DNA of 64,000 bases from Catenulispora sp. EB89. GTDB taxonomy: Bacteria > Actinomycetota > Actinomycetes > Streptomycetales > Catenulisporaceae. This document shows positions 1 to 64,000 of this stretch, in pieces. A model generated the notes under the pieces. That model was not told the DNA's origin. It did no database searches and worked only from the letters and a program-made list of their open reading frames with translations. The stretch is from NCBI RefSeq assembly GCF_041261445.1, contig NZ_JBGCCU010000033.1, positions 1-64,000 on the forward strand, read 5' to 3'. Position 1 is the first letter of the stretch. The number at the start of each line of letters is the position of its first letter. The translations under genes and the position numbers were made by a program.

Positions 1-105
1 GACCTCGCCGCCGTCGCCGCCCAACTCAACCGCCGACCCCGCAAAACCCTCGGCTGGGACACCCCCGCCGAACGCCTCGCTAAACTCCTGAACACAAATC
101 AGTAG
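1..105 (+). pseudogene. IS30-family transposase, C-terminal end only (cut by window edge)
   Basis: The first 34 codons read in frame to a TAG at 103-105 and contain LNRRPRKTLGWDTPAERL. This is the characteristic end of the DDE integrase core of IS30-family transposases, which cut and join DNA ends during transposition. Only the tail is inside the window, so whether the element is complete cannot be judged. The segment that follows looks like the element's right end. The family call is firm; activity is unknown. Confidence 0.8.
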
Positions 106-110
106 CCGCC

Positions 111-136
111 GTTGCAACGACCACTGAAATCCGCCC
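111..136. repeat. Putative right terminal inverted repeat of the IS30-type element
   Basis: Directly after the transposase stop lies GTTGCAACGACCACTGAAAT followed by CCGCC. Actinobacterial IS30-type elements commonly end in a GTTGCAACGACC-like terminal repeat close behind the transposase stop. The partner left repeat lies outside the window, so this is inference from position and sequence flavour. Confidence 0.45.
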
Positions 137-464
137 CTCGAGGTGCCCGCCAAACGCGGCAGACGGCCGCCAGACCAAACGCGTGCGCAGTGACTCGGAC
201 CCATGCGCGGTCGTGGACACGAAAACCGCCAGCCGCCAGTGCATTGCCCCAGAGATCTGAACCAGCGCGTGGTCGTGCACGCGGAAACCGGCGGCCGCCA
301 GCGCAACCTGCTGCGCTCAACCGAACTGCGTCCCCCCGCGAGGTCACCAAACCTTAGGCGAAGCCGTAAAAGGCCTCTAAAACCACAGCCCAACCGCATC
401 CCGTGCAACGCACAGGACCCCTGCCCGACATCGACAACCACTCACAAAAGCCAGGGGCACCAAG
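137..464. other. Gene-free spacer with a degenerate 60-bp-offset duplication
   Basis: No convincing coding sequence. A stretch of about 38 bp beginning near 207 (CGCGGTCGTGGACACG...) recurs in diverged form near 267 (CGTGGTCGTGCACGCG...). An AGAGATC-containing block recurs near 250 and 475. It may be the eroded flank of an IS insertion or an eroded gene; no product can be assigned. Confidence 0.35.
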
Positions 465-1550
465 TCACCGCACCAGAGATCGATCAGCGACAGCAGCAGC
501 ATCGGCACCGACACCGACACCGGCGACAGCAGCACCGACACCAGCGACAGCAGCATCGGCAGCGGCACCAGCGACACCGGCATCGGCATCGGCAACAGCG
601 ACACCGGCACCGACACCAGCAGCAACAGCAGCGGCGACCTCGGCGGCGGCCCGCACAAAACCCGCCACCGCCACCGACCGCGAATCCTGCGGCCAGGCGA
701 CCGCGAGCATCGCCGGCCGCAGGTCCTTCACCGGCAGGTACACAATGTCAGGGCGCGGATACCGCGCGGTGAGCGAGGCGGGGAAGAAGCACACCGTGCG
801 GCCCAACTCGATGAGTCGGAAGATCTCCGGCAGGTCGGAGCCGCCGCTCCGCGAGCCCCCGCTCGCCCGCCCGAAGCTGTCGGAACCGGACTGCGACGTA
901 CCGTCGAAGCCGAGGCTACACACCTGCGCCGACACAGGCCCCTGATCCGCCGGCTCGCCGCCGGGCATCGAGCGTCCGGCCAGGTCGGCGAGGCAGACCT
1001 CCGAGTAGGCCGCCAGCGGGTCGGTCGCCGCGACGGCGAGCAGGAACGGCTCGCTCAGCAGCGGCTCGAAGTCCACGCCGCCGCCTCGGGCGTCGCCCGG
1101 GTCCAGTACCAGCGCGACGTCCGCGCGGCCGTCGCGCAGGGCCGCCACCTGCTCTCCGTACCGCCCGAGCACGAATGCGACCGGCTGCCCGGTCTCCTGC
1201 GCCGCGTACGCGTCCAGGATCCGCGGCAGCAGCCCGCCGTCGACGTCCGCCTTCAGCGCCACCCGCAGCTGCGGGCTCGCCTCCCCCGCGTGCTGCGCGC
1301 GCCGGCCCGCGGCGCTGACTGCGTCCAGCGCCGTCCGCGCGTCGCGCAGCAGCACCTCGCCGGACGGTGTCAGCTCCACCCGCCGCGTCGTGCGCTCCAG
1401 CAGCGACACGCCGAGTTGGCGCTCCAGCTCCCGGATCGCGCGCGACAGCGGCGGCTGCGCCATGCCCAGGCGCTCGGCCGCGCGCCCGAAGTTCAGCTCC
1501 TCCGCCACCGCGACGAAGTAGCGGAGCTGGCGCGTCTCCAGCTCATTCAT
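465..1550 (-). CDS. LysR-family transcriptional regulator with a low-complexity C-terminal tail
   Basis: A classic LysR winged HTH fills roughly residues 1-62 (LRYFVAVAEELNFGRAA, then PPLSRAIRELE). A periplasmic-binding-protein-like effector domain follows. Two oddities stand out. A Gly/Ser-rich insertion interrupts the effector domain (around CSLGFDGTSQSGSDSFGRAS). The last ~63 residues are almost only Ala, Val, Gly and Asp, encoded by hexamer-like repeats of the CACCGA/CATCGG type. The family's usual length is about 300 residues, so the tail makes this protein (361) long. The ATG at 1550 has GGAGG only one base upstream, so a start a few codons later is possible. It is divergent from the oxidoreductase at 1667, the likely target. 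Confidence 0.85.
   Translation of the reverse strand: MNELETRQLRYFVAVAEELNFGRAAERLGMAQPPLSRAIRELERQLGVSLLERTTRRVELTPSGEVLLRDARTALDAVSAAGRRAQHAGEASPQLRVALKADVDGGLLPRILDAYAAQETGQPVAFVLGRYGEQVAALRDGRADVALVLDPGDARGGGVDFEPLLSEPFLLAVAATDPLAAYSEVCLADLAGRSMPGGEPADQGPVSAQVCSLGFDGTSQSGSDSFGRASGGSRSGGSDLPEIFRLIELGRTVCFFPASLTARYPRPDIVYLPVKDLRPAMLAVAWPQDSRSVAVAGFVRAAAEVAAAVAAGVGAGVAVADADAGVAGAAADAAVAGVGAAVAGVGVGADAAAVADRSLVR
480..656 (-). repeat. Hexamer-type tandem repeat encoding the Ala/Val/Gly/Asp tail of the LysR protein
   Basis: Read on the plus strand, the block is a run of CACCGA, CATCGG and CAGCGA-like hexamers. Being a multiple of three, it stays open and adds a featureless tail to the regulator. 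Similar hexamers occur outside genes in this window (about 4985-5020 and 29290-29345), which suggests a repeat-prone sequence captured by the reading frame. Confidence 0.7.
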
Positions 1551-1666
1551 ACCTCCAGGGTATCAAAGGTGACCGAAGCGGTCCTTCAGCTCGGCGTGCG
1601 CCGCGGATTGACTGGGCGGTGGGGATCCGCCGGCATCGGGCGGACCGAACGAAACAGGAGACATCC

Positions 1667-2614
1667 ATGCGTGCCATCGCAGTATCCGAAATCGGCGGCA
1701 AGCCCGCGCTCGTGGACCTGCCGGTGCCGAGCCCGGGTCCGGGGGAGATTCTGGTGCGGATGACCGCGGCCTCGCTGAACCCGGTCGACATGAGCGTCGC
1801 CGACGGCCTGTTGTCGCTGCCGACGACCCGGCCGCTCGTCCTGGGAACGGACGGCGTGGGCACCGTCGTCGAGGTCGGCGCGTCGGCGACCGGGTTCGCC
1901 CCGGGGGATGTCGTCCACGGCCAGTTCTTCGACGCCCCCCTTGGTCGCGGCACCTTCGCCGACTACGCGGTCATCGCCGGATCGCCGAGCCACGGAGCGC
2001 TGCGTCGTGTGCCGGACGGCCTGTCCGCCGAGGTCGCCGCCGCGCTGCCCACCGCGGGCATGACGGCCCTCGGCGTCGTCGAGTCGCTGGACCTGGGACC
2101 CGGACGATCGATCCTGATCGTGGGCGCCACGGGCGGCGTCGGGGTGTTCGCCGTACAACTGGCGGCGGCACGCGGAGCCGAGGTCATCGCCACGGCACGG
2201 GCCGACGCGGACGCGTGGATCCGCGGCCTCGGGGCGTCGCAGACCATCGACTACGCCACGCACGATGTCGCCGAGCTGGTGCGCAAGACCCATCCCGACG
2301 GCGTCGACGTGTTCCTGGACCTCACCCGCGACCGGGACCGCTTCGGCACGTACACCGCCGTGGTCCGCGATGGCGGCTTCGCGATCTCGGCGACCAACAC
2401 GGCCTCCCCGGAGCTGCTCGCCTCCGAGCGGATCACCGTCATCAACTACATGATGCAGGACAAGCCGGGCCTGCTGGCCCGCATCGCCGACGAAGCCGTC
2501 GCCGGCCGGATCAGCGTGCCGGTCGAGCAGACCATCGCGCTGGACCAGGTCCCCGAATCCCTGGCCCGGTACGCGGTCGGCGGGGCGCGGGGCAAGACCG
2601 TCGTGCTGATCTGA
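1667..2614 (+). CDS. Zinc-independent quinone oxidoreductase / alcohol dehydrogenase-like protein (MDR superfamily)
   Basis: NADPH-dependent reduction of quinones or enones is the expected reaction. The 315-residue protein has the MDR N-terminal GroES-like fold (PGPGEILVRMTAASLNPVDM) and a Rossmann domain with the glycine motif VGATGGVGVFAVQLA. The structural and catalytic zinc ligands of true alcohol dehydrogenases are absent, which places it with quinone oxidoreductases. The ATG at 1667 is chosen because AGGAG lies at 1656-1660, although the frame is open much further upstream. It is divergent from the LysR gene and probably controlled by it. The exact substrate is unknown. Confidence 0.85.
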   Translation: MRAIAVSEIGGKPALVDLPVPSPGPGEILVRMTAASLNPVDMSVADGLLSLPTTRPLVLGTDGVGTVVEVGASATGFAPGDVVHGQFFDAPLGRGTFADYAVIAGSPSHGALRRVPDGLSAEVAAALPTAGMTALGVVESLDLGPGRSILIVGATGGVGVFAVQLAAARGAEVIATARADADAWIRGLGASQTIDYATHDVAELVRKTHPDGVDVFLDLTRDRDRFGTYTAVVRDGGFAISATNTASPELLASERITVINYMMQDKPGLLARIADEAVAGRISVPVEQTIALDQVPESLARYAVGGARGKTVVLI

Positions 2615-2626
2615 GCGCGGCTCCGG

Positions 2627-2662
2627 CGCTCCCAGCGTTCCCGGCGTTCCCAGCGCTCCCGG
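2627..2662. repeat. Four-unit 9-bp tandem repeat between convergent genes
   Basis: Units CGCTCCCAG, CGTTCCCGG, CGTTCCCAG and CGCTCCCGG follow one another without a gap. They fill most of the 53-bp space between the oxidoreductase stop and the HD-protein stop. No conventional terminator hairpin is visible here. Confidence 0.85.
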
Positions 2663-2667
2663 CGCGC

Positions 2668-3324
2668 CTACTCCGACCAGTCGGAGTTCCTGATCACCTC
2701 GACGAAGTCCCCCCGCACGAAGCCGGGCACAAAGTGCTCCAGCACGTCCGCCTTCACATTGCCGAACGTGGTCTCCGGACGCTCGCGGATGCCTTCGGTG
2801 AAGGCGGCGAGGATCTGGTTCTTGAAGTCAGGCCGAGGATGCGCCGCCACCACCGCGGCCCGCTCCTCGTCGGAAACCGCGTGATAGCCGATGCCCAGGA
2901 CGTCCAGCTCGACGCCCCGGGTGACCAGCGCGATCTCCGGCGCCATGTGGAGCGGGATCTCGGGGGTGGTGTGCAGGGCGATACCGGTCCAGACCCGGTC
3001 GGCCGGGTCGCCGGTGATGCCGTGCACGGCCAGGAAGCGGCGCGCCTCGTCGGCACCGTCGAGCTCGAAGCGCTGGTCGGTGCGGCGGTAGCGGGAGGTC
3101 AGGCCGAGGTCGTGGAACAGGGCGCCGATGTAGAGGAGTTCGGGGTCGAAGGTGAGGCCTTGCTCGCGGCCGCGAAGGGCGCCCCAGAGGTAGACGCGGC
3201 GGGAGTGGTGGAAGAGCAGGGGCGAGGCGGCGTCGCGCACGAGGTCGGTCGCTTCGCGAGCGAGGGTGCTGTCGGGGATCTGGATGCCGGCGATGGTTTC
3301 GACGGTCCTCGTTGTCTCGGTCAT
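2668..3324 (-). CDS. HD-domain protein (metal-dependent hydrolase family)
   Basis: The 218-residue protein carries the HD signature: an upstream His pair in LLFHHSRRVYLWG, then ALFHDLGL with His71-Asp72, and later histidines in IALHTTPEIPLHMAPE. HD proteins bind divalent metals and hydrolyse phosphoesters or, in the cyanamide-hydratase-like branch, small nitriles or amides. The general layout resembles that latter group, but the substrate cannot be read from the sequence. The ATG at 3324 has GGAGGAACC immediately upstream and beats an earlier in-frame start. It is divergent from the GlxA-type regulator at 3424, which probably controls it. Confidence 0.8.
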   Translation of the reverse strand: MTETTRTVETIAGIQIPDSTLAREATDLVRDAASPLLFHHSRRVYLWGALRGREQGLTFDPELLYIGALFHDLGLTSRYRRTDQRFELDGADEARRFLAVHGITGDPADRVWTGIALHTTPEIPLHMAPEIALVTRGVELDVLGIGYHAVSDEERAAVVAAHPRPDFKNQILAAFTEGIRERPETTFGNVKADVLEHFVPGFVRGDFVEVIRNSDWSE

Positions 3325-3423
3325 GGTTCCTCCATCAGTGGCTCTTTTGCTGTGCCTCCACAGTCGCTCGGGGACGTAGGCTGGGGCCATGTCCTTCCAG
3401 CCACATGAACCACAGATTCAGAC

Positions 3424-4392
3424 ATGACGACGCACCGCGTGGGCATCGTCGTGTTCGACGGAGTCACCATGCTCGACGTGAGCGGCCCCTCGGACGTGCT
3501 GCACCAGGCCGGCCGCGTCGCCGAGCCGTACGAGCTGGTGCTGGTCGCGGCACGCGGCGGGCAGGTCGCGACGTCCAACGGCCTGGCGCTGTCCGGCGCC
3601 GTGACCCCCGCCGACGCCGGCGCGCTGGACACCGTCGTCGTGGCCGGCGGCGACCGGCTCGCCGAGGAGCCGCTGGAGCGGGAGCTGCTGGACGCGGTCG
3701 CCGAGGTGGCCGCGCCCGCCGACCGCGTCGCCTCGGTCTGCACCGGCGCGTTCGTGCTGGCCGAGCTGGGCATGCTCGACGAGCGCCGGGCGACGACGCA
3801 CTGGCGTCACGCCGGGCGGCTGGCGCGCCGGTATCCGCGCGTGCGGGTCGAGCCGGACGCGATCCACATCCGCGACGGCCGCTACGTCACCTCGGCGGGG
3901 ATCAGCGCCGGCATCGACCTGACGCTCGCGCTGGTCGAGGAGGACCACGGCGCCGACGCGGCCCGGGCCGTGGCCCGCGAACTGGTCGTCTTCATGCAGC
4001 GCCCCGGCGGCCAGTCGCAGTTCTCGACCGCGCTGCAGACCCCGCCGCCGCACACGGACCTGCTGCGCGACCTGATCGCCGACGTCCTCGCCGACCCGGC
4101 CGCCGACCACACGCTGCCGACGATGGCCGCCCGCGCGGCGGTGAGCTCCCGGCACCTGACGCGCTTGTTCAACTCCGAGCTGAACACCACGCCGGCCCGC
4201 TGGCTGGAGAACGTGCGCCTGGACCGCGCGCGGCAGCTGCTGCTGTCCGGGCACAGCGTGACGACGGCCGCGCGTGCCAGCGGGCTCGGGAGCGACGAGA
4301 CGCTGCGGCGGGTGTTCGCGAAGCACCTGGGGACGACGCCGAGCGAGTACCGGACGCGGTTCGCGACGACCGCGCGGGTGTCAGGGGACTGA
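3424..4392 (+). CDS. GlxA-type regulator: DJ-1/PfpI domain fused to AraC HTH
   Basis: The N-terminal DJ-1/PfpI (class I amidotransferase-like) domain spans about residues 5-165, with the nucleophile-elbow cysteine at Cys106 in SVCTGAFVLAELG. A double-helix AraC DNA-binding domain follows at about 225-320 (MAARAAVSSRHLTRLFNSE). In this family the first domain senses a ligand rather than acting as an amidase. The protein is 322 residues, a normal family length. It is divergent from the HD-protein gene with a 99-bp shared promoter region, which suggests direct control. Confidence 0.88.
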   Translation: MTTHRVGIVVFDGVTMLDVSGPSDVLHQAGRVAEPYELVLVAARGGQVATSNGLALSGAVTPADAGALDTVVVAGGDRLAEEPLERELLDAVAEVAAPADRVASVCTGAFVLAELGMLDERRATTHWRHAGRLARRYPRVRVEPDAIHIRDGRYVTSAGISAGIDLTLALVEEDHGADAARAVARELVVFMQRPGGQSQFSTALQTPPPHTDLLRDLIADVLADPAADHTLPTMAARAAVSSRHLTRLFNSELNTTPARWLENVRLDRARQLLLSGHSVTTAARASGLGSDETLRRVFAKHLGTTPSEYRTRFATTARVSGD

Positions 4393-4453
4393 CGGGCGCG
4401 GGCCAGCTCGCAAACGAGCGCGGGCCGATCGGATCGCCCCTACGATCGCGCCC

Positions 4454-4978
4454 ATGACGATCTCGCTGGAGGACCTGGCCGCACGCCTCGACCGCGTCGA
4501 ATCCGAGCTGGCGCTGCACCGCCTGGCGCACGACTACTGCATCGGCGCCGACCACCGCGACCTGCCGCGCTGGGAGTCGGTGTGGACGTCCGACGCGGTG
4601 TGGGAGGCGGGCCCCGACCACGTGCTGACCGGCATCGACGCCATCCGCACCGCGGTGCGGGAGCAGTGGGAGACCTTCCCGGTGATGCAGCACGCCACCG
4701 CCAACCACACCGTCGAGGTCGCCGGCGCCACCGCGACCGGCCGCAGCGACCTGGTACTGCTGCTGCAACTGCCGGACCGGCGCTGGGTCGTCGGCGGCGG
4801 CACGTACGAGGACGAATACCGCCGCGAGGACGACGGCCGCTGGCGGATCGCGCGCCGACGGGTGCTGCGGCCCTTCGACCTGGCCCCGCTGGCCGCGAGC
4901 GATGGTGCGGGGCATGTCGAGGAGGACGGGACTTATGTCAGCGGGATGGAGATCGCTGAGGCGGAATCAGGGTCCTGA
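4454..4978 (+). CDS. SnoaL/NTF2-like fold protein
   Basis: A 174-residue protein with the alpha-plus-beta cone pattern of SnoaL-like proteins: an N-terminal helix LAARLDRVESELALHRLAHDY, then alternating strands ending in DDGRWRIARRRVLR. Members act as small cyclases, isomerases or ligand-binding proteins; no catalytic residues can be assigned here. It lies 61 bp downstream of the GlxA-type gene in the same direction and may be cotranscribed. The start is the ATG at 4454; no strong Shine-Dalgarno is seen, so translation may be leaderless or coupled. Confidence 0.75.
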   Translation: MTISLEDLAARLDRVESELALHRLAHDYCIGADHRDLPRWESVWTSDAVWEAGPDHVLTGIDAIRTAVREQWETFPVMQHATANHTVEVAGATATGRSDLVLLLQLPDRRWVVGGGTYEDEYRREDDGRWRIARRRVLRPFDLAPLAASDGAGHVEEDGTYVSGMEIAEAESGS

Positions 4979-5207
4979 CCGACGCCGGTACCGGCACCGG
5001 CACCGGCACCAGCACCGCGCACCGACACAGGCCCGGCTCGCCAGCTCGAGCGTCGCCCAGCTCCCCGCGCCGGCACCGATGCCGACCCGGGACCAGTTCC
5101 AGCGCCGACTCGGCCCTGCGCTCCAGCCTCGGCTCGCGCGCCAGCTCCAACTCCTGCTGCGGCACCGGCACCGCCACCAGCTCCGGCGCGCGCTCCGAGC
5201 CCGCGCC
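4979..5207. repeat. Low-complexity spacer rich in GGCACC and CAGCTC hexamers
   Basis: This 229-bp space between convergent genes opens with repeated CCGGCA/CCGGTA hexamers (about 4985-5020) and continues with recurring CCAGCTC and GGCACCG words. It codes for nothing convincing and shows no compact terminator hairpin. It resembles the sequence that forms the tail of the LysR gene near the left end. Confidence 0.6.
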
Positions 5208-6464
5208 TCACCCCACCGGCGCCTCCCAATCGATCCGATACCGCTGCTCGGCCCCCATCACCTTGTCGAAGTTCATCATCCGGAAGAACAGCGGCATCAT
5301 CACGTGCATCGCCTTCCGCCCCACCGGCCCCGGCGTCTTCGTCCGGTTCGTCCGGGCGCCGCGCTTCGTGATGCGCTCGACGCGTTCGCGGCGCAACGCC
5401 TCGTACGCCGCGAACGCCGCTGCCGGGTTCGGGATGTCGCGCAGGCAGCGTGCCAGTTGGAGCGCGCTCTCGATGGCCATCGAGGCCCCTTGCCCGGTGC
5501 TGTTCGAGGGCGCGTGGACCGCGTCGCCGACCAGGACCATGCGGTCGCTGTGCCAGTGCGGGACCGGCGGCATGATGTGGATGGCGCCGGTGACGTCGAG
5601 GTTGTCCGGGGTGGTGCGTTCGGCGAGCAGGCGGCCCGGGGCGTCGTCGCGGTAGGTCTCGCGCAGCTGGCGCAGCCACTGGTCGGCGGGGACGGCGCGC
5701 GCCTCGGTCAGCGACGTGTACTGCTTCGACGGCAGGTTCGCGCCCCACGTCAGGCGGCCGTCGGCCATCTTCCAGTACAGGTAGTAGGCGCGCTTGCCGA
5801 AGGCGAAGGTCATGACGCCCGGTTCGGTGTCGAGGTCGGCGGCCGCTTCCACGTAGCCCTGGAAGGCGAGCAGGCCGGTGTAGTCGGCGCCGGGGGCGGC
5901 CGGGTCGATGAGGGTTCGCACGGTCGAACGCACGCCGTCCGCGCCGATCAGCACGTCGGCGGTGGCGGTGCCGCCGTCGGCGAAGCGGGCCTCGACGCCG
6001 TCGGCCGTCTCGGCGGCGCCGGTCAGGCGCCGGCCGTACTCGAAGCGCACGCCGGCCTGCGCCGCGCGGTCGCGCAGCACGCGGTGCAGGTCGCCGCGGC
6101 CGACGATCTGCAGCGGCTCGACGCCGGCCAGGGCCGGCAGGGCGTGCGGCCGGCCGTCGATCGCCATCCGGGTGTGCGTCACCGGCGTGGCCACGGCGCG
6201 GACCGCGTCGGCGGCGCCGATGAGGTCGAGTGCGGCCATGCCGTTCGGGGCCAGCGCCAGGCCGCCGCCGATGCCTTCGCCGAGTTCGGGGTAGGCCTCG
6301 TAGACGGTGGCCTCGATGCCGGCCTTGCGCAGCGCGGTGGCCGTCACCGGGCCGGCGATGCCGCCGCCGATGACGATGGCGGTGCGGACGCCGGTCGGGC
6401 GCGATGAACTGGCAGTGTTTTGGGATGCAGCGTTCTGAGATGCAGTGTTCTGAGACGTGGACAT
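5208..6464 (-). CDS. FAD-dependent aromatic-type monooxygenase (PHBH family)
   Basis: Class A flavin monooxygenase of 418 residues that hydroxylates or epoxidises an organic substrate with NAD(P)H and O2. The three family fingerprints are visible: IVIGGGIAGPVTATALRKAG (dinucleotide fold), GADGVRSTVR (DG motif) and LVGDAVHAPSNSTGQGASMA (GD motif). The ATG at 6464 has GGAGGGATCCC before it. Residues 2-20 consist of an Asn-Thr-Ala-Ser-Gln repeat coded by a 15-bp tandem unit, a likely non-functional N-terminal expansion. The PadR gene at 6694 lies upstream on the same strand and could regulate it. Substrate unknown. Confidence 0.88.
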   Translation of the reverse strand: MSTSQNTASQNAASQNTASSSRPTGVRTAIVIGGGIAGPVTATALRKAGIEATVYEAYPELGEGIGGGLALAPNGMAALDLIGAADAVRAVATPVTHTRMAIDGRPHALPALAGVEPLQIVGRGDLHRVLRDRAAQAGVRFEYGRRLTGAAETADGVEARFADGGTATADVLIGADGVRSTVRTLIDPAAPGADYTGLLAFQGYVEAAADLDTEPGVMTFAFGKRAYYLYWKMADGRLTWGANLPSKQYTSLTEARAVPADQWLRQLRETYRDDAPGRLLAERTTPDNLDVTGAIHIMPPVPHWHSDRMVLVGDAVHAPSNSTGQGASMAIESALQLARCLRDIPNPAAAFAAYEALRRERVERITKRGARTNRTKTPGPVGRKAMHVMMPLFFRMMNFDKVMGAEQRYRIDWEAPVG

Positions 6465-6693
6465 GGGATCCCTCCGCGGTGCGTGATTGATCAGCCGCGC
6501 TGCGCGCAAAGGCGCGGCGGCTCCGACATCACGCCCGGGAGGCCCCCGTAAACTGGGGTTGGCACCTCGTGGCCGGGGTTCGCCCGTGCGGACGTCGGTC
6601 CGAGAGCAGGTCCCGGCGGCGGTGTTGGCGCATCGCCGCCGGGGCATATCGCGTGTTGCGTGTGGCGTATCGCGTGTGGCGTATCGCCTGGTG

Positions 6694-7347
6694 TCAGTCC
6701 TGTGGCTGGTCCAGACCCCTTTCCTGGAGTTCGAGCATCTCCGGCGGCAGCCCGGCCCCGTCGTGGAACGCCTGCCAGCCGTCGAGCCCCGGGAACGTCC
6801 CCGAGCTCAGCTCCGCCAGCAGCCCGCGCACCCACGCCGCCTCGGCCTCGACCATCGCCAGCGCGTACTCGTCCTCGACGAGGAACAGCCGCGGCACCGT
6901 CTGCAGCGTCCTGTCCAGCGCGGCCTTTCGCGCGCCGATCCCCTCCTCCAACGCCGCCAGCCGCGTCCGCAGCAGCTCGATCACCTCGGCCGGCGGCAGG
7001 ATCATCTGCACCGACAGCCCGGCGGCGAACCGCGTGTGCTCGGGCTCGGGCGTGCTGATCAGCTCGCGGGTCCAGTCGGCTAGTTCGGCGCGTCCGGCGT
7101 CGGTGATCCGGTACACGGTCCGCTCCGGCCGCGCGCCCTGCCGGCTGGTGCCGACGACCTCCAGGAACCCGTGCTTGGCCAGGTTCTGGACGACGGTGTA
7201 GAGCGACCCCCACTTGACGTCCATCTGCTGGTCCTTGCCGTGCGCCCGGATCAGCGAGGCGATCTCGTACCGGTGCATCGACCGCTGGACGACGGTGGCC
7301 AGCACCGCGAGCGCGAGCAGGTTGTCGACCTTGCGTTTCGCGGCCAC
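6694..7347 (-). CDS. PadR-family transcriptional regulator
   Basis: The N-terminal winged helix (LLALAVLATVVQRSMHRYEI, then KWGSLYTVVQNLAKHGFLEVV) and C-terminal helical dimerisation region are typical of PadR. These proteins repress detoxification, drug-efflux or catabolic genes. I chose the GTG at 7347 because GGGAGG lies 5 bases upstream; a GTG at 7353 overlaps that site. The gene is divergent from the acyl-CoA dehydrogenase at 7524, and an 8-bp-arm inverted repeat lies between them. It is transcribed toward the FAD monooxygenase, which may share its regulon. Confidence 0.85.
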   Translation of the reverse strand: MAAKRKVDNLLALAVLATVVQRSMHRYEIASLIRAHGKDQQMDVKWGSLYTVVQNLAKHGFLEVVGTSRQGARPERTVYRITDAGRAELADWTRELISTPEPEHTRFAAGLSVQMILPPAEVIELLRTRLAALEEGIGARKAALDRTLQTVPRLFLVEDEYALAMVEAEAAWVRGLLAELSSGTFPGLDGWQAFHDGAGLPPEMLELQERGLDQPQD

Positions 7348-7398
7348 GGCCACCTCCCGGTTCCGACACTGCCGGCGGCATCCCCGAGATCCGCCGAT

Positions 7399-7428
7399 TA
7401 CTCGTCTACAAATATACGTCGACGAGTA
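7399..7428. promoter_or_regulatory. Candidate PadR operator in the padR/acyl-CoA dehydrogenase intergenic region
   Basis: Perfect 8-bp arms TACTCGTC (7399-7406) and GACGAGTA (7421-7428) flank a 14-bp AT-richer centre (about 7407-7420), unusual for this genome. It sits between the two divergent start codons, where an autoregulating PadR protein would be expected to bind. Binding is inferred. Confidence 0.55.
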
Positions 7429-7523
7429 TTAGCGGGCAACCGCATCCTCCGACTAGCCGCGAGGCACCGCGACCGCGAAGCTGAAGGCAGCCGTCGAGCG
7501 CGACCGATGAGGAGACACGCACT

Positions 7524-8684
7524 GTGCGCCGTTCCGTCTACACCGAAGACCACGAGGCCTTCCGCCAGATGATCAGGGACTTCATCGCCGAGGAGGTGGT
7601 CCCGGTCTATCCCGAGTGGGAGAAGCAGGGGCACGCCCCGCGCGAGTTCTACTACAAGCTCGGCGAGCTCGGCCTGTTCGGCATCGAGGTGCCCGAGGAG
7701 TACGGCGGCGCCGGCGAGGCCAACGGCTTCAAGTACCAGGCCGTCACCACCGAGGAGCTGATGCGCGCCGGGGTGAGCTTCGGCGGCTCGTCGGTGCACA
7801 CCGGGCTGGTGCTCCCGTATCTGCTGGAGTTCGCGAACGACGAGCAGAAGCAGCGCTGGCTGCCGGACTTCGTCTCCGGCGCGATGATGACCGCGATCGC
7901 GATGACCGAGCCGGGCACCGGCAGCGACCTGGCGGGCATCAAGACCACGGCGAAGCTGTCGGAGGACGGCACGCACTACGTGCTCAACGGCGCCAAGACC
8001 TTCATCACCGGCGGCGTGCTGGCCGACCGCGTCCTGGTGGTGGCGCGCACCTCGCCGTACGACCCGGACAACCGCCGCGCCGGCCTGTCGATCCTGGTCG
8101 TGGACACCAAGTCCCCGGGCTACGCGGTCGGCCGCAAGCTGGAGAAGATCGGCCTGCGCACCTCCGACACCGCCGAGCTGTCCTTCACCGACGTGAAGGT
8201 GCCGGTGGAGGACCTGCTCGGCGAGGAGGGCAAGGCGTTCTCCTACCTCACGCACAACCTGGTCCCCGAGCGGCTGGGCATCGCGGTGTCCGCGGTCGCC
8301 GCCGCCGACGCCGCGATCCAGTTCGCGCTCGCGTACACCAAGGAGCGCGAGGTGTTCGGCACGCCGGTGGCCTCGTTCCAGAACACGAAGTTCGTGCTCG
8401 CCGAGTGCACCGCCGAAGTGACCGCCGGGCAGGCGATGATCGACCGCGCCATGGACCTGTACGAGGCCGGGGAGCTGACGGTCGCCGACGCCGCCGGGGT
8501 GAAGCTGTTCACGACGGAGATGGCGAGCCGGGTCATCGACAAGTGCCTACAGCTGCACGGCGGATACGGCTACATGCTGGAGTTCCCCATCGCGAAGCTG
8601 TACGCCGACAACCGCGTGTACCGGATCTACGGCGGCACGAGCGAGGTCATGAAGTCGGTGGTCGCCAAGTCGCTCGGGCTGTAG
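7524..8684 (+). CDS. Acyl-CoA dehydrogenase
   Basis: FAD enzyme of 386 residues introducing the alpha-beta double bond of acyl-CoA in fatty acid or branched-chain catabolism. Family signatures are present: AMTEPGTGSDLAGIKTTA and the C-terminal QLHGGYGYMLEFPIAKLYAD. The usual Glu of the MCAD-type base position is Gly (IYGGTSEV). Instead, Glu249 in VPERLGIA matches the base position used by long-chain and isovaleryl-CoA dehydrogenases, so the enzyme should be active and belong to that subgroup. GTG start at 7524 with GAGGAG at 7509-7514. Divergent from PadR. Confidence 0.9.
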   Translation: MRRSVYTEDHEAFRQMIRDFIAEEVVPVYPEWEKQGHAPREFYYKLGELGLFGIEVPEEYGGAGEANGFKYQAVTTEELMRAGVSFGGSSVHTGLVLPYLLEFANDEQKQRWLPDFVSGAMMTAIAMTEPGTGSDLAGIKTTAKLSEDGTHYVLNGAKTFITGGVLADRVLVVARTSPYDPDNRRAGLSILVVDTKSPGYAVGRKLEKIGLRTSDTAELSFTDVKVPVEDLLGEEGKAFSYLTHNLVPERLGIAVSAVAAADAAIQFALAYTKEREVFGTPVASFQNTKFVLAECTAEVTAGQAMIDRAMDLYEAGELTVADAAGVKLFTTEMASRVIDKCLQLHGGYGYMLEFPIAKLYADNRVYRIYGGTSEVMKSVVAKSLGL

Positions 8685-8715
8685 CCGCTGGGAGCCGCCA
8701 CACCGGGTTTCGCGG

Positions 8716-9939
8716 CTACCACACCAGGTTCAGCTCCTGGAGCGAGCCGTCACGCGGCACGACGCTGCGGCCCATCGTCCCGGTCTCCTGCGGCGCGAGT
8801 CGCAGGTTCGGCAGGCGCTCGGTGAGGACCCGCAGCGTCGCGCGCGCTTCCTCGCGGAACAGCTGCGCGCCGACGCACGCGTGCGGGCCGTGGCCGAACG
8901 ACAGGTGCTTGGCGGCGGTGGCAGCGGTCGGACGGGTGATGTCGAAGGTGTCGGGCTGGTCGTGGATCCCCGCGTCGCGGTTCGCGGAGGCGAGCGCCAC
9001 CAGCAGCGTCGCGCCGGCCGGGATCTCGACGCCGGCCAGCGTCACCGGGGCGGTGGTGATGCGGCGGACGCTCTGCATGGAGGTGTCGTAGCGCGTGGCC
9101 TCCTCGACGGCGGCGGGGATCAACTCAGGCTTCGCACACAGCAGCTCCCACTGCTCGCGGTGTCGCAGCAGATTGAGAACCATCGTGCCGAGCAGCGGGG
9201 TGGCGGTGATGAAGCCGGCGATGAACAGGTTCAGGACGTTCGAGGCGACTTCGTGGCGCTGGTCGAGGGTGAGCTCGGCGCCGTTTCCGGGCGCCAGAGC
9301 CGCGAGCAGCGTGCTGGACAAGTCATCGCGCGGCTCGGCGTGCCGCCGCCGGACGTGCGCGTCGATCATCGCCCGCATCTCGGCGAACTTCCGCGCGGCC
9401 TCGGCCTTCTGCCCGTCGCCGACCGGGAAGAAGTACATGACCAGCGCCTGCGTGGTGCCGTGCACCGCCTGCGCGACCTCCTCCGGCTCCAGCCCGATCA
9501 GCCGGCCGATCGTCTCGCTGGCCAGGACGGACGTGTAGCGGCTGACGAACTCGACATGGCCGTCCCCGGCGAAGCCGTCGACCAGCTCCGTCGCCCGCTC
9601 CTCGATGAACGGCACCACCTGCTGCACCCGCGCCGGCGTGAGCCCCGCGAGCAACGGCGCACGGTAGCGCCGGTGCGCGGCGCCGTCGGAGTTCACCACG
9701 ACCGGCCGGCCGCCGATGCTGTCGGCCAGCTCGGCCCGCGCCGCCGGCGGCAGCATCTCGTCGCGCGGCAGGGTGTTGGCCGAGGAGAACTCGTCGGCGC
9801 GCCGCAGCACCTCCAGCACGTCGTCGTGCCGGGCCACCACCCACGCGCCGACCGCCGGGACGAAAGCCGGGCCCGCGCTCTGGCGGCCCTGGGCGAAGGC
9901 GGCGTACGGGTCCTGAAACCAGATCTCTGATTCGGTCAT
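8716..9939 (-). CDS. Cytochrome P450
   Basis: Soluble bacterial P450 of 407 residues. The heme loop FGHGPHACVG carries the axial thiolate Cys355. The I-helix motif reads FIAGFITATP and the K-helix ExxR is EEATR. Electron partners (ferredoxin, reductase) are not encoded nearby, so it must borrow them. It is convergent with the acyl-CoA dehydrogenase. The ATG at 9939 is chosen; a GTG seven codons upstream is also open, and neither has a strong Shine-Dalgarno. Substrate cannot be predicted. Confidence 0.9.
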   Translation of the reverse strand: MTESEIWFQDPYAAFAQGRQSAGPAFVPAVGAWVVARHDDVLEVLRRADEFSSANTLPRDEMLPPAARAELADSIGGRPVVVNSDGAAHRRYRAPLLAGLTPARVQQVVPFIEERATELVDGFAGDGHVEFVSRYTSVLASETIGRLIGLEPEEVAQAVHGTTQALVMYFFPVGDGQKAEAARKFAEMRAMIDAHVRRRHAEPRDDLSSTLLAALAPGNGAELTLDQRHEVASNVLNLFIAGFITATPLLGTMVLNLLRHREQWELLCAKPELIPAAVEEATRYDTSMQSVRRITTAPVTLAGVEIPAGATLLVALASANRDAGIHDQPDTFDITRPTAATAAKHLSFGHGPHACVGAQLFREEARATLRVLTERLPNLRLAPQETGTMGRSVVPRDGSLQELNLVW

Positions 9940-10019
9940 GGTTCGAGTCAACCGCAGCACGCGGCACAGGCCAACGGGTACCGCACGGGCCGGAGGCCCA
10001 ATGCTGCCGTGGCCGACCG

Positions 10020-10904
10020 TCAGTGGATTGATTCGGGGCCGCGGGCAGAGGCCAGCGGCGCCGGGAGCGGGCCACTGTCGAGCATCGCGGCCAGACTCTG
10101 CGTCATACCGGTGCCGAAGTCGCCGGTGATCTGCAGACGGCCGTCGGCGATGGGCTGCTTGATCACCAGCGCCGCACAGACGAATCCGTCCACGGTGACC
10201 GCGACCTGCCGCCCGGAGCCGGCCAGCGTGATCGTCAGCGTCCTGAGCCGGGCCGCGCCCTCGCTGGTGAGCTGGATGTCCAGCTGATCAGTGCCCTGCG
10301 GACTGACGGACGCGCCTGCCGAGGCGACAGAAGTCCGGTCCAGCACGCTGGCGTCCAGCGCGTACTCCCGCGAATCGTCCCACTGGCAGGCGGCGATCTG
10401 CTCGCTCGGCTGCTCGACCAGCAGCTCGGAGCAGTCCAGCGTCTCGTACCAGTGCCAGAGGTCCGCCGACATGCCCTGCGGCGCGGGTCCGCCGGGCCGC
10501 GGGGCGGAAGTCATGGCCAGCACCGGCCGCAGTCCGAGGACTCCGGTATCCGCCAGCAGCACCAGTTGCTGGGTGTTCACGGTCAGGCCCTGCAGGACGA
10601 CGTCGTGACCGTCCGGACTGAGGCTGGCCGTGGCGTTCTTCAGCTGCTCGAACGCGATCCGCCGCCTGATGACCGCCAGCTCCTGGCTCTGTGTTTCCGA
10701 CGTCGTTCCGGACGTCATGAACGCGAAGGAGACCGATTCTCTCGGAGGCGGCGTGGGAGAGAAGGTCACGGTGGCGGGGTGATCGACGTGAATCGGTGGG
10801 ACTTGACCTGGCGAACCGGCCCCGTCGCACCCCCCGACAGCAACCGCCAGCCCCGCCCCGACAACCGCCGCGACCGCCTGAACCCACCGCCCGAACGCAG
10901 ACAT
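10020..10904 (-). CDS. Lipoprotein with a stand-alone SecD P1-head-like domain
   Basis: Signal peptide with lipobox VGGC (Cys26), then a Pro-rich spacer and a soluble domain. The second half (LDIQLTSEGAARLRTLT, then VAVTVDGFVCAALVIKQPI) closely follows the periplasmic P1 region of the SecD translocase subunit, up to a terminal LPAPLA. The RND-type membrane helices of SecD are entirely missing, so it is a lipid-anchored extracellular relative, not a translocase subunit. Function unknown; possibilities are a chaperone-like or ligand-binding role at the cell surface. ATG at 10904 with a G-rich site upstream. Confidence 0.7.
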   Translation of the reverse strand: MSAFGRWVQAVAAVVGAGLAVAVGGCDGAGSPGQVPPIHVDHPATVTFSPTPPPRESVSFAFMTSGTTSETQSQELAVIRRRIAFEQLKNATASLSPDGHDVVLQGLTVNTQQLVLLADTGVLGLRPVLAMTSAPRPGGPAPQGMSADLWHWYETLDCSELLVEQPSEQIAACQWDDSREYALDASVLDRTSVASAGASVSPQGTDQLDIQLTSEGAARLRTLTITLAGSGRQVAVTVDGFVCAALVIKQPIADGRLQITGDFGTGMTQSLAAMLDSGPLPAPLASARGPESIH

Positions 10905-10953
10905 GATCTGCCCCCATAAGACCGATTCCGCACCCTCTGTACGAAGGCTGACA

Positions 10954-10985
10954 CGGCGGCGGAGGCTGGGGAACCTCCGCCGCCG
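10954..10985 (-). terminator. Hairpin terminator downstream of the secreted protein gene
   Basis: Perfect 12-bp arms (CGGCGGCGGAGG and its complement) close an 8-nt loop, 25 bp beyond the stop of the minus-strand gene ending at 11011. No T-tract follows, which is normal for high-GC actinobacterial terminators. Confidence 0.6.
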
Positions 10986-11010
10986 CGGTCTTATGCGATC
11001 GGTATCGAAG

Positions 11011-11886
11011 CTAGTTCAGGGCGTAATGCTGGAAGTACAGGAAGATGGACTTCCAGCCGGAGCCGACGTTCAGGATGTGCAGCTGGCCGCCGGAGGGCCC
11101 GAGGTCCAGGGCCACCAGGCCCTCGACTTCGTCGTTGGGCTGGACGTCCTGGGTGAACTGCTCGGTGGTGGCGCCGGTGGTGGGGTCGATCGTCCAGACC
11201 GACTTGTTGCCCGCGATGTCGGCCGAGGCCCAGAGCTGGCCGCGCCACACCTTTGCGCCCTGGATGCGGCTCAGCGGCTGCGACAGTTTCACGGTGCGCA
11301 GGACTGGCAGGGCCGCGCCGGCCGGGAGGGTGAGCAGGTCGTGGAGGCTGTAGACGACCAGGTGGTCGCTGCCGTCGGCGGTGCTCTGGTTCCACGGCGC
11401 GGTGTAGACCAGGCCGGCCGCGGCGTCGACGGCCACCCACGGGACGCCGCCGGGCATCAGGTTCAGCGGCAGCTGCACGTACCGGCCGGTGTAGCTCAGG
11501 TTCGAGGCGTTGAACAGCGCCAGCAGCGGGTGCTGGTAGGCGCTGCCGTCCTCGATGCCGGTGATGACGTAGCCGCCGTAGTAGTCGTTGTCGCCGATGT
11601 GGTTGGAGCCGTACTGCGAGGAGAGCTGGGAGGGGATGGCCGTCGCGTTGGACGTGACGTCGTTGATGCCGTTGACGGTGGCCTTGTCCAGGGAGTACGT
11701 GCCGGAGAAGTAGTAGTAGGTGCCGTCGGTCGAGACGCCCTGGCCGCGCTCCAGCGCGGTCACCAGCGTCCAGGTCTGGTAGCCCGGCAGCCGGGTCCAG
11801 CCCGATGCCGAGGCGGAGGCCAGGGGGAACAGGGCGAGCAGCGCGGCGATCACGGCGGCGCGCCACGACCACGAACGGTGCTTCAT
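11011..11886 (-). CDS. Secreted protein of unknown function
   Basis: A 291-residue protein with a Sec signal peptide (WRAAVIAALLALFPLASASASG). The mature part is Tyr/Gly/Asp-rich, with repeating strand-like stretches such as GTYYYFSGTYSLD and YYGGYVITGIEDGSAY, suggesting a beta-propeller or similar all-beta fold. I do not recognise a family. ATG at 11886 with AAAGGA upstream. It follows the lipase gene on the same strand after 47 bp, so the two may be cotranscribed. Confidence 0.6.
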   Translation of the reverse strand: MKHRSWSWRAAVIAALLALFPLASASASGWTRLPGYQTWTLVTALERGQGVSTDGTYYYFSGTYSLDKATVNGINDVTSNATAIPSQLSSQYGSNHIGDNDYYGGYVITGIEDGSAYQHPLLALFNASNLSYTGRYVQLPLNLMPGGVPWVAVDAAAGLVYTAPWNQSTADGSDHLVVYSLHDLLTLPAGAALPVLRTVKLSQPLSRIQGAKVWRGQLWASADIAGNKSVWTIDPTTGATTEQFTQDVQPNDEVEGLVALDLGPSGGQLHILNVGSGWKSIFLYFQHYALN

Positions 11887-11933
11887 GAGGCAGGTGTCCT
11901 TTCTCAGGGGACAGAGAGGGTGTCCAACAGCTG

Positions 11934-13988
11934 TCACGACGCCGGCGGCTCGGTGCACGGCGCACCGCCGCAGACGTCGATGACCACACCGGTGGTGAGG
12001 AACACGGCTTTCTGCAGCCGTACCGCCGGCGAGTTTCGGGGATCCTCGTGCGGATCGTGGCCGTATTGGGGGCCGGTCGGCGCGGTGTTCGTCGGCGGCG
12101 CCGGGGGCGTGCCGCTGTCCCAGACCACCATCGCCGAGCCCTGATAACCGGGGCGGCGGATCGGGCTGATGCCCCAGTACGGGACGGTGTCGGGCGACCG
12201 GCCGGGCGCTGCTGCCGGGACGTGCAGGCGGGCGCCGATGGTGCGGGCCTCGACGTCGGCCGCGACGTTCGCCACCTGGTGGTCGCCGAACGCGACGTCC
12301 ATGAGGACCTGGTGGTGGTCGGTGAGGTGTTGGGCGTAGCCGTCGGTCTCGGCGTGGTCCCAGAGCAGTTGCATCAGCTGGAAGACCACTTGCTGCTGGA
12401 GTTTGTCGGGGTAGCCCGCGTCGAGCGCCGGTTGCAGGGCGGTGAAGTCGACGGAGCGGTTCAGCAGGAGGCTGTAGTTCATCGCGGTGACGCCGAGGAC
12501 GCCGCGCTTCACGTCCGGCGAGACCGCGACGAGGACGCCGCCGAGGATACCGCCCTGGCTGTTGCCGTCGTAGACGACGCCAGCGTGGGGGTCGAGGAGG
12601 GGGCGGCCGTCGGGGGTCTGGAAGGCCGGGGAGGTGGCGAAGCCGTCGGCGGCCGGGTCGGGGGCGGGGCCGGGGGCGGCGTCGGGGGCCGGGTCGGGGC
12701 CGGCGAGGTCGCGGCCGAGGAACAGGGCGTTCAGCACACCTTGCTGCGTGCGCTCGGTGACTTCGGGGAACGCGCTGAGGTTCGCCAGCGCGGACACGAC
12801 AGTGTTCTGATCCCCCGCCGCCATACCGATCCAGTCCGTCGCGCAGAAGGTGAAGTCGTGCTCGCCGGCCATGGCCCGGACGTTGGCGGCGCCGACCTCG
12901 TCGCGGCTGCCGAGCAGGCCGTGGCCGTAGAGCGCGGCTTGCGACGGCTTCGTGAACGCCGCGCGGGGGATCTCGCAGCGGAAGTCGGCGGTCTGGGTGT
13001 TGCCGGGGAGTTGCGCGGGACGGCCGTCGGGTGCGCGGTGGAAGACCGAGCCGGTCGGGCCGCCGGGCTGGGACAGGTAGCTCGGGAGCTGGATCGTGCC
13101 TTCGACGACGCGGGCTATGTTCGGGTCCTGAGCCGGGGTCGGGTCGGTCACGGACGTGACGGTGAACGCCGGCGCGGCCGAGCCGAGGCGGGCGAAGGCG
13201 TCGTCGCGGATCGAGGTCAGGTCGCCGGTCAGGCTCACGGTGCTGGCGACGGTGAAGTCCCAGGCGAGGTAGAGGTCTGAGGTGCGGATGCCGTTACCGC
13301 GCAACGCTTTGAGCGCCGGTTGGAGTTCGCGCTGGCGCTCGCGCAGCGGATCGCGGCGCGGCAGATGGCCGAGGATGCGTGCGAACGGCGCGGGTGCCGG
13401 GATCGGGGCGCCGGTCGCGGTTCGCAGGTTCCTGATACCGACGACGTAGTGGTGGCCGTCGAGGAAGTCGCGCGCGGGGTGCACGAGCAGGGCGCGGTGC
13501 TGCAGGTCGTTGGCGTCGAGCTCGGCCCAGTAGGGCCAGCGGGCGCCGGTGGTCGCGTCGAGGATGACGATCGGCGCGTCCGGGGCGAGGGAGCGGCCGA
13601 TGTCGGTGACCGGCGCGAGGCCGCTGGCGGCCGGATCGAGGCCGGGGACGGTGAGGACCAGCGCCGAGCCCGGAGAGAAGCCGTCGAGGCGGTTCCAGGC
13701 GGTCGGGTCGGCGGAGCCTGCAAGAGCGCTGGCCGGCAGGTCGGAGGCGGAGAAATCGATGCGCCGGCCGGTCGGGGTGGAGGGGTCGGGGCGGGTGTAC
13801 CAGTCGTCGGGGAACGGCAGGAGGCAGGCGGGGCCGGCGATCGGGTCGCAGCCGGTGTGGGCCGGCGAGGGTGCCGAGGGCGGTGGTACCTGCGCGTCGT
13901 CAGCGTCCGCCGGCGAGGTGAGACCGGCGACAAGAGCGGCGGCGAGCGCCAGGCCCGCCGCCGACCTCAGCAAAGAACGTGCACGCAT
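11934..13988 (-). CDS. Secreted alpha/beta-hydrolase of the bacterial virulence-factor lipase type
   Basis: A 684-residue exported esterase/lipase. After the signal peptide comes the Lipase_bact_N-like region (GPACLLPFPDDWYT, RRIDF). The catalytic domain has the nucleophile elbow YDGNSQGG, with Ser477 as the predicted nucleophile. A Pro-Ala-Asp low-complexity run (GPDPAPDAAPGPAPDPAADG) lies just before the elbow. The start is the ATG at 13988 with AGGATC; the frame is open far upstream but this start gives a proper signal peptide. Eight bp separate it from the SGNH hydrolase stop, indicating an operon of secreted hydrolases. Confidence 0.8.
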   Translation of the reverse strand: MRARSLLRSAAGLALAAALVAGLTSPADADDAQVPPPSAPSPAHTGCDPIAGPACLLPFPDDWYTRPDPSTPTGRRIDFSASDLPASALAGSADPTAWNRLDGFSPGSALVLTVPGLDPAASGLAPVTDIGRSLAPDAPIVILDATTGARWPYWAELDANDLQHRALLVHPARDFLDGHHYVVGIRNLRTATGAPIPAPAPFARILGHLPRRDPLRERQRELQPALKALRGNGIRTSDLYLAWDFTVASTVSLTGDLTSIRDDAFARLGSAAPAFTVTSVTDPTPAQDPNIARVVEGTIQLPSYLSQPGGPTGSVFHRAPDGRPAQLPGNTQTADFRCEIPRAAFTKPSQAALYGHGLLGSRDEVGAANVRAMAGEHDFTFCATDWIGMAAGDQNTVVSALANLSAFPEVTERTQQGVLNALFLGRDLAGPDPAPDAAPGPAPDPAADGFATSPAFQTPDGRPLLDPHAGVVYDGNSQGGILGGVLVAVSPDVKRGVLGVTAMNYSLLLNRSVDFTALQPALDAGYPDKLQQQVVFQLMQLLWDHAETDGYAQHLTDHHQVLMDVAFGDHQVANVAADVEARTIGARLHVPAAAPGRSPDTVPYWGISPIRRPGYQGSAMVVWDSGTPPAPPTNTAPTGPQYGHDPHEDPRNSPAVRLQKAVFLTTGVVIDVCGGAPCTEPPAS

Positions 13989-13996
13989 GATCCTGG

Positions 13997-14884
13997 CTAG
14001 CCGTTCGCGACCACGGCGCCGATGATGCGCGCGTAAGCCGCCTCGCCGGACTGGTTCGGGTGCAGCGGCGCGGCCAGCGACAGCGGCACGAAGCCCTCGA
14101 CCCAGCGCGAGCCCTCGCCCTGGCACGAGTCGTGCCCGGCGCTCGGCGTGCGCACGTCGACGTAGGTCGCGCCGTTGGCGGCGGCGGTCGTGGCGATGGT
14201 GCTGTTCAGGTAGTCGACCTCGCTCTGCAGCCAGGTGGCGTCCGAGCCGAGCAGCGGTTCGACCGGCCAGCAGCCGCCGGCCTTGATGTAGAGCCCGTAT
14301 CCGGTGACCAGGACGCGGGCCTGCGGGGAGCGCTGGTGGATGCCGGCCAGGACGGCGGCCAGCTTCGGGGCGAAGGCGTCCGTGCGCGCGGCCACTGAGT
14401 CGACGCCGTTGACCACGTACTTGCCCTCGCAGGGTGCGGCGAAGGGGTTCAGCTGCTCGCAGTTCTGCGCGACGCCGACCAGGCCGACGTCGTTGCCGCC
14501 GATGGTGAGCGTCACCAGGGTGGTGTCCGGGGTCAGGGCGTCGAACTGGGGCGGCGCGGTGCCGGCGGACACCCCGGCGATCGACAGCGGCTGCGGGTTC
14601 GTCATGTGGAACGTGCTGGCGCCGCTGCACGTCACGTCGCGCAGGACCGGGATGCCGAGCGCGGCGGCCATGTCGTGCGCGTAGTTGTGGGTGGAGCGGG
14701 CGCAGGCGAGCTCGCCGGTCGGGTTCGGGATCAGCGGCCCGGAGGCCATCGAGTCGCCGAGTGCGACGTAGACCTGCGGGATCGCGCCGGCCTGGGCCGT
14801 GCCCGAGGTGGCGGCGGTGGCGAAGACCGCGCCGAGCAGAGCGCAGAGCCCTGCGGCGGCCTTGACGGTGCGAGACGCTTTCAC
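13997..14884 (-). CDS. Secreted SGNH/GDSL-family lipase or esterase
   Basis: A 295-residue exported hydrolase. All SGNH blocks are visible: VALGDSMASG (Ser45), a Gly in block II, IGGNDVG (Asn) and LHPNQSGEAAYA (catalytic Asp/His block). Actinobacterial relatives cleave triacylglycerols and short esters outside the cell. I chose GTG at 14884: GGAGG lies 10 bases upstream and it gives a compact signal peptide. An ATG at 14944 would add a 20-residue leader. The gene heads a minus-strand series with the lipase and is divergent from a PucR-type regulator. Confidence 0.85.
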   Translation of the reverse strand: MKASRTVKAAAGLCALLGAVFATAATSGTAQAGAIPQVYVALGDSMASGPLIPNPTGELACARSTHNYAHDMAAALGIPVLRDVTCSGASTFHMTNPQPLSIAGVSAGTAPPQFDALTPDTTLVTLTIGGNDVGLVGVAQNCEQLNPFAAPCEGKYVVNGVDSVAARTDAFAPKLAAVLAGIHQRSPQARVLVTGYGLYIKAGGCWPVEPLLGSDATWLQSEVDYLNSTIATTAAANGATYVDVRTPSAGHDSCQGEGSRWVEGFVPLSLAAPLHPNQSGEAAYARIIGAVVANG

Positions 14885-15002
14885 GGTAGGTAGTCCTCCG
14901 GGCTTCTGCACGCTGGGGGGTTGGACGCTGTCGTCTGTCATCATGCAGACTCTTCGGGCACTGATTAACTGGACGGTGACCCAGACTTCAGCGAGGGATT
15001 CT

Positions 15003-16289
15003 GTGACGCGTCACAAAGGCGTTGAGGATCCGGACGCGCGTCAAGGCGGTGCGGATGAACGGCGGCTGACGGCTGCGGGACCGCCCGACGCGCTGCGCAT
15101 CGGAGGCCGGCCGGTCGCCGCCGACCTGCGCGCCATGGCGCCGGACCTGTCGCGCCGCGTCCTGGCCCGCCTGCTCGACGAGCTGCCGGTCTACGCGACG
15201 CTGCCGAGCGAGGAAGTCGCCGGGGACATCGCCGAGATCGTGCAGCAGTCGGTGCGGATGTTCGCCGACGCGGTCGAGGCGCGGCGCGTCCCGGACGAGA
15301 CCGAGCTGGCCGCTCAGCGCCGGTCGGCCCAGCGCCGCGCCGAGGAAGGCGTGCCGCTGGACGCGATCCTGGCGGCGTACCAGCTCGGCATCTCCATGGT
15401 GTGGTCGCAGGTGTCAGCCGGTGCCACACCCGCGGATCACACCGACCTGCGCGAGCTGCTGGAGATGCTGCTGGACATCCAGCGCCGGATCCTGTGCTCG
15501 GTCACGGAAAGCTACCTGGCCGCGCGGCGCGCGATCGACAGCGAGGAACACAGCGGCCGGCACGCATTAATGGCGGCGTTACTTTCCGGGACGGAGCCGG
15601 ACGGGACCGCGCAAGCGGCACCGCGCTATGCCGTGTTGACGCTGCATCTCGAACGCCATCCCGACGAGGACGCGGCCGCTCCCGGGGTAGCGGCGCGTCG
15701 AAAGATCCGGCGCGTACGGGAGGCGTTGGACGCGTTCGCGCAGCAGCCTTGCCTGACCGCGTTCCGGTCGGATCGTGGCACGGTCCTGATGCCGCTCGAC
15801 GACGACGCGGCCGTCCTGAACCACGACGAACTACGAACCCTGATCACCGACGCGGCCGACGTCGCCGGGGCTCCGTTGACGGCGGCGGTCGCGGTCGCCG
15901 ACGTCGCGGAGGTGCCGACCGCGGTCGCGCACACGGCCGAGATCGTCGATCTGGCGCGGGCGACGAAGCGTCCGCCGGGGTTGTACCGGCTTGCGGACGT
16001 GCTGCTGGACTACCAGCTCAGCCGGCCGTCGGCGGCGCTGCCGGCGCTCGCGGCGCGGCTGGAGCCGCTGGCGGGCAAGCCGGAGTTGCTGGCGACCTTG
16101 CAGACGTACCTGAACCTGGACCGCGACCGCCGGACGACGGCCGTCGCGCTGCATGTCCACCCCAACACCGTCGACTACCGGCTGCGCCGTATCAGTGAGC
16201 TGACGGGGTTGTCGGCACACCGCACCGAGGACCTGGGCGAACTGCACGCGTCGCTGGTCGCGCGGCAGGCGCTCGGCGAGCGCTCGTAG
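15003..16289 (+). CDS. PucR/CdaR-type helix-turn-helix regulator
   Basis: The C-terminal HTH_30 domain, roughly the last 70 residues, contains LLATLQTYLNLDRDRR, TAVALHVHPNTVDYRL and RRISELTGL, diagnostic of PucR-type regulators. The N-terminal half has an RsbT-antagonist-like helical region, followed by a degenerate GGDEF-like middle domain. GTG at 15003 is favoured because GAGGGA lies four bases upstream; an ATG at 14943 would overlap the alternative start of the divergent SGNH gene. The divergent arrangement suggests it controls the secreted lipase genes. Confidence 0.8.
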   Translation: MTRHKGVEDPDARQGGADERRLTAAGPPDALRIGGRPVAADLRAMAPDLSRRVLARLLDELPVYATLPSEEVAGDIAEIVQQSVRMFADAVEARRVPDETELAAQRRSAQRRAEEGVPLDAILAAYQLGISMVWSQVSAGATPADHTDLRELLEMLLDIQRRILCSVTESYLAARRAIDSEEHSGRHALMAALLSGTEPDGTAQAAPRYAVLTLHLERHPDEDAAAPGVAARRKIRRVREALDAFAQQPCLTAFRSDRGTVLMPLDDDAAVLNHDELRTLITDAADVAGAPLTAAVAVADVAEVPTAVAHTAEIVDLARATKRPPGLYRLADVLLDYQLSRPSAALPALAARLEPLAGKPELLATLQTYLNLDRDRRTTAVALHVHPNTVDYRLRRISELTGLSAHRTEDLGELHASLVARQALGERS

Positions 16290-16390
16290 CGGCGGCACGC
16301 CGGCGACTCAGCACGGAGCACTACAGGGCCTTATGGGGGAATTATCCGTCCATCAGGCATTCATCCACCGTCCCCGGGAATCCGCTGGAA

Positions 16391-17047
16391 GTGATCAAAG
16401 GACTTTCTCGCAAGCTCAGAGCCCTCGCCGTCGCGACCGTCCTCGCCCTGGTCGGCGTCACGCTCTCGGCGGCGCCCGCCGCCGCGGCGGGCAAGGTCGT
16501 CTACATCACGTTCGACGACGGGCCCAGCCTCTACACGCCGCAGGTCCTCAGGATCCTGGCGCAGTACGGGGTGCACGCCACGTTCTTCGAGGTGGGCCAG
16601 AACGTGGCCGCGCACCCGGCGGCGACCTCGCAGGTCTACCGGCAGGGCAACAGCGTGCAGAACCACACCTGGTCCCACCCCGACCTGCGGAAGCTGTCGG
16701 CCTCGCAGTTCGCCTACCAGGTGAGCGCCACCGACCGGCAGATCCGCGCGCACACCGGCTACCGCCCCTGCTGCCTGCGGCCGCCGTACGGCGCGGTGAA
16801 CGCCGGCGTGCGGTCGCGGGCGTCGGCACTGGGCAAGAAGATCGCGCTGTGGACGGTCGACCCGCGCGACTGGTCGCGCCCCGGCACCGCCGCGATCCGG
16901 AACCGGGTGCTCAGCCAGGTCCGGCCGGGGTCGGTGGTGCTGATGCACGACGGCGGCGGGGACCGCAGCCAGACCGTCGCGGCGCTCGGCGGGATCCTCA
17001 AGACCCTGAAGGCGCGGGGATACACCTTTGCGATCTGGGCCCGCTGA
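16391..17047 (+). CDS. Secreted polysaccharide deacetylase (NodB homology domain)
   Basis: Exported carbohydrate esterase family 4 protein of 218 residues, removing acetyl groups from chitin, xylan or peptidoglycan. After the signal peptide the catalytic motifs are VYITFDDGPS (Asp-Asp metal and base), HTWSHPDL (metal histidines), RPPYG and LWTVDPRDW, ending with VLMHDGG. All key residues are present. GTG start at 16391 with only a weak GGAA upstream. It lies 101 bp after the PucR-type gene. Confidence 0.88.
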   Translation: MIKGLSRKLRALAVATVLALVGVTLSAAPAAAAGKVVYITFDDGPSLYTPQVLRILAQYGVHATFFEVGQNVAAHPAATSQVYRQGNSVQNHTWSHPDLRKLSASQFAYQVSATDRQIRAHTGYRPCCLRPPYGAVNAGVRSRASALGKKIALWTVDPRDWSRPGTAAIRNRVLSQVRPGSVVLMHDGGGDRSQTVAALGGILKTLKARGYTFAIWAR

Positions 17048-17092
17048 ACGCCTGACAAGCCATCGGGTCTGCCGCGACGGTACGAGAGTCTG

Positions 17093-17680
17093 TCAGACCC
17101 CTGTGTCGATCAGACTCACCAGGTGGTCCCCCGCCAGATCCAGCGCTGCCCGGCACGAAGCATCGTCGCCCTCGTTCAGCCACAGCAGCGTCATCCCGTC
17201 CATGACCGAGATCAGGTAGCGCGCGATGACCGGCGTCGGCGCCTTCCACCCCACGTCCAGCGACTCGATCAGCGTCGAGGCCGCCGCGATGTACGCCTCG
17301 TACTGCCGCTTCGCGATCGTCGCGAGCCCGGGATGGCGGAGCGCGTACTGCGTCAGTTCGTAAGTGACCCGGTGCTCCCCCGGGTTGGCGACCACGTGGC
17401 TCCAGTACGTCTCCAGCGCCGAGCGCACCTTGTCCTCGGCGCTGCCGTCGCCGACGAGGACCTCGACCGCGAGGTCGAGGGTGTGCGCGGTGATGGTCTC
17501 GATGACGTTCTCCAGGAGTTCCTGCTTGGAGCGGAAGCTGTAGTGGAACGTGGCCAGCGCCATGCCGGCCTCCGCGACGATCGACCGCGTGGTGGCCTTG
17601 GCCACGCCGTCGCGCACCATCACCCGGATCGCCGCCTCGACGAGGAGTTCACGGCGTTCGTCGACGGCTATTCGCGGCAT
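17093..17680 (-). CDS. TetR-family transcriptional regulator
   Basis: A 195-residue regulator with an N-terminal HTH (RELLVEAAIRVMVRDGVAKATTRSI, then AGMALATFHYSFRSKQELL) and a helical ligand-binding domain resembling the BetI/AcrR type. ATG at 17680 is preferred because AGGGA lies at a workable distance; an ATG at 17692 abuts that site. It is downstream of the large acylase gene on the same strand, separated by a 17-bp-stem terminator, so it probably has its own promoter. Confidence 0.85.
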   Translation of the reverse strand: MPRIAVDERRELLVEAAIRVMVRDGVAKATTRSIVAEAGMALATFHYSFRSKQELLENVIETITAHTLDLAVEVLVGDGSAEDKVRSALETYWSHVVANPGEHRVTYELTQYALRHPGLATIAKRQYEAYIAAASTLIESLDVGWKAPTPVIARYLISVMDGMTLLWLNEGDDASCRAALDLAGDHLVSLIDTGV

Positions 17681-17715
17681 GCGGTGATCCATCCCTATGT
17701 GCTCGGGCCCCGACC

Positions 17716-17752
17716 GGCCTCGCCCGGACCGCGAGGCGGTCCGGGCGAGGCC
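17716..17752 (-). terminator. Strong hairpin terminator of the acylase gene
   Basis: A perfect 17-bp stem (GGCCTCGCCCGGACCGC and its complement) closes a 3-nt GAG loop, 33 bp beyond the stop of the minus-strand acylase gene. It insulates the TetR gene downstream. Confidence 0.75.
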
Positions 17753-17784
17753 AGGTGGGGTTTCAGTGGTGCTGGTCCTGGTGG

Positions 17785-20700
17785 TTACAGGGCGTAGACC
17801 TGGAACTGGTACAGAGAGTAACCCCAACCGGTGCCGCGTTGGACGCCCTGCATCCGTACATAGCGCGCGGTGGTGGCCGGGAACCGGTCGACTTCCTGGC
17901 CGCCGTGGCCGGTGGTCGTGGAGTAGACGGTCTGCCAGTTCTTGCCGTCGGTGGAGACCTCGATGTTGTACGCCTTGCCGTACGCGGCCTCCCAGTTGAG
18001 CATCACGCGTCCGACCTGGCGGACCGAGCCGAGGTCCACCTGCAGCCACTCGTTGTCGTCCCAGTTGCTGGCCCAGCGGTTGGCGCCGTTGCCGGTGATC
18101 GCGTTGCTCGCCGGATACCCCGACTGGCTGCTGGAGGCGGTCGCGGTGCTCGTCGTCGCCAGGTCGGCGACGTTCGAACCACGGTGCGCCGGGTACTGCA
18201 CGACCTGCTGGAACGTCGGGCGGTTCTGCCAGTTGCTCTGGTTGTCGGTGATGCCGCCCAGCGGGTGCTGCTGGATGGAGTCGGCGCACCACTGGTCGCC
18301 GGCGGAGCACACGGAGTCGGCCGGGTAGACGGAGCTCGCCGGGGTGGCGATCGCCGTGGACAGCGCGGACAGCAGGGCCGTGCGGCACTGCGTCAGGTTG
18401 CCGCCGCCGCAGTAGCTCTGCGCCAGCGGGCCCTGGACCGACTGTCCGAGGACCGAGCGCAGGTCCTTGTCGACGTAGGAGTACCAGCCGGACTGGAACG
18501 ACGAGCCCTTGTGCGACACGCCGGCCTCGGAGCCGCCGTACGGCGAGTCGTCGACCGGGAGCACGCCGGTCATCGCCGAGTACAGGTCGGCGCCCATGCC
18601 GGGCTGGAACTCGGCCTGCACCAGCAGCGGCCACCAGGCGTCCATGATGCGGATGGCGTCGGAGTCGGCGTAGGTCTTGCTGCCGGCCGAGGTCTCCTTG
18701 CGCTTGGCGCCGTCAGTGAGCCAGGTCTTCAGCTCGGCCACGGCACTGGCCTGTGTCGGATCCGTCGGCGTGCCGATGACCTGCAGGATCTCCGGCAGCA
18801 GCTTCTCACCGCGCAGGTCGGTGAGGGCCGCGTCCTCCATCGCCTGGGCCAGCGAGGCCCGGGTGACCTTGGTGCCGGAGTTGATCAGGCCCTGGATGCG
18901 CTCGTCGAGCAGGTTGCTGCGGTAGATCGAGCCGTCGCCGAAGCCGGAGGTGGTGTAGTTCAGCGCGATCTTGTTGTTCCACGACTCGTAGTAGTTCTGG
19001 TCGATGGAGTTCGGATGCGACGCGAACGGCGTGTTGGAGACCGTGTTCGTACTCGGATCCCAGTTCAGCCACTGGTGCGCGGCGTCCGCGGCGATCGGCA
19101 GGTTCGGGTCGTCGTTGGCCGGCCGCGTCGGGTTCAGGCCCGAGTTGTAGTACGCCGTGTGCTGGGAGTCGACGTAGAACCAGTTGAACGTGTAGGTGAT
19201 GTTCGAGGCCGCCTGCTGGAAGCCGGCCGGGTCGGTCACCACGCTCGGATCGTTGAACATCTGGAAGCCGACGATGGTGTCGACCTCGTGTTGGTACGTC
19301 GAGCGCAGCGAGGTGTACGCGACGGGTTTACCGCCGACCGTGGCGCGCGCCTGCACGATGCCGAAGTTGGTCCGGAACGCGATGAGTTTGTACGAACCCG
19401 CCGGCGTGCTGTCGGCGATGGTCGGGCTCCAGGAGTCGTCCCGCTCGATCTGCTGCATCGGCGTGCAGACGCCGTTGTACAGGTAGGCGGTGGAGTCCTT
19501 GGTGGCCGGCGTGCCGTCGGTGTTGCACAGCGTCACGGCGAAGGTGTCGATGATGTCCTGGCCGGCCGAGGTGGCGCTCCAGGAGTAGTCGGCGCCGCGG
19601 CCGAGTTCGACGTAGAAGTTCAGGCCGGCGAAGGCGGCGCCGCGGGCGCTGATGCCAGGGGCCTGAATCTCCTCCAGCATGAGCAGCTGCGGGGCGAAGT
19701 AGCCGGTCTGCGGGCCGAACACGGCGACCGGGTTGCCGGTGTCAGTGTACTGACCCGAGACGACCAGGGCGTTGGACATGCCGCGCTTGGTCTGGAACAG
19801 ACCGGCCGGCAGCACGCCGTTCCCCATCGAGTTCGTCTGCTTGCCCAGCGCCGGGTCGGCCTTGAGGTTGGCCTTGGACGTCGCCGACTTCGCCGCGGCC
19901 GCGCCGGTGGCGGTCGTCGCGGCGGTCGTGCTGGACGCGGCCGAGCCGGTGGGGTCGAAGACGATCTGCTGCGGCGTCACCGAGCCCGGGTCGGGCATCG
20001 CCACGCCGGAGGGGTTCGCCGGGGTCCCGTTGAACGGGAACGACTGGCCGTTGTGCAGCGTCAGGTTGGCCTCGGGGTCGTTCTCCTCGCGGAAGGAGTT
20101 CCAGACCGCGTCGCCCTGCGCCACCCCGTACTTGGCCTCGGCGGCCTCCTTGACCAGCGCGGAGGCGACCTGGTTGCCGCCGCCGGCGCCGAACAGCGCG
20201 CCGATGACGGTGCCGATCGCCACCAGGTCGGTGGGCTGGAAGTTCTGGATGCCGTCGCCGGTGAAGATGTTGGCGTTGCCGGTGAGGTCGTACTCGCCCG
20301 GGAAGTCGTCGCCGGCTTTCACATCGGCGATGTACTGGTTCAGGCCGGCCAGGTAGTCGGTCATGTCCTGGTAGGCCTGCGCGCCGCGCGGACCGCTGTT
20401 CTTCACGCGGTCGACCTGGGCCTGCAGGTCGGGCTCGGTGTAGGCGCCATTGAGGAAGAAGTTCTGCTCCAGCTGCCGGTTCCCGGCCGCGCCGCCGGCG
20501 AAGCCGCTCAGCTCGCCGCGGCCGACGTGCCGGAAGACGTCCATCATCCACAGCCGGTCCTGGCCCGCGGCGTATCCGGCCCCGTATTCGGCGCCGGAGC
20601 GGGTGGTGCCGTAGATGTGCGGGATGTCCTGCTGGTCGCGGGTGATGGTGACGTCGCTGCGGCCGCCGGGGTTCAGGGTGCTGCTGACCTGGTTGGCCGG

Positions 20701-21057
20701 GACGCCGAAGGAGGAGTCGTTGAAGAAGTTGCCCAGCGTGCTGTTGGTCAGCCCGGTGTAGCCGTCGACCAGGCTGGCGTACTTGCCGAGCTGGTCGTCG
20801 GTGTTCGCCGGCCGGTTGCCGGTGGCCTTGAACCACAGGATCTGCGCGGTCGTGGCGCTGCCGTTCTCGCCGGGCGGCAGGATGTCGTTGCACTGGCCGA
20901 GACAGTAGTCGGCGGCGCCGGAGGCGGAGACGGTCGCCGCCTTGGCCCTCACGGCTCCCGCGGAGGCCGCCGAAGCAGTCACCGCCGGAACCGCGAGGGC
21001 TCCGCCCACTACCAGCGCGGTCACCGCCGCGGCCATCGTTCGGGCACGGATGTGCAT
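17785..21057 (-). CDS. Secreted penicillin-acylase-family Ntn hydrolase with C-terminal discoidin (F5/8 type C) domain
   Basis: A 1090-residue exported amidase precursor. A signal peptide is followed by the alpha-chain region (DITRDQQDIPHIYGTTR-type motif, AGQDRLWMMDVFRHVGRGEL). A low-complexity Ala/Thr/Lys spacer comes next, then the autoprocessing site before Ser428 in RGMSNALVVSG, which becomes the N-terminal nucleophile of the beta chain. The family hydrolyses beta-lactams, acyl-homoserine lactones or cyclic-lipopeptide amides. The last ~130 residues form a carbohydrate- or surface-binding discoidin domain (NRWASNWDDNEWLQVDLGS). ATG at 21057 with AAGGAG. The true substrate is unknown; the extra binding domain suggests action on a surface or polymer. 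Confidence 0.85.
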   Translation of the reverse strand: MHIRARTMAAAVTALVVGGALAVPAVTASAASAGAVRAKAATVSASGAADYCLGQCNDILPPGENGSATTAQILWFKATGNRPANTDDQLGKYASLVDGYTGLTNSTLGNFFNDSSFGVPANQVSSTLNPGGRSDVTITRDQQDIPHIYGTTRSGAEYGAGYAAGQDRLWMMDVFRHVGRGELSGFAGGAAGNRQLEQNFFLNGAYTEPDLQAQVDRVKNSGPRGAQAYQDMTDYLAGLNQYIADVKAGDDFPGEYDLTGNANIFTGDGIQNFQPTDLVAIGTVIGALFGAGGGNQVASALVKEAAEAKYGVAQGDAVWNSFREENDPEANLTLHNGQSFPFNGTPANPSGVAMPDPGSVTPQQIVFDPTGSAASSTTAATTATGAAAAKSATSKANLKADPALGKQTNSMGNGVLPAGLFQTKRGMSNALVVSGQYTDTGNPVAVFGPQTGYFAPQLLMLEEIQAPGISARGAAFAGLNFYVELGRGADYSWSATSAGQDIIDTFAVTLCNTDGTPATKDSTAYLYNGVCTPMQQIERDDSWSPTIADSTPAGSYKLIAFRTNFGIVQARATVGGKPVAYTSLRSTYQHEVDTIVGFQMFNDPSVVTDPAGFQQAASNITYTFNWFYVDSQHTAYYNSGLNPTRPANDDPNLPIAADAAHQWLNWDPSTNTVSNTPFASHPNSIDQNYYESWNNKIALNYTTSGFGDGSIYRSNLLDERIQGLINSGTKVTRASLAQAMEDAALTDLRGEKLLPEILQVIGTPTDPTQASAVAELKTWLTDGAKRKETSAGSKTYADSDAIRIMDAWWPLLVQAEFQPGMGADLYSAMTGVLPVDDSPYGGSEAGVSHKGSSFQSGWYSYVDKDLRSVLGQSVQGPLAQSYCGGGNLTQCRTALLSALSTAIATPASSVYPADSVCSAGDQWCADSIQQHPLGGITDNQSNWQNRPTFQQVVQYPAHRGSNVADLATTSTATASSSQSGYPASNAITGNGANRWASNWDDNEWLQVDLGSVRQVGRVMLNWEAAYGKAYNIEVSTDGKNWQTVYSTTTGHGGQEVDRFPATTARYVRMQGVQRGTGWGYSLYQFQVYAL

Positions 21058-21203
21058 GCTCGGTCTCCTTCCGGGATGTGTGGCGCGGCGCACGCTACTA
21101 CCGAGTAACACGTTGCGGAAGAGTTTCCGAACGATTGACTGGGACAGTTGACCTGGTTCCGTCACCGCCCCTGATCGTCATCGATGCCTGATAAAGGAGT
21201 GGG

Positions 21204-21953
21204 TCATGAGAAGTACCTGGTGAACGGTCCGGTATCGGCTCCGACACCGTTGTTGAAGGGGTTGTCCAGGTTGTAGATCAGGATCAGCATGAAGCCGATC
21301 AAAGCGGCCAGGCCCATCACCATGCCGATGTGGGTGAAGCGTTGTTCGATCCCGTAGATGAAGGTGAGTGCGACGGTCAGCAGACCGCCGAGGATCAGGC
21401 CGACCCAGAGCACCGACGGCATGCGTTTCTCGGCGTCGTCCAGCCGTCCGCGGCGTGCGTCGGCCAGGTTGCTGATTTGTGTCGTGGCGTCGGAGAGCAC
21501 GGCTTGGCGAGCCGGGGTCGCGACGTCGGCGTTCAGGAACGAGGTGCGCAGGGTCGCCAGCAGCTGCCAGCCGTTGTCGCCGACCTCCTTGCCGGAGCGC
21601 ATGGCCGGCCATTCGGTGTGGACGACGTAGTCGGCGTAGGCCGTGGCCGCCGCCTGGATCTTCTCCTGGTCGGCGGGCAGCATCGAGGCACCCAGCAGGT
21701 AGGTCTCGTTCAGGCTGCTCGCCTCGGTCGCCACGTGGCCCTCGGCGCTGTCCTTGTCCTCCCACACCGAGACCAGGGCCAGGGCCAGGATCAGCGCGAA
21801 CATCACGCCGACCATCATCGTCACGTAGCCCGCGACGTCCTCGCGCTCCTCGTCCTCCTTCCCCGGGAACACCTTGACGCGCACCAAAAGGCCGAGCCCG
21901 CCGATGAGGCCGGCCACGGCCACGACGATCAGACCACTGATCACATTGGACAT
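21204..21953 (-). CDS. DUF4239-like membrane protein
   Basis: A 249-residue membrane protein with an N-terminal helix (SGLIVVAVAGLIGGLGLLV), a second (YVTMMVGVMFALILALALVSV), a helical soluble stretch, and two C-terminal helices (LWVGLILGGLLTVALTFIYG and MVMGLAALIGFMLILIYNLD). This four-helix layout and the ending NPFNNGV match DUF4239 (bestrophin-like) proteins, whose role is not established. ATG at 21953 with GGGAG. It may be cotranscribed with the upstream surface-protein gene, whose stop is 17 bp away. Confidence 0.75.
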   Translation of the reverse strand: MSNVISGLIVVAVAGLIGGLGLLVRVKVFPGKEDEEREDVAGYVTMMVGVMFALILALALVSVWEDKDSAEGHVATEASSLNETYLLGASMLPADQEKIQAAATAYADYVVHTEWPAMRSGKEVGDNGWQLLATLRTSFLNADVATPARQAVLSDATTQISNLADARRGRLDDAEKRMPSVLWVGLILGGLLTVALTFIYGIEQRFTHIGMVMGLAALIGFMLILIYNLDNPFNNGVGADTGPFTRYFS

Positions 21954-21970
21954 TCGCCGCTCCCGCGGGT

Positions 21971-23191
21971 CTATTTCCGGCGCGCCGCGAGCACCGCGGC
22001 GGCGCCGGCTGCCGGCATCATCATGACGAGGAGGAACAGAGAGGTCTTGACTCCCGGGCGCGGGGGGTGCGCCACAACGGGCTGGGCCGGGATGGCCGTG
22101 TGCGACGGGGACGGTGTGGGCGGGGCAGCACGCGGAGACGGAGGCGGCGTGCGGGGCACGGTCTTGATCGGAGTGGGCGTCGGGGTGGGCTTGGGCGTCG
22201 GGGTCGGGGTCGGCGTGGGCGTAGGTGTCGGGGGCGGAGGGGGCGGCGTCGACGGCGGCGGGACCGGGGTCGGCGTGGGTGTCGGAGTCGGCGTCGGCGT
22301 CGGAGGGGGTGGCGGGGGCGGCAGCGCGACCACGGTGAAGCCGGACGCCGCGGAGGCCGAAAGCGTCGGCGGCGGGACGGTGCCGCCGTCCGAGCCCGCG
22401 GTCGAGGTGCGGTCGCTCGCGGAGACCGACAGGGTGCTGCGATGCGGACCGGGAGTCAGATCCACGACGGCGCCGCAATGAGCGACCGCACCGGGAGACA
22501 GCCCTGAAGCGGTTCCGGTGCACGTGATCCCGCCTGCCGGGACCAGCGGATCGGACAGCGAGAAGTCGTAGACCGGCAGGTTGCCGGTGTTGGTGACGGT
22601 GTAGGCGAAGGTCGCCCGGCCGCCGGTCGCGGTCGGCGTCACCGAGACCGAGTCGGTCGCGGTGATCAGGCCGCCGACGCCGCGGTAGCCCACCGGCGCG
22701 GAGACCGACACCGAGCGGTCCCAGTCCCCGCCGTCCCAGTCTCCGCCGAGGTCGTCGGTGCTGACGACGTGGCCGCTACTGCCGCGGTCGCCTTCGTCGA
22801 AGGGCCAGCGGCGCCCGTAGTGCCCGGTCGCCGTGACCGTTCCGTCGTGCGCCCCGGCGGTCGCGCTGACCGTCGCGACGCAGACGACGCTGTCGTGCTC
22901 TTCCAGTTCCGGGACGTCGGCACCGCCCGTGGGACAGACGATCGTCTCGCCGAGCGCGGCGGCCAGGTGGACGTTCTCGACGTCCCGGTCGCCGGCGTTG
23001 GTCAGCCGGTAGACGACACGGACCTGGTTCCCGTTCCTGATCAGCGGATCGGGGGACGCGGGGCGTCCGTTCACCGTGACCGATATCTCCAGGCGCGGGG
23101 GATGGCAGTCCGCGTCGGAGAACAGGGCCGACACCGGCAGGGTGCCGAGTAGTGCACACAATATCGAGACAGGGCTCGCCAAAGGGGTCAT
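21971..23191 (-). CDS. Surface protein with DUF11-like repeats and a Pro/Thr stalk
   Basis: A 406-residue protein: signal peptide, two immunoglobulin-like conserved-repeat domains of the DUF11 kind (VVYRLTNAGDRDVENVHL and FAYTVTNTGNLPVYDFSLSD), then about 80 residues dominated by Pro-Thr dipeptides. A C-terminal hydrophobic helix and an Arg-Arg-Lys end complete it. The stalk would span the cell wall. A clear LPxTG sortase signal is missing, so anchoring is probably by the C-terminal helix. ATG at 23191 lacks a good ribosome site. A structural or adhesive role is inferred. Confidence 0.7.
   Translation of the reverse strand: MTPLASPVSILCALLGTLPVSALFSDADCHPPRLEISVTVNGRPASPDPLIRNGNQVRVVYRLTNAGDRDVENVHLAAALGETIVCPTGGADVPELEEHDSVVCVATVSATAGAHDGTVTATGHYGRRWPFDEGDRGSSGHVVSTDDLGGDWDGGDWDRSVSVSAPVGYRGVGGLITATDSVSVTPTATGGRATFAYTVTNTGNLPVYDFSLSDPLVPAGGITCTGTASGLSPGAVAHCGAVVDLTPGPHRSTLSVSASDRTSTAGSDGGTVPPPTLSASAASGFTVVALPPPPPPPTPTPTPTPTPTPVPPPSTPPPPPPTPTPTPTPTPTPKPTPTPTPIKTVPRTPPPSPRAAPPTPSPSHTAIPAQPVVAHPPRPGVKTSLFLLVMMMPAAGAAAVLAARRK
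22160..22315 (-). repeat. Pro-Thr-coding microsatellite of the surface-protein stalk
   Basis: Long runs of GGTCGG/GGTGTC-type hexamers (plus-strand view) encode alternating Pro and Thr, broken by short all-Pro blocks. Such tracts readily change length by slippage. Confidence 0.7.
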
Positions 23192-23335
23192 CGAGGCGCA
23201 ACGTAGCAATGCGCCATGACCATGACCAGCGGCGGAGCACCTGGCGAAAGTGGCGAAAATTCGAGGGAAGAAGCATCACCGACATATCCGCGAAAGGCGA
23301 CGCGTTCTCACTCTTTCGGGAATGCCCTCAGGGCA

Positions 23336-23872
23336 TTATTCCGGCGTCGCAGAGTCCAGATACGCCAGCGCCTCGGCCGGCTCGTCGGAGAAGTGCACGA
23401 GATCGGCGAGCGGCAGCGGCAGGAAGCCCTCGTCCTCCATGCGGCGGAACTGCTGCTTGAGGCCGTCGTAGAAACCGGCGGTGTTGAGCAGCACGATCGG
23501 CTTGGTGGTGCGGCCGTGCTTCTTCAGCTCCAGGATCTCCGTGGCTTCGTCCAGCGTCCCGGTGCCGCCGACCATCACCACTACCGCGTCGGCCTTCTCC
23601 AGCAGCAGCTTCTTACGCTCGGCGAGATCCTCGGCGACCACCATCTCGTCGGCATCGGCGCGCACCGAGGCCGACAGGAAGCCGACCGACACCCCGACCA
23701 GCCGGCCGCCGCTGGCGCGGACCCCGTCGGCGAGGACCTTCATCAGACCGACGTCCGAACCGCCCCAGACCAGGGTGTGGCCGCCCTTGCCGAGGCGCTC
23801 GGCGAAGTCGCGGGCCGGGCCGGTGTAGCGCTCGTCGAGGTCGGCGGCGGAGAGGAAGACGCAGATACGCAT
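23336..23872 (-). CDS. LOG-family protein (putative nucleoside 5'-monophosphate phosphoribohydrolase)
   Basis: Rossmann-like LOG protein of 178 residues; characterised members release the base from cytokinin-type nucleotides or purine monophosphates. The two signature segments are VWGGSDVGLM and VGGTGTLDEATEI, where the usual PGGxGTxxE has Val instead of Pro. ATG at 23872. It follows the LuxR-type regulator by 23 bp and is probably in the same transcript. Whether the altered loop keeps catalysis is uncertain. Confidence 0.75.
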   Translation of the reverse strand: MRICVFLSAADLDERYTGPARDFAERLGKGGHTLVWGGSDVGLMKVLADGVRASGGRLVGVSVGFLSASVRADADEMVVAEDLAERKKLLLEKADAVVVMVGGTGTLDEATEILELKKHGRTTKPIVLLNTAGFYDGLKQQFRRMEDEGFLPLPLADLVHFSDEPAEALAYLDSATPE

Positions 23873-23895
23873 GAGATCACCGTACCCGCGGCCGA

Positions 23896-24948
23896 TCACA
23901 GCTCGGCGCCGGTCTCAGGCGTCCCGTCCACCCCTTTCGCGTCCAGCAGCCCCAGCCCGGCGGCGATCACACCGGCCTGGAACCGGCTGCGCGCCCCGAA
24001 GGTCTCCATCAGCTCGGCGATGTGGCCGCGGCAGGCCCGCACGGACAGGCCCATCCGCTTGGCGATGACGTCGTCCTTGAGGCCGTTGGCCATCAGCGTC
24101 AGGATCGAGGACTTGATCTCGGTCACGGCCATGCGCGCGGCCGAGGGGCCGGTCTGGAACGGCGTGCCGAGGTTCCAGGACTGCTCGAACGCCGCGCACA
24201 GGTAGGCCAGGATCGAGGGCTCGCGCACGACGATCGCGCCGAACTCGTGGTGGACGTGCGGCAGGAAGGCGGTCCGCTGGTCCACGATGATCATCTGGCC
24301 GGGGATCTCCGCGACGGTGCGGATCTGGGAGCCCTCGGCGAGGACGGCTTCGGCGTAGTCCTGGGTCGGGACGTGGAAGCGCGCAGTGTGCTGATACAGG
24401 CTGCGCAGCACGATGCCGCGGCGCAGCAGGGCCAGGTCCCGGGGCAGCGCGTCGGCCAGGGCGCGCGGGGGCCGGCCGCCGCCCGGCTGGCAGGCCATGA
24501 TCTCGCTCTCGCAGGTCGCCGTCAGGTCGCTGATCAGGGCCCGGACAGCATGCATGTCCTCGATGACGTCGACGCCGGGCGAGCCGCCCTCGCGGACGAG
24601 CGTGGAGTAGACCGGGGCCAGCGCCGCCAGCCGGGCCCGCAGCCGGTCGGTCCGGTCGCGTTCGGCCAGCAGTTCGCTCTCGGCCTGCCGGTGCGCGCTC
24701 TCGCGCGGGCCGACCAGGGCCGCGATGGCCACGTCGGGACTGGCCGCGGCGACCGTGCCGCCGTCCCGGATCAGGACGTGGCGCTCCTCCAGGATCGCGA
24801 CGGCCCGCCGGCACTCCGCCTCGCTGTGGCCGAGGTCGGCGGCCATGCGCGGCAGGTCCCCGTCGGCCGGCCGCCGCTCGGCGACCACCCAGGCGTAGAC
24901 GGCCGCCAGGGCGTCTTCCCCGGGTCCGGTTCCGGACGGTCCGTCCAT
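23896..24948 (-). CDS. LuxR-type HTH regulator with TrmB-like N-terminus
   Basis: A 350-residue regulator. The N-terminus resembles a TrmB winged helix (ALAAVYAWVV, then LGHSEAECRRAVAILEERHVL). The middle is phospholipase-D-like as in related Streptomyces regulators. The C-terminal LuxR-type HTH reads ILTLMANGLKDDVIAKRMGLS, then RACRGHIAELMETFGARSRFQ. ATG at 24948 with GGAAGG. No receiver domain, so it probably senses a small ligand or acts constitutively. The LOG-like gene follows in the same operon. Confidence 0.8.
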   Translation of the reverse strand: MDGPSGTGPGEDALAAVYAWVVAERRPADGDLPRMAADLGHSEAECRRAVAILEERHVLIRDGGTVAAASPDVAIAALVGPRESAHRQAESELLAERDRTDRLRARLAALAPVYSTLVREGGSPGVDVIEDMHAVRALISDLTATCESEIMACQPGGGRPPRALADALPRDLALLRRGIVLRSLYQHTARFHVPTQDYAEAVLAEGSQIRTVAEIPGQMIIVDQRTAFLPHVHHEFGAIVVREPSILAYLCAAFEQSWNLGTPFQTGPSAARMAVTEIKSSILTLMANGLKDDVIAKRMGLSVRACRGHIAELMETFGARSRFQAGVIAAGLGLLDAKGVDGTPETGAEL

Positions 24949-25269
24949 GTTCGTCTTCCTTCCGGTTCTTCCCAGCCACATGGTGAACCATCTGGCCTCT
25001 GTCACCGCACACATTCAAGGAATCACTGTCTATGCAGGACCCCGGCCGACCTCTGATCCACCCGGGCGACCGGGTGTGGTGAGGCGGCGGCAGCCGGCCG
25101 TCGTCGGGTGGGTGGTGGGACCTCGCCCGGAAGCCTTCGACAGCACTGAACAAGTGTGCTCCATGGCCGGGTCCGAACGGGGCGCCGGTCGACGACCGGC
25201 GGCGGGGTTCACGGGGCGAAGATCGCCTTGCACCTGGAATCAGACATTGATGAAAGGACCAGAGATCTC
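24949..25269. other. Intergenic region between LuxR-type and NlpC-type genes
   Basis: This divergent promoter region of 321 bp has no gene. It contains a short hairpin (CACCCGG, GCGA loop, CCGGGTG at 25059-25076) and G-rich runs. I looked for a c-di-AMP (ydaO-type) riboswitch, common before cell-wall hydrolase genes, and did not find its conserved core. Confidence 0.5.
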
Positions 25270-27060
25270 GTGAGAATCACGCACAAAACCCGCCTTCGGG
25301 CGGCGCTGGCGGTCGGTGCGATGGCCGTCGGGCTCGTCGCGGCGGCGGTGCCGGCGTACGCCTCGCCCGCCGGCGGTGCGGCCCGGGCCGCGGCCGTCAC
25401 TCCGGCGGACTCGGCGACTACGTGCACTGACACCTCGACCGTGGACGGCTCGATCGCCGGCTGCATGGCCGCGACGCGTGCCGAGCAGTGGCAGGCCGCC
25501 AACGGCGGCACCGGCGTGCCCTACACCGTCGCCACCGACACGACCAGCTTCGGCCACTACCGTGCCGACTGCTCCGGATTCGTGTCCTACGCGCTGGACA
25601 TCAGCGCCTACTCGCCCACCGATGGCGGCCTGGTCTCGGGCGACATGTACCGGGCCAACGGCTTCAACGACGTCGCCAAGGACAACCTCCAGCAGGGCGA
25701 CGTGCTCACCAATCCGTCGCAGGGCAGCCAGGGCCACGTCGTGCTGTTCGACCACTGGTCGGACTCGAGCCACAGCGCCTACTGGGGCTTCGAACAGACC
25801 GGCCCGACGGGCCACAAGGGTCCGCAGTACCGGCTGATCACCTATCCGTACGACGACCCGAACGCGGGCACCTTCTACCCGCAGCACTACGACAAGCTCG
25901 TGCCGCCGACCCAGCCGCCGCCCCCGCCGGCGCAGACCCCGGCCGAGACCGCCGCGAGCTCGACCCTGGTGCACGACGGCTACACCAGCGTCTACTCGGT
26001 CGACGCGAGCAACGGCCATCTCCAGGAGACCTACCTGCCGAAGATGGGCGGCAATTGGGCCACGCAGGATTTCTCGGCCAACTTCGGCACGCCCGCAGTG
26101 CTCGCGGGCACGCAGCCGGTCGCGGTCTACCACGACGGGTATACGAGCGTTTACACCGTCGACGCTAGCAACCACCACGTCCAGGAGACCTACCTGGACA
26201 AGCTCGGCGACAAATGGGCCACCCAGGACCTGACAGCGAACTACGGCACCCCGACGACGACCGTGACGCCGACCACCGTCCTGCACCAGGGCTGGCTGAG
26301 CGTGTACACGATCGACGAGAGCAACGGCCATCTCCAGGAGACCTACCTCGACAAGCTCGGGGACCGCTGGTACTCCAAGGACCTCACCACCGCCACCAAC
26401 GCCCCGGCCTCGGCGAACATCAAGCCGGTCGCCATCATGCACAGTGGCTACACCAGTGTCTACACGGTTGACGCCGGTACCGGCCACGTGCGCGAGAGCT
26501 ACTTCGCCGCACTCGGCCAGCCGTGGGCGACGCAGGACTTCACCGCCGACTACGGCACCCCGGCGACGACCGTCGCCCCGACCGTGGCGGTGCACCAGGG
26601 CTGGACCAGCGTCTACACCCTGGACAGCGCCGGCCAGCTCCAGGAGACCTATCTCGACAAGATCGGCGACCTCTGGCACTCCAAGAACCTCGTGCCCCAG
26701 TCCGGCACGCCGGCGGCGAGCCTGGCCACCGCGCCGATCGCGCTCTACCACGGCGGCTACACCAGCGTTTACACCGTCAACGCGAGCAACGGCCACCTCG
26801 AAGAGAGCTACTTCAGCCAGCTCGGCGCGCCCTGGACCAGCCAGGACCTGTCGGCCAACTTCGGCACCCCGAACCCGACCGGCGACATCGACGCCCTCGT
26901 GCACCCGGACGCCAACCAGAACATGGTCTATGCCAGCGTCTACTCGGTCGACTCCGGCAGCAACCAGGTCCAGGAGACCTATCTGGCGGCCATCGGCCAG
27001 AACTGGAGAACCCAGAGCCTGTCCGTCGGCTACAAGACGCCTGCCGCGTCCGCGATCTGA
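25270..27060 (+). CDS. Secreted NlpC/P60-like hydrolase with seven C-terminal beta-propeller-like repeats
   Basis: A 596-residue exported protein. After the signal peptide, an NlpC/P60-like cysteine hydrolase domain shows YRADCSGFVSYAL (Cys101) and GSQGHVVLFDHW (His156), the expected Cys-His pair for cleaving peptidoglycan stem peptides. A PPPPPAQTP hinge leads into seven ~50-residue repeats with consensus HxGYTSVYTVDASNGHLQET and a trailing W-x-T/S-x-D-L, most simply a seven-bladed propeller lectin. GTG at 25270 with AAAGGA 11 bases upstream. The repeat half is duplicated in the next gene. A wall- or glycan-targeted hydrolase is inferred. Confidence 0.8.
   Translation: MRITHKTRLRAALAVGAMAVGLVAAAVPAYASPAGGAARAAAVTPADSATTCTDTSTVDGSIAGCMAATRAEQWQAANGGTGVPYTVATDTTSFGHYRADCSGFVSYALDISAYSPTDGGLVSGDMYRANGFNDVAKDNLQQGDVLTNPSQGSQGHVVLFDHWSDSSHSAYWGFEQTGPTGHKGPQYRLITYPYDDPNAGTFYPQHYDKLVPPTQPPPPPAQTPAETAASSTLVHDGYTSVYSVDASNGHLQETYLPKMGGNWATQDFSANFGTPAVLAGTQPVAVYHDGYTSVYTVDASNHHVQETYLDKLGDKWATQDLTANYGTPTTTVTPTTVLHQGWLSVYTIDESNGHLQETYLDKLGDRWYSKDLTTATNAPASANIKPVAIMHSGYTSVYTVDAGTGHVRESYFAALGQPWATQDFTADYGTPATTVAPTVAVHQGWTSVYTLDSAGQLQETYLDKIGDLWHSKNLVPQSGTPAASLATAPIALYHGGYTSVYTVNASNGHLEESYFSQLGAPWTSQDLSANFGTPNPTGDIDALVHPDANQNMVYASVYSVDSGSNQVQETYLAAIGQNWRTQSLSVGYKTPAASAI
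25924..27060 (+). repeat. Copy 1 of a ~1.13-kb tandem gene-segment duplication
   Basis: From CCGCCGGCGCAGACC to the stop codon, this 1137-bp segment is nearly identical to 28095-29228. The differences are mostly synonymous changes and one codon deletion in the other copy. It codes for the hinge and all seven repeats. Confidence 0.9.
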
Positions 27061-27092
27061 CACCGCCACCCGGTAACTAAGGACTCTTCATC

Positions 27093-29228
27093 ATGAGCAC
27101 CCATCGCAGATATCGAATACCCATAGCCGCGTTCGGCACGGTCCTGCTCGCCGCGACCAGCCTGGCGACCGTGACCGCGGGCTCGGCCGGCGCCGCCACG
27201 GCCACCCCGGCGAGCTGGCAGGAGAACGTGGGCCAGGCGCACTCGACCGACGTGAACACCGTCTGGACCGGGCACGCGCTGAGCGTCCGGAACATCCACG
27301 CCGGCACCGTGCACGACACTCGCGGCTACGCCCTGGACACGTTCCCCGTGCACGCCCTGTCCACCGCGACGGACTCGCTGACCGTCAAGGCCGACCTGCT
27401 CCAGCCGAACGGCTCCAGCGCCGAGGTCGACGTCCGCGGCCAGGCGGCGAACGGCGTGTGGAGCGAGTGGATTCCGGCCGCGGCCACCGGCGCGACCCGG
27501 CTGCCCGCCCCGGCCAAGGCCGTGCAGACCCAGGTGACGCTGTACACCGGCACCCAGGGCGCCGCGCCGAGCGTCACCGGAATCACAATCACCGCCGCGC
27601 CGGACGTGCTGGCAGCAGCCGCGACTCCGGCGGCCTCGGCCCCGCTGAGCTTCAAGGTGTTCGCCACCGACGAGGGCGACGTCGGCGGGCAGACCACGAG
27701 CGGCCACATCATCCAGCCGAACGACCACTTCGTCGCACTGCCGTCCGGGCGAGTGGTGTCCTGGGAAAGCCCGACCGTCTACTCCGTGCAGGTCTGCGGG
27801 CCCGCCAAGTGCGTCACCGCCCCGGTCCTGGACAAGGGCCCCTGGAACATCAACGACAACTACTGGGACAGCCCGCGCGACGAGTTCACCGACCTGCCGC
27901 AGGGCGAGCCGGAGGCGCAGGCCGCCTACCAGAACGGCTACAACAACGGATACGACGACTACTACGGCAAGAAGATCGCCAACCCGGCGGGCATCGACCT
28001 GGCCGACGGCACCTTCTCCGACGTCGGGCTCACCGACAACGGCTACGTCACCGTGACCTACCTGTGGACCAGCGGCGGAGCGACGCCGCCGCCTCCGCCG
28101 GCGCAGACCCCGGACGGGACCGCGGCGAGCTCGACCCTGGTGCATGACGGTTACACCAGCGTCTACTCGGTCGACGCGAGCAACGGCCACTTGCAGGAGA
28201 CGTACCTGCCGAAGATGGGCGGCAATTGGGCCACGCAGGACTTCTCGGCCTTCGGCACTCCCGCAGTGCTCGCGGGCACGCAACCGGTCGCGGTCTACCA
28301 CAACGGGTATACGAGTGTTTACACCGTCGACGCGAGCAACCATCATGTGCAGGAGACCTACCTGGACAAGCTCGGTGACAAGTGGGCCACTCAAGACCTG
28401 ACGGCGAACTACGGCACTCCAACGACATCGGTGACGCCCACGACCGTCCTGCACCAGGGCTGGCTGAGCGTGTACACGATCGACGAGAGCAACGGCCACT
28501 TGCAGGAGACCTACCTCGACAAGCTCGGCGACCGCTGGTACTCCAAGGATCTCACCACCGCCACCAACGCCCCGGCCTCGGCGAACATCAAGCCGGTCTC
28601 GGTCGTCCACGACGGCTACACCAGCGTGTACACCGTGGACGCCGGCACCGGCCACGTGCGCGAGAGCTACTTCGCCGCACTCGGTCAGCCCTGGGCCACC
28701 CAGGACTTCACGGCCACCTACGGGACGCCCGCCACGACCGTCGCGCCGACCGTCGCCGTGCACCAAGGCTGGACCAGCGTCTACACCATCGATTCCAACG
28801 GTGATCTGCAGGAGACCTACTTGGACAAGATCGGTGACCCCTGGCACTCCAAGGACCTGGTTCCGCAGTCCGGCACGCCGGCCGCGAGCCTTACCACCGC
28901 GCCGATCGCGCTCTACCATGATGGATATACGAGCGTTTACACGGTCGACGCGAGCAACGGCCATCTGGAGGAGAGCTACTTCAGCCAACTCGGCGCGCCC
29001 TGGACCAGCCAGGACCTGTCGGCCAACTTCGGCACGCCGAACCCGACCGGCAACATCGACGCCCTCGTCCATCCGGACGCCAACCAGGCGATGACCTACG
29101 CCAGCGTTTACACGGTCGACTCCGGCAGCAACCAGGTCCAGGAGACCTACCTGGCGGCCATCGGCCAGAACTGGAGAACCCAGAGCCTGTCCGTCGGCTT
29201 CAAAACGCCCCCGGCGTCCGCGATCTGA
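27093..29228 (+). CDS. Secreted protein with unknown N-terminal module fused to the same seven-repeat propeller
   Basis: A 711-residue exported protein. The N-terminal ~150 residues form an all-beta module (VNTVWTGHALSVRNIHAG; VDVRGQAANGVWSEWIP). A second module follows at about 185-330 (HIIQPNDHFVALPSGRVV; APVLDKGPWNINDNYWD; GIDLADGTFSDVG), whose pattern suggests a double-psi beta-barrel of the RlpA/3D kind; this is tentative. The rest, about 335-711, is the duplicated seven-repeat half, with one residue missing in repeat 1 (FSAFGTP). ATG at 27093 with AAGGA. It lies 32 bp after the NlpC-type gene, so the two are likely cotranscribed and act on the same surface target. Confidence 0.75.
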   Translation: MSTHRRYRIPIAAFGTVLLAATSLATVTAGSAGAATATPASWQENVGQAHSTDVNTVWTGHALSVRNIHAGTVHDTRGYALDTFPVHALSTATDSLTVKADLLQPNGSSAEVDVRGQAANGVWSEWIPAAATGATRLPAPAKAVQTQVTLYTGTQGAAPSVTGITITAAPDVLAAAATPAASAPLSFKVFATDEGDVGGQTTSGHIIQPNDHFVALPSGRVVSWESPTVYSVQVCGPAKCVTAPVLDKGPWNINDNYWDSPRDEFTDLPQGEPEAQAAYQNGYNNGYDDYYGKKIANPAGIDLADGTFSDVGLTDNGYVTVTYLWTSGGATPPPPPAQTPDGTAASSTLVHDGYTSVYSVDASNGHLQETYLPKMGGNWATQDFSAFGTPAVLAGTQPVAVYHNGYTSVYTVDASNHHVQETYLDKLGDKWATQDLTANYGTPTTSVTPTTVLHQGWLSVYTIDESNGHLQETYLDKLGDRWYSKDLTTATNAPASANIKPVSVVHDGYTSVYTVDAGTGHVRESYFAALGQPWATQDFTATYGTPATTVAPTVAVHQGWTSVYTIDSNGDLQETYLDKIGDPWHSKDLVPQSGTPAASLTTAPIALYHDGYTSVYTVDASNGHLEESYFSQLGAPWTSQDLSANFGTPNPTGNIDALVHPDANQAMTYASVYTVDSGSNQVQETYLAAIGQNWRTQSLSVGFKTPPASAI
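28095..29228 (+). repeat. Copy 2 of the ~1.13-kb duplication
   Basis: This 1134-bp segment matches 25924-27060, three bases shorter (loss of one codon in repeat 1). High nucleotide identity including many third positions indicates recent duplication or ongoing gene conversion. Confidence 0.9.
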
Positions 29229-29250
29229 CTGGAGCAGACAACGCCATGAG

Positions 29251-29283
29251 TTCCCCCGCCGGTCGCTGCGACCGGCGGGGGAA
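29251..29283 (+). terminator. Intrinsic terminator after the propeller gene pair
   Basis: Perfect 14-bp arms (TTCCCCCGCCGGTC and its complement) enclose a GCTGC loop, extendable to 15 bp, 22 bp after the stop codon and followed by TCTCTTG. It ends the two-gene unit. Confidence 0.8.
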
Positions 29284-29289
29284 TCTCTT

Positions 29290-29345
29290 GATCCGAATCC
29301 GAATCCGAATCCGGCCCCGGACCGGACCCGGACCGAACCCGAACC
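29290..29345. repeat. CCGAAT/CCGGAC-type hexamer run between gene and start codon
   Basis: Consecutive CCGAAT units grade into CCGGAC and CCGAAC units just downstream of the terminator. It lies before the ribosome site of the glutaminase-like gene. Same style as other hexamer runs in this window. Confidence 0.7.
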
Positions 29346-29392
29346 CGAGCCCGAACCGACCCCCGAGGCCCGCATCGCGAAGGGACCGCCCA

Positions 29393-32050
29393 GTGCCCAG
29401 CCCAGTGCCCAGCCCAGACCCCACTCCCACCCCCGGAGAGCCGCTCGTCGGCCGCCGTGGCCTGCTGCGGAACACCGGCCTGGCGGCGCTCGCCGTGGGC
29501 AGCGGGATCGGTGCCGCCACGAGCGCGTCCAGCGCCGCGGCGACTTCGTCCTCTGACTCGCTTTCCCGGTCATTCGCGGCGACGGGTGCGGCCGCCCGGA
29601 CGTCGCCGTCCATATCGTTCACGCCGCTGCGCGCGCCGGCCACGCCGCTGGCGGTGCGCTCGCCGTATCTGAGCACGTGGCTGCCCGGGGACAGCCTGGT
29701 CGGGACCTGGCCGACGTTCTGGAACGGGCACGTGACGGCGATCTGCGGCATCGCGCGGATCGACGGGACCGGCTACCTGTTCGCCGGCGCGCCGGTGTCC
29801 AGCGTCGTGCCCGACTCGATGACGCAAACCTCGGTGCAGGTGACGGCGACGCGGTCGATCTTCACGTTCACCGCGGCCGGGGTGAACCTGACCGTGACGT
29901 TCTTCTCCCCCGTGGACCCGAACAACTTGCAGCGGCAGTGCGTTCCGCTGAGCTACGTCACGGTGCAGGCGGCGAGCGCCGACGGCCGGGCGCACAGCGT
30001 GGACGTCCACCTGGACATGTCGGCGGAGTGGGCGCACGGCGACGTCACGCAGCAGGTCACGTGGGCGCAGGAGCAGACCGGCGCGGGCAGCGTCGTCATG
30101 GGCTTCACGCCGCAGAGCCCGACGGTGCTCGGCGAGCACGGCGACCAGGCGTCGTGGGGCACATCGGTGCTCGCGGCGGCCGATGCCAGTGGTCTGACAT
30201 GGCAGCTGGGTCAGGACACCGTGGTGCGGACGGCTTCGGCGTCGCAGGGCGCGCTGGCGGACACGGTCGACCAGAACCAGCCGCGGGCCATCAACGACAA
30301 CTGGCCGGTGGCGGGGCTGAACCGGGATCTGGGGACGGTGACCTCGGCCGGTCCTTCGGCGTTGTTCGTGGCGGCGATCGGCCATGTGCGCACTCCGGCG
30401 GTGTCGTATCTGGGTGCTGATCTGGCGCCGTGGTGGACGACGTACTGGAGCAGCCAGGAGGCGATGATCGACTGGTTCCTGGCGGACTATCCGGCGGCGC
30501 TGGCGGCGGCGCAGACGCTGGACGCGCAGATCGAGAACACCGCGTCGGCGGCCGTCGGCGGGGGAACAGTCGGCGCGCAGTACGCGGCGTTGTGTGCGCT
30601 GGCGACGCGTCAGGCGTTCGGCGGGACGGAGCTGGTGGACCACAACGGGACGCCGTGGGCGTTCCTGAAGGAGATCTCCTCGGACGGGAACGTCTCGACG
30701 ATCGACGTGACGTATCCGGGGTTCCCGGGGTTCTTGTTCCTGTCCCCGTCGTATCTGAAGCTGCTGCTGGAGCCGATCCTGGACTACAGCGAGAGCGGCC
30801 TGTGGCCGAAGACGTTCGCCGTGCACGACCTGGGCAGCAGCTATCCGAACGCGACCGGCCACAACGACGGCACCGAGGAGGACATGCCGGTCGAGGAGTC
30901 GGCCAACATGCTGATCATGACGGCGGCCCTGGTGCAGCGGCTGCCGGCGGCGGACGCGGCGGCGTTCGCACAGCAGCACTACACGATTCTGAAACAGTGG
31001 GCTGACTATCTGGTCGGCGCCGCATTGGACCCGGCGAACCAGAACCAGACCGACGACTTCACCGGCTGGATCGCGCACAGCGTGAACCTGGCGCTGAAGG
31101 GGATTGTCGGGATCGGGGCGATGAGCATCGTCTCCTCGATCGCCGGGTCCTCCTACGCGGCGGATCAGGCCTCGTACTACTCGACGGCGCGCAGCTACAT
31201 CAGCCAGTGGGTGAGCAAGGGCGAGGATCCGTCGGGGCCGTACCTGGATCTGGCCTACGGCTCGGCATCGACGTGGAGCCTGAAGTACAACGGGTTCCCG
31301 GACAAGCTGCTCGGCCTGAACCTGGTGCCGACCGGGGTCAAGGCGCAGGAGGCGGGCTGGTACCAGTCCCACGCCGGGTCGTACGGCGTGATCCTGGACC
31401 CGCGGCACAACTACACCAAGGCGGACTGGGAGATGTTCACGGCCGCGTTCCTGGCGGACCAGCCGGTGCGGGACACGCTGATCGCGGGGGTGTACGGGTT
31501 CGCGAACGGGACCGGGAACCGGGTGCCGTTTTCGGACTGGTACGACGTGAGTTCGGCGGCGCAGCAGGGGTTCCAGAACCGGCCGGTGGTCGGGGCGATG
31601 TTCGCGCCGGCGCTGACGGTCGCGGCGGACCGGACGCAGTGGTACAAGGTCCAGAACCAGAACTCCGGCAAGGTGCTGGCGGTGACGAACATGTCGTTGG
31701 CCGACATCACGAACGTCACGCAGTACACGGACAACGGGACGCCGGACCACCTGTGGGCGGTGGTGCCGAACCCGGACGGGACGGTGCGGATCGTCAACCG
31801 GAACAGCGGCAAGGTGCTGGCGGTGCACAACCAGAGCACGGCGCCGGGGGCTTTCGTGCAGCAGTACCAGGACAACGGGACGCCGGACCACCTGTGGCGG
31901 ATCGTCGACGCCGGCGGCGGGTGGTCGAAGATCCAGAACGTGCACAGCGGGCTGGTCATGGCCGTCTCCGGGGCCTCCACCGCCGACGGTGCTCAGGTGA
32001 CGCAGTGGACTGACAACGGGACCACGGATCACTTGTGGCGGCTGGTGTAG
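29393..32050 (+). CDS. Tat-exported glutaminase A-like hydrolase with ricin-type lectin domain
   Basis: An 885-residue secreted enzyme related to fungal glutaminase A (DUF5127/DUF4965/DUF1793 set). Landmarks are TWPTFWNGHVTAICGIARIDG, GYLFAGAP and the alpha-barrel stretch FAVHDLGSSYPNATGHNDG with EEDMPVEESANM. A twin-arginine signal (VGRRGLLRN, Arg21-Arg22) directs folded export. The last ~130 residues hold three ricin B-type repeats, each ending in a DHLW motif, for carbohydrate binding. I chose GTG at 29393 because AAGGGA lies 7 bases upstream; an earlier ATG at 29246 sits in front of the terminator hairpin and would give a nonsensical Arg/Pro leader. Actual substrate (glutamine, glycoside) unproven. 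Confidence 0.8.
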   Translation: MPSPVPSPDPTPTPGEPLVGRRGLLRNTGLAALAVGSGIGAATSASSAAATSSSDSLSRSFAATGAAARTSPSISFTPLRAPATPLAVRSPYLSTWLPGDSLVGTWPTFWNGHVTAICGIARIDGTGYLFAGAPVSSVVPDSMTQTSVQVTATRSIFTFTAAGVNLTVTFFSPVDPNNLQRQCVPLSYVTVQAASADGRAHSVDVHLDMSAEWAHGDVTQQVTWAQEQTGAGSVVMGFTPQSPTVLGEHGDQASWGTSVLAAADASGLTWQLGQDTVVRTASASQGALADTVDQNQPRAINDNWPVAGLNRDLGTVTSAGPSALFVAAIGHVRTPAVSYLGADLAPWWTTYWSSQEAMIDWFLADYPAALAAAQTLDAQIENTASAAVGGGTVGAQYAALCALATRQAFGGTELVDHNGTPWAFLKEISSDGNVSTIDVTYPGFPGFLFLSPSYLKLLLEPILDYSESGLWPKTFAVHDLGSSYPNATGHNDGTEEDMPVEESANMLIMTAALVQRLPAADAAAFAQQHYTILKQWADYLVGAALDPANQNQTDDFTGWIAHSVNLALKGIVGIGAMSIVSSIAGSSYAADQASYYSTARSYISQWVSKGEDPSGPYLDLAYGSASTWSLKYNGFPDKLLGLNLVPTGVKAQEAGWYQSHAGSYGVILDPRHNYTKADWEMFTAAFLADQPVRDTLIAGVYGFANGTGNRVPFSDWYDVSSAAQQGFQNRPVVGAMFAPALTVAADRTQWYKVQNQNSGKVLAVTNMSLADITNVTQYTDNGTPDHLWAVVPNPDGTVRIVNRNSGKVLAVHNQSTAPGAFVQQYQDNGTPDHLWRIVDAGGGWSKIQNVHSGLVMAVSGASTADGAQVTQWTDNGTTDHLWRLV

Positions 32051-32084
32051 CCGTTCGGGCTTCACCTCTCACCCGCCCTCGTAT

Positions 32085-32117
32085 GAGCGTTCGGCATGGG
32101 TTTCATGCCGAACGCTC
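32085..32117 (+). terminator. Hairpin terminator after the glutaminase-like gene
   Basis: Perfect 14-bp arms (GAGCGTTCGGCATG and its complement) around a GGTTT loop, 34 bp after the stop codon. No long T-tract follows. Confidence 0.75.
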
Positions 32118-32154
32118 GCTTGTCGCGGGTCGGGCGCGCTCGTAGCGTCGGGAC

Positions 32155-33033
32155 GTGATCGATGAGATGCCTGTGGTGGGAGTTTTCGGGATCGGGATGG
32201 GGCCGTGCGCGACGGCCGCGGGGGTGCGCAGCATCGGCGCGCTGGCCGAGGAGTTGGGGTACGAGTCGCTTTGGGCGCCGGAGCACGTGGTGCTGCCGAG
32301 TCCCCGGGAGGCGCCGTCGCCGCTGGATCCGGACTATCCGATCCTCGATCCGCTGATCGCGCTGGCGCTGGCGGCCGGGGTGACGCGGAGGGTGCGACTG
32401 GGGACCGGGGTGGTGATCCTGCCGCAGCACAATCCGGTGCGGTTGGCGAAGGAGGCGGCCTCGCTCGACGCGGTCAGCGGGGGCCGATTCGAGCTCGGTG
32501 TCGGCGTGGGGTATCTGGAGCCTGAGATGGCGGCGCTGGGAGTGTCGCCGCGCGGGCGGGGCGCGCGGGCGGACGAGTTCCTGCAGGCGATCCAGACGCT
32601 GCTCTACGACGAGGCGCCGGCGATGGACGGACGGCACGTGTCGTTCGCCGGGATCGACGCTCATCCGCGGCCGGTGCAGGAGCGGATCCCGGTGGTGGTC
32701 GGCGGCGGGTCGGAGGCGGCGTTTCGGCGGGCGGTGCGGTTCGGGTCGGGGTGGTACGGGTTCGCGCTGGATCGGGCGCGCGTGGCGGAGTGTGTCAGTT
32801 CTCTGCGGACTGCTGCGGACGTGGCCGGTCGGGACTTCGGGGAGCTGACGATCACGGTGACGCCGACGGAGACGTTGAGCGCCGACGTGGTCGCCGACTA
32901 CGCGGCTTTGGGCGTGCACCGGCTGGCCGCGATGCAGCCGGATTTCCGGCACCGCGTGGTGACGGCTGCGGAGTTCGAGGAGTTCGTGCGGGCCAACGCG
33001 CCAGGGGAGATCGGGGCCGCTGCTGTCGCATGA
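32155..33033 (+). CDS. LLM-class (luciferase-like) F420-dependent oxidoreductase
   Basis: TIM-barrel flavin/F420 oxidoreductase of 292 residues. Typical segments are ELGYESLWAPEHVVLP, VRLGTGVVILPQHNPVRLAKE, SGGRFELGVGVGYLEPE and RIPVVVGGGSEAAFRRA. Actinobacterial members usually use cofactor F420 to reduce or oxidise small organic substrates. GTG at 32155 is taken; an ATG four codons later at 32167 is equally possible, and neither has a clear Shine-Dalgarno. Substrate unknown. Confidence 0.85.
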   Translation: MIDEMPVVGVFGIGMGPCATAAGVRSIGALAEELGYESLWAPEHVVLPSPREAPSPLDPDYPILDPLIALALAAGVTRRVRLGTGVVILPQHNPVRLAKEAASLDAVSGGRFELGVGVGYLEPEMAALGVSPRGRGARADEFLQAIQTLLYDEAPAMDGRHVSFAGIDAHPRPVQERIPVVVGGGSEAAFRRAVRFGSGWYGFALDRARVAECVSSLRTAADVAGRDFGELTITVTPTETLSADVVADYAALGVHRLAAMQPDFRHRVVTAAEFEEFVRANAPGEIGAAAVA

Positions 33034-33098
33034 GGGGAACCGGGCTCGGCTTCGTCCCGTCCAATCCAGGACGGGGACGAGCGAGAGAGGTGACCGGA

Positions 33099-33587
33099 AT
33101 GAAGCGAACCCGGGTAGTCATCCTCGGCGGCGCCGCTGTCGTCGTGCTGGCCGCCGGTACCGCCGTCGCGGCGACGCAGCTGGGACACCACGGCACCGGT
33201 ACGACGACGACGTTGCCGACGGCGAACTGCGGGTCGGCCACGGCGCGGTCAGTCGACGCCTCCACGGTCGTCACCATGGCCGATCCCGGCGCTCTGACCT
33301 GCTTCACCAACGCTGCGCGCGCCTGCCAGCCGGCGGCGGTCCAGATCGTCGCGCGGGGCGTGGACGCCGGAACCGACTACGTCTTCAAGGTCCAATCCGG
33401 CGGCAAGTCCTGTCGGGTGACCGAGTCCAGCCAGACGTACGTCGAGCCGGGACGGCACGGTCCGGTGCGGTCGGTGACCTGCGACCAGACCGGGGTGACC
33501 GATGAGGGCGTCACGCTCGCCTGCGGCGGGCAGGACGTGCTGGTCCCGTCCGCCGGCGGCGGTCATGAGCGGCCGATGGCGGGCTGA
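33099..33587 (+). CDS. Small secreted or membrane-anchored hypothetical protein
   Basis: A 162-residue protein with a signal/anchor helix (VVILGGAAVVVLAAGTAVAA) and a mature domain of about 130 residues. The mature part contains six cysteines (NCGSATA, LTCFTNAARACQ, KSCRV, VTCDQ, LACGG), which could form three disulfides. No family recognised. ATG at 33099 with GAGAGG 8 bases upstream. It is cotranscribable with the LLM oxidoreductase 65 bp upstream. Confidence 0.65.
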   Translation: MKRTRVVILGGAAVVVLAAGTAVAATQLGHHGTGTTTTLPTANCGSATARSVDASTVVTMADPGALTCFTNAARACQPAAVQIVARGVDAGTDYVFKVQSGGKSCRVTESSQTYVEPGRHGPVRSVTCDQTGVTDEGVTLACGGQDVLVPSAGGGHERPMAG

Positions 33588-33614
33588 GGTGCCGCGGCCG
33601 ATGGCGGCATTTAC

Positions 33615-33634
33615 GAAACTGGTAGTATAGTTTC
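33615..33634. promoter_or_regulatory. Candidate TetR operator upstream of the aldo/keto reductase
   Basis: Inverted repeat GAAACT-(8 bp)-AGTTTC inside an AT-rich patch with a possible -10 (TAGTAT), 38 bp before the ATG. The TetR gene two positions downstream in the same operon is the natural binder. Confidence 0.55.
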
Positions 33635-33671
33635 TTCCGAGACCGACACTTCGGGAGACTTCGGAGGAATC

Positions 33672-34637
33672 ATGGGAACCACACAGCTGCCCACCGTCCC
33701 GCTCGGCGCCACCGGCCTGCCGATCACCCGCGTCGGCTTCGGCGCGTGGGCCATCGGCGGCGGGGACTGGGAGTTCGGCTGGGGGCCGCAGCAGGACCAG
33801 GCGTCCGTCGACGCGATCCACCGGGCGCTGGAGCTCGGCGTGAACTGGATCGACACCGCCGCGGCCTACGGCTTCGGGCACTCCGAGAACGTGGTCGGGC
33901 GCGCGTTGCAGGGGTTGGAGCGGCCTCCGTACGTCTTCACCAAGTGCTCGCTGCTGAACGACGGCAACGGACGCGTCGTGCACAGCCTCAAGCGCGACTC
34001 GATCCTGCGCGAGGCCGAGGCCAGCGTGCGGCGGCTCGGCGTCGACGCCATCGACCTGTACCAGATCCACTGGCCGAACCCCGAGGCCGACGTCGAGGAG
34101 GGCTGGGCCGCGATGGCCGAGCTGAAGGAGCAGGGCGTGGTCCGGCACATCGGGGTGTCGAACTTCGACGTCGAGCAGATCCGGCGCGCGCAGGCGATCG
34201 CGCCGGTGGAGACGCTGCAGCCGCCGTACTCGCTGCTCGAGCGCGAGGCGGAGGCGGAGATCCTGCCGGCGGCGCTGAAGGACGACATCGGCGTCATCGT
34301 CTACTCCCCCATGGGCTCCGGGATGCTGACCGGCGCGATGACGCGGGAACGGGTCGAGGCGATGCCGGAGAACGACTGGCGCAAGAGCGACGACTGGTTC
34401 ACCGAGCCGCGGCTGACGCGGAACCTCGCGCTGGCCGACCGGCTCCGGGCGGTCGGGGAGCGGCACGGGATGTCGGCCGGCGCCGTCGCGGTGGCGTGGA
34501 CGCTGCTGAACCCGGCGGTGAGCGGGGCGATCGCCGGGTTCCGGCGCCCGGACCAGGTCGACCCGATCATCGACGCGGTGTGGCTGAAGCTGACCGAGGC
34601 GGACCTGGCCGAGATCGCTGCCGACGCCGACGTCTGA
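33672..34637 (+). CDS. Aldo/keto reductase
   Basis: NADPH-dependent TIM-barrel oxidoreductase of 321 residues with the complete catalytic tetrad. Asp and Tyr are in IDTAAAYGFGHSE, Lys in FTKCSL and His in YQIHWPNPEAD. The cofactor pocket is formed by FRRPDQVDPI. ATG at 33672 with GGAGGA upstream. It is followed after 11 bp by a TetR gene, so both probably form an autoregulated operon under the GAAACT/AGTTTC operator. Substrate not predictable. Confidence 0.9.
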   Translation: MGTTQLPTVPLGATGLPITRVGFGAWAIGGGDWEFGWGPQQDQASVDAIHRALELGVNWIDTAAAYGFGHSENVVGRALQGLERPPYVFTKCSLLNDGNGRVVHSLKRDSILREAEASVRRLGVDAIDLYQIHWPNPEADVEEGWAAMAELKEQGVVRHIGVSNFDVEQIRRAQAIAPVETLQPPYSLLEREAEAEILPAALKDDIGVIVYSPMGSGMLTGAMTRERVEAMPENDWRKSDDWFTEPRLTRNLALADRLRAVGERHGMSAGAVAVAWTLLNPAVSGAIAGFRRPDQVDPIIDAVWLKLTEADLAEIAADADV

Positions 34638-34648
34638 GGCGCGCGGAG

Positions 34649-35419
34649 ATGAAGGGGACTGTGGGTCCGGCGGGCGGTTCGGCGGGCACGGCGGCGGCAG
34701 GCAGTTCGGCAGGCACGGCGGCGGCAGACGGTTCGGCGGGCACGGCGGCGGCAGGCACGGCGGCGGCGGGCGGTTCGGCGGGCACGGCTGCTGATTCGGG
34801 CACGAGTCCGGCGGCCGACGCCCCGCAGCGGGGTCGGCCGCGCAGCCATCGTGCGCATCAGGCGATCCTCGCCGCGGCCTCCGACCTGTTGCTGACGCGC
34901 GGCCTGTCGGCGGTGAGCATGGACACCGTCGCCGAGCGCGCCGGGGTCAGCAAGGCCACCATCTACCGGTGGTGGCCGACGAAGGAGAGCCTGGCGCTGG
35001 ACGCGTTGTTCACCGAGTGGAGCGCGGTGCAGCCGACGGTGCGGGACACCGGTTCGCTTCGCAGTGATCTGGTTTCGCTGATCCGGCCGTGGGCGCGGCT
35101 GGTGGCTTCGCGGCCGTACGGCCCGGTGATCGCGCAGCTGGTCGCGGCGGCGCAGGCGGATCCGGTGTTCGCCGTCGAGTACCGGCAGCGGTTCGTGGAG
35201 CCGCGGCGGGAGTTGGCGCGGGCGGCTTTGCAGCGGGCCGTGGAGCGCGGCGAGATTCCGGCGGGCACACGGATGGAGGTCGCGCTCGATCTGATCTACG
35301 GGCCGATCTACCACCGGCTGCTGCACGGGCACGGGCCGGTGAACGACCGGTTCGTGAAGGAGGCCATCGACATGGCGCTGGACGGGATCCGGGGCGGCGG
35401 CGGGCCGGCTCCGGCGTAG
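34649..35419 (+). CDS. TetR-family regulator with a repetitive Gly/Ser/Ala/Thr N-terminal extension
   Basis: The TetR HTH begins near residue 62 (AILAAASDLLLTRGLSAV, then RAGVSKATIYRWWPTKESLALD), followed by a C-terminal domain of the TetR_C type. Residues ~5-55 are repeats of SAGTAAAG-like units coded by a GC-rich tandem repeat. This is far longer than the usual few residues before the HTH. ATG at 34649 has GGAG directly before it; a GTG at 34661 or starts inside the repeat are alternatives. It is operonic with the aldo/keto reductase. Confidence 0.82.
   Translation: MKGTVGPAGGSAGTAAAGSSAGTAAADGSAGTAAAGTAAAGGSAGTAADSGTSPAADAPQRGRPRSHRAHQAILAAASDLLLTRGLSAVSMDTVAERAGVSKATIYRWWPTKESLALDALFTEWSAVQPTVRDTGSLRSDLVSLIRPWARLVASRPYGPVIAQLVAAAQADPVFAVEYRQRFVEPRRELARAALQRAVERGEIPAGTRMEVALDLIYGPIYHRLLHGHGPVNDRFVKEAIDMALDGIRGGGGPAPA
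34662..34800 (+). repeat. GC-rich tandem repeat coding the TetR N-terminal extension
   Basis: Five imperfect copies of a GGTTCGGCGGGCACGGCGGC-type unit follow one another. Copy-number change in multiples of three would alter only the extension length. Confidence 0.75.
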
Positions 35420-35501
35420 AAGGGTGGCGTGGCGTCCGTATGCTCAGTAGGGAGCAGCGCACGACGTCCTCACCCGCCCTCCACACCCCGGGAGCCGCAG
35501 A

Positions 35502-35945
35502 ATGTTCGAACTGGGTACGGACGGCCCACTCGTGATCATGGCCGGCATCGACGGCTCCGAGAGCTCCGTCCGGGCCGCCGCGTACGCCGCGGGGCTGGCC
35601 CGGCGCCAGAACGCGAAGCTGGCCCTGGTCTACATCCAGCCGTACCCGGCCAGCGTGTCGCCGTCGGCCGCCTCGGAGATGATCGCCGCCGGCCGCTCCA
35701 CCGCCGAGGATCTGCGCCGCCAGATGGAGGAGGCGGCCGAGCGGGTGCCGGAGGGGACCGTCGTGCGCTGGGAGTTCTACACCGGCGAGGGCGATCCGTA
35801 CCACGGGCTGTGCGACTTCGCGGTCAAGCTCAAGGCCGACGCGGTGGTGATCGGGGCTTCGCAGAAGGCCGGGCACCGGATCGTCGGGTCGGTCGCGATC
35901 CGGCTGGTGAAGGCGGGGAAGTGGCCGGTGACGGTGGTGCCGTGA
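35502..35945 (+). CDS. Universal stress protein (UspA family)
   Basis: A 147-residue single-domain Usp. IMAGIDGSESSVRAAAYAAG opens the fold, and the nucleotide loop reads VVIGASQKAGHRIVGSVA, ending in PVTVVP. The Gly/Ser pattern of the loop is consistent with ATP binding, although the spacing is not the textbook G-2x-G-9x-G. ATG at 35502 with GGAG 7 bases upstream. Role: general stress resistance, mechanism unknown. Confidence 0.88.
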   Translation: MFELGTDGPLVIMAGIDGSESSVRAAAYAAGLARRQNAKLALVYIQPYPASVSPSAASEMIAAGRSTAEDLRRQMEEAAERVPEGTVVRWEFYTGEGDPYHGLCDFAVKLKADAVVIGASQKAGHRIVGSVAIRLVKAGKWPVTVVP

Positions 35946-36043
35946 GCAGCGCCGTGAGTGGCGCCGCGGGCCGTGCCGGGAGCAGCCCGGCGGTCGGCCC
36001 CGGCAGCACCGGCGACCGCACCCGGCTGCCGTAAACTGGGCCG

Positions 36044-36496
36044 ATGAACAGCGAAGCGCCTCCGCCCGAGGGCACCGCCCTCGGACTGATGCGGGCCATG
36101 ACGCGCCTGCGGGCCCGCCTGCGCTCCGAGGCGCCGATCGTCGACGACGTACCGGTCACCTGGTCGCACCTGACGGTCCTGCACCGCATCGTCGAGCAGG
36201 GCCCGGTCACGGCGACGGAGCTGGCGCAGGCCGAGCACGTCCGCCGGCAGTCGATGGCCGAGACCCTGGCCGGTCTGCGCGCCAACGGCCTCATCACCGA
36301 CGGCAAGGACCCCAGCGACGGCCGCAAGGTGCTGGTCAGCGCCACCCCCGAGGCCCGCGCGCTGATCGAGCGCAGCTCGGCGACGCGCGAGGCGTGGCTG
36401 TCGAAGGCGATCTCGGCGACGCTGGACGCCGAGGAACGCAGGGTGCTGGATCGGGCGGCGGAGATCATGGACCGGCTGGCGGACGCGCAACCGTAG
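36044..36496 (+). CDS. MarR-family transcriptional regulator
   Basis: A 150-residue winged-helix regulator: VTWSHLTVLHRIVEQGPVTA and TELAQAEHVRRQSMAETLAG form the HTH, with the wing DPSDGRKVLVSATPEAR. It is convergent with an MFS exporter gene whose stop is only 19 bp away. A duplicated CAGG-nnn-CCTG site in front of that exporter is a plausible MarR target. Confidence 0.87.
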   Translation: MNSEAPPPEGTALGLMRAMTRLRARLRSEAPIVDDVPVTWSHLTVLHRIVEQGPVTATELAQAEHVRRQSMAETLAGLRANGLITDGKDPSDGRKVLVSATPEARALIERSSATREAWLSKAISATLDAEERRVLDRAAEIMDRLADAQP

Positions 36497-36515
36497 GTAC
36501 ACGCGTAGCTGACCG

Positions 36516-37994
36516 CTACGGCCCTTCTGTCCGGTCGGCGCGCGCCAGGTGGCGGTCCAGGACCGTCATGACCAGGACCACCGCGGCGATCAGGACCAGG
36601 ATCCACGCGACGTGGTGGAGGCCGGGGTCGGAGACGCGGGTGTGGAACGCGACGCCGGTGATGGCGGCCGAGGCGATGGAGCCCAGGTAGCCGAACGTGC
36701 GCAGGAGGCCGGAGGCGGTGCCGACGGTGGCGGCGGGGGCTTCGCGGTAGAGCACGGTCTGGTTGGCGACCGTGCCGGCGCCGGAGGTGAGGCCGAAGAC
36801 GGCGCTCGCGGCGATGACCGCGGGCATCGGGGTGCCGGTGTTGACGAAGAGCATTGCGATCGCGCCGACGACCAGGAGGACCGCGCTGGCCAGGAGTGGG
36901 ATGCGGACCTTGGTGCGGCGGGCTGTCATGCGTGCAGTGACGGCGGACAGGACGCCCATGGGGAGCAGGGCCAGGCCGGCTTGGTAGGCGGACAGGCCGC
37001 GTACCGCTTCGAGCCACTGCGTGAGGCCGTAGAGGATGACGTAGGTGCCGAGGAGTGTCAGGCCATTGCGTATGTAGGTGCGTGTAAGGGCTCTGTTGGA
37101 AGCCAGGAGGCGCACGTCGAGGAACGGTTGGGCGGCGCGCAGTTCCCAGCCGACGAGGAGCGCGGCCAGGATCGCGGCGACGGCGAGGGCCGGCCAGTTC
37201 AGGCGTGGCAGGGTGTTGAGGAACACGACGAGGGCGGTGAGCGAGCCGCCGAAGCCGAGCATGCCGAGCAGGTCGATGCGGGAGGCCAGGCCACGGGGTG
37301 CCGTATCGGCGCGGTCGGCGCGGGCGGCGTCGTCGGCGACGGCCGGTGCGGTCTTGGCGTCCGGGGCGATGCCGATGAGCGTCAGCACGAGGGCCACGGC
37401 GGCGAACGGAATGTTGATCCAGAACGCCGTACGCCACCCGAGCCAACCGACCAGCAGCCCGCCGATCGCGGGACCGACGGCGACCGTCGCGGCGCCGGCC
37501 ACCGCCAGCCCGCCGAGCACGCGGTGCGGCGGCGCCTGTAGACCGGCCTGCTGCGCACGTCGCCGGATGAGCAGCATCGCCGACGGATAGCCGGCCGACG
37601 TGCCCGCGCCGATCAGGACGCGCGAGGCGATCAACCCCGGCAGCGACGTGGCCAGCGACCCGACGACACCCGCCACCAGCACCAACCCGATGCCCGCCAG
37701 GAACACCCGGCGCGGCCCGAACTCCTCGGCGAGGCGGCCCGCCGCCGGCTGGGCCAGGGCGCTGGTCAGGTAGAGGCTGGAGATCAGGATCGCCGTGGCT
37801 CCGACGGTGATGTGCAGAGCGGCGGCCAGGGCGACGAGGGCCGTGGCGATGATCGAGCTGTTGATCGGATTGAGCGCCGAGCCGAGGTACAGGGGCGCGA
37901 CGAAGCGGGGGCGGTAGGGATCGGCGGCGATATCGGGATCGGCCGAGGCGGCGGAGACGGCAGGTCCCGCGCGGAGATTGTCGGCGACGGACAT
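36516..37994 (-). CDS. MFS drug/metabolite exporter (DHA2/EmrB-like, 14 TM)
   Basis: A 492-residue proton-driven exporter. Motif A-like AGRLAEEFGPRRVFLAG and motif C-like AVGPAIGGLLVGWLGWRTAFWINIP are present, typical of the EmrB/QacA type. Thirteen to fourteen hydrophobic segments are apparent. ATG at 37994 with GGGAG upstream. Probably repressed by the neighbouring MarR protein through the tandem palindromes at 38021-38052. Substrate unknown. Confidence 0.88.
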   Translation of the reverse strand: MSVADNLRAGPAVSAASADPDIAADPYRPRFVAPLYLGSALNPINSSIIATALVALAAALHITVGATAILISSLYLTSALAQPAAGRLAEEFGPRRVFLAGIGLVLVAGVVGSLATSLPGLIASRVLIGAGTSAGYPSAMLLIRRRAQQAGLQAPPHRVLGGLAVAGAATVAVGPAIGGLLVGWLGWRTAFWINIPFAAVALVLTLIGIAPDAKTAPAVADDAARADRADTAPRGLASRIDLLGMLGFGGSLTALVVFLNTLPRLNWPALAVAAILAALLVGWELRAAQPFLDVRLLASNRALTRTYIRNGLTLLGTYVILYGLTQWLEAVRGLSAYQAGLALLPMGVLSAVTARMTARRTKVRIPLLASAVLLVVGAIAMLFVNTGTPMPAVIAASAVFGLTSGAGTVANQTVLYREAPAATVGTASGLLRTFGYLGSIASAAITGVAFHTRVSDPGLHHVAWILVLIAAVVLVMTVLDRHLARADRTEGP

Positions 37995-38020
37995 GGATGC
38001 TCCCGGTGGTCGAAGAAGCG

Positions 38021-38052
38021 CAGGCTACCTGACAAGAATAGCAGGCTTCCTG
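38021..38052 (-). promoter_or_regulatory. Tandem operator in front of the MFS exporter
   Basis: Two copies of CAGG-nnn-CCTG (CAGGCTACCTG at 38021-38031 and CAGGCTTCCTG at 38042-38052), centres 21 bp apart, exactly two helical turns. They lie 27 bp before the exporter start. Confidence 0.6.
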
Positions 38053-38408
38053 CCTATCCCGACCGGAAGTGTGACCGGACAGACCGCGCCGCCGAACCGT
38101 CTCGGGCAGCGCATGCTCAGCGACCCGGCCCCGCCGTCGCCCCTTTGAGCTCGCCGGGCGCGATGAGGCGTGTACGAGGGCTCGTCGGTGAACCGCTGGG
38201 CAGCGAAGCCGACCATCAGCCGGAGCTCTAGCGCTTTACCACCTCCTACCTGCGGTGGCGCAATTTTCACCGTTCTGAGTCTTCCCAGAGCGAAATCTCG
38301 GAGTACCGTCATTCAGACAACGGCGCGCGCCTCCCAGCGCGGCCCGCGCCACCCCTCGGACTCGGATCGTCCGGCACGTTCCTGCCGGCCAGAAGGGTAA
38401 GGATCACG
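38053..38408. other. Intergenic region between MFS exporter and msiK-like gene
   Basis: 356 bp between divergent genes. Apart from the exporter operator at its left edge I see no gene, no repeat and no clear RNA element. It must hold the promoter of the ABC ATPase gene. Confidence 0.4.
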
Positions 38409-39503
<1,095 letters not shown>

Positions 39504-39522
39504 TCCGCTCCAGGCGGAACGG

Positions 39523-39554
39523 GAAAGCCGGGCGGTCCCGACCGCCCGGCTTTC
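39523..39554. terminator. Bidirectional intrinsic terminator after msiK
   Basis: Perfect 15-bp arms GAAAGCCGGGCGGTC and complement with a 2-nt centre. The arm ends form TTTC on one side and GAAA on the other, so it could stop both msiK and the convergent LuxR gene ending at 39596. Confidence 0.85.
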
Positions 39555-39595
39555 GCCGTCTCTGCTCGCCGGCCGGCGTGTGCACGGCCCGAGCT

Positions 39596-42352
39596 TCACG
39601 GCCGGTCGAACCCCTCGAAGCGCTCCAGGGCGTCCCGCAGCGCGGCCCGGGACGTCACGCCCAGCTTGGGGAACAGCTGGTAGAGGTGGGTCGAGACGGT
39701 CCGCGGGGACAGGTAGAGCTGCGAGGCGATCTGCTTGTTGGTCAGCCCGGCGGCGGCCAGGCCGGCGATCTCCCACTGCTGCGGGGTCAGCGACACGTCC
39801 TCGCCGGCCGCGATGTGCACGGCCCGGCCGCCGGCCCGCAGTTCCTTGTTGGCGCGCTCGGTCCACGGCTTGGCGCCGAGCCGGTCGAAGGTCTGCGCGG
39901 CGGCGCCGAGCTGGTCGCGCGCCTGGACCATGGCCCGGCCGCGCCGCAGCCGCTCGCCGCAGTGGAGCTGGATCCGGGCCAGGTCGAAGGGCCAGCGTTC
40001 GGCGCCCTCGACGGCCGCGGCCGCGCGGAGCCCGGCGACCGCCTCGTCGTCGTCCTCGGCGGCCATCGCCTCGCCGGCGGTCAGGACCATCGCCAGGCGC
40101 GGGGACACCGTGTGCAGCCCGGCTTCCCGGGCCGCTGCTACGTGCGCGAGCGCTTCGGCCCGGCGGCCGGTGCGCACCGCCGCCTCGATCAGGTCCAGGA
40201 CGGCCCACAGCGCGTGCCCGGCGAACGGCGCGAAGGTCCCGGCCGGGGTGATCGCGTTCGCATGCTGATAAGCCTTCTCGAACTCGCTCTGCGACAGCGC
40301 GGTCAGGGTTCTGACATGCGAGGCGTAGCGGCGGACGGCCAGCGCGCGCCGGGGTGCGGCCCAGCGGTCCATCTCGTCGGCGTACGCGGTGGCCAGGGCG
40401 TAGTCGCCGCAGAGTGCTGACACGCAGCCGAGGACCCACTTGCCGGTCCAGGAGCGCAGCGGATAGTCGAACTCCTCGCACAGTCGCAGTCCGTTGCCCA
40501 CGATCTCGCGCAGTTCGGACCACTGGCCGGTGGAGAAAGCGTGGCTGGCCCACAGGAACGAGGCCTGGATGGCCGGGAAGTTGTTCTCGCCGGTGCGGCC
40601 GCCCCGGGCCGCCAGGCGCAGCGGTTCCTCCATCGCGCCGAGGCGGTCGGCGAAGGCGCCGGCGGTGGCGACGCGGATGATGCGGGCCAGGTCCGGACTG
40701 CCGGACATCTCGGCGATGGTGGCGTCCAGCCGGGCCCAGTCCGAGGGCTTGGCGCGGGCCGGGTCGGCGAAGGTGGCGCGCAGCATCTCCAGGCTCGGCG
40801 GGACGTCGACGCAGGCGGCCAGCAGCGCGTCGTAGCCGGCCCACATTTCGGGGCGGCCGCCGTGGACGCAGACGATCAGCAGGGTGGACAGCGCCACGCG
40901 GAGGGTGACGTCGGTCGCGTCGTAGGGCTCGGGCAGCAGGGCGATGGCGCCGGTGAGCAGGCGGTAGGCGGTGTCGATGTCGCCGTGGCTGTTCATCAGG
41001 TAGGTCGCGGTGGCCACCGCGGCGGCCAGGGAGTCGGCGTCCGGCGCGACCTGGTGTGCGGTGTCGAGCAGGCGCGGCACCTCGTGCAGGGCACCGGTGA
41101 GGTGTGCGCCGACGTAGGCGGCTTTGGCCAGGCGGCGGGCGCGTTCGGTCGCGGACGGCGTCAGGTCGGCGGCGCGTAACAGCGCGGCGACGGCGTTGAC
41201 TCCGTCGCCGCGCCGGAATCCCAGGTCGGCGACCTCCTCCAGCAGCGCGGCGATCGACTCGTCGGGGTCGACCGCGGCCTGCGCGAGGTGCCAGGCGCGT
41301 TGTTCGGGCACGGCGGCCCAGGCTTCGGCGAGCGCGCGGTGCACGCCGCGCCGTTGGTCGCTGGTGGACAGTTCGACGACGGCCGAGCGCATCAGGGAGT
41401 GCCGGAAGGCCAGGCGGCCGGTGACGTCGTCGACGTGGACCAGCCGGGCGCGTTCGGCCGGGGCGAGGTGCTTCAGGCTGCACCGGCCGGCCACCGCGCG
41501 GCGCAGGACCTGCATGTTGCCGCTGCCTTCGAGGGCTGCGACGAGCAGCAGGTGGCGGGTGGCCGCCGGCAGGCTGTTGATACGGGAGGCGAACGCGGAT
41601 TCCAGGCGCTGAGTCAGCGGCAGGCGGGTGGGCAGGGCCTGGGAGGAGCCGCGCTGGGAGTCGGTCAGGGCGGCGGGGAGCTCCAGCAGCGCCAGCGGGT
41701 TGCCTTCGGCGTCGGCCATCAGGCGCCGGCGGACGCGCGGGGCCAGGGCCGGGAAGCGTTGGGTGAGCAGTTCTTCGGCCGCGGCGTCGCTGAGCGGGCC
41801 GAGTTCGTGGACCGGCAGGCCGGTGGAGTCGAAGAACCCTTCGTCGCCGGGGCGCGCCGCGCACAGCAGGCCGGAACCGGCGGACAGGCGGCGGGCCAGC
41901 TGGCCCAGGACGTCGGCGCTGGCGCGGTCCAGCCACTGCACGTCGTCCAGGACGAGCAGCGTCGGCACCTCGGCGGACAGCTTCGCGACCAGGGCGACGA
42001 CGGCGTCGGTGACGGCGTCGTGGCCGGGGGTGGTACCGCGGCACAGGCCCAGGGCGACGGCCAGGACCGGGGTGGCGGTGACCGCGGCGCGGCCTTCGGG
42101 CTGCGAGGTCAGCAGGCGCTGCACGGCGCTGTAGCCGACCTGCGCCCGGTACTGGACGCCGACGGTCGACAGGACCCTGATACCGCTGGCCTCGGCCGCG
42201 CCGGTGACGGCGGCCAGCAGCGCGCTCTTGCCGACTCCGGGTTCCCCGACGAGGAGCATCGATCCGTCACGGTCCGGCACGGCGGCCGCGAACTCGCCGA
42301 GCCGTGCCAGATCGGTCTCGCGGCCCACCAGGGGTTGCTGATCACCGGTCAT
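39596..42352 (-). CDS. LAL-type (large ATP-binding LuxR) regulator
   Basis: A 918-residue regulator. An N-terminal AAA-type ATPase carries Walker A LLVGEPGVGKSALLAAV (about 33-49) and Walker B LLVLDDVQWLDRASADVL. A long TPR-like helical middle follows. The C-terminal LuxR HTH (TPQQWEIAGLAAAGLTNKQI, then SQLYLSPRTVSTHLYQLFPK) completes the canonical LAL layout. These proteins typically activate secondary-metabolite or catabolic genes after ligand or inducer sensing. ATG at 42352. It is divergent from an alpha/beta-hydrolase gene 147 bp away, a plausible target. Confidence 0.88.
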   Translation of the reverse strand: MTGDQQPLVGRETDLARLGEFAAAVPDRDGSMLLVGEPGVGKSALLAAVTGAAEASGIRVLSTVGVQYRAQVGYSAVQRLLTSQPEGRAAVTATPVLAVALGLCRGTTPGHDAVTDAVVALVAKLSAEVPTLLVLDDVQWLDRASADVLGQLARRLSAGSGLLCAARPGDEGFFDSTGLPVHELGPLSDAAAEELLTQRFPALAPRVRRRLMADAEGNPLALLELPAALTDSQRGSSQALPTRLPLTQRLESAFASRINSLPAATRHLLLVAALEGSGNMQVLRRAVAGRCSLKHLAPAERARLVHVDDVTGRLAFRHSLMRSAVVELSTSDQRRGVHRALAEAWAAVPEQRAWHLAQAAVDPDESIAALLEEVADLGFRRGDGVNAVAALLRAADLTPSATERARRLAKAAYVGAHLTGALHEVPRLLDTAHQVAPDADSLAAAVATATYLMNSHGDIDTAYRLLTGAIALLPEPYDATDVTLRVALSTLLIVCVHGGRPEMWAGYDALLAACVDVPPSLEMLRATFADPARAKPSDWARLDATIAEMSGSPDLARIIRVATAGAFADRLGAMEEPLRLAARGGRTGENNFPAIQASFLWASHAFSTGQWSELREIVGNGLRLCEEFDYPLRSWTGKWVLGCVSALCGDYALATAYADEMDRWAAPRRALAVRRYASHVRTLTALSQSEFEKAYQHANAITPAGTFAPFAGHALWAVLDLIEAAVRTGRRAEALAHVAAAREAGLHTVSPRLAMVLTAGEAMAAEDDDEAVAGLRAAAAVEGAERWPFDLARIQLHCGERLRRGRAMVQARDQLGAAAQTFDRLGAKPWTERANKELRAGGRAVHIAAGEDVSLTPQQWEIAGLAAAGLTNKQIASQLYLSPRTVSTHLYQLFPKLGVTSRAALRDALERFEGFDRP

Positions 42353-42498
42353 GACTGCCAGTGAACCCGGTCCGGGATTGGATCACCAGGAAATCCGGGG
42401 TGCGAAAGTACGTCACATGACGGGAGCGAGCGTCCTGGCCGCTTTCCTACTGTCCTGATCAGGGGCCGGATCCGGCTCGCAGGACCAGTGGAGGAACG

Positions 42499-43200
42499 AT
42501 GAACGAGGGTGCGGGACGCGGGAGTGTCGTGCTGGTGCACGGCGGCTTCGTGGACGGTTCGGGCTGGCAGGGCGTGTACGACGTGCTGACGGCGGACGGG
42601 TACAGCGTCGGCGTGGTGCAGAACGCCACGGTGTCGCTGGAGGACGACGTGGCGACCACGCACCGGGTGATCGAGGGCATGCCCGGGCCGGTGACGCTGG
42701 TCGGCCACTCCTACGGCGGCGCCGTGATCACCGAGGCCGGCAGCCACCCGAAGGTGAAGGCGCTGTGTTACATCACGGCCTTCGCCCCGGACAAGGGCGA
42801 GTCGGTCGGCACGCTGATCGCCGACCCGCCGCCGGGCGCGCCGGTGCCGCCGATCCTGCCGCCGCAGGACGGGTTCCTGTTCCTGGACCGCGAGAAGTTC
42901 GCGGACTCCTTCGCCGGGGACCTGCCGCGGCCGCAGGCGCAGTTCATGGCCGACTCGCAGGTGCCGTGGGGCCTGGAGGCGCTGAACGGCGCGGTGTCGC
43001 AGCCGGCGTGGCGCACGAAACCGGCGTGGTACCTGGTGGCCGGGGACGACCGGATGATCCCGCCGCCGGCGCAGCGCGCGATGGCCGAGCGGATCGGCGC
43101 GACGACGGTCGAGGTGCCGGGGAGCAGCCACTCGGTGTACGTGTCGCGGCCGGCGGCGGTGGCGGATCTGATCAAGCAGGCTGTGGAGGCTGAGGGCTGA
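42499..43200 (+). CDS. Alpha/beta-hydrolase (esterase EstC-like)
   Basis: A 233-residue cytoplasmic hydrolase: oxyanion-loop VLVHGGFVDGSGW, nucleophile elbow TLVGHSYGGAVI (Ser), Asp in LVAGDDRMIPPPAQ and His in PGSSHSVYVSRP give a full catalytic triad. Relatives include EstC and plant hydroxynitrile-lyase-like esterases. ATG at 42499 with GGAGGAACG upstream. Divergent from the LAL regulator. Substrate unknown. Confidence 0.87.
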   Translation: MNEGAGRGSVVLVHGGFVDGSGWQGVYDVLTADGYSVGVVQNATVSLEDDVATTHRVIEGMPGPVTLVGHSYGGAVITEAGSHPKVKALCYITAFAPDKGESVGTLIADPPPGAPVPPILPPQDGFLFLDREKFADSFAGDLPRPQAQFMADSQVPWGLEALNGAVSQPAWRTKPAWYLVAGDDRMIPPPAQRAMAERIGATTVEVPGSSHSVYVSRPAAVADLIKQAVEAEG

Positions 43201-43331
43201 GGTCGCCTTTCGGCGGCGGTAGGTGAAGGCGGAGGCCGAGGTAGTCGCGGAGGCCGACGCGGTACGGCCGGTACGCGGACGCGGACGCGGACGCGGGTGC
43301 TGAGGTGGACGCTTAGGCGTGCGCTGCCGAC

Positions 43332-43378
43332 CGGCCGGGGCGGGAGTCGAGTGGATCGGCTCCCGCCCCGGCCGTTTT
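43332..43378. terminator. Terminator between the hydrolase and VOC genes
   Basis: Perfect 15-bp arms (CGGCCGGGGCGGGAG and complement) with a 13-nt loop followed by TTTT at 43375-43378. It lies between two convergent genes. The 130 bp before it carries short GCGGAC repeats (about 43272-43298) and no gene. Confidence 0.8.
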
Positions 43379-43398
43379 CCCCTCCGCAGGAGGTCTTG

Positions 43399-43785
43399 TC
43401 AGTTGGCTGCCGCGTTCCAGTCGACCAGCTGCACGATCACGCCGTTGGGATCGCGGACCTGGAACGCCCGCTCGCCCCACTCCTCGGAGGTGAGCGGCAT
43501 GGTGATGGCGACGCCTTCGTCCTGCAGGCGTGCCAGCTCGCCCTCCAGGTCCTCGACGGTGAAAGCGAGGATCAGGCCGTTGGCGTGGTCGTCGCGCTGG
43601 TCGGCCGGCAGGGTCGGCAGGCCGCGGCGCAGGAACACGACGTGCATGCCGGAGTCGTCGCGGGTCAGGGAGGCGAAGCCGTCGGCGGCCATCTCCTCGC
43701 GGAAGCCGAAGTGGTCAGTGAGGAATGAGCTGGACGCGGTGACGTCCTCGACGTTCAGGGATATGGCGCTGGCGGTGATGCGCAT
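43399..43785 (-). CDS. VOC-family (glyoxalase/bleomycin-resistance fold) protein
   Basis: A 128-residue single-chain VOC protein: SAISLNVEDVTASSSFLTDHFGF, GLILAFTVEDLEGELARL and FQVRDPNGVIVQLVDW are the usual beta-alpha-beta-beta-beta modules. Members isomerise methylglyoxal adducts, cleave aromatic rings or bind toxic drugs. ATG at 43785 with AGGAGGAG. Divergent from a TetR gene with two palindromic operators between them, so it is very probably repressed by that TetR. Confidence 0.83.
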   Translation of the reverse strand: MRITASAISLNVEDVTASSSFLTDHFGFREEMAADGFASLTRDDSGMHVVFLRRGLPTLPADQRDDHANGLILAFTVEDLEGELARLQDEGVAITMPLTSEEWGERAFQVRDPNGVIVQLVDWNAAAN

Positions 43786-43808
43786 GGTTCTCCTCCTGCC
43801 GGTTAAAC

Positions 43809-43835
43809 TGTACGGCGTACAGTGTACAACGTACA
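43809..43835. promoter_or_regulatory. Twin TetR operators between VOC gene and tetR
   Basis: Two perfect 13-bp palindromes TGTACGGCGTACA (43809-43821) and TGTACAACGTACA (43823-43835) stand one base apart, centres 14 bp apart, in the 76-bp divergent promoter. TGTAC-nnn-GTACA is a familiar TetR-type half-site arrangement. Confidence 0.75.
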
Positions 43836-43861
43836 ACTCATGATGCGGGAGGATTGTTCCC

Positions 43862-44632
43862 GTGCCGACAGAACGAACCAGCGCCGGTGATCCGGCCCAC
43901 ACCTTGCGCCTGCTCTGGCGGACCGGCGAGGACCCCGCCGCGACCGCCGCACCGCGCCGCGGACCCCGCCGTGCGCTGAGCGTGGAGGCGGTGGTCGCGA
44001 CCGCGACGGCGCTCGCCGACGCCGAGGGGCTGGAGGCGGTGACGATACGGCGGGTCGCGCAGGAGCTCGGCGTGGTGCCGATGTCGCTGTACACGTACGT
44101 GCCGGGCAAGGCCGAGCTGCTGGACCTGATGATGGACACCGCGTACGCCGCGATGCCGCGCCCGCGGACCGCCGGCCGGCCGTGGCGCGAGCGGGTGCGG
44201 GCGGTCGCCGAGGAGAACCGGGAGCTGTTCGAGCGGCATCCGTGGGCGGCGGAGGTCTCGACGGCGCGGCCGCCGCTGGGGCCCGGGTTGATGGCCAAGT
44301 ACGAGCACGAACTCACGGCGTTCCAGGACATGGGCCTCAGCGATGTGCAGACGGACGACTGTCTGACGCACCTGCTCGGCTTCGTGCAGGGCTGGGCCCG
44401 CAGCGCGGCGGACACCCGGGCCGCGCAGGTCGACAGTGCGATGAGCGACCGGCAGTGGTGGCAGGCGAACGCGCCGTTGCTGGAGAAGGTTTTCGACGCC
44501 GAGAAGTACCCGACCGCGGTGCGGGTCGGGTCGGCCGCCGGCGAGGCACACGGGACGGCGTACGACCCGGACCACGCGTACGAGTTCGGGCTGGAGCGGG
44601 TGCTGGATTCGTTCCAGGCGTTGGTGGCTTAG
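43862..44632 (+). CDS. TetR-family regulator (TetR_C antibiotic-resistance subgroup)
   Basis: A 256-residue repressor. HTH in VVATATALADAEGLEAVTI, then ELGVVPMSLYTYVPGKAELLDL; the MSLYTYVPGK wording and the C-terminal domain match the tetracycline-repressor-like TetR_C subgroup. GTG at 43862 with GGGAGGA. It should bind the TGTAC-nnn-GTACA pair upstream and control itself and the VOC gene. Seven bp separate its stop from the convergent aldo/keto reductase. Confidence 0.87.
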   Translation: MPTERTSAGDPAHTLRLLWRTGEDPAATAAPRRGPRRALSVEAVVATATALADAEGLEAVTIRRVAQELGVVPMSLYTYVPGKAELLDLMMDTAYAAMPRPRTAGRPWRERVRAVAEENRELFERHPWAAEVSTARPPLGPGLMAKYEHELTAFQDMGLSDVQTDDCLTHLLGFVQGWARSAADTRAAQVDSAMSDRQWWQANAPLLEKVFDAEKYPTAVRVGSAAGEAHGTAYDPDHAYEFGLERVLDSFQALVA

Positions 44633-44639
44633 CCGTCGC

Positions 44640-45590
44640 TCAGCCGAGCAGCTCCAGATCCTGCGGCGTCAGCCGGATCGCGCCGGCGGCGATGTTCGCC
44701 TCCAGGTGCGCGATGTCGCCGGTGCCGGGGATGGCCAGGACGTGCGGGCCCTGAGCCAGGGTCCAGGCGAGGCGGATCTGTTGGGGGCTGACGCCGTGGG
44801 CCTCGGCGACCTTCGCCGCGCGGTCTTCTTCGGCTTCGGCTCCGGCCTCGGTGGCGGCGGCGGTGGCCTCAGCGGCCTCGGCTCCGGGGCGAGCGCCGGC
44901 GATGGCGAAGAAGGGCACGAAGGCGATGCCCAGATCGCCGCAGGCCCGCATGACCTCGACCGATTCGGTGTCGTCGAGGCCGAACTTGTTCTGCACCGCG
45001 ACGACCGGGGCGATGGCGCGCGCCTCGTGCAGCTGCGCGGCCGAGACCGAGGACACGCCGAGGTCGCGGATCAGGCCTTCCTCGCGCAGTTCGGCCAGGG
45101 CGCCGAAGTGGTCGGAGAGCGAGTCCCAGCGCATGTTGCGCAGATAGACCAGGTCCAGGTGGTCGCGGCCGAGTTCGCGCAGGTTCTGCTCGACGTCGCC
45201 GCGCAGGTCCTCGGGGCGGGCTGCGCCCTCCCAGCCGCCGGCGCGGTCGCGGCGCGGGCCGACCTTGGTGGCGACCAGGACCTCGTCGGCGGGGAAGGCG
45301 GCGAGAGCGGAGTTGACGATCTCGTTGGCCGAGCGGAGGGCGGAGAAGTAGAACGCGGCGGTGTCGATGTGGTTCACGCCGAGTTCGACGGCGCGGCGGA
45401 CGACGGCGATGGAGGTGGCGCGGTCGCGGGGCGTGCCGTTGTGGAAGGCGCCGGTGCCGGTCAGGCGCATGGCGCCGAAGCCGAGGCGGTGGACGGTGCG
45501 GTCGCCGAGCTGCCAGGTGCCGGAGGCGGCGGCCGGGGAGGCCTGGGTCGGGGAAGTGTGCGGTGTGGCGGAGTGCGGAGCGGTAGTCAC
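44640..45590 (-). CDS. Aldo/keto reductase-like protein lacking the catalytic His
   Basis: A 316-residue AKR fold: LGFGAMRLTGTG, HIDTAAFYF (Asp, Tyr), VLVATKVG (Lys), and ending GTGDIAHLEANIAAG. The tetrad His that normally sits in a xxHxP strand is Arg in DLVYLRNM, as in a subgroup of actinobacterial AKRs, so activity may differ. A Glu/Ala-rich insertion (PGAEAAEATAAATEAGAEAEE) is coded by a repetitive stretch near 44830-44890. GTG at 45590 with GGAG upstream. Divergent from the SDR gene at 45743. Confidence 0.82.
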   Translation of the reverse strand: MTTAPHSATPHTSPTQASPAAASGTWQLGDRTVHRLGFGAMRLTGTGAFHNGTPRDRATSIAVVRRAVELGVNHIDTAAFYFSALRSANEIVNSALAAFPADEVLVATKVGPRRDRAGGWEGAARPEDLRGDVEQNLRELGRDHLDLVYLRNMRWDSLSDHFGALAELREEGLIRDLGVSSVSAAQLHEARAIAPVVAVQNKFGLDDTESVEVMRACGDLGIAFVPFFAIAGARPGAEAAEATAAATEAGAEAEEDRAAKVAEAHGVSPQQIRLAWTLAQGPHVLAIPGTGDIAHLEANIAAGAIRLTPQDLELLG

Positions 45591-45742
45591 AGTGACTCCT
45601 ATCAGATCGCGGGAGCATGCCGCCAGCCAGAATCAGCGCCGATATCGGCTATAAGGAATGCCTGTGGCCGCCTCGGAAGTGTGCGATGGCGCGTGGGGTT
45701 CGATGAAGTGTCACCATCGGAATTCCATGAAAGGCAATTCTC

Positions 45743-46495
45743 ATGACTGCATACTCCCTGGACGGGAACGTGGCCCTGGTCACCGGCGCGACCAGCGGGA
45801 TCGGGGCTGCCGTCGCGAAGGCGCTGGCCGAGCAGGGGGCGCACGTCCTCGTTGCCGGACGGGACCGGAAGCGCGGCGACAGTGTCGTGAACGGCATTAG
45901 GGAACGTGGCGGAAAGGCCGATTTCATTTCCGCGGATCTGAGCGACGCGGCGGCGGTGCGACGGCTGGCGCGCGAGGCCGTCGAGGCCGGCGGCGGGCGG
46001 GTGGACATCCTGGTGAACAACGCCGGGGCGTTCCCGTTCGGGCCGACCGCGGAGATGACCGAGGAGCAGTTCGACGAGCTGTACGCGCTGAACGTGAAGG
46101 CGAAGTTCTTCCTGGTGGCGGAGTTGGCGCCGGCGATGGCCGCACGCGGCAAGGGTGCGATCGTCAACATCAGCACGCAGGTCGCCGCGTACGGCAAGGC
46201 GGGGATGGCACTGTACGGGTCCAGCCTGGCGGCGGTGAACCTGCTGACGAAGGCGTGGGCCGCCGAGTACGGGCCGAGCGGCGTGCGGGTCAACGCGGTG
46301 GGCGTCGGGCCGACGCGCACCGAGGGGACGGCCCCGATGGGCGATAATCTGGACGGGCTCGCGGCCGAGGCGCCCCTCGGACGTCCGGCGGCGCCGGAGG
46401 AGATCGCGGCGGCGGTGGCGTACCTGGTGGGGGACGGGGCCAGCTTCGTGCAGGGCGTGGTGCTGCCGGTAGATGGCGGTCGGACCGCAGTCTGA
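45743..46495 (+). CDS. Short-chain dehydrogenase/reductase-like protein with Lys-to-Leu change at the active site
   Basis: A 250-residue classical SDR fold. Cofactor motif VTGATSGIGAAVAKAL, structural NNAG and the serine strand IVNISTQVAAYG are intact. The catalytic YxxxK reads Y-G-S-S-L (Tyr158, Leu162). The otherwise invariant Lys that orients NAD(P) ribose and lowers the Tyr pKa is missing, so the protein may be inactive, sensory or mechanistically altered. ATG at 45743. The stop codon is also the start of an 11-bp tandem repeat. Confidence 0.85.
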   Translation: MTAYSLDGNVALVTGATSGIGAAVAKALAEQGAHVLVAGRDRKRGDSVVNGIRERGGKADFISADLSDAAAVRRLAREAVEAGGGRVDILVNNAGAFPFGPTAEMTEEQFDELYALNVKAKFFLVAELAPAMAARGKGAIVNISTQVAAYGKAGMALYGSSLAAVNLLTKAWAAEYGPSGVRVNAVGVGPTRTEGTAPMGDNLDGLAAEAPLGRPAAPEEIAAAVAYLVGDGASFVQGVVLPVDGGRTAV

Positions 46496-46558
46496 CAGAG
46501 CACTGACAGAGTACTGACAGAGCACCGATGTGGCACTGACCGAGCCCTGCCAGTGCCC
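46493..46558. repeat. Six-unit 11-bp tandem repeat beginning at the SDR stop codon
   Basis: Units TGACAGAGCAC, TGACAGAGTAC, TGACAGAGCAC, CGATGTGGCAC, TGACCGAGCCC and TGCCAGTGCCC follow without gaps. The first TGA is the SDR stop. The repeat fills most of the 87-bp space to the convergent LysR gene. Confidence 0.85.
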
Positions 46559-46582
46559 TGAGTAAGTCTGGATGATCGCCGA

Positions 46583-47476
46583 TCAGTCGCGCTCGAACGC
46601 GGCGATCAGCAGCCCCAGGTCGCGGCGCCGGGAGTCGGCGGGCCAGACCGCCCAGGTGCGGCGCACCAGCGGATGGCCCGCCAGCGGCTGCCACACCACC
46701 CCGTCGGGCAGCGGCTGCGACCAGTCGGCCGGGGCCAGCGCGAAAGCCTGGCCGGCCGTCACCGCCGCCAGCTTGACCTCGGCGATGAGGCGCTGGTTCG
46801 GCGGGGCGTCGGCGCCGAGGGTCAGGCCGTGGCTGCGCAGGATCGCGGTGACCTCGTCGTACCAGGCCGGGCTGTCGGTGCGGGGGAAGGCCAGCCACTC
46901 CAGGCCGGCCAGCGCGTCCAGCGGCACGCCGTCGGCGCCGGCCAGTTCCGCCGCCGGCCCGGCGGCCAGCAGCACGCCGAGCCGTTCGCGCGTCACCAGC
47001 ATCGCGTCGAAGTCGTCGCCGGCCGGGCGTTCGCGCAGCAGGCCGACGTCCAACTCCCCGGCCCGCAGCGCGGTGATCTGCTCGGCGGTGGACAGGTGCC
47101 GCGCCTGGACGCGGGTGTTCGGGCACGATTCGGCGAGCTCGGCCACTGCCGGCGCGAGCACGGCCGAGGGGAACTCCAGCGGGATCCCCAGGCGCAGGAC
47201 GCCGCCGCTGTCGCCGGCGATGAAGCCGGCCACGACGCGCTGCGCCTGCTCGTAGCGGGCCAGCACGGCGCGCGCCTCGCCGAGCAGCACGCCGCCGGCC
47301 TCGGTGACCTTCACGCCGGTGCTGCTGCGCTCCAGCAGCCGGACGCGCAGCGCGCGTTCCAGGCCCGCGATGGTCTGGGACAAGGCCGGCTGACTGACGT
47401 GCAGCCGGCGGGCCGCCGCCGACAGGCTCCCGGCTTCGACGACCGCCACGAAGCCCTGCAACTCCCGCAACTCCAT
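46583..47476 (-). CDS. LysR-family transcriptional regulator
   Basis: A 297-residue LysR protein of normal length. The HTH spans MELRELQGFVAVVEAGSLSA, then RLHVSQPALSQTIAGLERAL. The effector domain is of the NAC/Cbl-like type (GVLRLGIPLEFPSAVLAPAV). ATG at 47476 is preferred: GGAG lies nine bases upstream. That site is part of a duplicated ATGGAGTTGCG that creates another in-frame ATG at 47491. It is convergent with the SDR and divergent from the secreted-protein gene. Confidence 0.87.
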   Translation of the reverse strand: MELRELQGFVAVVEAGSLSAAARRLHVSQPALSQTIAGLERALRVRLLERSSTGVKVTEAGGVLLGEARAVLARYEQAQRVVAGFIAGDSGGVLRLGIPLEFPSAVLAPAVAELAESCPNTRVQARHLSTAEQITALRAGELDVGLLRERPAGDDFDAMLVTRERLGVLLAAGPAAELAGADGVPLDALAGLEWLAFPRTDSPAWYDEVTAILRSHGLTLGADAPPNQRLIAEVKLAAVTAGQAFALAPADWSQPLPDGVVWQPLAGHPLVRRTWAVWPADSRRRDLGLLIAAFERD

Positions 47477-47611
47477 CGGACGCAACTCCATCGGACTATC
47501 GCACCATGACGGCGGGTTCGGTGGCGTGACGGACACACCGGCGGGCGTCCTCGGGTTGCGCGCCGCCCTTGCGGGGCCCTTGGCGTGCGTTTTTGTTCAG
47601 CGTTCTGACAT

Positions 47612-47637
47612 GGGTCTAGACCTAATGGACTAGACCA
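47612..47637. promoter_or_regulatory. Two DasR-like (dre) boxes
   Basis: GGGTCTAGACCT (47612-47623) contains the perfect palindrome GGTCTAGACC, and TGGACTAGACCA (47626-47637) differs by one base from TGGTCTAGACCA. Both fit the dre core of the GntR-type N-acetylglucosamine-responsive repressor DasR, and paired 12-bp direct repeats of this form precede Streptomyces chitinase genes. They lie 15 bp upstream of a promoter-like -35. Confidence 0.65.
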
Positions 47638-47652
47638 AGGGTCCGGAAACCC

Positions 47653-47681
47653 TTGACGCGGTCCGCGCGCGGCAGTAGACC
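47653..47681 (+). promoter_or_regulatory. Sigma-70-type promoter candidate for the secreted protein gene
   Basis: TTGACG (47653-47658), a 17-bp spacer and TAGACC (47676-47681) give a good housekeeping-type promoter immediately downstream of the DasR-like boxes. Confidence 0.5.
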
Positions 47682-47698
47682 TTCCATGACGAAGGGTT

Positions 47699-47728
47699 AT
47701 CCGCATCACAAATCCCGTATATGCGGAT
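47699..47728. promoter_or_regulatory. Inverted repeat near the predicted transcription start
   Basis: Perfect 8-bp arms ATCCGCAT and ATGCGGAT flank 14 bp. It lies 18 bp beyond the candidate -10 and could be an operator or a leader hairpin; which one cannot be told. Confidence 0.4.
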
Positions 47729-47901
47729 CTTCACCACATCGCCTTTCACGTGACGTGCGGGCTGCGGCGACGCCGGCGTGGGACGTGGGGGCGGCTGTCA
47801 GCGCTCTGCCTCGCTCGTTCCCGGGGCACCGCGCCATGCCACGGCACCACCTCGGTTCCCGGCATGCCCGCCGGGACCGTCCTGATGAAAGGACTCCCCG
47901 C

Positions 47902-48615
47902 ATGCAACGCATCTCCACCAAACGGGGCCTGGCCGCCGGTCTGGCCACCGCCGCGGTCGCGGCCGGGATCGCCGCCCTGGGCTCCGGCGGCAGCGCCGCG
48001 GCGGACAGCGCCGCGACCTCCGCGGTCTCGGCCGGGCCCGCGACCTACAGCCAGGCGGTGCCCACCGGCGCGCCGTCGGTGTACAGCTCGCCGCTGGAGC
48101 GCTGCGCCACCGGCGTGGACCACCCGGTCAGCGGCGCCAACCCGATTCTGAGCGAGCCGCTGACCACGCAGTTCAGCAGCAACGTCGGCCTGTCGGAGGC
48201 GGTGTCGTTCAGCGGCGACCAGTGGTACGGGAACTGGACGTTCACGTTCACCAACACCTCGTCCGAGACCCTGGCCACGGACTGCGCGGTGCTGATCTGG
48301 CGCGCGCCTTCGAGCTCTGACAACCACGGCTACACGGCTTCGGTGGCGTACGGGCATCCGCAGCAGGACTACCTGGAGGTGCCGCGCGGGGACGGGACGT
48401 CGTTCTACATCGCGCGGCTCGGGTTCCACGACGTGCCGCTGAGCCAGCGGCAGGTCGGGCCGGGGCAGACGTTCACGTACACGTGGGGCGGGGCGCCGAG
48501 TACGGCGATCACGAACGAGCAGATTCGGGACTCGCTGCGGTTCACGGCGGACCTGAACCTGAGTGGGAACCAGAGCATGATCCTGCACTACGGGACGAAC
48601 CGGCTCACGAACTGA
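47902..48615 (+). CDS. Secreted protein of unknown function under DasR-like control
   Basis: A 237-residue exported protein: signal peptide with an Ala/Gly-rich core, then a mature all-beta domain with two cysteines (ERCATGVD, ATDCAVLIWR) that could pair. Strand-like segments such as QWYGNWTFTFTNTSSETLA and SFYIARLGFHDVPLSQRQ suggest a beta-sandwich. No family is recognised; the upstream DasR-like boxes hint at a role in chitin or amino-sugar use. ATG at 47902 with AAAGGA 8 bases upstream. Confidence 0.65.
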   Translation: MQRISTKRGLAAGLATAAVAAGIAALGSGGSAAADSAATSAVSAGPATYSQAVPTGAPSVYSSPLERCATGVDHPVSGANPILSEPLTTQFSSNVGLSEAVSFSGDQWYGNWTFTFTNTSSETLATDCAVLIWRAPSSSDNHGYTASVAYGHPQQDYLEVPRGDGTSFYIARLGFHDVPLSQRQVGPGQTFTYTWGGAPSTAITNEQIRDSLRFTADLNLSGNQSMILHYGTNRLTN

Positions 48616-48691
48616 GCCTGGCGGTGCTACGGGCGGCGGTTGCGCGGGTTCGGGCCGCCGTCCCGTTCTCAGCTGTCGAGAGGAGGGTTTG

Positions 48692-49216
48692 ATGCGCGCT
48701 GCGCGCCTCGGATTGCGCGGCCGGGCCGCCGGGTGGTGGTTCCTGCTGGCGGTGGTGGTCGCGGTGGTCGCGGCCAACTCGGTGTTGGCGGGGTGGTCTC
48801 GGGGGTCTGCTTCGGGTGGCGCTTCGAGTGCTTCCGGGCCGTCCGGGCCGTCGATGGTGCGGGCGCGGTCGGTGGCGACGCAGGAGTTCGGGCTGATGTC
48901 CGGCGGCGGGTGGGCGCAGGCGTGGGGGCTGTGGTCGGCGGCGGGGCGTGCGGCGTTGAGTGAGGGGGACTTCGTGCGGCTGAACACGGAGTGCCGGCCG
49001 GCACTGGGCGAGCCGTACGTGATCGACGCGGCGGCGGACGTCTCTGCGACAGACGTGAAGGTCGACTGGCATCAGGGGTCGATGACCGGCAACAGCACGG
49101 TGGTTTTCGAAGGCGGGGCGTGGAGATTCCAGCCGGACGCACAGACGCTGGCGGGATACCGGAGCGGCGTCGCGGCGGTGGTCGCGGAGCGGAAGGCGGC
49201 TGGGGAATGTCACTGA
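48692..49216 (+). CDS. Membrane-anchored hypothetical protein translationally coupled to CopC-CopD
   Basis: A 174-residue protein with one N-terminal membrane helix (WWFLLAVVVAVVAANSVLAGW), a Ser/Gly linker and an extracellular SnoaL/lumazine-like small domain (GWAQAWGLWSAAGRAALSEGDF, GNSTVVFEGGAWRFQP). AGGAGGG precedes the ATG at 48692. Its last codons overlap the start of the copper gene by 10 bp, so translation is coupled and the product may assist copper handling. No defined family. Confidence 0.65.
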   Translation: MRAARLGLRGRAAGWWFLLAVVVAVVAANSVLAGWSRGSASGGASSASGPSGPSMVRARSVATQEFGLMSGGGWAQAWGLWSAAGRAALSEGDFVRLNTECRPALGEPYVIDAAADVSATDVKVDWHQGSMTGNSTVVFEGGAWRFQPDAQTLAGYRSGVAAVVAERKAAGECH

Positions 49217-50856
49217 GGTCATCGCTCGGACGGCGCATCCTGACGGTGTGCGCCGCGGCGTTCGCGGCACTCGTCGTGCTCGCGGGTCCGGCTTCGGCGC
49301 ACGCGGAGTTGGCGTCGTCGACGCCTTCGCAGGGCGCTGTCGTGGGCAGCGAGCCGACGCGGGTGGGGCTGCGGTTCTCGGAGGAGATCGTGCTGAAGCT
49401 CAGCGCGGTGAAGGTGATCGGCCCCGACGGAAGGCGTCTGGACGCGGGGGCGCTGCATGCCGGGCCGTCCGGAGCAGACAGCCTCGCGGTGGACCTGGCG
49501 CCGGACACGCGGCACGGGACGTTCGTGGTGGTGTGGCAGGTCACGGCGGCCGACGACGGCCACGCGAGCTCCGGCACGGTGATGTTCGCGGTGGGGGCGG
49601 CGAGCGTGCCGGCGAGCGTCGCGGGGCTCGGACACAACCGCTTGACGAGTGCGACGTACGACGCGGGGCAATGGATCGGGTTCGCGGGACTCGCGATGAT
49701 CGGCGGGGTCGCGGCGCTGCACACGTATCGGCGGCGGGAGGATGGCGACGCAGGCGCCGGGCAGCTGACCGCAAGTATCGCCGCCGAGCAAGCAAGCCTC
49801 GCCACCGACTCGCCTACCACGCAAGTAGGCCTGACCACCGAGCGCATCGCGGCAAGCCCGGGCTCCGGGCAGCCGCCCGCAAGCATCGCCGCCGAGCAAG
49901 CAAGCCTCGCCATCGACTCGCCTGCCACGCGAGCAAGTCTGAGCGCCGAGGACTTCGCGCCAGAGCCAAGCACCGGCTCGGGCGCCGGGCAGCCGCCCGC
50001 AAGCATCGCCGCCGAGCGAGCAAGTCTGAGCACCGAGCGCAGCGCGGCAAGTCCGGGCGCCGGGCAGCGGCCTGAGAGATCGGCGGCCAGCGCTGCCGAA
50101 TCCGCGTCCGCGCCGAGCGCCACTCCCACCTGGCCGGCGGCGTTCGGTTGGTCGCTCTTGCTTGTCGGAACTTTGGTCCAGCTCACTGCCTATGCCCCTG
50201 CGACGCGCGGGCTGTCGCTTGGCCACCTGCTCGATCGCTCGCTGCTCTCCGTCACGCTCGGGACGCGCGAGGGCCACGCGTTCATGGCGCGGCTTGTCGT
50301 GCTGGCTGTGGCGGCGGTGGTGGGGGATGCGGTGTTGCGGTGGGCGCGGGGGCCGGTGGTGCCGTTGGCGTTCACGGTCGCGGTGGCGGGCACGTGGGGT
50401 GCGACCGGGCACGCGGCGACCGGGGGTGGGGCGCCGGTGGCGATGGTGGCTTTGACGCTGCATGTCGCGGCGATGGCGGTGTGGGTCGGGGGGCTGTTCG
50501 TGGTGGCGGTGTTGTTGGCCGGTGGGGGTGCGGCGGTGGCGGCGGCGGTGCGGCGGTTCTCGCGGCTGGCGCTCGGGGCTGTCGGGGTGTTGGTGGCGAC
50601 CGGGTTGTATCAGGCGTGGCGGGAGGTCGGGAGTGTCAGTGCTCTGCTGGACACCACGTACGGCCGCCTGTTGCTCGCCAAGGTCGCGATCCTGCTGTGC
50701 GTGATCGGCGTGGCCAGGGGGTCGCGCGGGATCGTGGCGACGTGGCACGGCGGGAGTGCGGCGGCGCTGCGGCGGAACGTCGTGGTGGAGCTCGCCGGCG
50801 CGTCGGTGCTGCTGTTGTTGGCTGTGTTGCTGGCTGGGAACGCACCGGCGCGGTAG
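49207..50856 (+). CDS. CopC-CopD fusion, copper resistance/uptake protein with repetitive linker
   Basis: A 549-residue protein. The CopC domain follows the signal peptide; cleavage after ASA would leave His32 as the mature N-terminus (HAELASSTP). With the DDGH segment (VTAADDGHASSG) this can form the Cu(II) His-brace site. A first membrane helix (QWIGFAGLAMIGGVAALH) comes next, then a ~120-residue linker of three imperfect repeats (GQPPASIAAEQASLA...) and then the CopD-type helices (HVAAMAVWVGGLFVVAVLLA; ALGAVGVLVATGLYQAW). The family moves copper across the membrane. The linker is unusual. ATG at 49207 overlaps the previous gene. Confidence 0.85.
   Translation: MSLRSSLGRRILTVCAAAFAALVVLAGPASAHAELASSTPSQGAVVGSEPTRVGLRFSEEIVLKLSAVKVIGPDGRRLDAGALHAGPSGADSLAVDLAPDTRHGTFVVVWQVTAADDGHASSGTVMFAVGAASVPASVAGLGHNRLTSATYDAGQWIGFAGLAMIGGVAALHTYRRREDGDAGAGQLTASIAAEQASLATDSPTTQVGLTTERIAASPGSGQPPASIAAEQASLAIDSPATRASLSAEDFAPEPSTGSGAGQPPASIAAERASLSTERSAASPGAGQRPERSAASAAESASAPSATPTWPAAFGWSLLLVGTLVQLTAYAPATRGLSLGHLLDRSLLSVTLGTREGHAFMARLVVLAVAAVVGDAVLRWARGPVVPLAFTVAVAGTWGATGHAATGGGAPVAMVALTLHVAAMAVWVGGLFVVAVLLAGGGAAVAAAVRRFSRLALGAVGVLVATGLYQAWREVGSVSALLDTTYGRLLLAKVAILLCVIGVARGSRGIVATWHGGSAAALRRNVVVELAGASVLLLLAVLLAGNAPAR
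49739..50080 (+). repeat. Imperfect tandem repeat coding the CopC-CopD linker
   Basis: Three units starting GGGCAGCTGACCGCAAG, GGGCAGCCGCCCGCAAG and GGGCAGCCGCCCGCAAG, each continuing with CATCGCCGCCGAGC, at about 49756, 49866 and 49987. The units keep the frame open and code for Ser/Ala/Glu-rich polar sequence. Confidence 0.75.
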
Positions 50857-50870
50857 GTGAAGCGCGGAGC

Positions 50871-51863
50871 TCAGCCCACCCGCAGCACCGTCTTCCCCGA
50901 CCGCTCCCCCGCCTCGAACCCCCGGTGCACCTCGGCCACCTCGGCGATCGGCACCACGCTCGGCGCCTCGTACGCCAACTCCCCCGAGGCCAGCGCTGCC
51001 AGCGCGCGCTCCAGGTGTCCGCCGATCGTGGCCGGGGCCCGGCGTGCCACGTCGCCGATGTTGAAGCCGGCGACCGCCCGCGAGTTCTTCCACAGCGCGA
51101 ACACGTCCTCCGACCAGTCGTCGTGCCGGCCCTGGTCGCCGAACACCACCACCCGCCCGAACGGCGCCAGCGCCCGCAGGCTCGCCGCGCGCACCGGCCC
51201 GCCGATGGGGTCCAGCACCAGGTCCACGCCGCGGCCGTCGGTAGCCTCCAGCACCTGGTCGGCGAACGCCTCGCGCGCGAACAGCGCGTCGTAGCCCGCC
51301 GGCTGCTTCGCCGGGGAGCCGACGGTCCCGAAGACGTGCCGCGCCCCGGCCGCCCGGGCGATCCGCGCCGCCGCGCCCCCGACGCCGCCGGAAGCCGAGT
51401 GGATCAGCACGCTGTCACCCGCGCGCAGCCGCCCGACGTCGGACACCAGCCCGTAAGCCGTCGGGTAGACACACGGCACCCCGGCCGCGACCTCCAACGA
51501 CAGCCCGCCGACCGGCCGCACGAAGTCGGCCGACGTGACCGCGTACTGCGCGTACCCGCCGAACGACGGCAGATACGCGGCGACATCCTCCCCCACCCGC
51601 ACCTCGGTGACGCCATCCCCAACGGCGACCACACGCCCGGACGCCTCCAGCCCCGGCACGTCGTAGCCGCCCGGCCCGTCAGGCTCCCCGAACTCCCCAC
51701 GCCGATGCTGAACCTCGGCGAAGTTGACGCCGGCGAAGGCGACTTCGATCAGGACGCTGCGATCATCCAGGCCGGGAACCGGCAGCTCGATGGATTCGAA
51801 GACCTCGGGGCCGCCGTTGGACCGGAAAGCGTGGGCGCGCATCGTCGCCGGCAGGGTGCTCAT
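50871..51863 (-). CDS. NADPH:quinone reductase-like MDR oxidoreductase
   Basis: A 330-residue zinc-free MDR protein. VLIEVAFAGVNFAEVQHRRG and the cofactor loop LIHSASGGVGGAAARIA fit quinone reductase/zeta-crystallin relatives, with VVFGDQG later in the Rossmann domain. ATG at 51863 lacks a clear ribosome site; Met8 (MRAHAF) at 51842 is an alternative. It is convergent with the copper gene and codirectional with the methyltransferase upstream (68-bp gap). Confidence 0.85.
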   Translation of the reverse strand: MSTLPATMRAHAFRSNGGPEVFESIELPVPGLDDRSVLIEVAFAGVNFAEVQHRRGEFGEPDGPGGYDVPGLEASGRVVAVGDGVTEVRVGEDVAAYLPSFGGYAQYAVTSADFVRPVGGLSLEVAAGVPCVYPTAYGLVSDVGRLRAGDSVLIHSASGGVGGAAARIARAAGARHVFGTVGSPAKQPAGYDALFAREAFADQVLEATDGRGVDLVLDPIGGPVRAASLRALAPFGRVVVFGDQGRHDDWSEDVFALWKNSRAVAGFNIGDVARRAPATIGGHLERALAALASGELAYEAPSVVPIAEVAEVHRGFEAGERSGKTVLRVG

Positions 51864-51931
51864 GAAAAGACCGCAACAAATCCTTGACGGCTGATCATTC
51901 CCACGCCGTCACCGGCGGCCGGCACCGACGA

Positions 51932-52705
51932 TCAGGCGCCGCCCCGCACCGCCACCAGATGCAGTAGCGCAGCGACATGCCGATACGGATCAGTCCGCCC
52001 GGCCCGCTCCTCGGCGTCCAGCACGGCCTCCATCGTGGCCTCGTCAGGCAGTTCGGCGTGCACCGCGATATCCGTGAACACGCGAACCCCGTACCACTGC
52101 GCCACCGCCAAATCCCGCCGCGCCAACTCCGCAGTCAGCTCCTCCAGCCGATCCGCCCGCGCGTCCACGCCCAACCGGTTGCGATACCCGCTGCCCTCGA
52201 ACGCCGCGTTCGCCGCCTCCCAGTCGCCGAGCAGCCCGGGTCGCATCGCGAGCGCGTCCCCGTTCCGGACCAGCAGCGACACGGTCCCGCCGGGCGCCAC
52301 CGCCCCCGCTATCGCATCCAGCAACGGCCCGGGGTCGGCGAAGTACATCAGGACGCCGTGGCACAACACCACGTCGAAACTCCCCGCAGGGAACAGCGAA
52401 CCGAGCGCCGTAGCATCGCCCCGCACCAGCCGCACCCGCTCGCGGACGTTCTCAGGTTCGGCGGCCAGAGCGGCGCGGAAATCGTCGAGCAACTGCTCCG
52501 AGGTGTCCAGTCCGGTCACCGAATGACCGCGTCGAGCCGACAACAGCGCCTGAGTCCCTTGCCCGCACCCGATGTCCAGCACCCGCCGCGCCGGCAGATC
52601 CGGCACGTGTGCGGCGACCTGCCGGGTCACCATCTCTTGTCTGACAACCTGCCGAAGCGTCCCCAGGCGCGAACGCCACCGGTCGGACGGAAAAGCCACG
52701 CTCAC
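51932..52705 (-). CDS. Class I SAM-dependent methyltransferase
   Basis: A 257-residue methyltransferase: motif I VLDIGCGQGTQALLSARRG, acidic loop GLDTSEQLLDD, motif II/III VRGDATALGSLFPAG and FDVVLCHGVLMYF, as in UbiE/CmoM-like small-molecule methyltransferases. GTG at 52705 is chosen because GAGGAG lies six bases upstream. It is divergent from the Pls-type synthetase with a 211-bp shared promoter region, so it might modify that product, but no direct evidence exists. Confidence 0.82.
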   Translation of the reverse strand: MSVAFPSDRWRSRLGTLRQVVRQEMVTRQVAAHVPDLPARRVLDIGCGQGTQALLSARRGHSVTGLDTSEQLLDDFRAALAAEPENVRERVRLVRGDATALGSLFPAGSFDVVLCHGVLMYFADPGPLLDAIAGAVAPGGTVSLLVRNGDALAMRPGLLGDWEAANAAFEGSGYRNRLGVDARADRLEELTAELARRDLAVAQWYGVRVFTDIAVHAELPDEATMEAVLDAEERAGRTDPYRHVAALLHLVAVRGGA

Positions 52706-52916
52706 ACCAAGCTCCTCAAAGATCCTCAACCCATGGGGCTCGCCATGACCTGCCGGAACCCCCCGCACGCCGTTTGCTACTACTCTCTTTAGTTGTTCTT
52801 AACACCGTTCTTACCTAGCGACCGACCATAATGGAGTGAGCATGGCCGGTCGCGTCGCCACCCGAGGGCTGCCAGGCCTGACGTCTTAATGGCTACGACG
52901 ACTCGAGAAAAACTTC
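52706..52916. promoter_or_regulatory. Divergent promoter region of methyltransferase and Pls-type synthetase
   Basis: The AT-richest spot of the locus (about 52775-52815) holds a direct repeat GTTCTTA at 52795-52801 and 52807-52813 (12-bp period), a possible activator site. No perfect palindrome is seen. Confidence 0.4.
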
Positions 52917-55900
52917 ATGCAACCCACCCAGGACACGGTCACGACCATGCCCCTCGGGCGCATCCTGCCGGCCTCGCTGGACCACGCGGTCTGGCCGGTG
53001 GCCCAGGCTGCGCGGGCACGGACCCTCGTCGACGTCCTCGACGCGACCGTCCAGCAGCACCCCGAGGCGCCCGCCCTGGAAGCGGCGGGTACCGCGCTCA
53101 GCTACCGCGAGCTGCGCGGTGCCGTCGCCGCGCTGGCCGACACCCTGCGCGGGCACGGAGTCGGGCCCGGCGACAAGGTCGGCGTCCGCGTGCCGTCGGG
53201 GACCCTCGATCTGTACGTCGCGATCCTGGCCGTGCTGGCCGCCGGCGCCGCGTACGTGCCGGTCGACGTGGACGACCCCGACGAGCGCGCCGAGATGATC
53301 TGGCAGGACGCCGCGGTGTGCGCGGTGCTCGGCGAGGACCGTGCGATCGGGCCCGGGCCCGGGACGGCCGGACGGCGCCCCGGACCGCCGGCGCTGACCG
53401 ACGACGCGTGGGTGATCTTCACCTCGGGCACCACCGGACGTCCCAAGGGCGTCGCGGTCTCGCACCGCTCGGCCGCCGCGTTCGTCGACGCCGAGGCCCG
53501 CCTGTTCGTCCAGAACCGGCCGCTGGGGCCCGGCGACCGGGTCCTGGCCGGGCTCTCGGTCGCCTTCGACGCCTCCTGCGAGGAGATGTGGCTGGCCTGG
53601 CGGCACGGCGCCTGCCTGGTCCCGGCCCCGCGCTCGCTCGTGAAGGCCGGCACCGATCTGGGGCCGTGGCTCGTCGAGCGCGGCATCACCGTGGTCTCCA
53701 CGGTCCCGACGCTGGTCGCGCTGTGGCCCGCCGAGGCGCTGGACCGGGTGCGGCTGCTCATCGTGGGCGGCGAGTCCTGCCCGCCGGAGCTGGTCGAGCG
53801 ACTGGCGGTGCCGGGCCGGGAGTTCTGGAACACCTACGGCCCGACCGAGGCCACCGTCGTGGCCTGCGCCTCGCTGATGCGCGCCGGAGCGCCGGTGCGG
53901 ATCGGGACGCCGCTGGACGGCTGGGAGCTGGCCGTCGTCGACGGCCAGGGGCAGCCGGTGCCCTGGGGGCAGACCGGCGAGCTGCTGATCAGCGGGGTCG
54001 GCACCGCGCGCTACCTGGATCCGGCCAAGGACGCCGAGAAGTTCGCGCCGCATCCGGCGTTGCCGAGCCGGCGCGTCTACCGCACCGGCGACCTGGTGCG
54101 CGCCGAGCGCGAAGGGCTGATCTTCGTCGGCCGCGCCGACGAGCAGGTGAAGATCGGCGGACGCCGGATCGAGCTCGGCGAGGTCGACGCGGCGTTGCAG
54201 GCGCTGCCCGGCGTGCGGGCGGCGGCCGCGGCGGTCAAGGACAGCCCGGCCGGCGGGCAGGTGCTCGTCGGCTATCTCGTCGTCGACGGCTCGGCGGGAC
54301 AGCCCGGCGGCATCCCGCATCAGCGTTCTGCCGACGCCGACGCCAGCGGCGGCAGCGACAGCAACAGCGGCGGCAGCAACGGCAACGGCGGTGCGGCGGC
54401 AGCGAGCGACTTCGACAAGAACGCGGCGCGCGAACTCCTGCTCCACAAGCTCCCGCCGGCGCTGGTCCCGGTGCTGGCACTGGTCGACGACCTGCCGACC
54501 CGCACCTCCGGCAAGGTCGATCGCAAAGCCCTGCCCTGGCCGCTGCCCGGCCAGGAGGCGGCCGCGGCCGGTTCGGCGGCGGGTCTGGGCGGCACCGCCG
54601 GCTGGATAGCCGAACAGTGGCAACGGCTGCTCGGCGTCCCGGTCGAGGCCGACAGCGACTTCTTCGGCCTCGGCGGCAGCAGCCTCACCGCGGCGCGGCT
54701 GGTCGGCGAGATGCGCGACCGGTTCCCCGGGTTCACCGTCAAAGACCTGTACCAGCACCCGAAACTGCCGGAGCTGACCCGGTTCCTGGACGCCTCCGAA
54801 CAGGCTGGCGGCCAGGCCGGCAAGCCGCGGGTGCGGCACCGCCGCGTGCACCTGACGCCGGCGACCGCCGGGCTGTACCAGGGCGTGGTGCTGGCGGTCA
54901 TGTTCGTCGTCACGGCCATCCCGTGGGTGCTCGGCATCGCCGCGATGGACGACGTCATCGGGCCGGTGACGTGGGCTCCGCACACCTCGTGGTGGCTGAT
55001 CGTCGGCGGCTGGCTGGCGCTGGGCAGCGCCCCGGCGCGCATGGTCATCAGCGGCGTCGGCGCGCGGGTGTTCACGCACAACCTGCAGCCCGGCTCCTAC
55101 CACCGCGGCGGCTGGACGCACCTGCGGTTGTGGACCGCCGAGCGGCTGGTCGGCGCGTTCAGCCTGGCCGGGGTCACCGGCACACCGATGGCGTCCCGCT
55201 ACGCGCGGATACTGGGGTGCCGGGTCGGGCGCGACGTGCAGCTGCACTCGCTGCCGCCGGTGACCGGCATGGCGGCGTTCGGGGACGGCGCGGTGCTGGA
55301 GCCGGAGGTGGACTGCGCGGGCTGGTGGATCGAGGGCGACCTGCTGCACGTCGGCGGGATCCGGGTCGGGCCGCACGCCTCGGTCGGGACCCGGTCGATG
55401 CTGATGCCCGGCGCGGACATCGGCGCCTGCGCTGAGGTCGCGTCCGGCAGCTGCGTGTCCGGGACCGTCCCGGAGGGCCAGCGGTGGCACGGGACGCCGG
55501 CCCGGCGCGACGAGGACGTGCCGACGTTCAAGTGGCCGCCGCCGGAGTACCGCACGTCAGGGTTCTGGAACCTGGTCTACATGGTCACGCTGCCGGCGAT
55601 GCAGCTGCTGCCGTTGCTGGCGGCCGCACCGGCGTTGGTGTTCCTGTACTTGTGGCGCGGCGCGCATCCCGAGCCCGGCGGCCTGGCCGACCTGATACTG
55701 CTGTCGTCGGTGCCGTTCACCGTGGTCACGGTGGTCTGCTACGCGCTGCTGACCGCGCTGGTGGTGCGGGTCCTGTCGCGCAAGATCGTGCCGGGGGTGT
55801 ACGCGGCGCACGGCCGGGTGGCGTGGAACGTGTGGGTCGTGCACCGGCTGATGGAGACCTCGCGGGTCGCGTTGTTCCCGCTGTACGCCAGCCTGGCCAC

Positions 55901-56954
55901 GCCGGTGTGGCTGCGGCTGCTGGGAGCCAAGGTCGGACGGCGCGTCGAGGCCTCGACCGTGCTGGCGCTGCCCAGCCTGATGGAGGTCGACGACCACGCG
56001 TTCCTGGCCGACGACACGCTGATCGCGCCGTTCGAGATCCGCGGCGGCTGGCTGCGGCTGGGGCCGGCGTACGTCGGGAAGCGGGCGTTCGTCGGGAACT
56101 CCGGGATGGTCGGGCCGTTCCGGCGGGTCGCCGACGAGTCGCTGATCGGCGTGCACTCCGACACTCCGCCGCGCACGTCCCCGGGCGACTCGTGGCTGGG
56201 GCGGCCGGCGTTCACGGTGCAGCGGCAGGTGGAGGGCGGAGAGTCCACGGCGCGGACGTACGACCCGCCGTTCCGGCTGGTGGCGGCGCGCGGCTTCGTG
56301 GAGCTGTGCCGGTGGCTGCCGTTGTTCCTGACGGTGCTGCTCGGGGACCTGGCGGTGATAGGCGTGCAGGCCGCGTACGACAAGCTCGGGTTGTACGGCG
56401 CGCTGCCGGCCGCGATGGGGCTGCTCCTGGCGACCGGGGTGGTCGCGTGCCTGCTGACCACGGCGGCGAAGTGGCTGCTGGTGGGGCGGTTCCGGGTCGG
56501 GCAGAAGCCGTTGTGGAGCTCGTTCGTGTGGCGCAACGAGCTGTTCGACACGTTCATCGAGGAAGTGGGGATGCCCTGGCTCGGGGCGTCGCTGATCGGG
56601 ACGCCGTTCATGAACATGTGGATGCGCAGTCTCGGGGCGCGGATCGGGCGGGGCGTGTGGTGTGAGAGCCACTGGCTGCCGGAGACCGACCTGGTGACGC
56701 TGGGCGACGGCGCGACGGTGAACCGCGGGGTGGTGCTGCAGACGCACCTGTTCCAGGACCGGCTGATGCGGATGGACACGGTGACGCTGGGGCGCGGGGC
56801 GACGTTGGGGCCGCACGCGATCGCGCTGCCGGGGACGCAGCTGGACGACGCGGCGGTGGCCGGGCCGTACTCGCTGGTGATGCGCGGGGATCGATTGCGG
56901 GCCGGCACGCGGTGGCATGGGAATCCCGTCGCACACTGGGATTCGGAGAGTTAG
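52917..56954 (+). CDS. Pls-type (epsilon-poly-L-lysine synthetase-like) membrane non-ribosomal peptide synthetase
   Basis: A 1345-residue membrane enzyme that should polymerise one amino acid into a short isopeptide chain. The A domain has A3 FTSGTTGRPKGV (from residue 168), A4 FDASCEEMWLAW (Asp218), A5 NTYGPTEATV and A10 GKVDRKALP. The T domain reads DFFGLGGSSLTAAR (phosphopantetheine Ser589). Six helices follow at about 654-675, 690-712, 886-912, 925-950, 1132-1154 and 1162-1190. They separate three related soluble domains with hexapeptide-repeat (left-handed helix) character. No condensation or thioesterase domain exists. This is the Pls/PosA/MA layout. By alignment to GrsA the specificity residues read D-A-E-S-I-G-T-V-V-K, and the Glu suits a cationic side chain. 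ATG at 52917 with weak ribosome site. Confidence 0.9.
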   Translation: MQPTQDTVTTMPLGRILPASLDHAVWPVAQAARARTLVDVLDATVQQHPEAPALEAAGTALSYRELRGAVAALADTLRGHGVGPGDKVGVRVPSGTLDLYVAILAVLAAGAAYVPVDVDDPDERAEMIWQDAAVCAVLGEDRAIGPGPGTAGRRPGPPALTDDAWVIFTSGTTGRPKGVAVSHRSAAAFVDAEARLFVQNRPLGPGDRVLAGLSVAFDASCEEMWLAWRHGACLVPAPRSLVKAGTDLGPWLVERGITVVSTVPTLVALWPAEALDRVRLLIVGGESCPPELVERLAVPGREFWNTYGPTEATVVACASLMRAGAPVRIGTPLDGWELAVVDGQGQPVPWGQTGELLISGVGTARYLDPAKDAEKFAPHPALPSRRVYRTGDLVRAEREGLIFVGRADEQVKIGGRRIELGEVDAALQALPGVRAAAAAVKDSPAGGQVLVGYLVVDGSAGQPGGIPHQRSADADASGGSDSNSGGSNGNGGAAAASDFDKNAARELLLHKLPPALVPVLALVDDLPTRTSGKVDRKALPWPLPGQEAAAAGSAAGLGGTAGWIAEQWQRLLGVPVEADSDFFGLGGSSLTAARLVGEMRDRFPGFTVKDLYQHPKLPELTRFLDASEQAGGQAGKPRVRHRRVHLTPATAGLYQGVVLAVMFVVTAIPWVLGIAAMDDVIGPVTWAPHTSWWLIVGGWLALGSAPARMVISGVGARVFTHNLQPGSYHRGGWTHLRLWTAERLVGAFSLAGVTGTPMASRYARILGCRVGRDVQLHSLPPVTGMAAFGDGAVLEPEVDCAGWWIEGDLLHVGGIRVGPHASVGTRSMLMPGADIGACAEVASGSCVSGTVPEGQRWHGTPARRDEDVPTFKWPPPEYRTSGFWNLVYMVTLPAMQLLPLLAAAPALVFLYLWRGAHPEPGGLADLILLSSVPFTVVTVVCYALLTALVVRVLSRKIVPGVYAAHGRVAWNVWVVHRLMETSRVALFPLYASLATPVWLRLLGAKVGRRVEASTVLALPSLMEVDDHAFLADDTLIAPFEIRGGWLRLGPAYVGKRAFVGNSGMVGPFRRVADESLIGVHSDTPPRTSPGDSWLGRPAFTVQRQVEGGESTARTYDPPFRLVAARGFVELCRWLPLFLTVLLGDLAVIGVQAAYDKLGLYGALPAAMGLLLATGVVACLLTTAAKWLLVGRFRVGQKPLWSSFVWRNELFDTFIEEVGMPWLGASLIGTPFMNMWMRSLGARIGRGVWCESHWLPETDLVTLGDGATVNRGVVLQTHLFQDRLMRMDTVTLGRGATLGPHAIALPGTQLDDAAVAGPYSLVMRGDRLRAGTRWHGNPVAHWDSES
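54285..54420 (+). repeat. Gly/Ser/Asn-coding low-complexity insertion in the Pls A domain
   Basis: GGCAGC/AACAGC/GGCAAC units code for about 25 residues (ASGGSDSNSGGSNGNGG) within the A-domain C-terminal subdomain, before the A10 lysine loop. Probably a solvent-exposed loop. Confidence 0.65.
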
Positions 56955-56994
56955 CGGTCAGCAGTTGGTAGTTGGCGGATAGCGGACAGCGGTT

Positions 56995-57031
56995 TGTGGC
57001 CGGGCCGGGGATGGATCCCGGTCCGGCCACA
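56995..57031. terminator. Bidirectional terminator after the Pls-type gene
   Basis: Arms TGTGGCCGGGCCGGG and CCCGGTCCGGCCACA form a 15-bp stem with one G-U pair around a GATGGAT loop. It lies between the Pls stop (56954) and the convergent DUF574 stop (57043). Confidence 0.75.
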
Positions 57032-57042
57032 GACGTTTCCCG

Positions 57043-57870
57043 CTAGGGCTTGCGCGCCAGCACGCCGTAGGTCCGCAGGATCGGCGTCTCGACGCTGTTC
57101 GGCTCGGGCTGCCACTGGTCGACCGTGACCAGACCCGGCGGCTGAATCTCCAGGTCTTCGGCGGCCAGCCAGCCGGCGATCACCTCGGGCTCGCGGTTGA
57201 TGAACGGCACGCGCGTCGAGCGCTGGTAGTCGTCGAGCATCTGCTGCTGTTCGCCGGGGTGCGCCAGGTCCGGGGCGGCGTGCGACAGGGCCAGGTAGCT
57301 GCCCGGGGCGGCGGCTTCGATGTAGGCCGCGACGATGCCCGCGGGGTCGTCGGCGTCCGGGACGAAGTGCAGGACCGCGTTCATCAGGATGGCGACCGGC
57401 TTGGTCAGGTCCAGGGTCTGCCGCAGCAGCGGGTGCGCCAGGACGCTGTCGGGGCGGCGCAGGTCGGCCAGGATCGCGACCGCGTTGGGGGTCTGCGCCA
57501 GCAGCATGCGGGAGTGCGCGATGGCAACCTGGTCGACGTCGACGTAGACCACGCGCGCCTCGGGGTTCACCTCCATCGCGACCTCGTGCACGTTGCCCGC
57601 GGTCGGCACGCCGGAGCCCAGGTCCAGGAACTGGCTGACGCCGACCGTGCCGGCCAGGTGGCGGACCACGCGGCCGAGGAAGGCGCGGTTGGCGCGGATC
57701 GCGCCGACCAGGGTGGGCATGGCGTCGGCGGCGCGGCGGCCGGCCTCGCGGTCGGCCTCGAAGTTCTGGCTGCCGCCGAGCCAGAAGTCGTAGATACGGG
57801 CTGGGCTGGGCTGCGACGGGTCAATGTCCGGAAGACTCAAGGCCAGCTCCGCAGCGTCGATCGCGTCCAT
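57043..57870 (-). CDS. DUF574-type SAM-dependent methyltransferase
   Basis: A 275-residue actinobacterial methyltransferase. The family's opening PSPARIYDFWLGGSQNFEADR, SAM motif SQFLDLGSGVPTAGNVHEVA, VVYVDVDQVAIAHSR and MNAVLHFVPD are unmistakable for Methyltransf_19. Targets are undefined; such genes are numerous in actinomycetes. ATG at 57870; TTG and GTG codons just upstream are also open and no Shine-Dalgarno is visible, so a leaderless start is likely. Convergent with the Pls gene. Confidence 0.88.
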   Translation of the reverse strand: MDAIDAAELALSLPDIDPSQPSPARIYDFWLGGSQNFEADREAGRRAADAMPTLVGAIRANRAFLGRVVRHLAGTVGVSQFLDLGSGVPTAGNVHEVAMEVNPEARVVYVDVDQVAIAHSRMLLAQTPNAVAILADLRRPDSVLAHPLLRQTLDLTKPVAILMNAVLHFVPDADDPAGIVAAYIEAAAPGSYLALSHAAPDLAHPGEQQQMLDDYQRSTRVPFINREPEVIAGWLAAEDLEIQPPGLVTVDQWQPEPNSVETPILRTYGVLARKP

Positions 57871-58183
57871 GGGCACCAAACTAGCGGCGGCACCGGGTCA
57901 CGGGCCGGGTTGAGCGGGGGGAAGGGGGCGTCGCGTTGAGGATTCGGCGACGGCACCGCTTTGCGCGCTAGCCTGCCTCGATCACCGGCGCTGCGCAACT
58001 GCGCGGTGGTGGGGCGGGGTTTTGGGCCCAGTTTTGGGCCGGTTTTGGGGCAGGTCGCGGGGCGGATCGTGGGTGTGTCCTATCGGGTCGTGGGGAAACG
58101 GGGTCGCGGGCGCGGTTCGAGGCGCTCTGGGGCGCTCTGAGCCGCTCTGAAGCGCCGTTCCGGGGTGCGCTACGGTCGAGCCC
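57871..58183. other. Intergenic region with G-runs and a 10-bp repeat
   Basis: 313 bp between divergent genes. It holds repeated GTTTTGGG words with six or more G-runs (58008-58065) and three 10-bp units at 58121-58150. No gene or classical operator is seen. Confidence 0.5.
58121..58150. repeat. Three-unit 10-bp tandem repeat upstream of peptidase E
   Basis: GGCGCTCTGG, GGCGCTCTGA, GCCGCTCTGA in direct succession, 33 bp before the peptidase E start codon. It overlaps the likely promoter. Confidence 0.8.
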
Positions 58184-58906
58184 ATGGCTGCGGACGGACG
58201 GAAACACATCCTGGCGATCGGCGGCGGGGCGCTCATGCCGCGCGAGACGTTTCCGCTGTACTGCGCGGAGGCGATCCGGCTCAGCGGCAAGGCGCGGCCG
58301 AAGATGTGCGTGCTGAACACCGCCGAGGGCGACAACCCGGCCACCACGCAGCGTGTCCACGACCGGCTCGCCGGCGGCCCGGGCGAGCTGCGGCACCTGG
58401 CGCTGTTCCCGATGCCGAACGTCGCAGACCCCGAAGACCTTCTGCTGTCGCAGGACGTGGTGTTCGTGGGCGGCGGGAGCGTGGCCAACATGCTGGCGGT
58501 GTGGCGCGTGCACGGGCTCGACGAGGTGTTCCGCAAGGCGTGGGAGGCCGGCGTGGTGCTGCTCGGGTCGAGCGCCGGCGGGATCTGTTGGTTCGAGGGC
58601 GGGACGACGGACTCGTTCGGTCCGCGGCTGCGGCCGTTCACGGACGGGCTGGGGCTGCTGAAGGGGTCTTACTGCCCGCATTACGAGTCGGAGGAGCTGC
58701 GGCGGCCGCTGTTCCAGCGGCTCGTGCAGGACGGGACGCTGCCGGACGGGTACGGGTGCGACGACGGGGTCGCGGTGCATTACGTGGACGACGAGTTGGC
58801 GGAGGTCGTCGCGGATCGGCCGGGGGCGCGGGGGTTCTCAGTGCGGCGGGGTAGCGAGGGCGTGGTCGAAGAGTCCGCACTGGACGTGCGGTTTCTGGGC
58901 GAGTGA
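58184..58906 (+). CDS. Peptidase E-like (S51) serine hydrolase
   Basis: A 240-residue class I amidotransferase-fold peptidase related to PepE/cyanophycinase. GGGSVANMLAVWR precedes the nucleophile elbow LGSSAGGICW (Ser130), and the His lies in YCPHYESE. PepE releases N-terminal Asp dipeptides; relatives degrade cyanophycin. ATG at 58184. It is two genes from the Pls-type synthetase, and a role in turnover of its polymer can be imagined but is not supported by motifs. Confidence 0.85.
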   Translation: MAADGRKHILAIGGGALMPRETFPLYCAEAIRLSGKARPKMCVLNTAEGDNPATTQRVHDRLAGGPGELRHLALFPMPNVADPEDLLLSQDVVFVGGGSVANMLAVWRVHGLDEVFRKAWEAGVVLLGSSAGGICWFEGGTTDSFGPRLRPFTDGLGLLKGSYCPHYESEELRRPLFQRLVQDGTLPDGYGCDDGVAVHYVDDELAEVVADRPGARGFSVRRGSEGVVEESALDVRFLGE

Positions 58907-58929
58907 CCGGGCGCCGGCAGCTCGCGGCG

Positions 58930-59478
58930 TCAGCCTGAGCCGGCGAGGCCGGTGAGCACGACGTCGATCGCGCCGCACATCGTCGCGGCGGGGACCGGGG
59001 ACGCGGCGGCGGCCTGCGCGAGGCCGCGGACCAGGAAGTAGACCTCGTCGACGGTGACGCCGGGGCGGATCGCGTTGGCGTCCTGAGCGCGCTGCACCAC
59101 GGCCCCCACGGCTTCCTTGAGACGGTCCGAGGCCTGCTCGGCGTCGGCGGGGATGCGGCCGTCGGCGGTGATGAGGGTGGCGAGGGCGATCTTCGTCGGG
59201 CCGTCCTCGATCATGGTGCGGACCAGGGTACGCAGCGCCTCGGCGGGGTCGTCGGACGCGGCGAGCCGGAGTGCCAGCTCGGTACGGCGCTCGAAGGTGC
59301 GGACCAGCGTCGCCTCGATCAGCTGGTCCTTGGTCGGGAAGTTGCGGAAGACGGTGGCGATGCCCACCCCCGCACGCCGCGCGACCTCCTCCGTGGACCC
59401 GGTGCTCCCCTGCTCGCTGAAGACGTCCTCGGCCGCGGCCAGGATGCGCTCGCGGTTGAGGCGGGCGTCGGTGCGCAT
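58930..59478 (-). CDS. TetR-family regulator
   Basis: A 182-residue repressor: RERILAAAEDVFSEQGSTGS, then VARRAGVGIATVFRNFPTKDQLIEA forms the HTH, with an all-helical effector domain. ATG at 59478. It is divergent from the SnoaL-like gene, and a long inverted repeat with 15-bp arms lies between them, so mutual regulation is nearly certain. Confidence 0.87.
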   Translation of the reverse strand: MRTDARLNRERILAAAEDVFSEQGSTGSTEEVARRAGVGIATVFRNFPTKDQLIEATLVRTFERRTELALRLAASDDPAEALRTLVRTMIEDGPTKIALATLITADGRIPADAEQASDRLKEAVGAVVQRAQDANAIRPGVTVDEVYFLVRGLAQAAAASPVPAATMCGAIDVVLTGLAGSG

Positions 59479-59517
59479 TGGTTTCTCCCGGGCGTGGTGC
59501 GGTCGCGACGACTATAT

Positions 59518-59561
59518 CCGGAGTCTGGACTCTGGTACGGTAAGTGGAGTCCAGACTCCGG
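59518..59561. promoter_or_regulatory. Double operator between tetR and the SnoaL-like gene
   Basis: Perfect 15-bp arms CCGGAGTCTGGACTC (59518-59532) and complement (59547-59561) separated by 14 bp. Each arm is itself nearly palindromic (GAGTC-TG-GACTC), so two TetR dimers could bind. The spacer holds a possible -10 (TACGGT). Confidence 0.8.
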
Positions 59562-59573
59562 AAAGGGGTGCGC

Positions 59574-60080
59574 GTGAGCATGTCCGAATCTCAGACGCGG
59601 GATCCGCAGCAGGTGCCGGCGCCGGCCGACGTCGTCAGGGCGGTCGCCGCAGGAGTGAGCCGCCTGGTCTCCGACGACCTCGACGCCGCCCAGCGCGAGG
59701 AACAGCTCGACCGCCTGGCCGCCCTGTACGGCGAAGCCACCGACGTCCGCCACCCCTTCGCACCGCTCGGCGACCACCCCCGCTCCAGCCGCGCCGGCAT
59801 CCGCGAACACTTCGCCGCCGCCCGGGTCCCGGTCGAGTCGATGACCGCCGTGGACGTCCACGTACACGAGACGGCCGATCCGGAAGTCGTCATCACGGAG
59901 TTCCGCTACGTGGGGACGACCGCGGGACGGCCGTTCTCGTTCCCGTGCATCTTCGTCACGCGGGTGCGCGACGGCGTGATCGTCGAAGCCCGCGACTACA
60001 CCGACCACGTCGGCGCCGCGCGGGCGTTCGGGCAGCTGGACGGTTTGGCCGCGGCTCTGGCCGAGCAGGCAGGGGCCTGA
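59574..60080 (+). CDS. SnoaL-like polyketide-cyclase-fold protein
   Basis: A 168-residue cone-fold protein: EEQLDRLAALYGEATDVRHP, FAAARVPVESMTAVDVHVHE, ADPEVVITEFRYVG and IFVTRVRDGVIVEARDYTDH match SnoaL_2-type ligand-binding or isomerase proteins. GTG at 59574 is taken because AAAGGGG lies five bases upstream; the ATG two codons later (59580) is equally usable. Controlled by the divergent TetR. Substrate unknown. Confidence 0.83.
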   Translation: MSMSESQTRDPQQVPAPADVVRAVAAGVSRLVSDDLDAAQREEQLDRLAALYGEATDVRHPFAPLGDHPRSSRAGIREHFAAARVPVESMTAVDVHVHETADPEVVITEFRYVGTTAGRPFSFPCIFVTRVRDGVIVEARDYTDHVGAARAFGQLDGLAAALAEQAGA

Positions 60081-60109
60081 TATCTAACGGCCGACGACGG
60101 GGAGGGCGC

Positions 60110-60295
60110 CGAGCAACGACGACCGGCTCGCACGCCGGGCACGAAGCCGCCGACTTCGGCAGTTCCACGCCGGTACCGATCGGCTGATCGCCGACGGGCT
60201 CGCTCGTACGCAGGTCCCACCGGCGGATGCGGCCTTCCGGTCCGTGCGACCCAGCGCGCCAACCCGCCGTAGACAGTGCCCGCCGACCGCCGCAG
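60110..60295 (-). pseudogene. Possible remnant of a WD40-repeat gene
   Basis: In one minus-strand frame this gene-free stretch reads EGRIRRWDLRTSEPVGDQPIG, the typical end of a WD40 blade. A neighbouring frame holds YGGLARWVA just upstream, as if frameshifted. No start, no ribosome site and no second blade are seen, so this is at most an eroded fragment. Confidence 0.3.
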
Positions 60296-60301
60296 GCGCG
60301 C

Positions 60302-60646
60302 CTAGAACCCGGCCATCACCTCGCGCCCCTGCGGGATCGCCAGGTCCAGCAGGCCGGGGAACAGCTCGTCGAGATCGGTGCGGCGGAGGCGGTTCAGGCG
60401 GCGGGTGCCTTCGTCGCATTGGCGGATGACGCCGGCCTCGCGCAGGGTGCGGAAGTGGCCGCTTTGGGTGGACTTGCTGACCGGCAGCTGGAAGACGCCG
60501 CAGGCGAGTTCGCCGTCCGGCTCGACGTCGGCGAGGCGGGCGACGATCGCCAGGCGCATCGGGTCGCTCAGGGCCGCCATGACGGCGGTGAAGCGCAGCT
60601 CGGCGCGGGTGGGGTGGGTGAGTTCGGTGGCGGTGCGGCTGGCCAT
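60302..60646 (-). CDS. ArsR-family transcriptional regulator
   Basis: A 114-residue winged-helix repressor: VMAALSDPMRLAIVARLADVE, LPVSKSTQSGHFRTLREAGVI and the wing EGTRRLNRLRRTDLDE. The metal-binding ELCVCDL motif is absent (ELACGVFQL keeps only one Cys), so it is likely a non-metal-sensing ArsR. ATG at 60646. Divergent from an MFS exporter with twin palindromes between them. Confidence 0.85.
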   Translation of the reverse strand: MASRTATELTHPTRAELRFTAVMAALSDPMRLAIVARLADVEPDGELACGVFQLPVSKSTQSGHFRTLREAGVIRQCDEGTRRLNRLRRTDLDELFPGLLDLAIPQGREVMAGF

Positions 60647-60665
60647 GCGGCCATTGTAGGACACC

Positions 60666-60712
60666 ATGTTCAGGATTCCCGAACATCTGCTATGTTCGGG
60701 ATCTCCGAACAT
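60666..60712. promoter_or_regulatory. Twin ArsR operators
   Basis: Two 21-bp inverted repeats with ATGTTC...GAACAT ends (60666-60686 and 60692-60712), centres 26 bp apart, fill the 86-bp space between arsR and the MFS gene. They should control both. Confidence 0.8.
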
Positions 60713-60732
60713 GTTGCCTCGGGAGGACTCTC

Positions 60733-62007
60733 ATGGCGCTCGATCGTCCTGGTGCGGTGCGTACCGCCGATGCCGTTGGTGCCGTTGGTGCCGCGCCGGA
60801 TGTCGGCGGCGGTGCCCGCACGCTGTCGGTGGCGGGCAAGCGGATCCGTTTCTGGGGAACGGCGTACACGTTCCTCGTCCTGCTCACCGGCACGAACCTG
60901 CCGACACCGCTCTACAAGGGCTACGAGGCGCGCTTCGGTTTCTCGCCGCTGACCCTGACGCTGATCTTCACCGCCTATGTCGCGGTCCTGATTCCCTCGC
61001 TCCTGGTGGTCGGGCCGGCGGCGGACGCCGTGGGCTACCGCGTCATGCTGCTGCCGGCGCTGTTCGTCGCGGCGGGCGGGGCGCTGGTGTTCGCGCTCGC
61101 GTCCGGTACCGGGTGGCTGTTCGCGGGGCGCATCTTGCAGGGCGTCGCGATCGGGGCGGCGACCGGGCCGCTGACCGCGACGTTGACAGAGCTCGAACCC
61201 AACGGCGACCGGCGGAAGGCCGCGTTGATATCGACCGTCGCGACGGCCGGCGGCCTCGGATTCGGGCCGCTGCTGGCGGGATTCCTCGCGCAGTACGCGC
61301 CGGCGCCGCGGGTGTTGCCGTTCGCGGTGGAGATCGCGTTGCTGGTGCCGGCCGTCGTGGTGGTCCTGTCGCTCCCCGCGCACAGCGCCCGGACGCGCTG
61401 GCGCCCGCGACGCCCGGAGATCCCGGCGGCGCTGCGTGCGGAGTTCGCGACGAGCGGGACGGCGTGCTTCGCGGCGTTCGCGGTGGTGGGCCTGTTCCTC
61501 ACGCTGATCCCGACCTACGTCGCGACGCTGTCCGGCAGCAAGAACCTGCTCCTCGGCGGCGCGGCGGTGGCGCTGATGCTGGCCTGCTCGGCGACGGCGC
61601 AGGTGCTCGGCTACGGCCGTTCGGCGCGCGGGCTGGAGATCGCGGGGCTGCCGCTGCTGGCCGCGGGGCTGGTCGCGCTCGCGATCGCGGGAAGCGCGTC
61701 ATCGCTGGCGCTGCTGATCGGCGCGACGGTGGTCGCCGGCCTCGGGCAGGGCCTGACCTTCCTCGGCGGGCTGACCGCGATCAACAGCGCGGCACCCGCG
61801 GACCGCCGGGCCGACGTGCTGTCGAGCTTCTTCGTGATCCTGTACCTGGGGGTCGGCGTACCGGTGGTGGGCGTCGGGTTCGTGGCGACGCGGGTGGGGC
61901 TGCTGACGGCGGTGCAGTACTTCGCATGGGGCGCCGCGGTGCTGTGCGTGGCGGTGTTGGCGGCGCTCGTGCGGATGGCGCGGAAGGTTACGGTTGATCT
62001 CACGTAA
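60733..62007 (+). CDS. MFS transporter (12 TM)
   Basis: A 424-residue exporter of the major facilitator superfamily. Motif A-like VVGPAADAVGYRVMLLPALF and the glycine-rich TM5 TAGGLGFGPLLAGFLAQY are present, with about twelve hydrophobic segments. ATG at 60733 with GGGAGGA. It probably exports the ligand sensed by the divergent ArsR protein. Followed after 25 bp by the nitronate monooxygenase gene, likely one transcript. Confidence 0.86.
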   Translation: MALDRPGAVRTADAVGAVGAAPDVGGGARTLSVAGKRIRFWGTAYTFLVLLTGTNLPTPLYKGYEARFGFSPLTLTLIFTAYVAVLIPSLLVVGPAADAVGYRVMLLPALFVAAGGALVFALASGTGWLFAGRILQGVAIGAATGPLTATLTELEPNGDRRKAALISTVATAGGLGFGPLLAGFLAQYAPAPRVLPFAVEIALLVPAVVVVLSLPAHSARTRWRPRRPEIPAALRAEFATSGTACFAAFAVVGLFLTLIPTYVATLSGSKNLLLGGAAVALMLACSATAQVLGYGRSARGLEIAGLPLLAAGLVALAIAGSASSLALLIGATVVAGLGQGLTFLGGLTAINSAAPADRRADVLSSFFVILYLGVGVPVVGVGFVATRVGLLTAVQYFAWGAAVLCVAVLAALVRMARKVTVDLT

Positions 62008-62032
62008 GACCTCTCGGGAAAGGACGGCGTCC

Positions 62033-63055
62033 ATGGCCGGGCTGCTGGAGTCTGATCTGCCGATCGTGGCGGCGCCGATGGCGGGCGGTCCGACCACGGT
62101 CACGCTGGCCGAGGCGGTGCTCAAAACCGGGGCGTTCCCGTTCCTGGCCGGGGGCTACAAGACGGCCGACGCGCTGGCGGCAGAAATGCGGCAGGTCCGG
62201 GAGTTCGGCGGGGCGTTCGGTGTGAACCTGTTCGTGCCGGGCCCCGGGGCCGTCGACGAGGCCGCGTTCCGCGCCTACGCCGCCGAGGTGGCACCGGAGG
62301 CGGCGCGGCTCGGGGCCGACGTGAATCCCGTCCCGGTCCTCGACGACGATGACGCGTGGTCCGACAAGCTGGCGCTGTTGCTCGCCGAGCCGGTGTCGGT
62401 GGTGTCGCTGACGTTCGCGTTGCCGGACGCCCGGGACATCGCGGCGTTGCGCCGTGCCGGGAGCCGGGTGCTGGCGACGGTGACGACCGCGGCGGAGGCC
62501 CGGGCCGCCCGCGACGCGGGGGTCGACGGGCTCGTGGTCCAGGCGCCGGCGGCCGGTGGGCACAGCGGCACGTACGACCCGCTGCGCGCCCTGACCTCGG
62601 TGAGCGCGCCGGATCTGGTGCGCGAGGTCCTGGCGGCGGTGGAACTGCCGGTCGTGGCCGGCGGTGGCGTGGCCGGCGGCGAGGATGTACGTGCCCTGTT
62701 TCAGGCCGGCGCCGAGGCGGTCGCGGTCGGGACGCTGCTGCTGCGCACCACCGAGTCGGGGGCCTCGCAGACCCACAAGGACGCGCTCGCGAACCCGGCC
62801 TTCACCGAGACCACGATCACCCACGCCTTCACCGGACGCCCGGCACGCGGCCTGCGCAACGCCTTCATCGACCGCCACGAGGCCACGGCGCCCCACGGCT
62901 ACCCGGCGATCCACCACCTGACCCGGCCGCTGCGTCAGGCTGCTGCGAAGGCCGGGGATCCGGACCGGCTGCACCTGTGGGCCGGCACCGGGTTCCGGGC
63001 CGCACGGGAAGGGTCGGCGGGTGAAGTGATTCGGGGGCTGGCCGAAACCTTGTAG
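62033..63055 (+). CDS. Nitronate monooxygenase (2-nitropropane dioxygenase-like)
   Basis: A 340-residue FMN TIM-barrel enzyme oxidising alkyl nitronates. IVAAPMAGGPTTVTLAEAV opens the barrel. VDGLVVQAPAAGGHSG gives the AGGHxG flavin motif with its His. PVVAGGGVAGGEDVRALFQAGA and VAVGTLLLRTTES complete the FMN site. ATG at 62033 with AAAGGA 8 bases upstream. It is in an operon with the MFS transporter under ArsR control; the pair may detoxify and export nitro compounds (inference). Confidence 0.87.
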   Translation: MAGLLESDLPIVAAPMAGGPTTVTLAEAVLKTGAFPFLAGGYKTADALAAEMRQVREFGGAFGVNLFVPGPGAVDEAAFRAYAAEVAPEAARLGADVNPVPVLDDDDAWSDKLALLLAEPVSVVSLTFALPDARDIAALRRAGSRVLATVTTAAEARAARDAGVDGLVVQAPAAGGHSGTYDPLRALTSVSAPDLVREVLAAVELPVVAGGGVAGGEDVRALFQAGAEAVAVGTLLLRTTESGASQTHKDALANPAFTETTITHAFTGRPARGLRNAFIDRHEATAPHGYPAIHHLTRPLRQAAAKAGDPDRLHLWAGTGFRAAREGSAGEVIRGLAETL

Positions 63056-63064
63056 CCGTCAGCG

Positions 63065-63087
63065 GCCTGGCATGGCCAGGCATTTTT
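63065..63087 (+). terminator. Intrinsic terminator after the nitronate monooxygenase gene
   Basis: Perfect 7-bp arms GCCTGGC and GCCAGGC around an ATG loop, followed by ATTTTT: a textbook rho-independent terminator ten bases after the stop codon. Confidence 0.85.
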
Positions 63088-63195
63088 GCCACAAGACTCA
63101 GCATTTTGAGAGACGCCCGGAACCCGCTGCGATCGGACACTCACTTCGCGTGCACCATCCCGCGCGCCCCCGACCCCGATCGTGCCGGAGGCCCC

Positions 63196-64000
63196 GTGAG
63201 TTCCCTCACCGTGTCCGAGACCCCCGCTTCCCCGCCCGCGCCCCAGACCTCGCTGTTCGTCAACGGCTGGTTCCCGCGCCACCGCGCCCTGTGCTTCCTC
63301 GTCGGAGCGCTGGGCGGCTTCCTGTTGTCCTACTTGTGGTCGGCGTCGTTGGCGGACGAGACCATCGGCTTCAACTCCGCCGACGCCATGCTCGGCCACT
63401 CTGCCTCCACCGCCCCGATCGGCAGCATCGCCTCCGGCATCGTCTTCGCCTTCGTCTCCGGCCTGGCCGGGTCGTTCACCGCGTGCAACGTGGCAGTGTT
63501 CGGGGCGGTGGGGCCGCTGGTGGGACGCGCGGAGGGCCGGCGGACCAAGTTCCTGCAGACGCTGCGGCCGGTGGGGTGGCTGACCGTCGGCATGGTGCCG
63601 GTGTCGGCGCTCTACGGGGCCATCGTCGGCGTCGTCGGGACGCGGATGCCGCAGTACTCGAACGCGAGCGGGCACGGGATCACGCCGCGGACCGCGCAGT
63701 CGATGATCGCCTTCGGGGTGGTCGGGGCGGTCATGATCGTCATGGGGCTGGCCGCGCTCGGCGTCGTCAGGGATCCGCTGGCGCGGGTGTCGCGGCGCTT
63801 CCCGAACGCCCCGCTGATCCTGATGGGAGTGCTGATCGGCGGGTTCCTGATCGGGCGGCCGTATCCGTTGTTCCACAAGATGTTCCAGCACGCGGCGAAC
63901 ACCCACAACCCGCTCTACGGCGCCGTCGCCTTCACGCTCCAGTCCATCGGCAACATCATCGTGATGGCGACGCTGTTCCTGCTGCTGTCCTACGGCCTGG
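63196..64000 (+). CDS. Polytopic membrane protein, partial (runs off the window)
   Basis: An open frame from GTG 63196 to the window end, 268 residues so far. Seven or so hydrophobic segments are visible, including ALCFLVGALGGFLLSYLW, IVFAFVSGLAGSFTACNVAVF and GVLIGGFLIGRPYPLF, then THNPLYGAVAFTLQSIGNI. The Cys in FTACNVAVF and the GRPYPLF/HNPLYG wording recall CcdA/DsbD-like transmembrane thiol carriers, but the match is tentative and a second Cys is not evident in the visible part. No strong ribosome site; the 3' end is missing. Confidence 0.65.
   Translation, partial: MSSLTVSETPASPPAPQTSLFVNGWFPRHRALCFLVGALGGFLLSYLWSASLADETIGFNSADAMLGHSASTAPIGSIASGIVFAFVSGLAGSFTACNVAVFGAVGPLVGRAEGRRTKFLQTLRPVGWLTVGMVPVSALYGAIVGVVGTRMPQYSNASGHGITPRTAQSMIAFGVVGAVMIVMGLAALGVVRDPLARVSRRFPNAPLILMGVLIGGFLIGRPYPLFHKMFQHAANTHNPLYGAVAFTLQSIGNIIVMATLFLLLSYGL

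What the first reader, a model, noticed from the sequence alone, without database searches (positions are those of the whole stretch)
52917..56954. New Pls-type poly-amino-acid synthetase with a basic-residue specificity code
The order A domain, T domain, six helices and three interleaved hexapeptide-repeat-like domains, without C or TE domain, is the architecture of epsilon-poly-L-lysine synthetase and its PosA/MA relatives. Reading the binding-pocket positions by alignment to GrsA gives D-A-E-S-I-G-T-V-V-K. The Glu at position 239 is expected to pair with a side-chain amine. From memory this is close to lysine-type codes. The locus may make an undescribed cationic homopolymer.
Basis: partly seen in the sequence, partly recalled or inferred. 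Interest (0 to 1): 0.85.

Follow-up and report, generated by a model that had tools for sequence, protein, structure and literature searches.

The report
Extra epsilon-polylysine synthetase gene without peptidase
A soil actinobacterium of the genus Catenulispora carries an intact gene of the known family that strings lysine into the antimicrobial polymer epsilon-poly-lysine; its lysine pocket is the same as in the solved enzyme, so a new polymer is unlikely, but the gene belongs to a branch that lacks the polymer-degrading gene that normally follows it.

Summary
ORF 52917-56954 (1345 aa) is an intact A-T protein with the Pls/PosA terminal domain (TIGR02353, 650 bits, cut-off 423). AlphaFold2 and Foldseek support membrane helices and three beta-helix regions. 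The code DAESIGTVVK is read correctly.

The code is not new: it equals that of the solved epsilon-poly-L-lysine synthetase 7WEW (A domains 71% identical) and recurs in 82 of 82 other Lys-type rows examined. The tree puts the gene inside the Pls family, next to the S. albulus-like Pls. Expected: L-lysine in, epsilon-poly-L-lysine out. An undescribed polymer is not supported.

Less ordinary: 43 of 45 Lys-type loci outside its clade are followed by an M1 peptidase (PldII type); the window gene and its clade have none. Of 23 named genomes with such a copy, 20 also hold a peptidase-coupled synthetase. The window's genome holds three synthetases: this one, a Pls with M1 peptidase, and a poly-diaminobutyrate type. 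New member of a known kind.

The parts
52917..56954 (+). Pls/PosA-family synthetase gene, 1345 aa, apparently monocistronic
   Evidence: dN/dS 0.14-0.18
52986..54551 (+). adenylation domain (residues 24-545), code DAESIGTVVK at residues 218, 219, 222, 261, 282, 284, 306, 314, 315, 533
   Evidence: 71% identity over 485 aligned residues to 7WEW, same code
54288..54407 (+). low-complexity Gly/Ser/Ala-rich stretch (about residues 458-497) that splits the match to 7WEW
   Evidence: query residues 458-493 lie between the two matched stretches; sequence
54603..54788 (+). thiolation (carrier) domain, residues 563-624, with an invariant Ser at about residue 589 (GGSS)
   Evidence: PF00550; invariant column S35 of alignment A1, 39 rows
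54879..56930 (+). Pls/PosA terminal domain: six membrane helices, three beta-helix (C1-C3) regions
   Evidence: TIGR02353; AlphaFold2; Foldseek
56745..56747 (+). codon of His1277 in the C3 motif LQTHLFQDR, candidate catalytic base (inference)
   Evidence: His in 66 of 66 rows of one alignment and 20 of 20 further rows
52769..52916 (.). upstream intergenic region, parts conserved in Catenulispora (presumed promoter)
   Evidence: one of the five relatives, L044, was cut at the wrong place there
51932..52768 (-). divergent methyltransferase (PF08241); neighbour found again only in Catenulispora loci, probably not part of the system
57043..57879 (-). convergent SAM methyltransferase (PF04672) in the place where an M1 peptidase gene usually follows pls

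Best explanation
The gene is an epsilon-poly-L-lysine synthetase (Pls). The A domain activates L-lysine with ATP and loads it on the T domain; the membrane-embedded terminal domain then joins the lysyl carboxylate to the epsilon-amine of a free, growing chain, again and again, giving a secreted cationic isopeptide. It belongs to a Streptomycetales sublineage that lacks, and has probably lost, the PldII-type M1 peptidase gene usually coupled to pls, and it usually shares its genome with a second, peptidase-coupled Pls. Shown here: family, intact motifs, identical lysine code, phylogeny, absent peptidase, co-occurrence, purifying selection. Inferred: substrate, linkage, product, and a role as an extra or differently regulated source of epsilon-polylysine, perhaps of another chain length.
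For: TIGR02353 650 bits against a cut-off of 423. Best PDB hit by sequence 7WEW, epsilon-poly-L-lysine synthase; same ten-residue code, pocket blocks differing in 2 of 44 residues. In the tree of 43 proteins the window's clade and the S. albulus-like rows form one group (100/100), among peptidase-coupled Pls from other actinobacteria. PMC8117764 (Results read): a C. variabile Pls with 51% identity to Streptomyces Pls makes epsilon-PL of 26-35 residues in S. coelicolor; the window protein is about 57% identical to the S. albulus-like L123. Code in 63 of 63 Lys-type rows, window included, and in 20 of 20 further rows.
Against: No biochemical test. The code does not decide chain length, linkage or chirality. 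I know of no member of the peptidase-less clade that is certainly characterised; the K. aureofaciens gene cited in reviews may be a coupled or a peptidase-less copy. No lysine-pathway or polymer-protection gene was seen beside it, and expression is unknown.
Confidence: 0.82

Rival explanations
1. It makes a chemically different cationic homopolymer (beta-lysine, a D-residue, a hydroxylated or mixed polymer).
For: It is a separate paralogue kept in genomes that already have a coupled Pls, which invites a new role; the terminal-domain regions are only 49-55% identical to the S. albulus-like L123.
Against: Code identical to 7WEW and unlike the epsilon-poly-beta-lysine code DGESISVVNK. No aminomutase or racemase among 20 neighbouring ORFs scanned with Pfam. 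Under a strict criterion 7 positions separate the clade from both coupled groups, mostly conservative and none at a code position; a looser one gives 19, of which residue 303 lies beside the pocket.
Confidence: 0.08
2. It makes epsilon-poly-L-lysine of a distinctly different (for example short) chain length, and the missing peptidase goes with that. This is a sub-case of the best explanation, not exclusive of it.
For: Reviews report that a Kitasatospora aureofaciens pls moved into S. albulus gives short-chain epsilon-PL (PMC8506220 section 8; PMC7188835 passage). Both K. aureofaciens genomes seen carry peptidase-less copies (L065; L061 and L067) that fall in the window's clade.
Against: Both genomes also carry a peptidase-coupled Pls (L166/L185 and L156), and which copy was used is not known here. 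PMC8506220 says that inactivation of Pld and PldII did not change the degree of polymerisation (passage); PMC9223678 reports that repression of pldII gave longer chains (passage).
Confidence: 0.3
3. It is a silent or decaying duplicate of the resident Pls.
For: No operon partner; present in only 6 of 10 Catenulispora genomes.
Against: dN/dS 0.14-0.18, motifs intact, 91-96% protein identity to five relatives in the genus, conserved upstream blocks.
Confidence: 0.07

Closest known systems
epsilon-poly-L-lysine synthetase Pls of Streptomyces albulus (A domain 7WEW)
   Same: Architecture, pocket code, pocket blocks; A domain 71% identical; S. albulus-like rows are in the sister group in the tree
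   Different: No PldII-type M1 peptidase behind the gene; a Gly/Ser/Ala-rich stretch in the A domain; terminal-domain regions 49-55% identical to the S. albulus-like L123
Catenulispora Pls-M1 pair on C11 of the same genome (L041)
   Same: Same code, same architecture, 51% identity
   Different: Followed by an M1 peptidase; type found in 9 of 10 genomes of the genus; a deeper branch of the tree
PosA, delta-poly-L-ornithine synthetase (PMC10522769, sections 4, 8, 10, 11, 13 and passages read)
   Same: Family and terminal domain
   Different: Code DMEHNGTVSK; Met instead of Ala at the chain-length position
poly-diaminobutyrate type (C16 of the same genome, L042)
   Same: Family and terminal domain
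   Different: 33% identity, code DFECLSVVSK, followed by a diaminobutyrate transaminase and an aspartate kinase gene

Membership tests
Pls/PosA-family synthetase (TIGR02353) | Terminal-domain model over its curated cut-off | tested here: met
   650.3 bits, cut-off 423.1
Pls/PosA-family synthetase (TIGR02353) | A and T domains followed by six membrane helices and three tandem regions, no C or TE domain | tested here: met
   five of six helices also pass a simple hydropathy line
epsilon-poly-L-lysine synthetase (Pls) | Lysine pocket code as in the solved enzyme | tested here: met
   DAESIGTVVK in both
epsilon-poly-L-lysine synthetase (Pls) | Falls in the Pls clade, apart from Dab-type synthetases | tested here: met
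   Lys-type rows apart from Dab-type rows at 100* and 100/100; grouped with S. albulus-like rows at 100/100
epsilon-poly-L-lysine synthetase (Pls) | Coupled downstream PldII-type M1 peptidase (usual, not strictly defining) | tested here: not met
   No M1 match at E 1e-8 among ORFs over 150 aa in window 44001-64000
epsilon-poly-L-lysine synthetase (Pls) | L-Lys activation and epsilon-linked lysine polymer | not testable with these tools
   needs enzyme assay and mass spectrometry

The most novel reading that the evidence does not exclude
The peptidase-less Pls clade of Catenulispora, Streptacidiphilus, Kitasatospora and some Streptomyces makes a functionally distinct poly-lysine (other length, end group or cell-bound form) that escapes or relies on the partner locus's PldII, so that one genome runs two lysine polymers plus a poly-diaminobutyrate.
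Probability: 0.25. Interest if true: 0.5.

Novelty: new member of a known kind. Interest (0 to 1): 0.3.

Why it matters
Epsilon-polylysine is a food preservative whose chain length matters for use, and its natural role is unclear. Genomes that keep two lysine synthetases, one with and one without the coupled degrading enzyme, offer a natural comparison for what sets chain length and what PldII is for. A new polymer from this gene is not expected.

Tried and rejected
Considered and rejected: (1) A novel code: identical to 7WEW. (2) The flanking methyltransferases as tailoring enzymes: in the clustering of 43 regions they recur only in Catenulispora, on the opposite strand. (3) A beta-lysine or D-residue pathway: no such gene among 20 neighbouring ORFs scanned with Pfam. 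(4) A chain-length reading from the linker residues W646 and L883 of S. albulus Pls (named in PMC8506220): I printed the linker regions but could not fix the numbering, so I draw nothing from it. (5) Direction of the peptidase change: with the distant Dab type as outgroup (branch 3.4) the coupled rows, L141 included, are one side of a branch (96/97) and the peptidase-less rows are not a clade; with nearer actinobacterial Pls, and in the quick tree, the peptidase-less rows are one clade. I prefer a single loss, but stands against it.

Limits: the 39 loci came from a pattern scan with the window protein and favour close kin; I passed 23 of the 39. One search gave 72 synthetase rows: 24 with an M1 peptidase, 44 without, 3 of Dab type, and L048 at a contig end. 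Of the 44, 39 have at least 1.5 kb downstream; L055, L056, L076, L087 and L088 do not. The tree left out 6 of the 72 rows (those three repeats, L060 as a near copy of L058, and L087 and L088 as partial); it kept L086, a long-branched row from a genome whose synthetases read in pieces, which later trees omit. One search left out the same kind of rows plus L086. The trees used 34 and 43 chosen rows; L238 (37% identity, Lys code, no M1 within its 2.5 kb downstream) was dropped. The M1 peptidases were named by Pfam in two cases (L041, L049) and elsewhere by BLAST likeness to that of L041. An even census of the order with the whole window protein failed twice.
Full report
What is there. The window lies in contig C33 of an 11.9 Mb genome of the genus Catenulispora (closest named relative C. 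rubra, 96% over the whole protein). The ORF 52917-56954 encodes 1345 residues. Pfam gives an AMP-binding and a carrier domain and no condensation or thioesterase domain; NCBIfam adds the Pls/PosA terminal domain (25 of 118 families shown). AlphaFold2 on residues 555-1345 with 39 sequences (mean pLDDT 87.3, pTM 0.88) shows paired long helices followed by a beta-helix pattern three times over; Foldseek finds maltose and galactoside O-acetyltransferases and other hexapeptide proteins first (E 1.4e-05 and weaker, local matches). This agrees with the model for PosA described in PMC10522769 (section 13 read).

The pocket. [quoted passage not shown] four pocket blocks that I chose around the code positions differ in 2 of 44 residues. 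Of the 66 rows, window included, 63 carry this code and 3 (Dab type) carry DFECLSVVSK; of 20 further rows from other actinobacterial families, 20 carry it. PMC10522769 (passages) states that Lys-activating members have Ala where PosA has Met and PDAP synthetase has Phe. So this is the known lysine code of the family and not a new one.

Place in the family. In a quick tree of 66 proteins and a careful tree of 34 the window gene lies among Lys-type synthetases, far from the Dab type. In a careful tree of 43 without the Dab type its clade and the S. albulus-like rows together form one group (100/100).

The missing peptidase. PMC8117764 (Results read) and PMC9223678 (passages) describe pls as coupled to pldII, a peptidase gene. 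I found an M1-family peptidase directly behind Lys-type pls in 24 of 72 rows and in 19 of 20 loci from other families of the class (the exception, L238, is 37% identical to the window protein). Outside the window's clade that is 43 of 45 Lys-type loci, the other miss, L048, being at a contig end. I did not have the PldII sequence; that this M1 protein is PldII rests on its place and on the description of PldII as an aminopeptidase-like metallopeptidase. The window gene and its clade lack it: 44 loci without an M1 match, 39 of them with at least 1.5 kb downstream. In one search the peptidase-less rows are one clade (100/98, in 100% of 200 bootstrap trees), which suggests one loss, rooted on the distant Dab type, they are not a clade, so the direction is probable and not proven.

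Co-occurrence. Of 23 named genomes with a peptidase-less copy that I searched (23 of the 39 loci), 22 hold more than one match to the family, and in 20 of 23 an M1 peptidase lies beside a partner synthetase: 17 (L153-L169), and L183, L184 and, in broken pieces, L188. In C. pinisilvae and C. pinistramenti the partner sits at a contig end, and Streptomyces humicola has only the one synthetase. Two Lys-type synthetases in a genome are not special to this clade: genomes G073 and G238 pair an S. albulus-like with another coupled type. In Catenulispora the window type occurs in 6 of 10 genomes, the C11 type in 9 of 10, the Dab type in 3 of 10; two of the ten genomes are under 85% complete. More widely, Lys-type A domains were found in 169 of 391 genomes of the order (E up to 1e-100) and 64 of 296 of the class (E up to 1e-90), so the family is common.

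Function. The gene is intact and under purifying selection (dN/dS 0.14, 0.15, 0.14, 0.14, 0.18). Mechanism as given for Pls in PMC9205021 (section 10 read): lysine is adenylated, loaded on the carrier, and joined by the terminal domain to a free chain that is never covalently held. I add one inference: His1277 in C3 is kept in 66 of 66 and 20 of 20 relatives (the motif QTHLF.DR around it in 19 of the 20), Dab type included, and sits in a fold whose other members use a His as catalytic base (recalled), so it is a candidate for the base. Substrate and product are inferred from code and tree. A proven Pls, that of C. variabile, is reported as 51% identical to Streptomyces Pls (PMC8117764), against about 57% for the window protein and the S. 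albulus-like L123; the two figures come from different alignments.

What would be new. Reviews say that a K. aureofaciens pls gives short-chain epsilon-PL in S. albulus (PMC8506220 section 8 read; PMC7188835 passage; the original, Xu et al. 2019, I have not seen). Two K. aureofaciens genomes each carry a peptidase-less and a coupled copy, so this may or may not bear on the window's clade. Searches that could have shown an earlier description of such a clade (no paper with both Catenulispora and polylysine; 10 of 37 papers listed; 2 of 2 listed) showed none in their listings, but they cover open-licence papers only and I read only the parts named. Overall the finding is an ordinary, well-supported member of the Pls family in a mildly interesting genomic setting.

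Noticed in passing
L042 (G000:C16:99000-118900), synthetase at 10141-14193: A third synthetase of the family in the same genome, code DFECLSVVSK, followed by a diaminobutyrate-2-oxoglutarate transaminase, an aspartate kinase and an oligopeptidase-B-like peptidase: looks like a gamma-poly-diaminobutyrate operon.
   Followed up: partly
L041 (G000:C11:196000-215900), 6282-11692: Second Lys-code synthetase of the same genome with an M1 peptidase right behind it, the usual Pls-PldII arrangement.
   Followed up: yes
L057-L060, L072, L079, L089, upstream of pls: In Streptacidiphilus the peptidase-less pls is preceded on the same strand by two shared gene clusters, in L057 a solute-binding protein and a PdtaS-type histidine kinase by Pfam.
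   Followed up: no
L188 (Streptacidiphilus sp. 4-A2): Synthetase and M1 peptidase genes match in pieces across frames; perhaps errors of that assembly.
   Followed up: no
window 58184-58906: Peptidase family S51 gene near the locus, a different family from the M1 peptidase.
   Followed up: no
L091, L092: Ruminococcus MAG loci matched over residues 33-612 only (28-29% identity): probably ordinary NRPS similarity.
   Followed up: no
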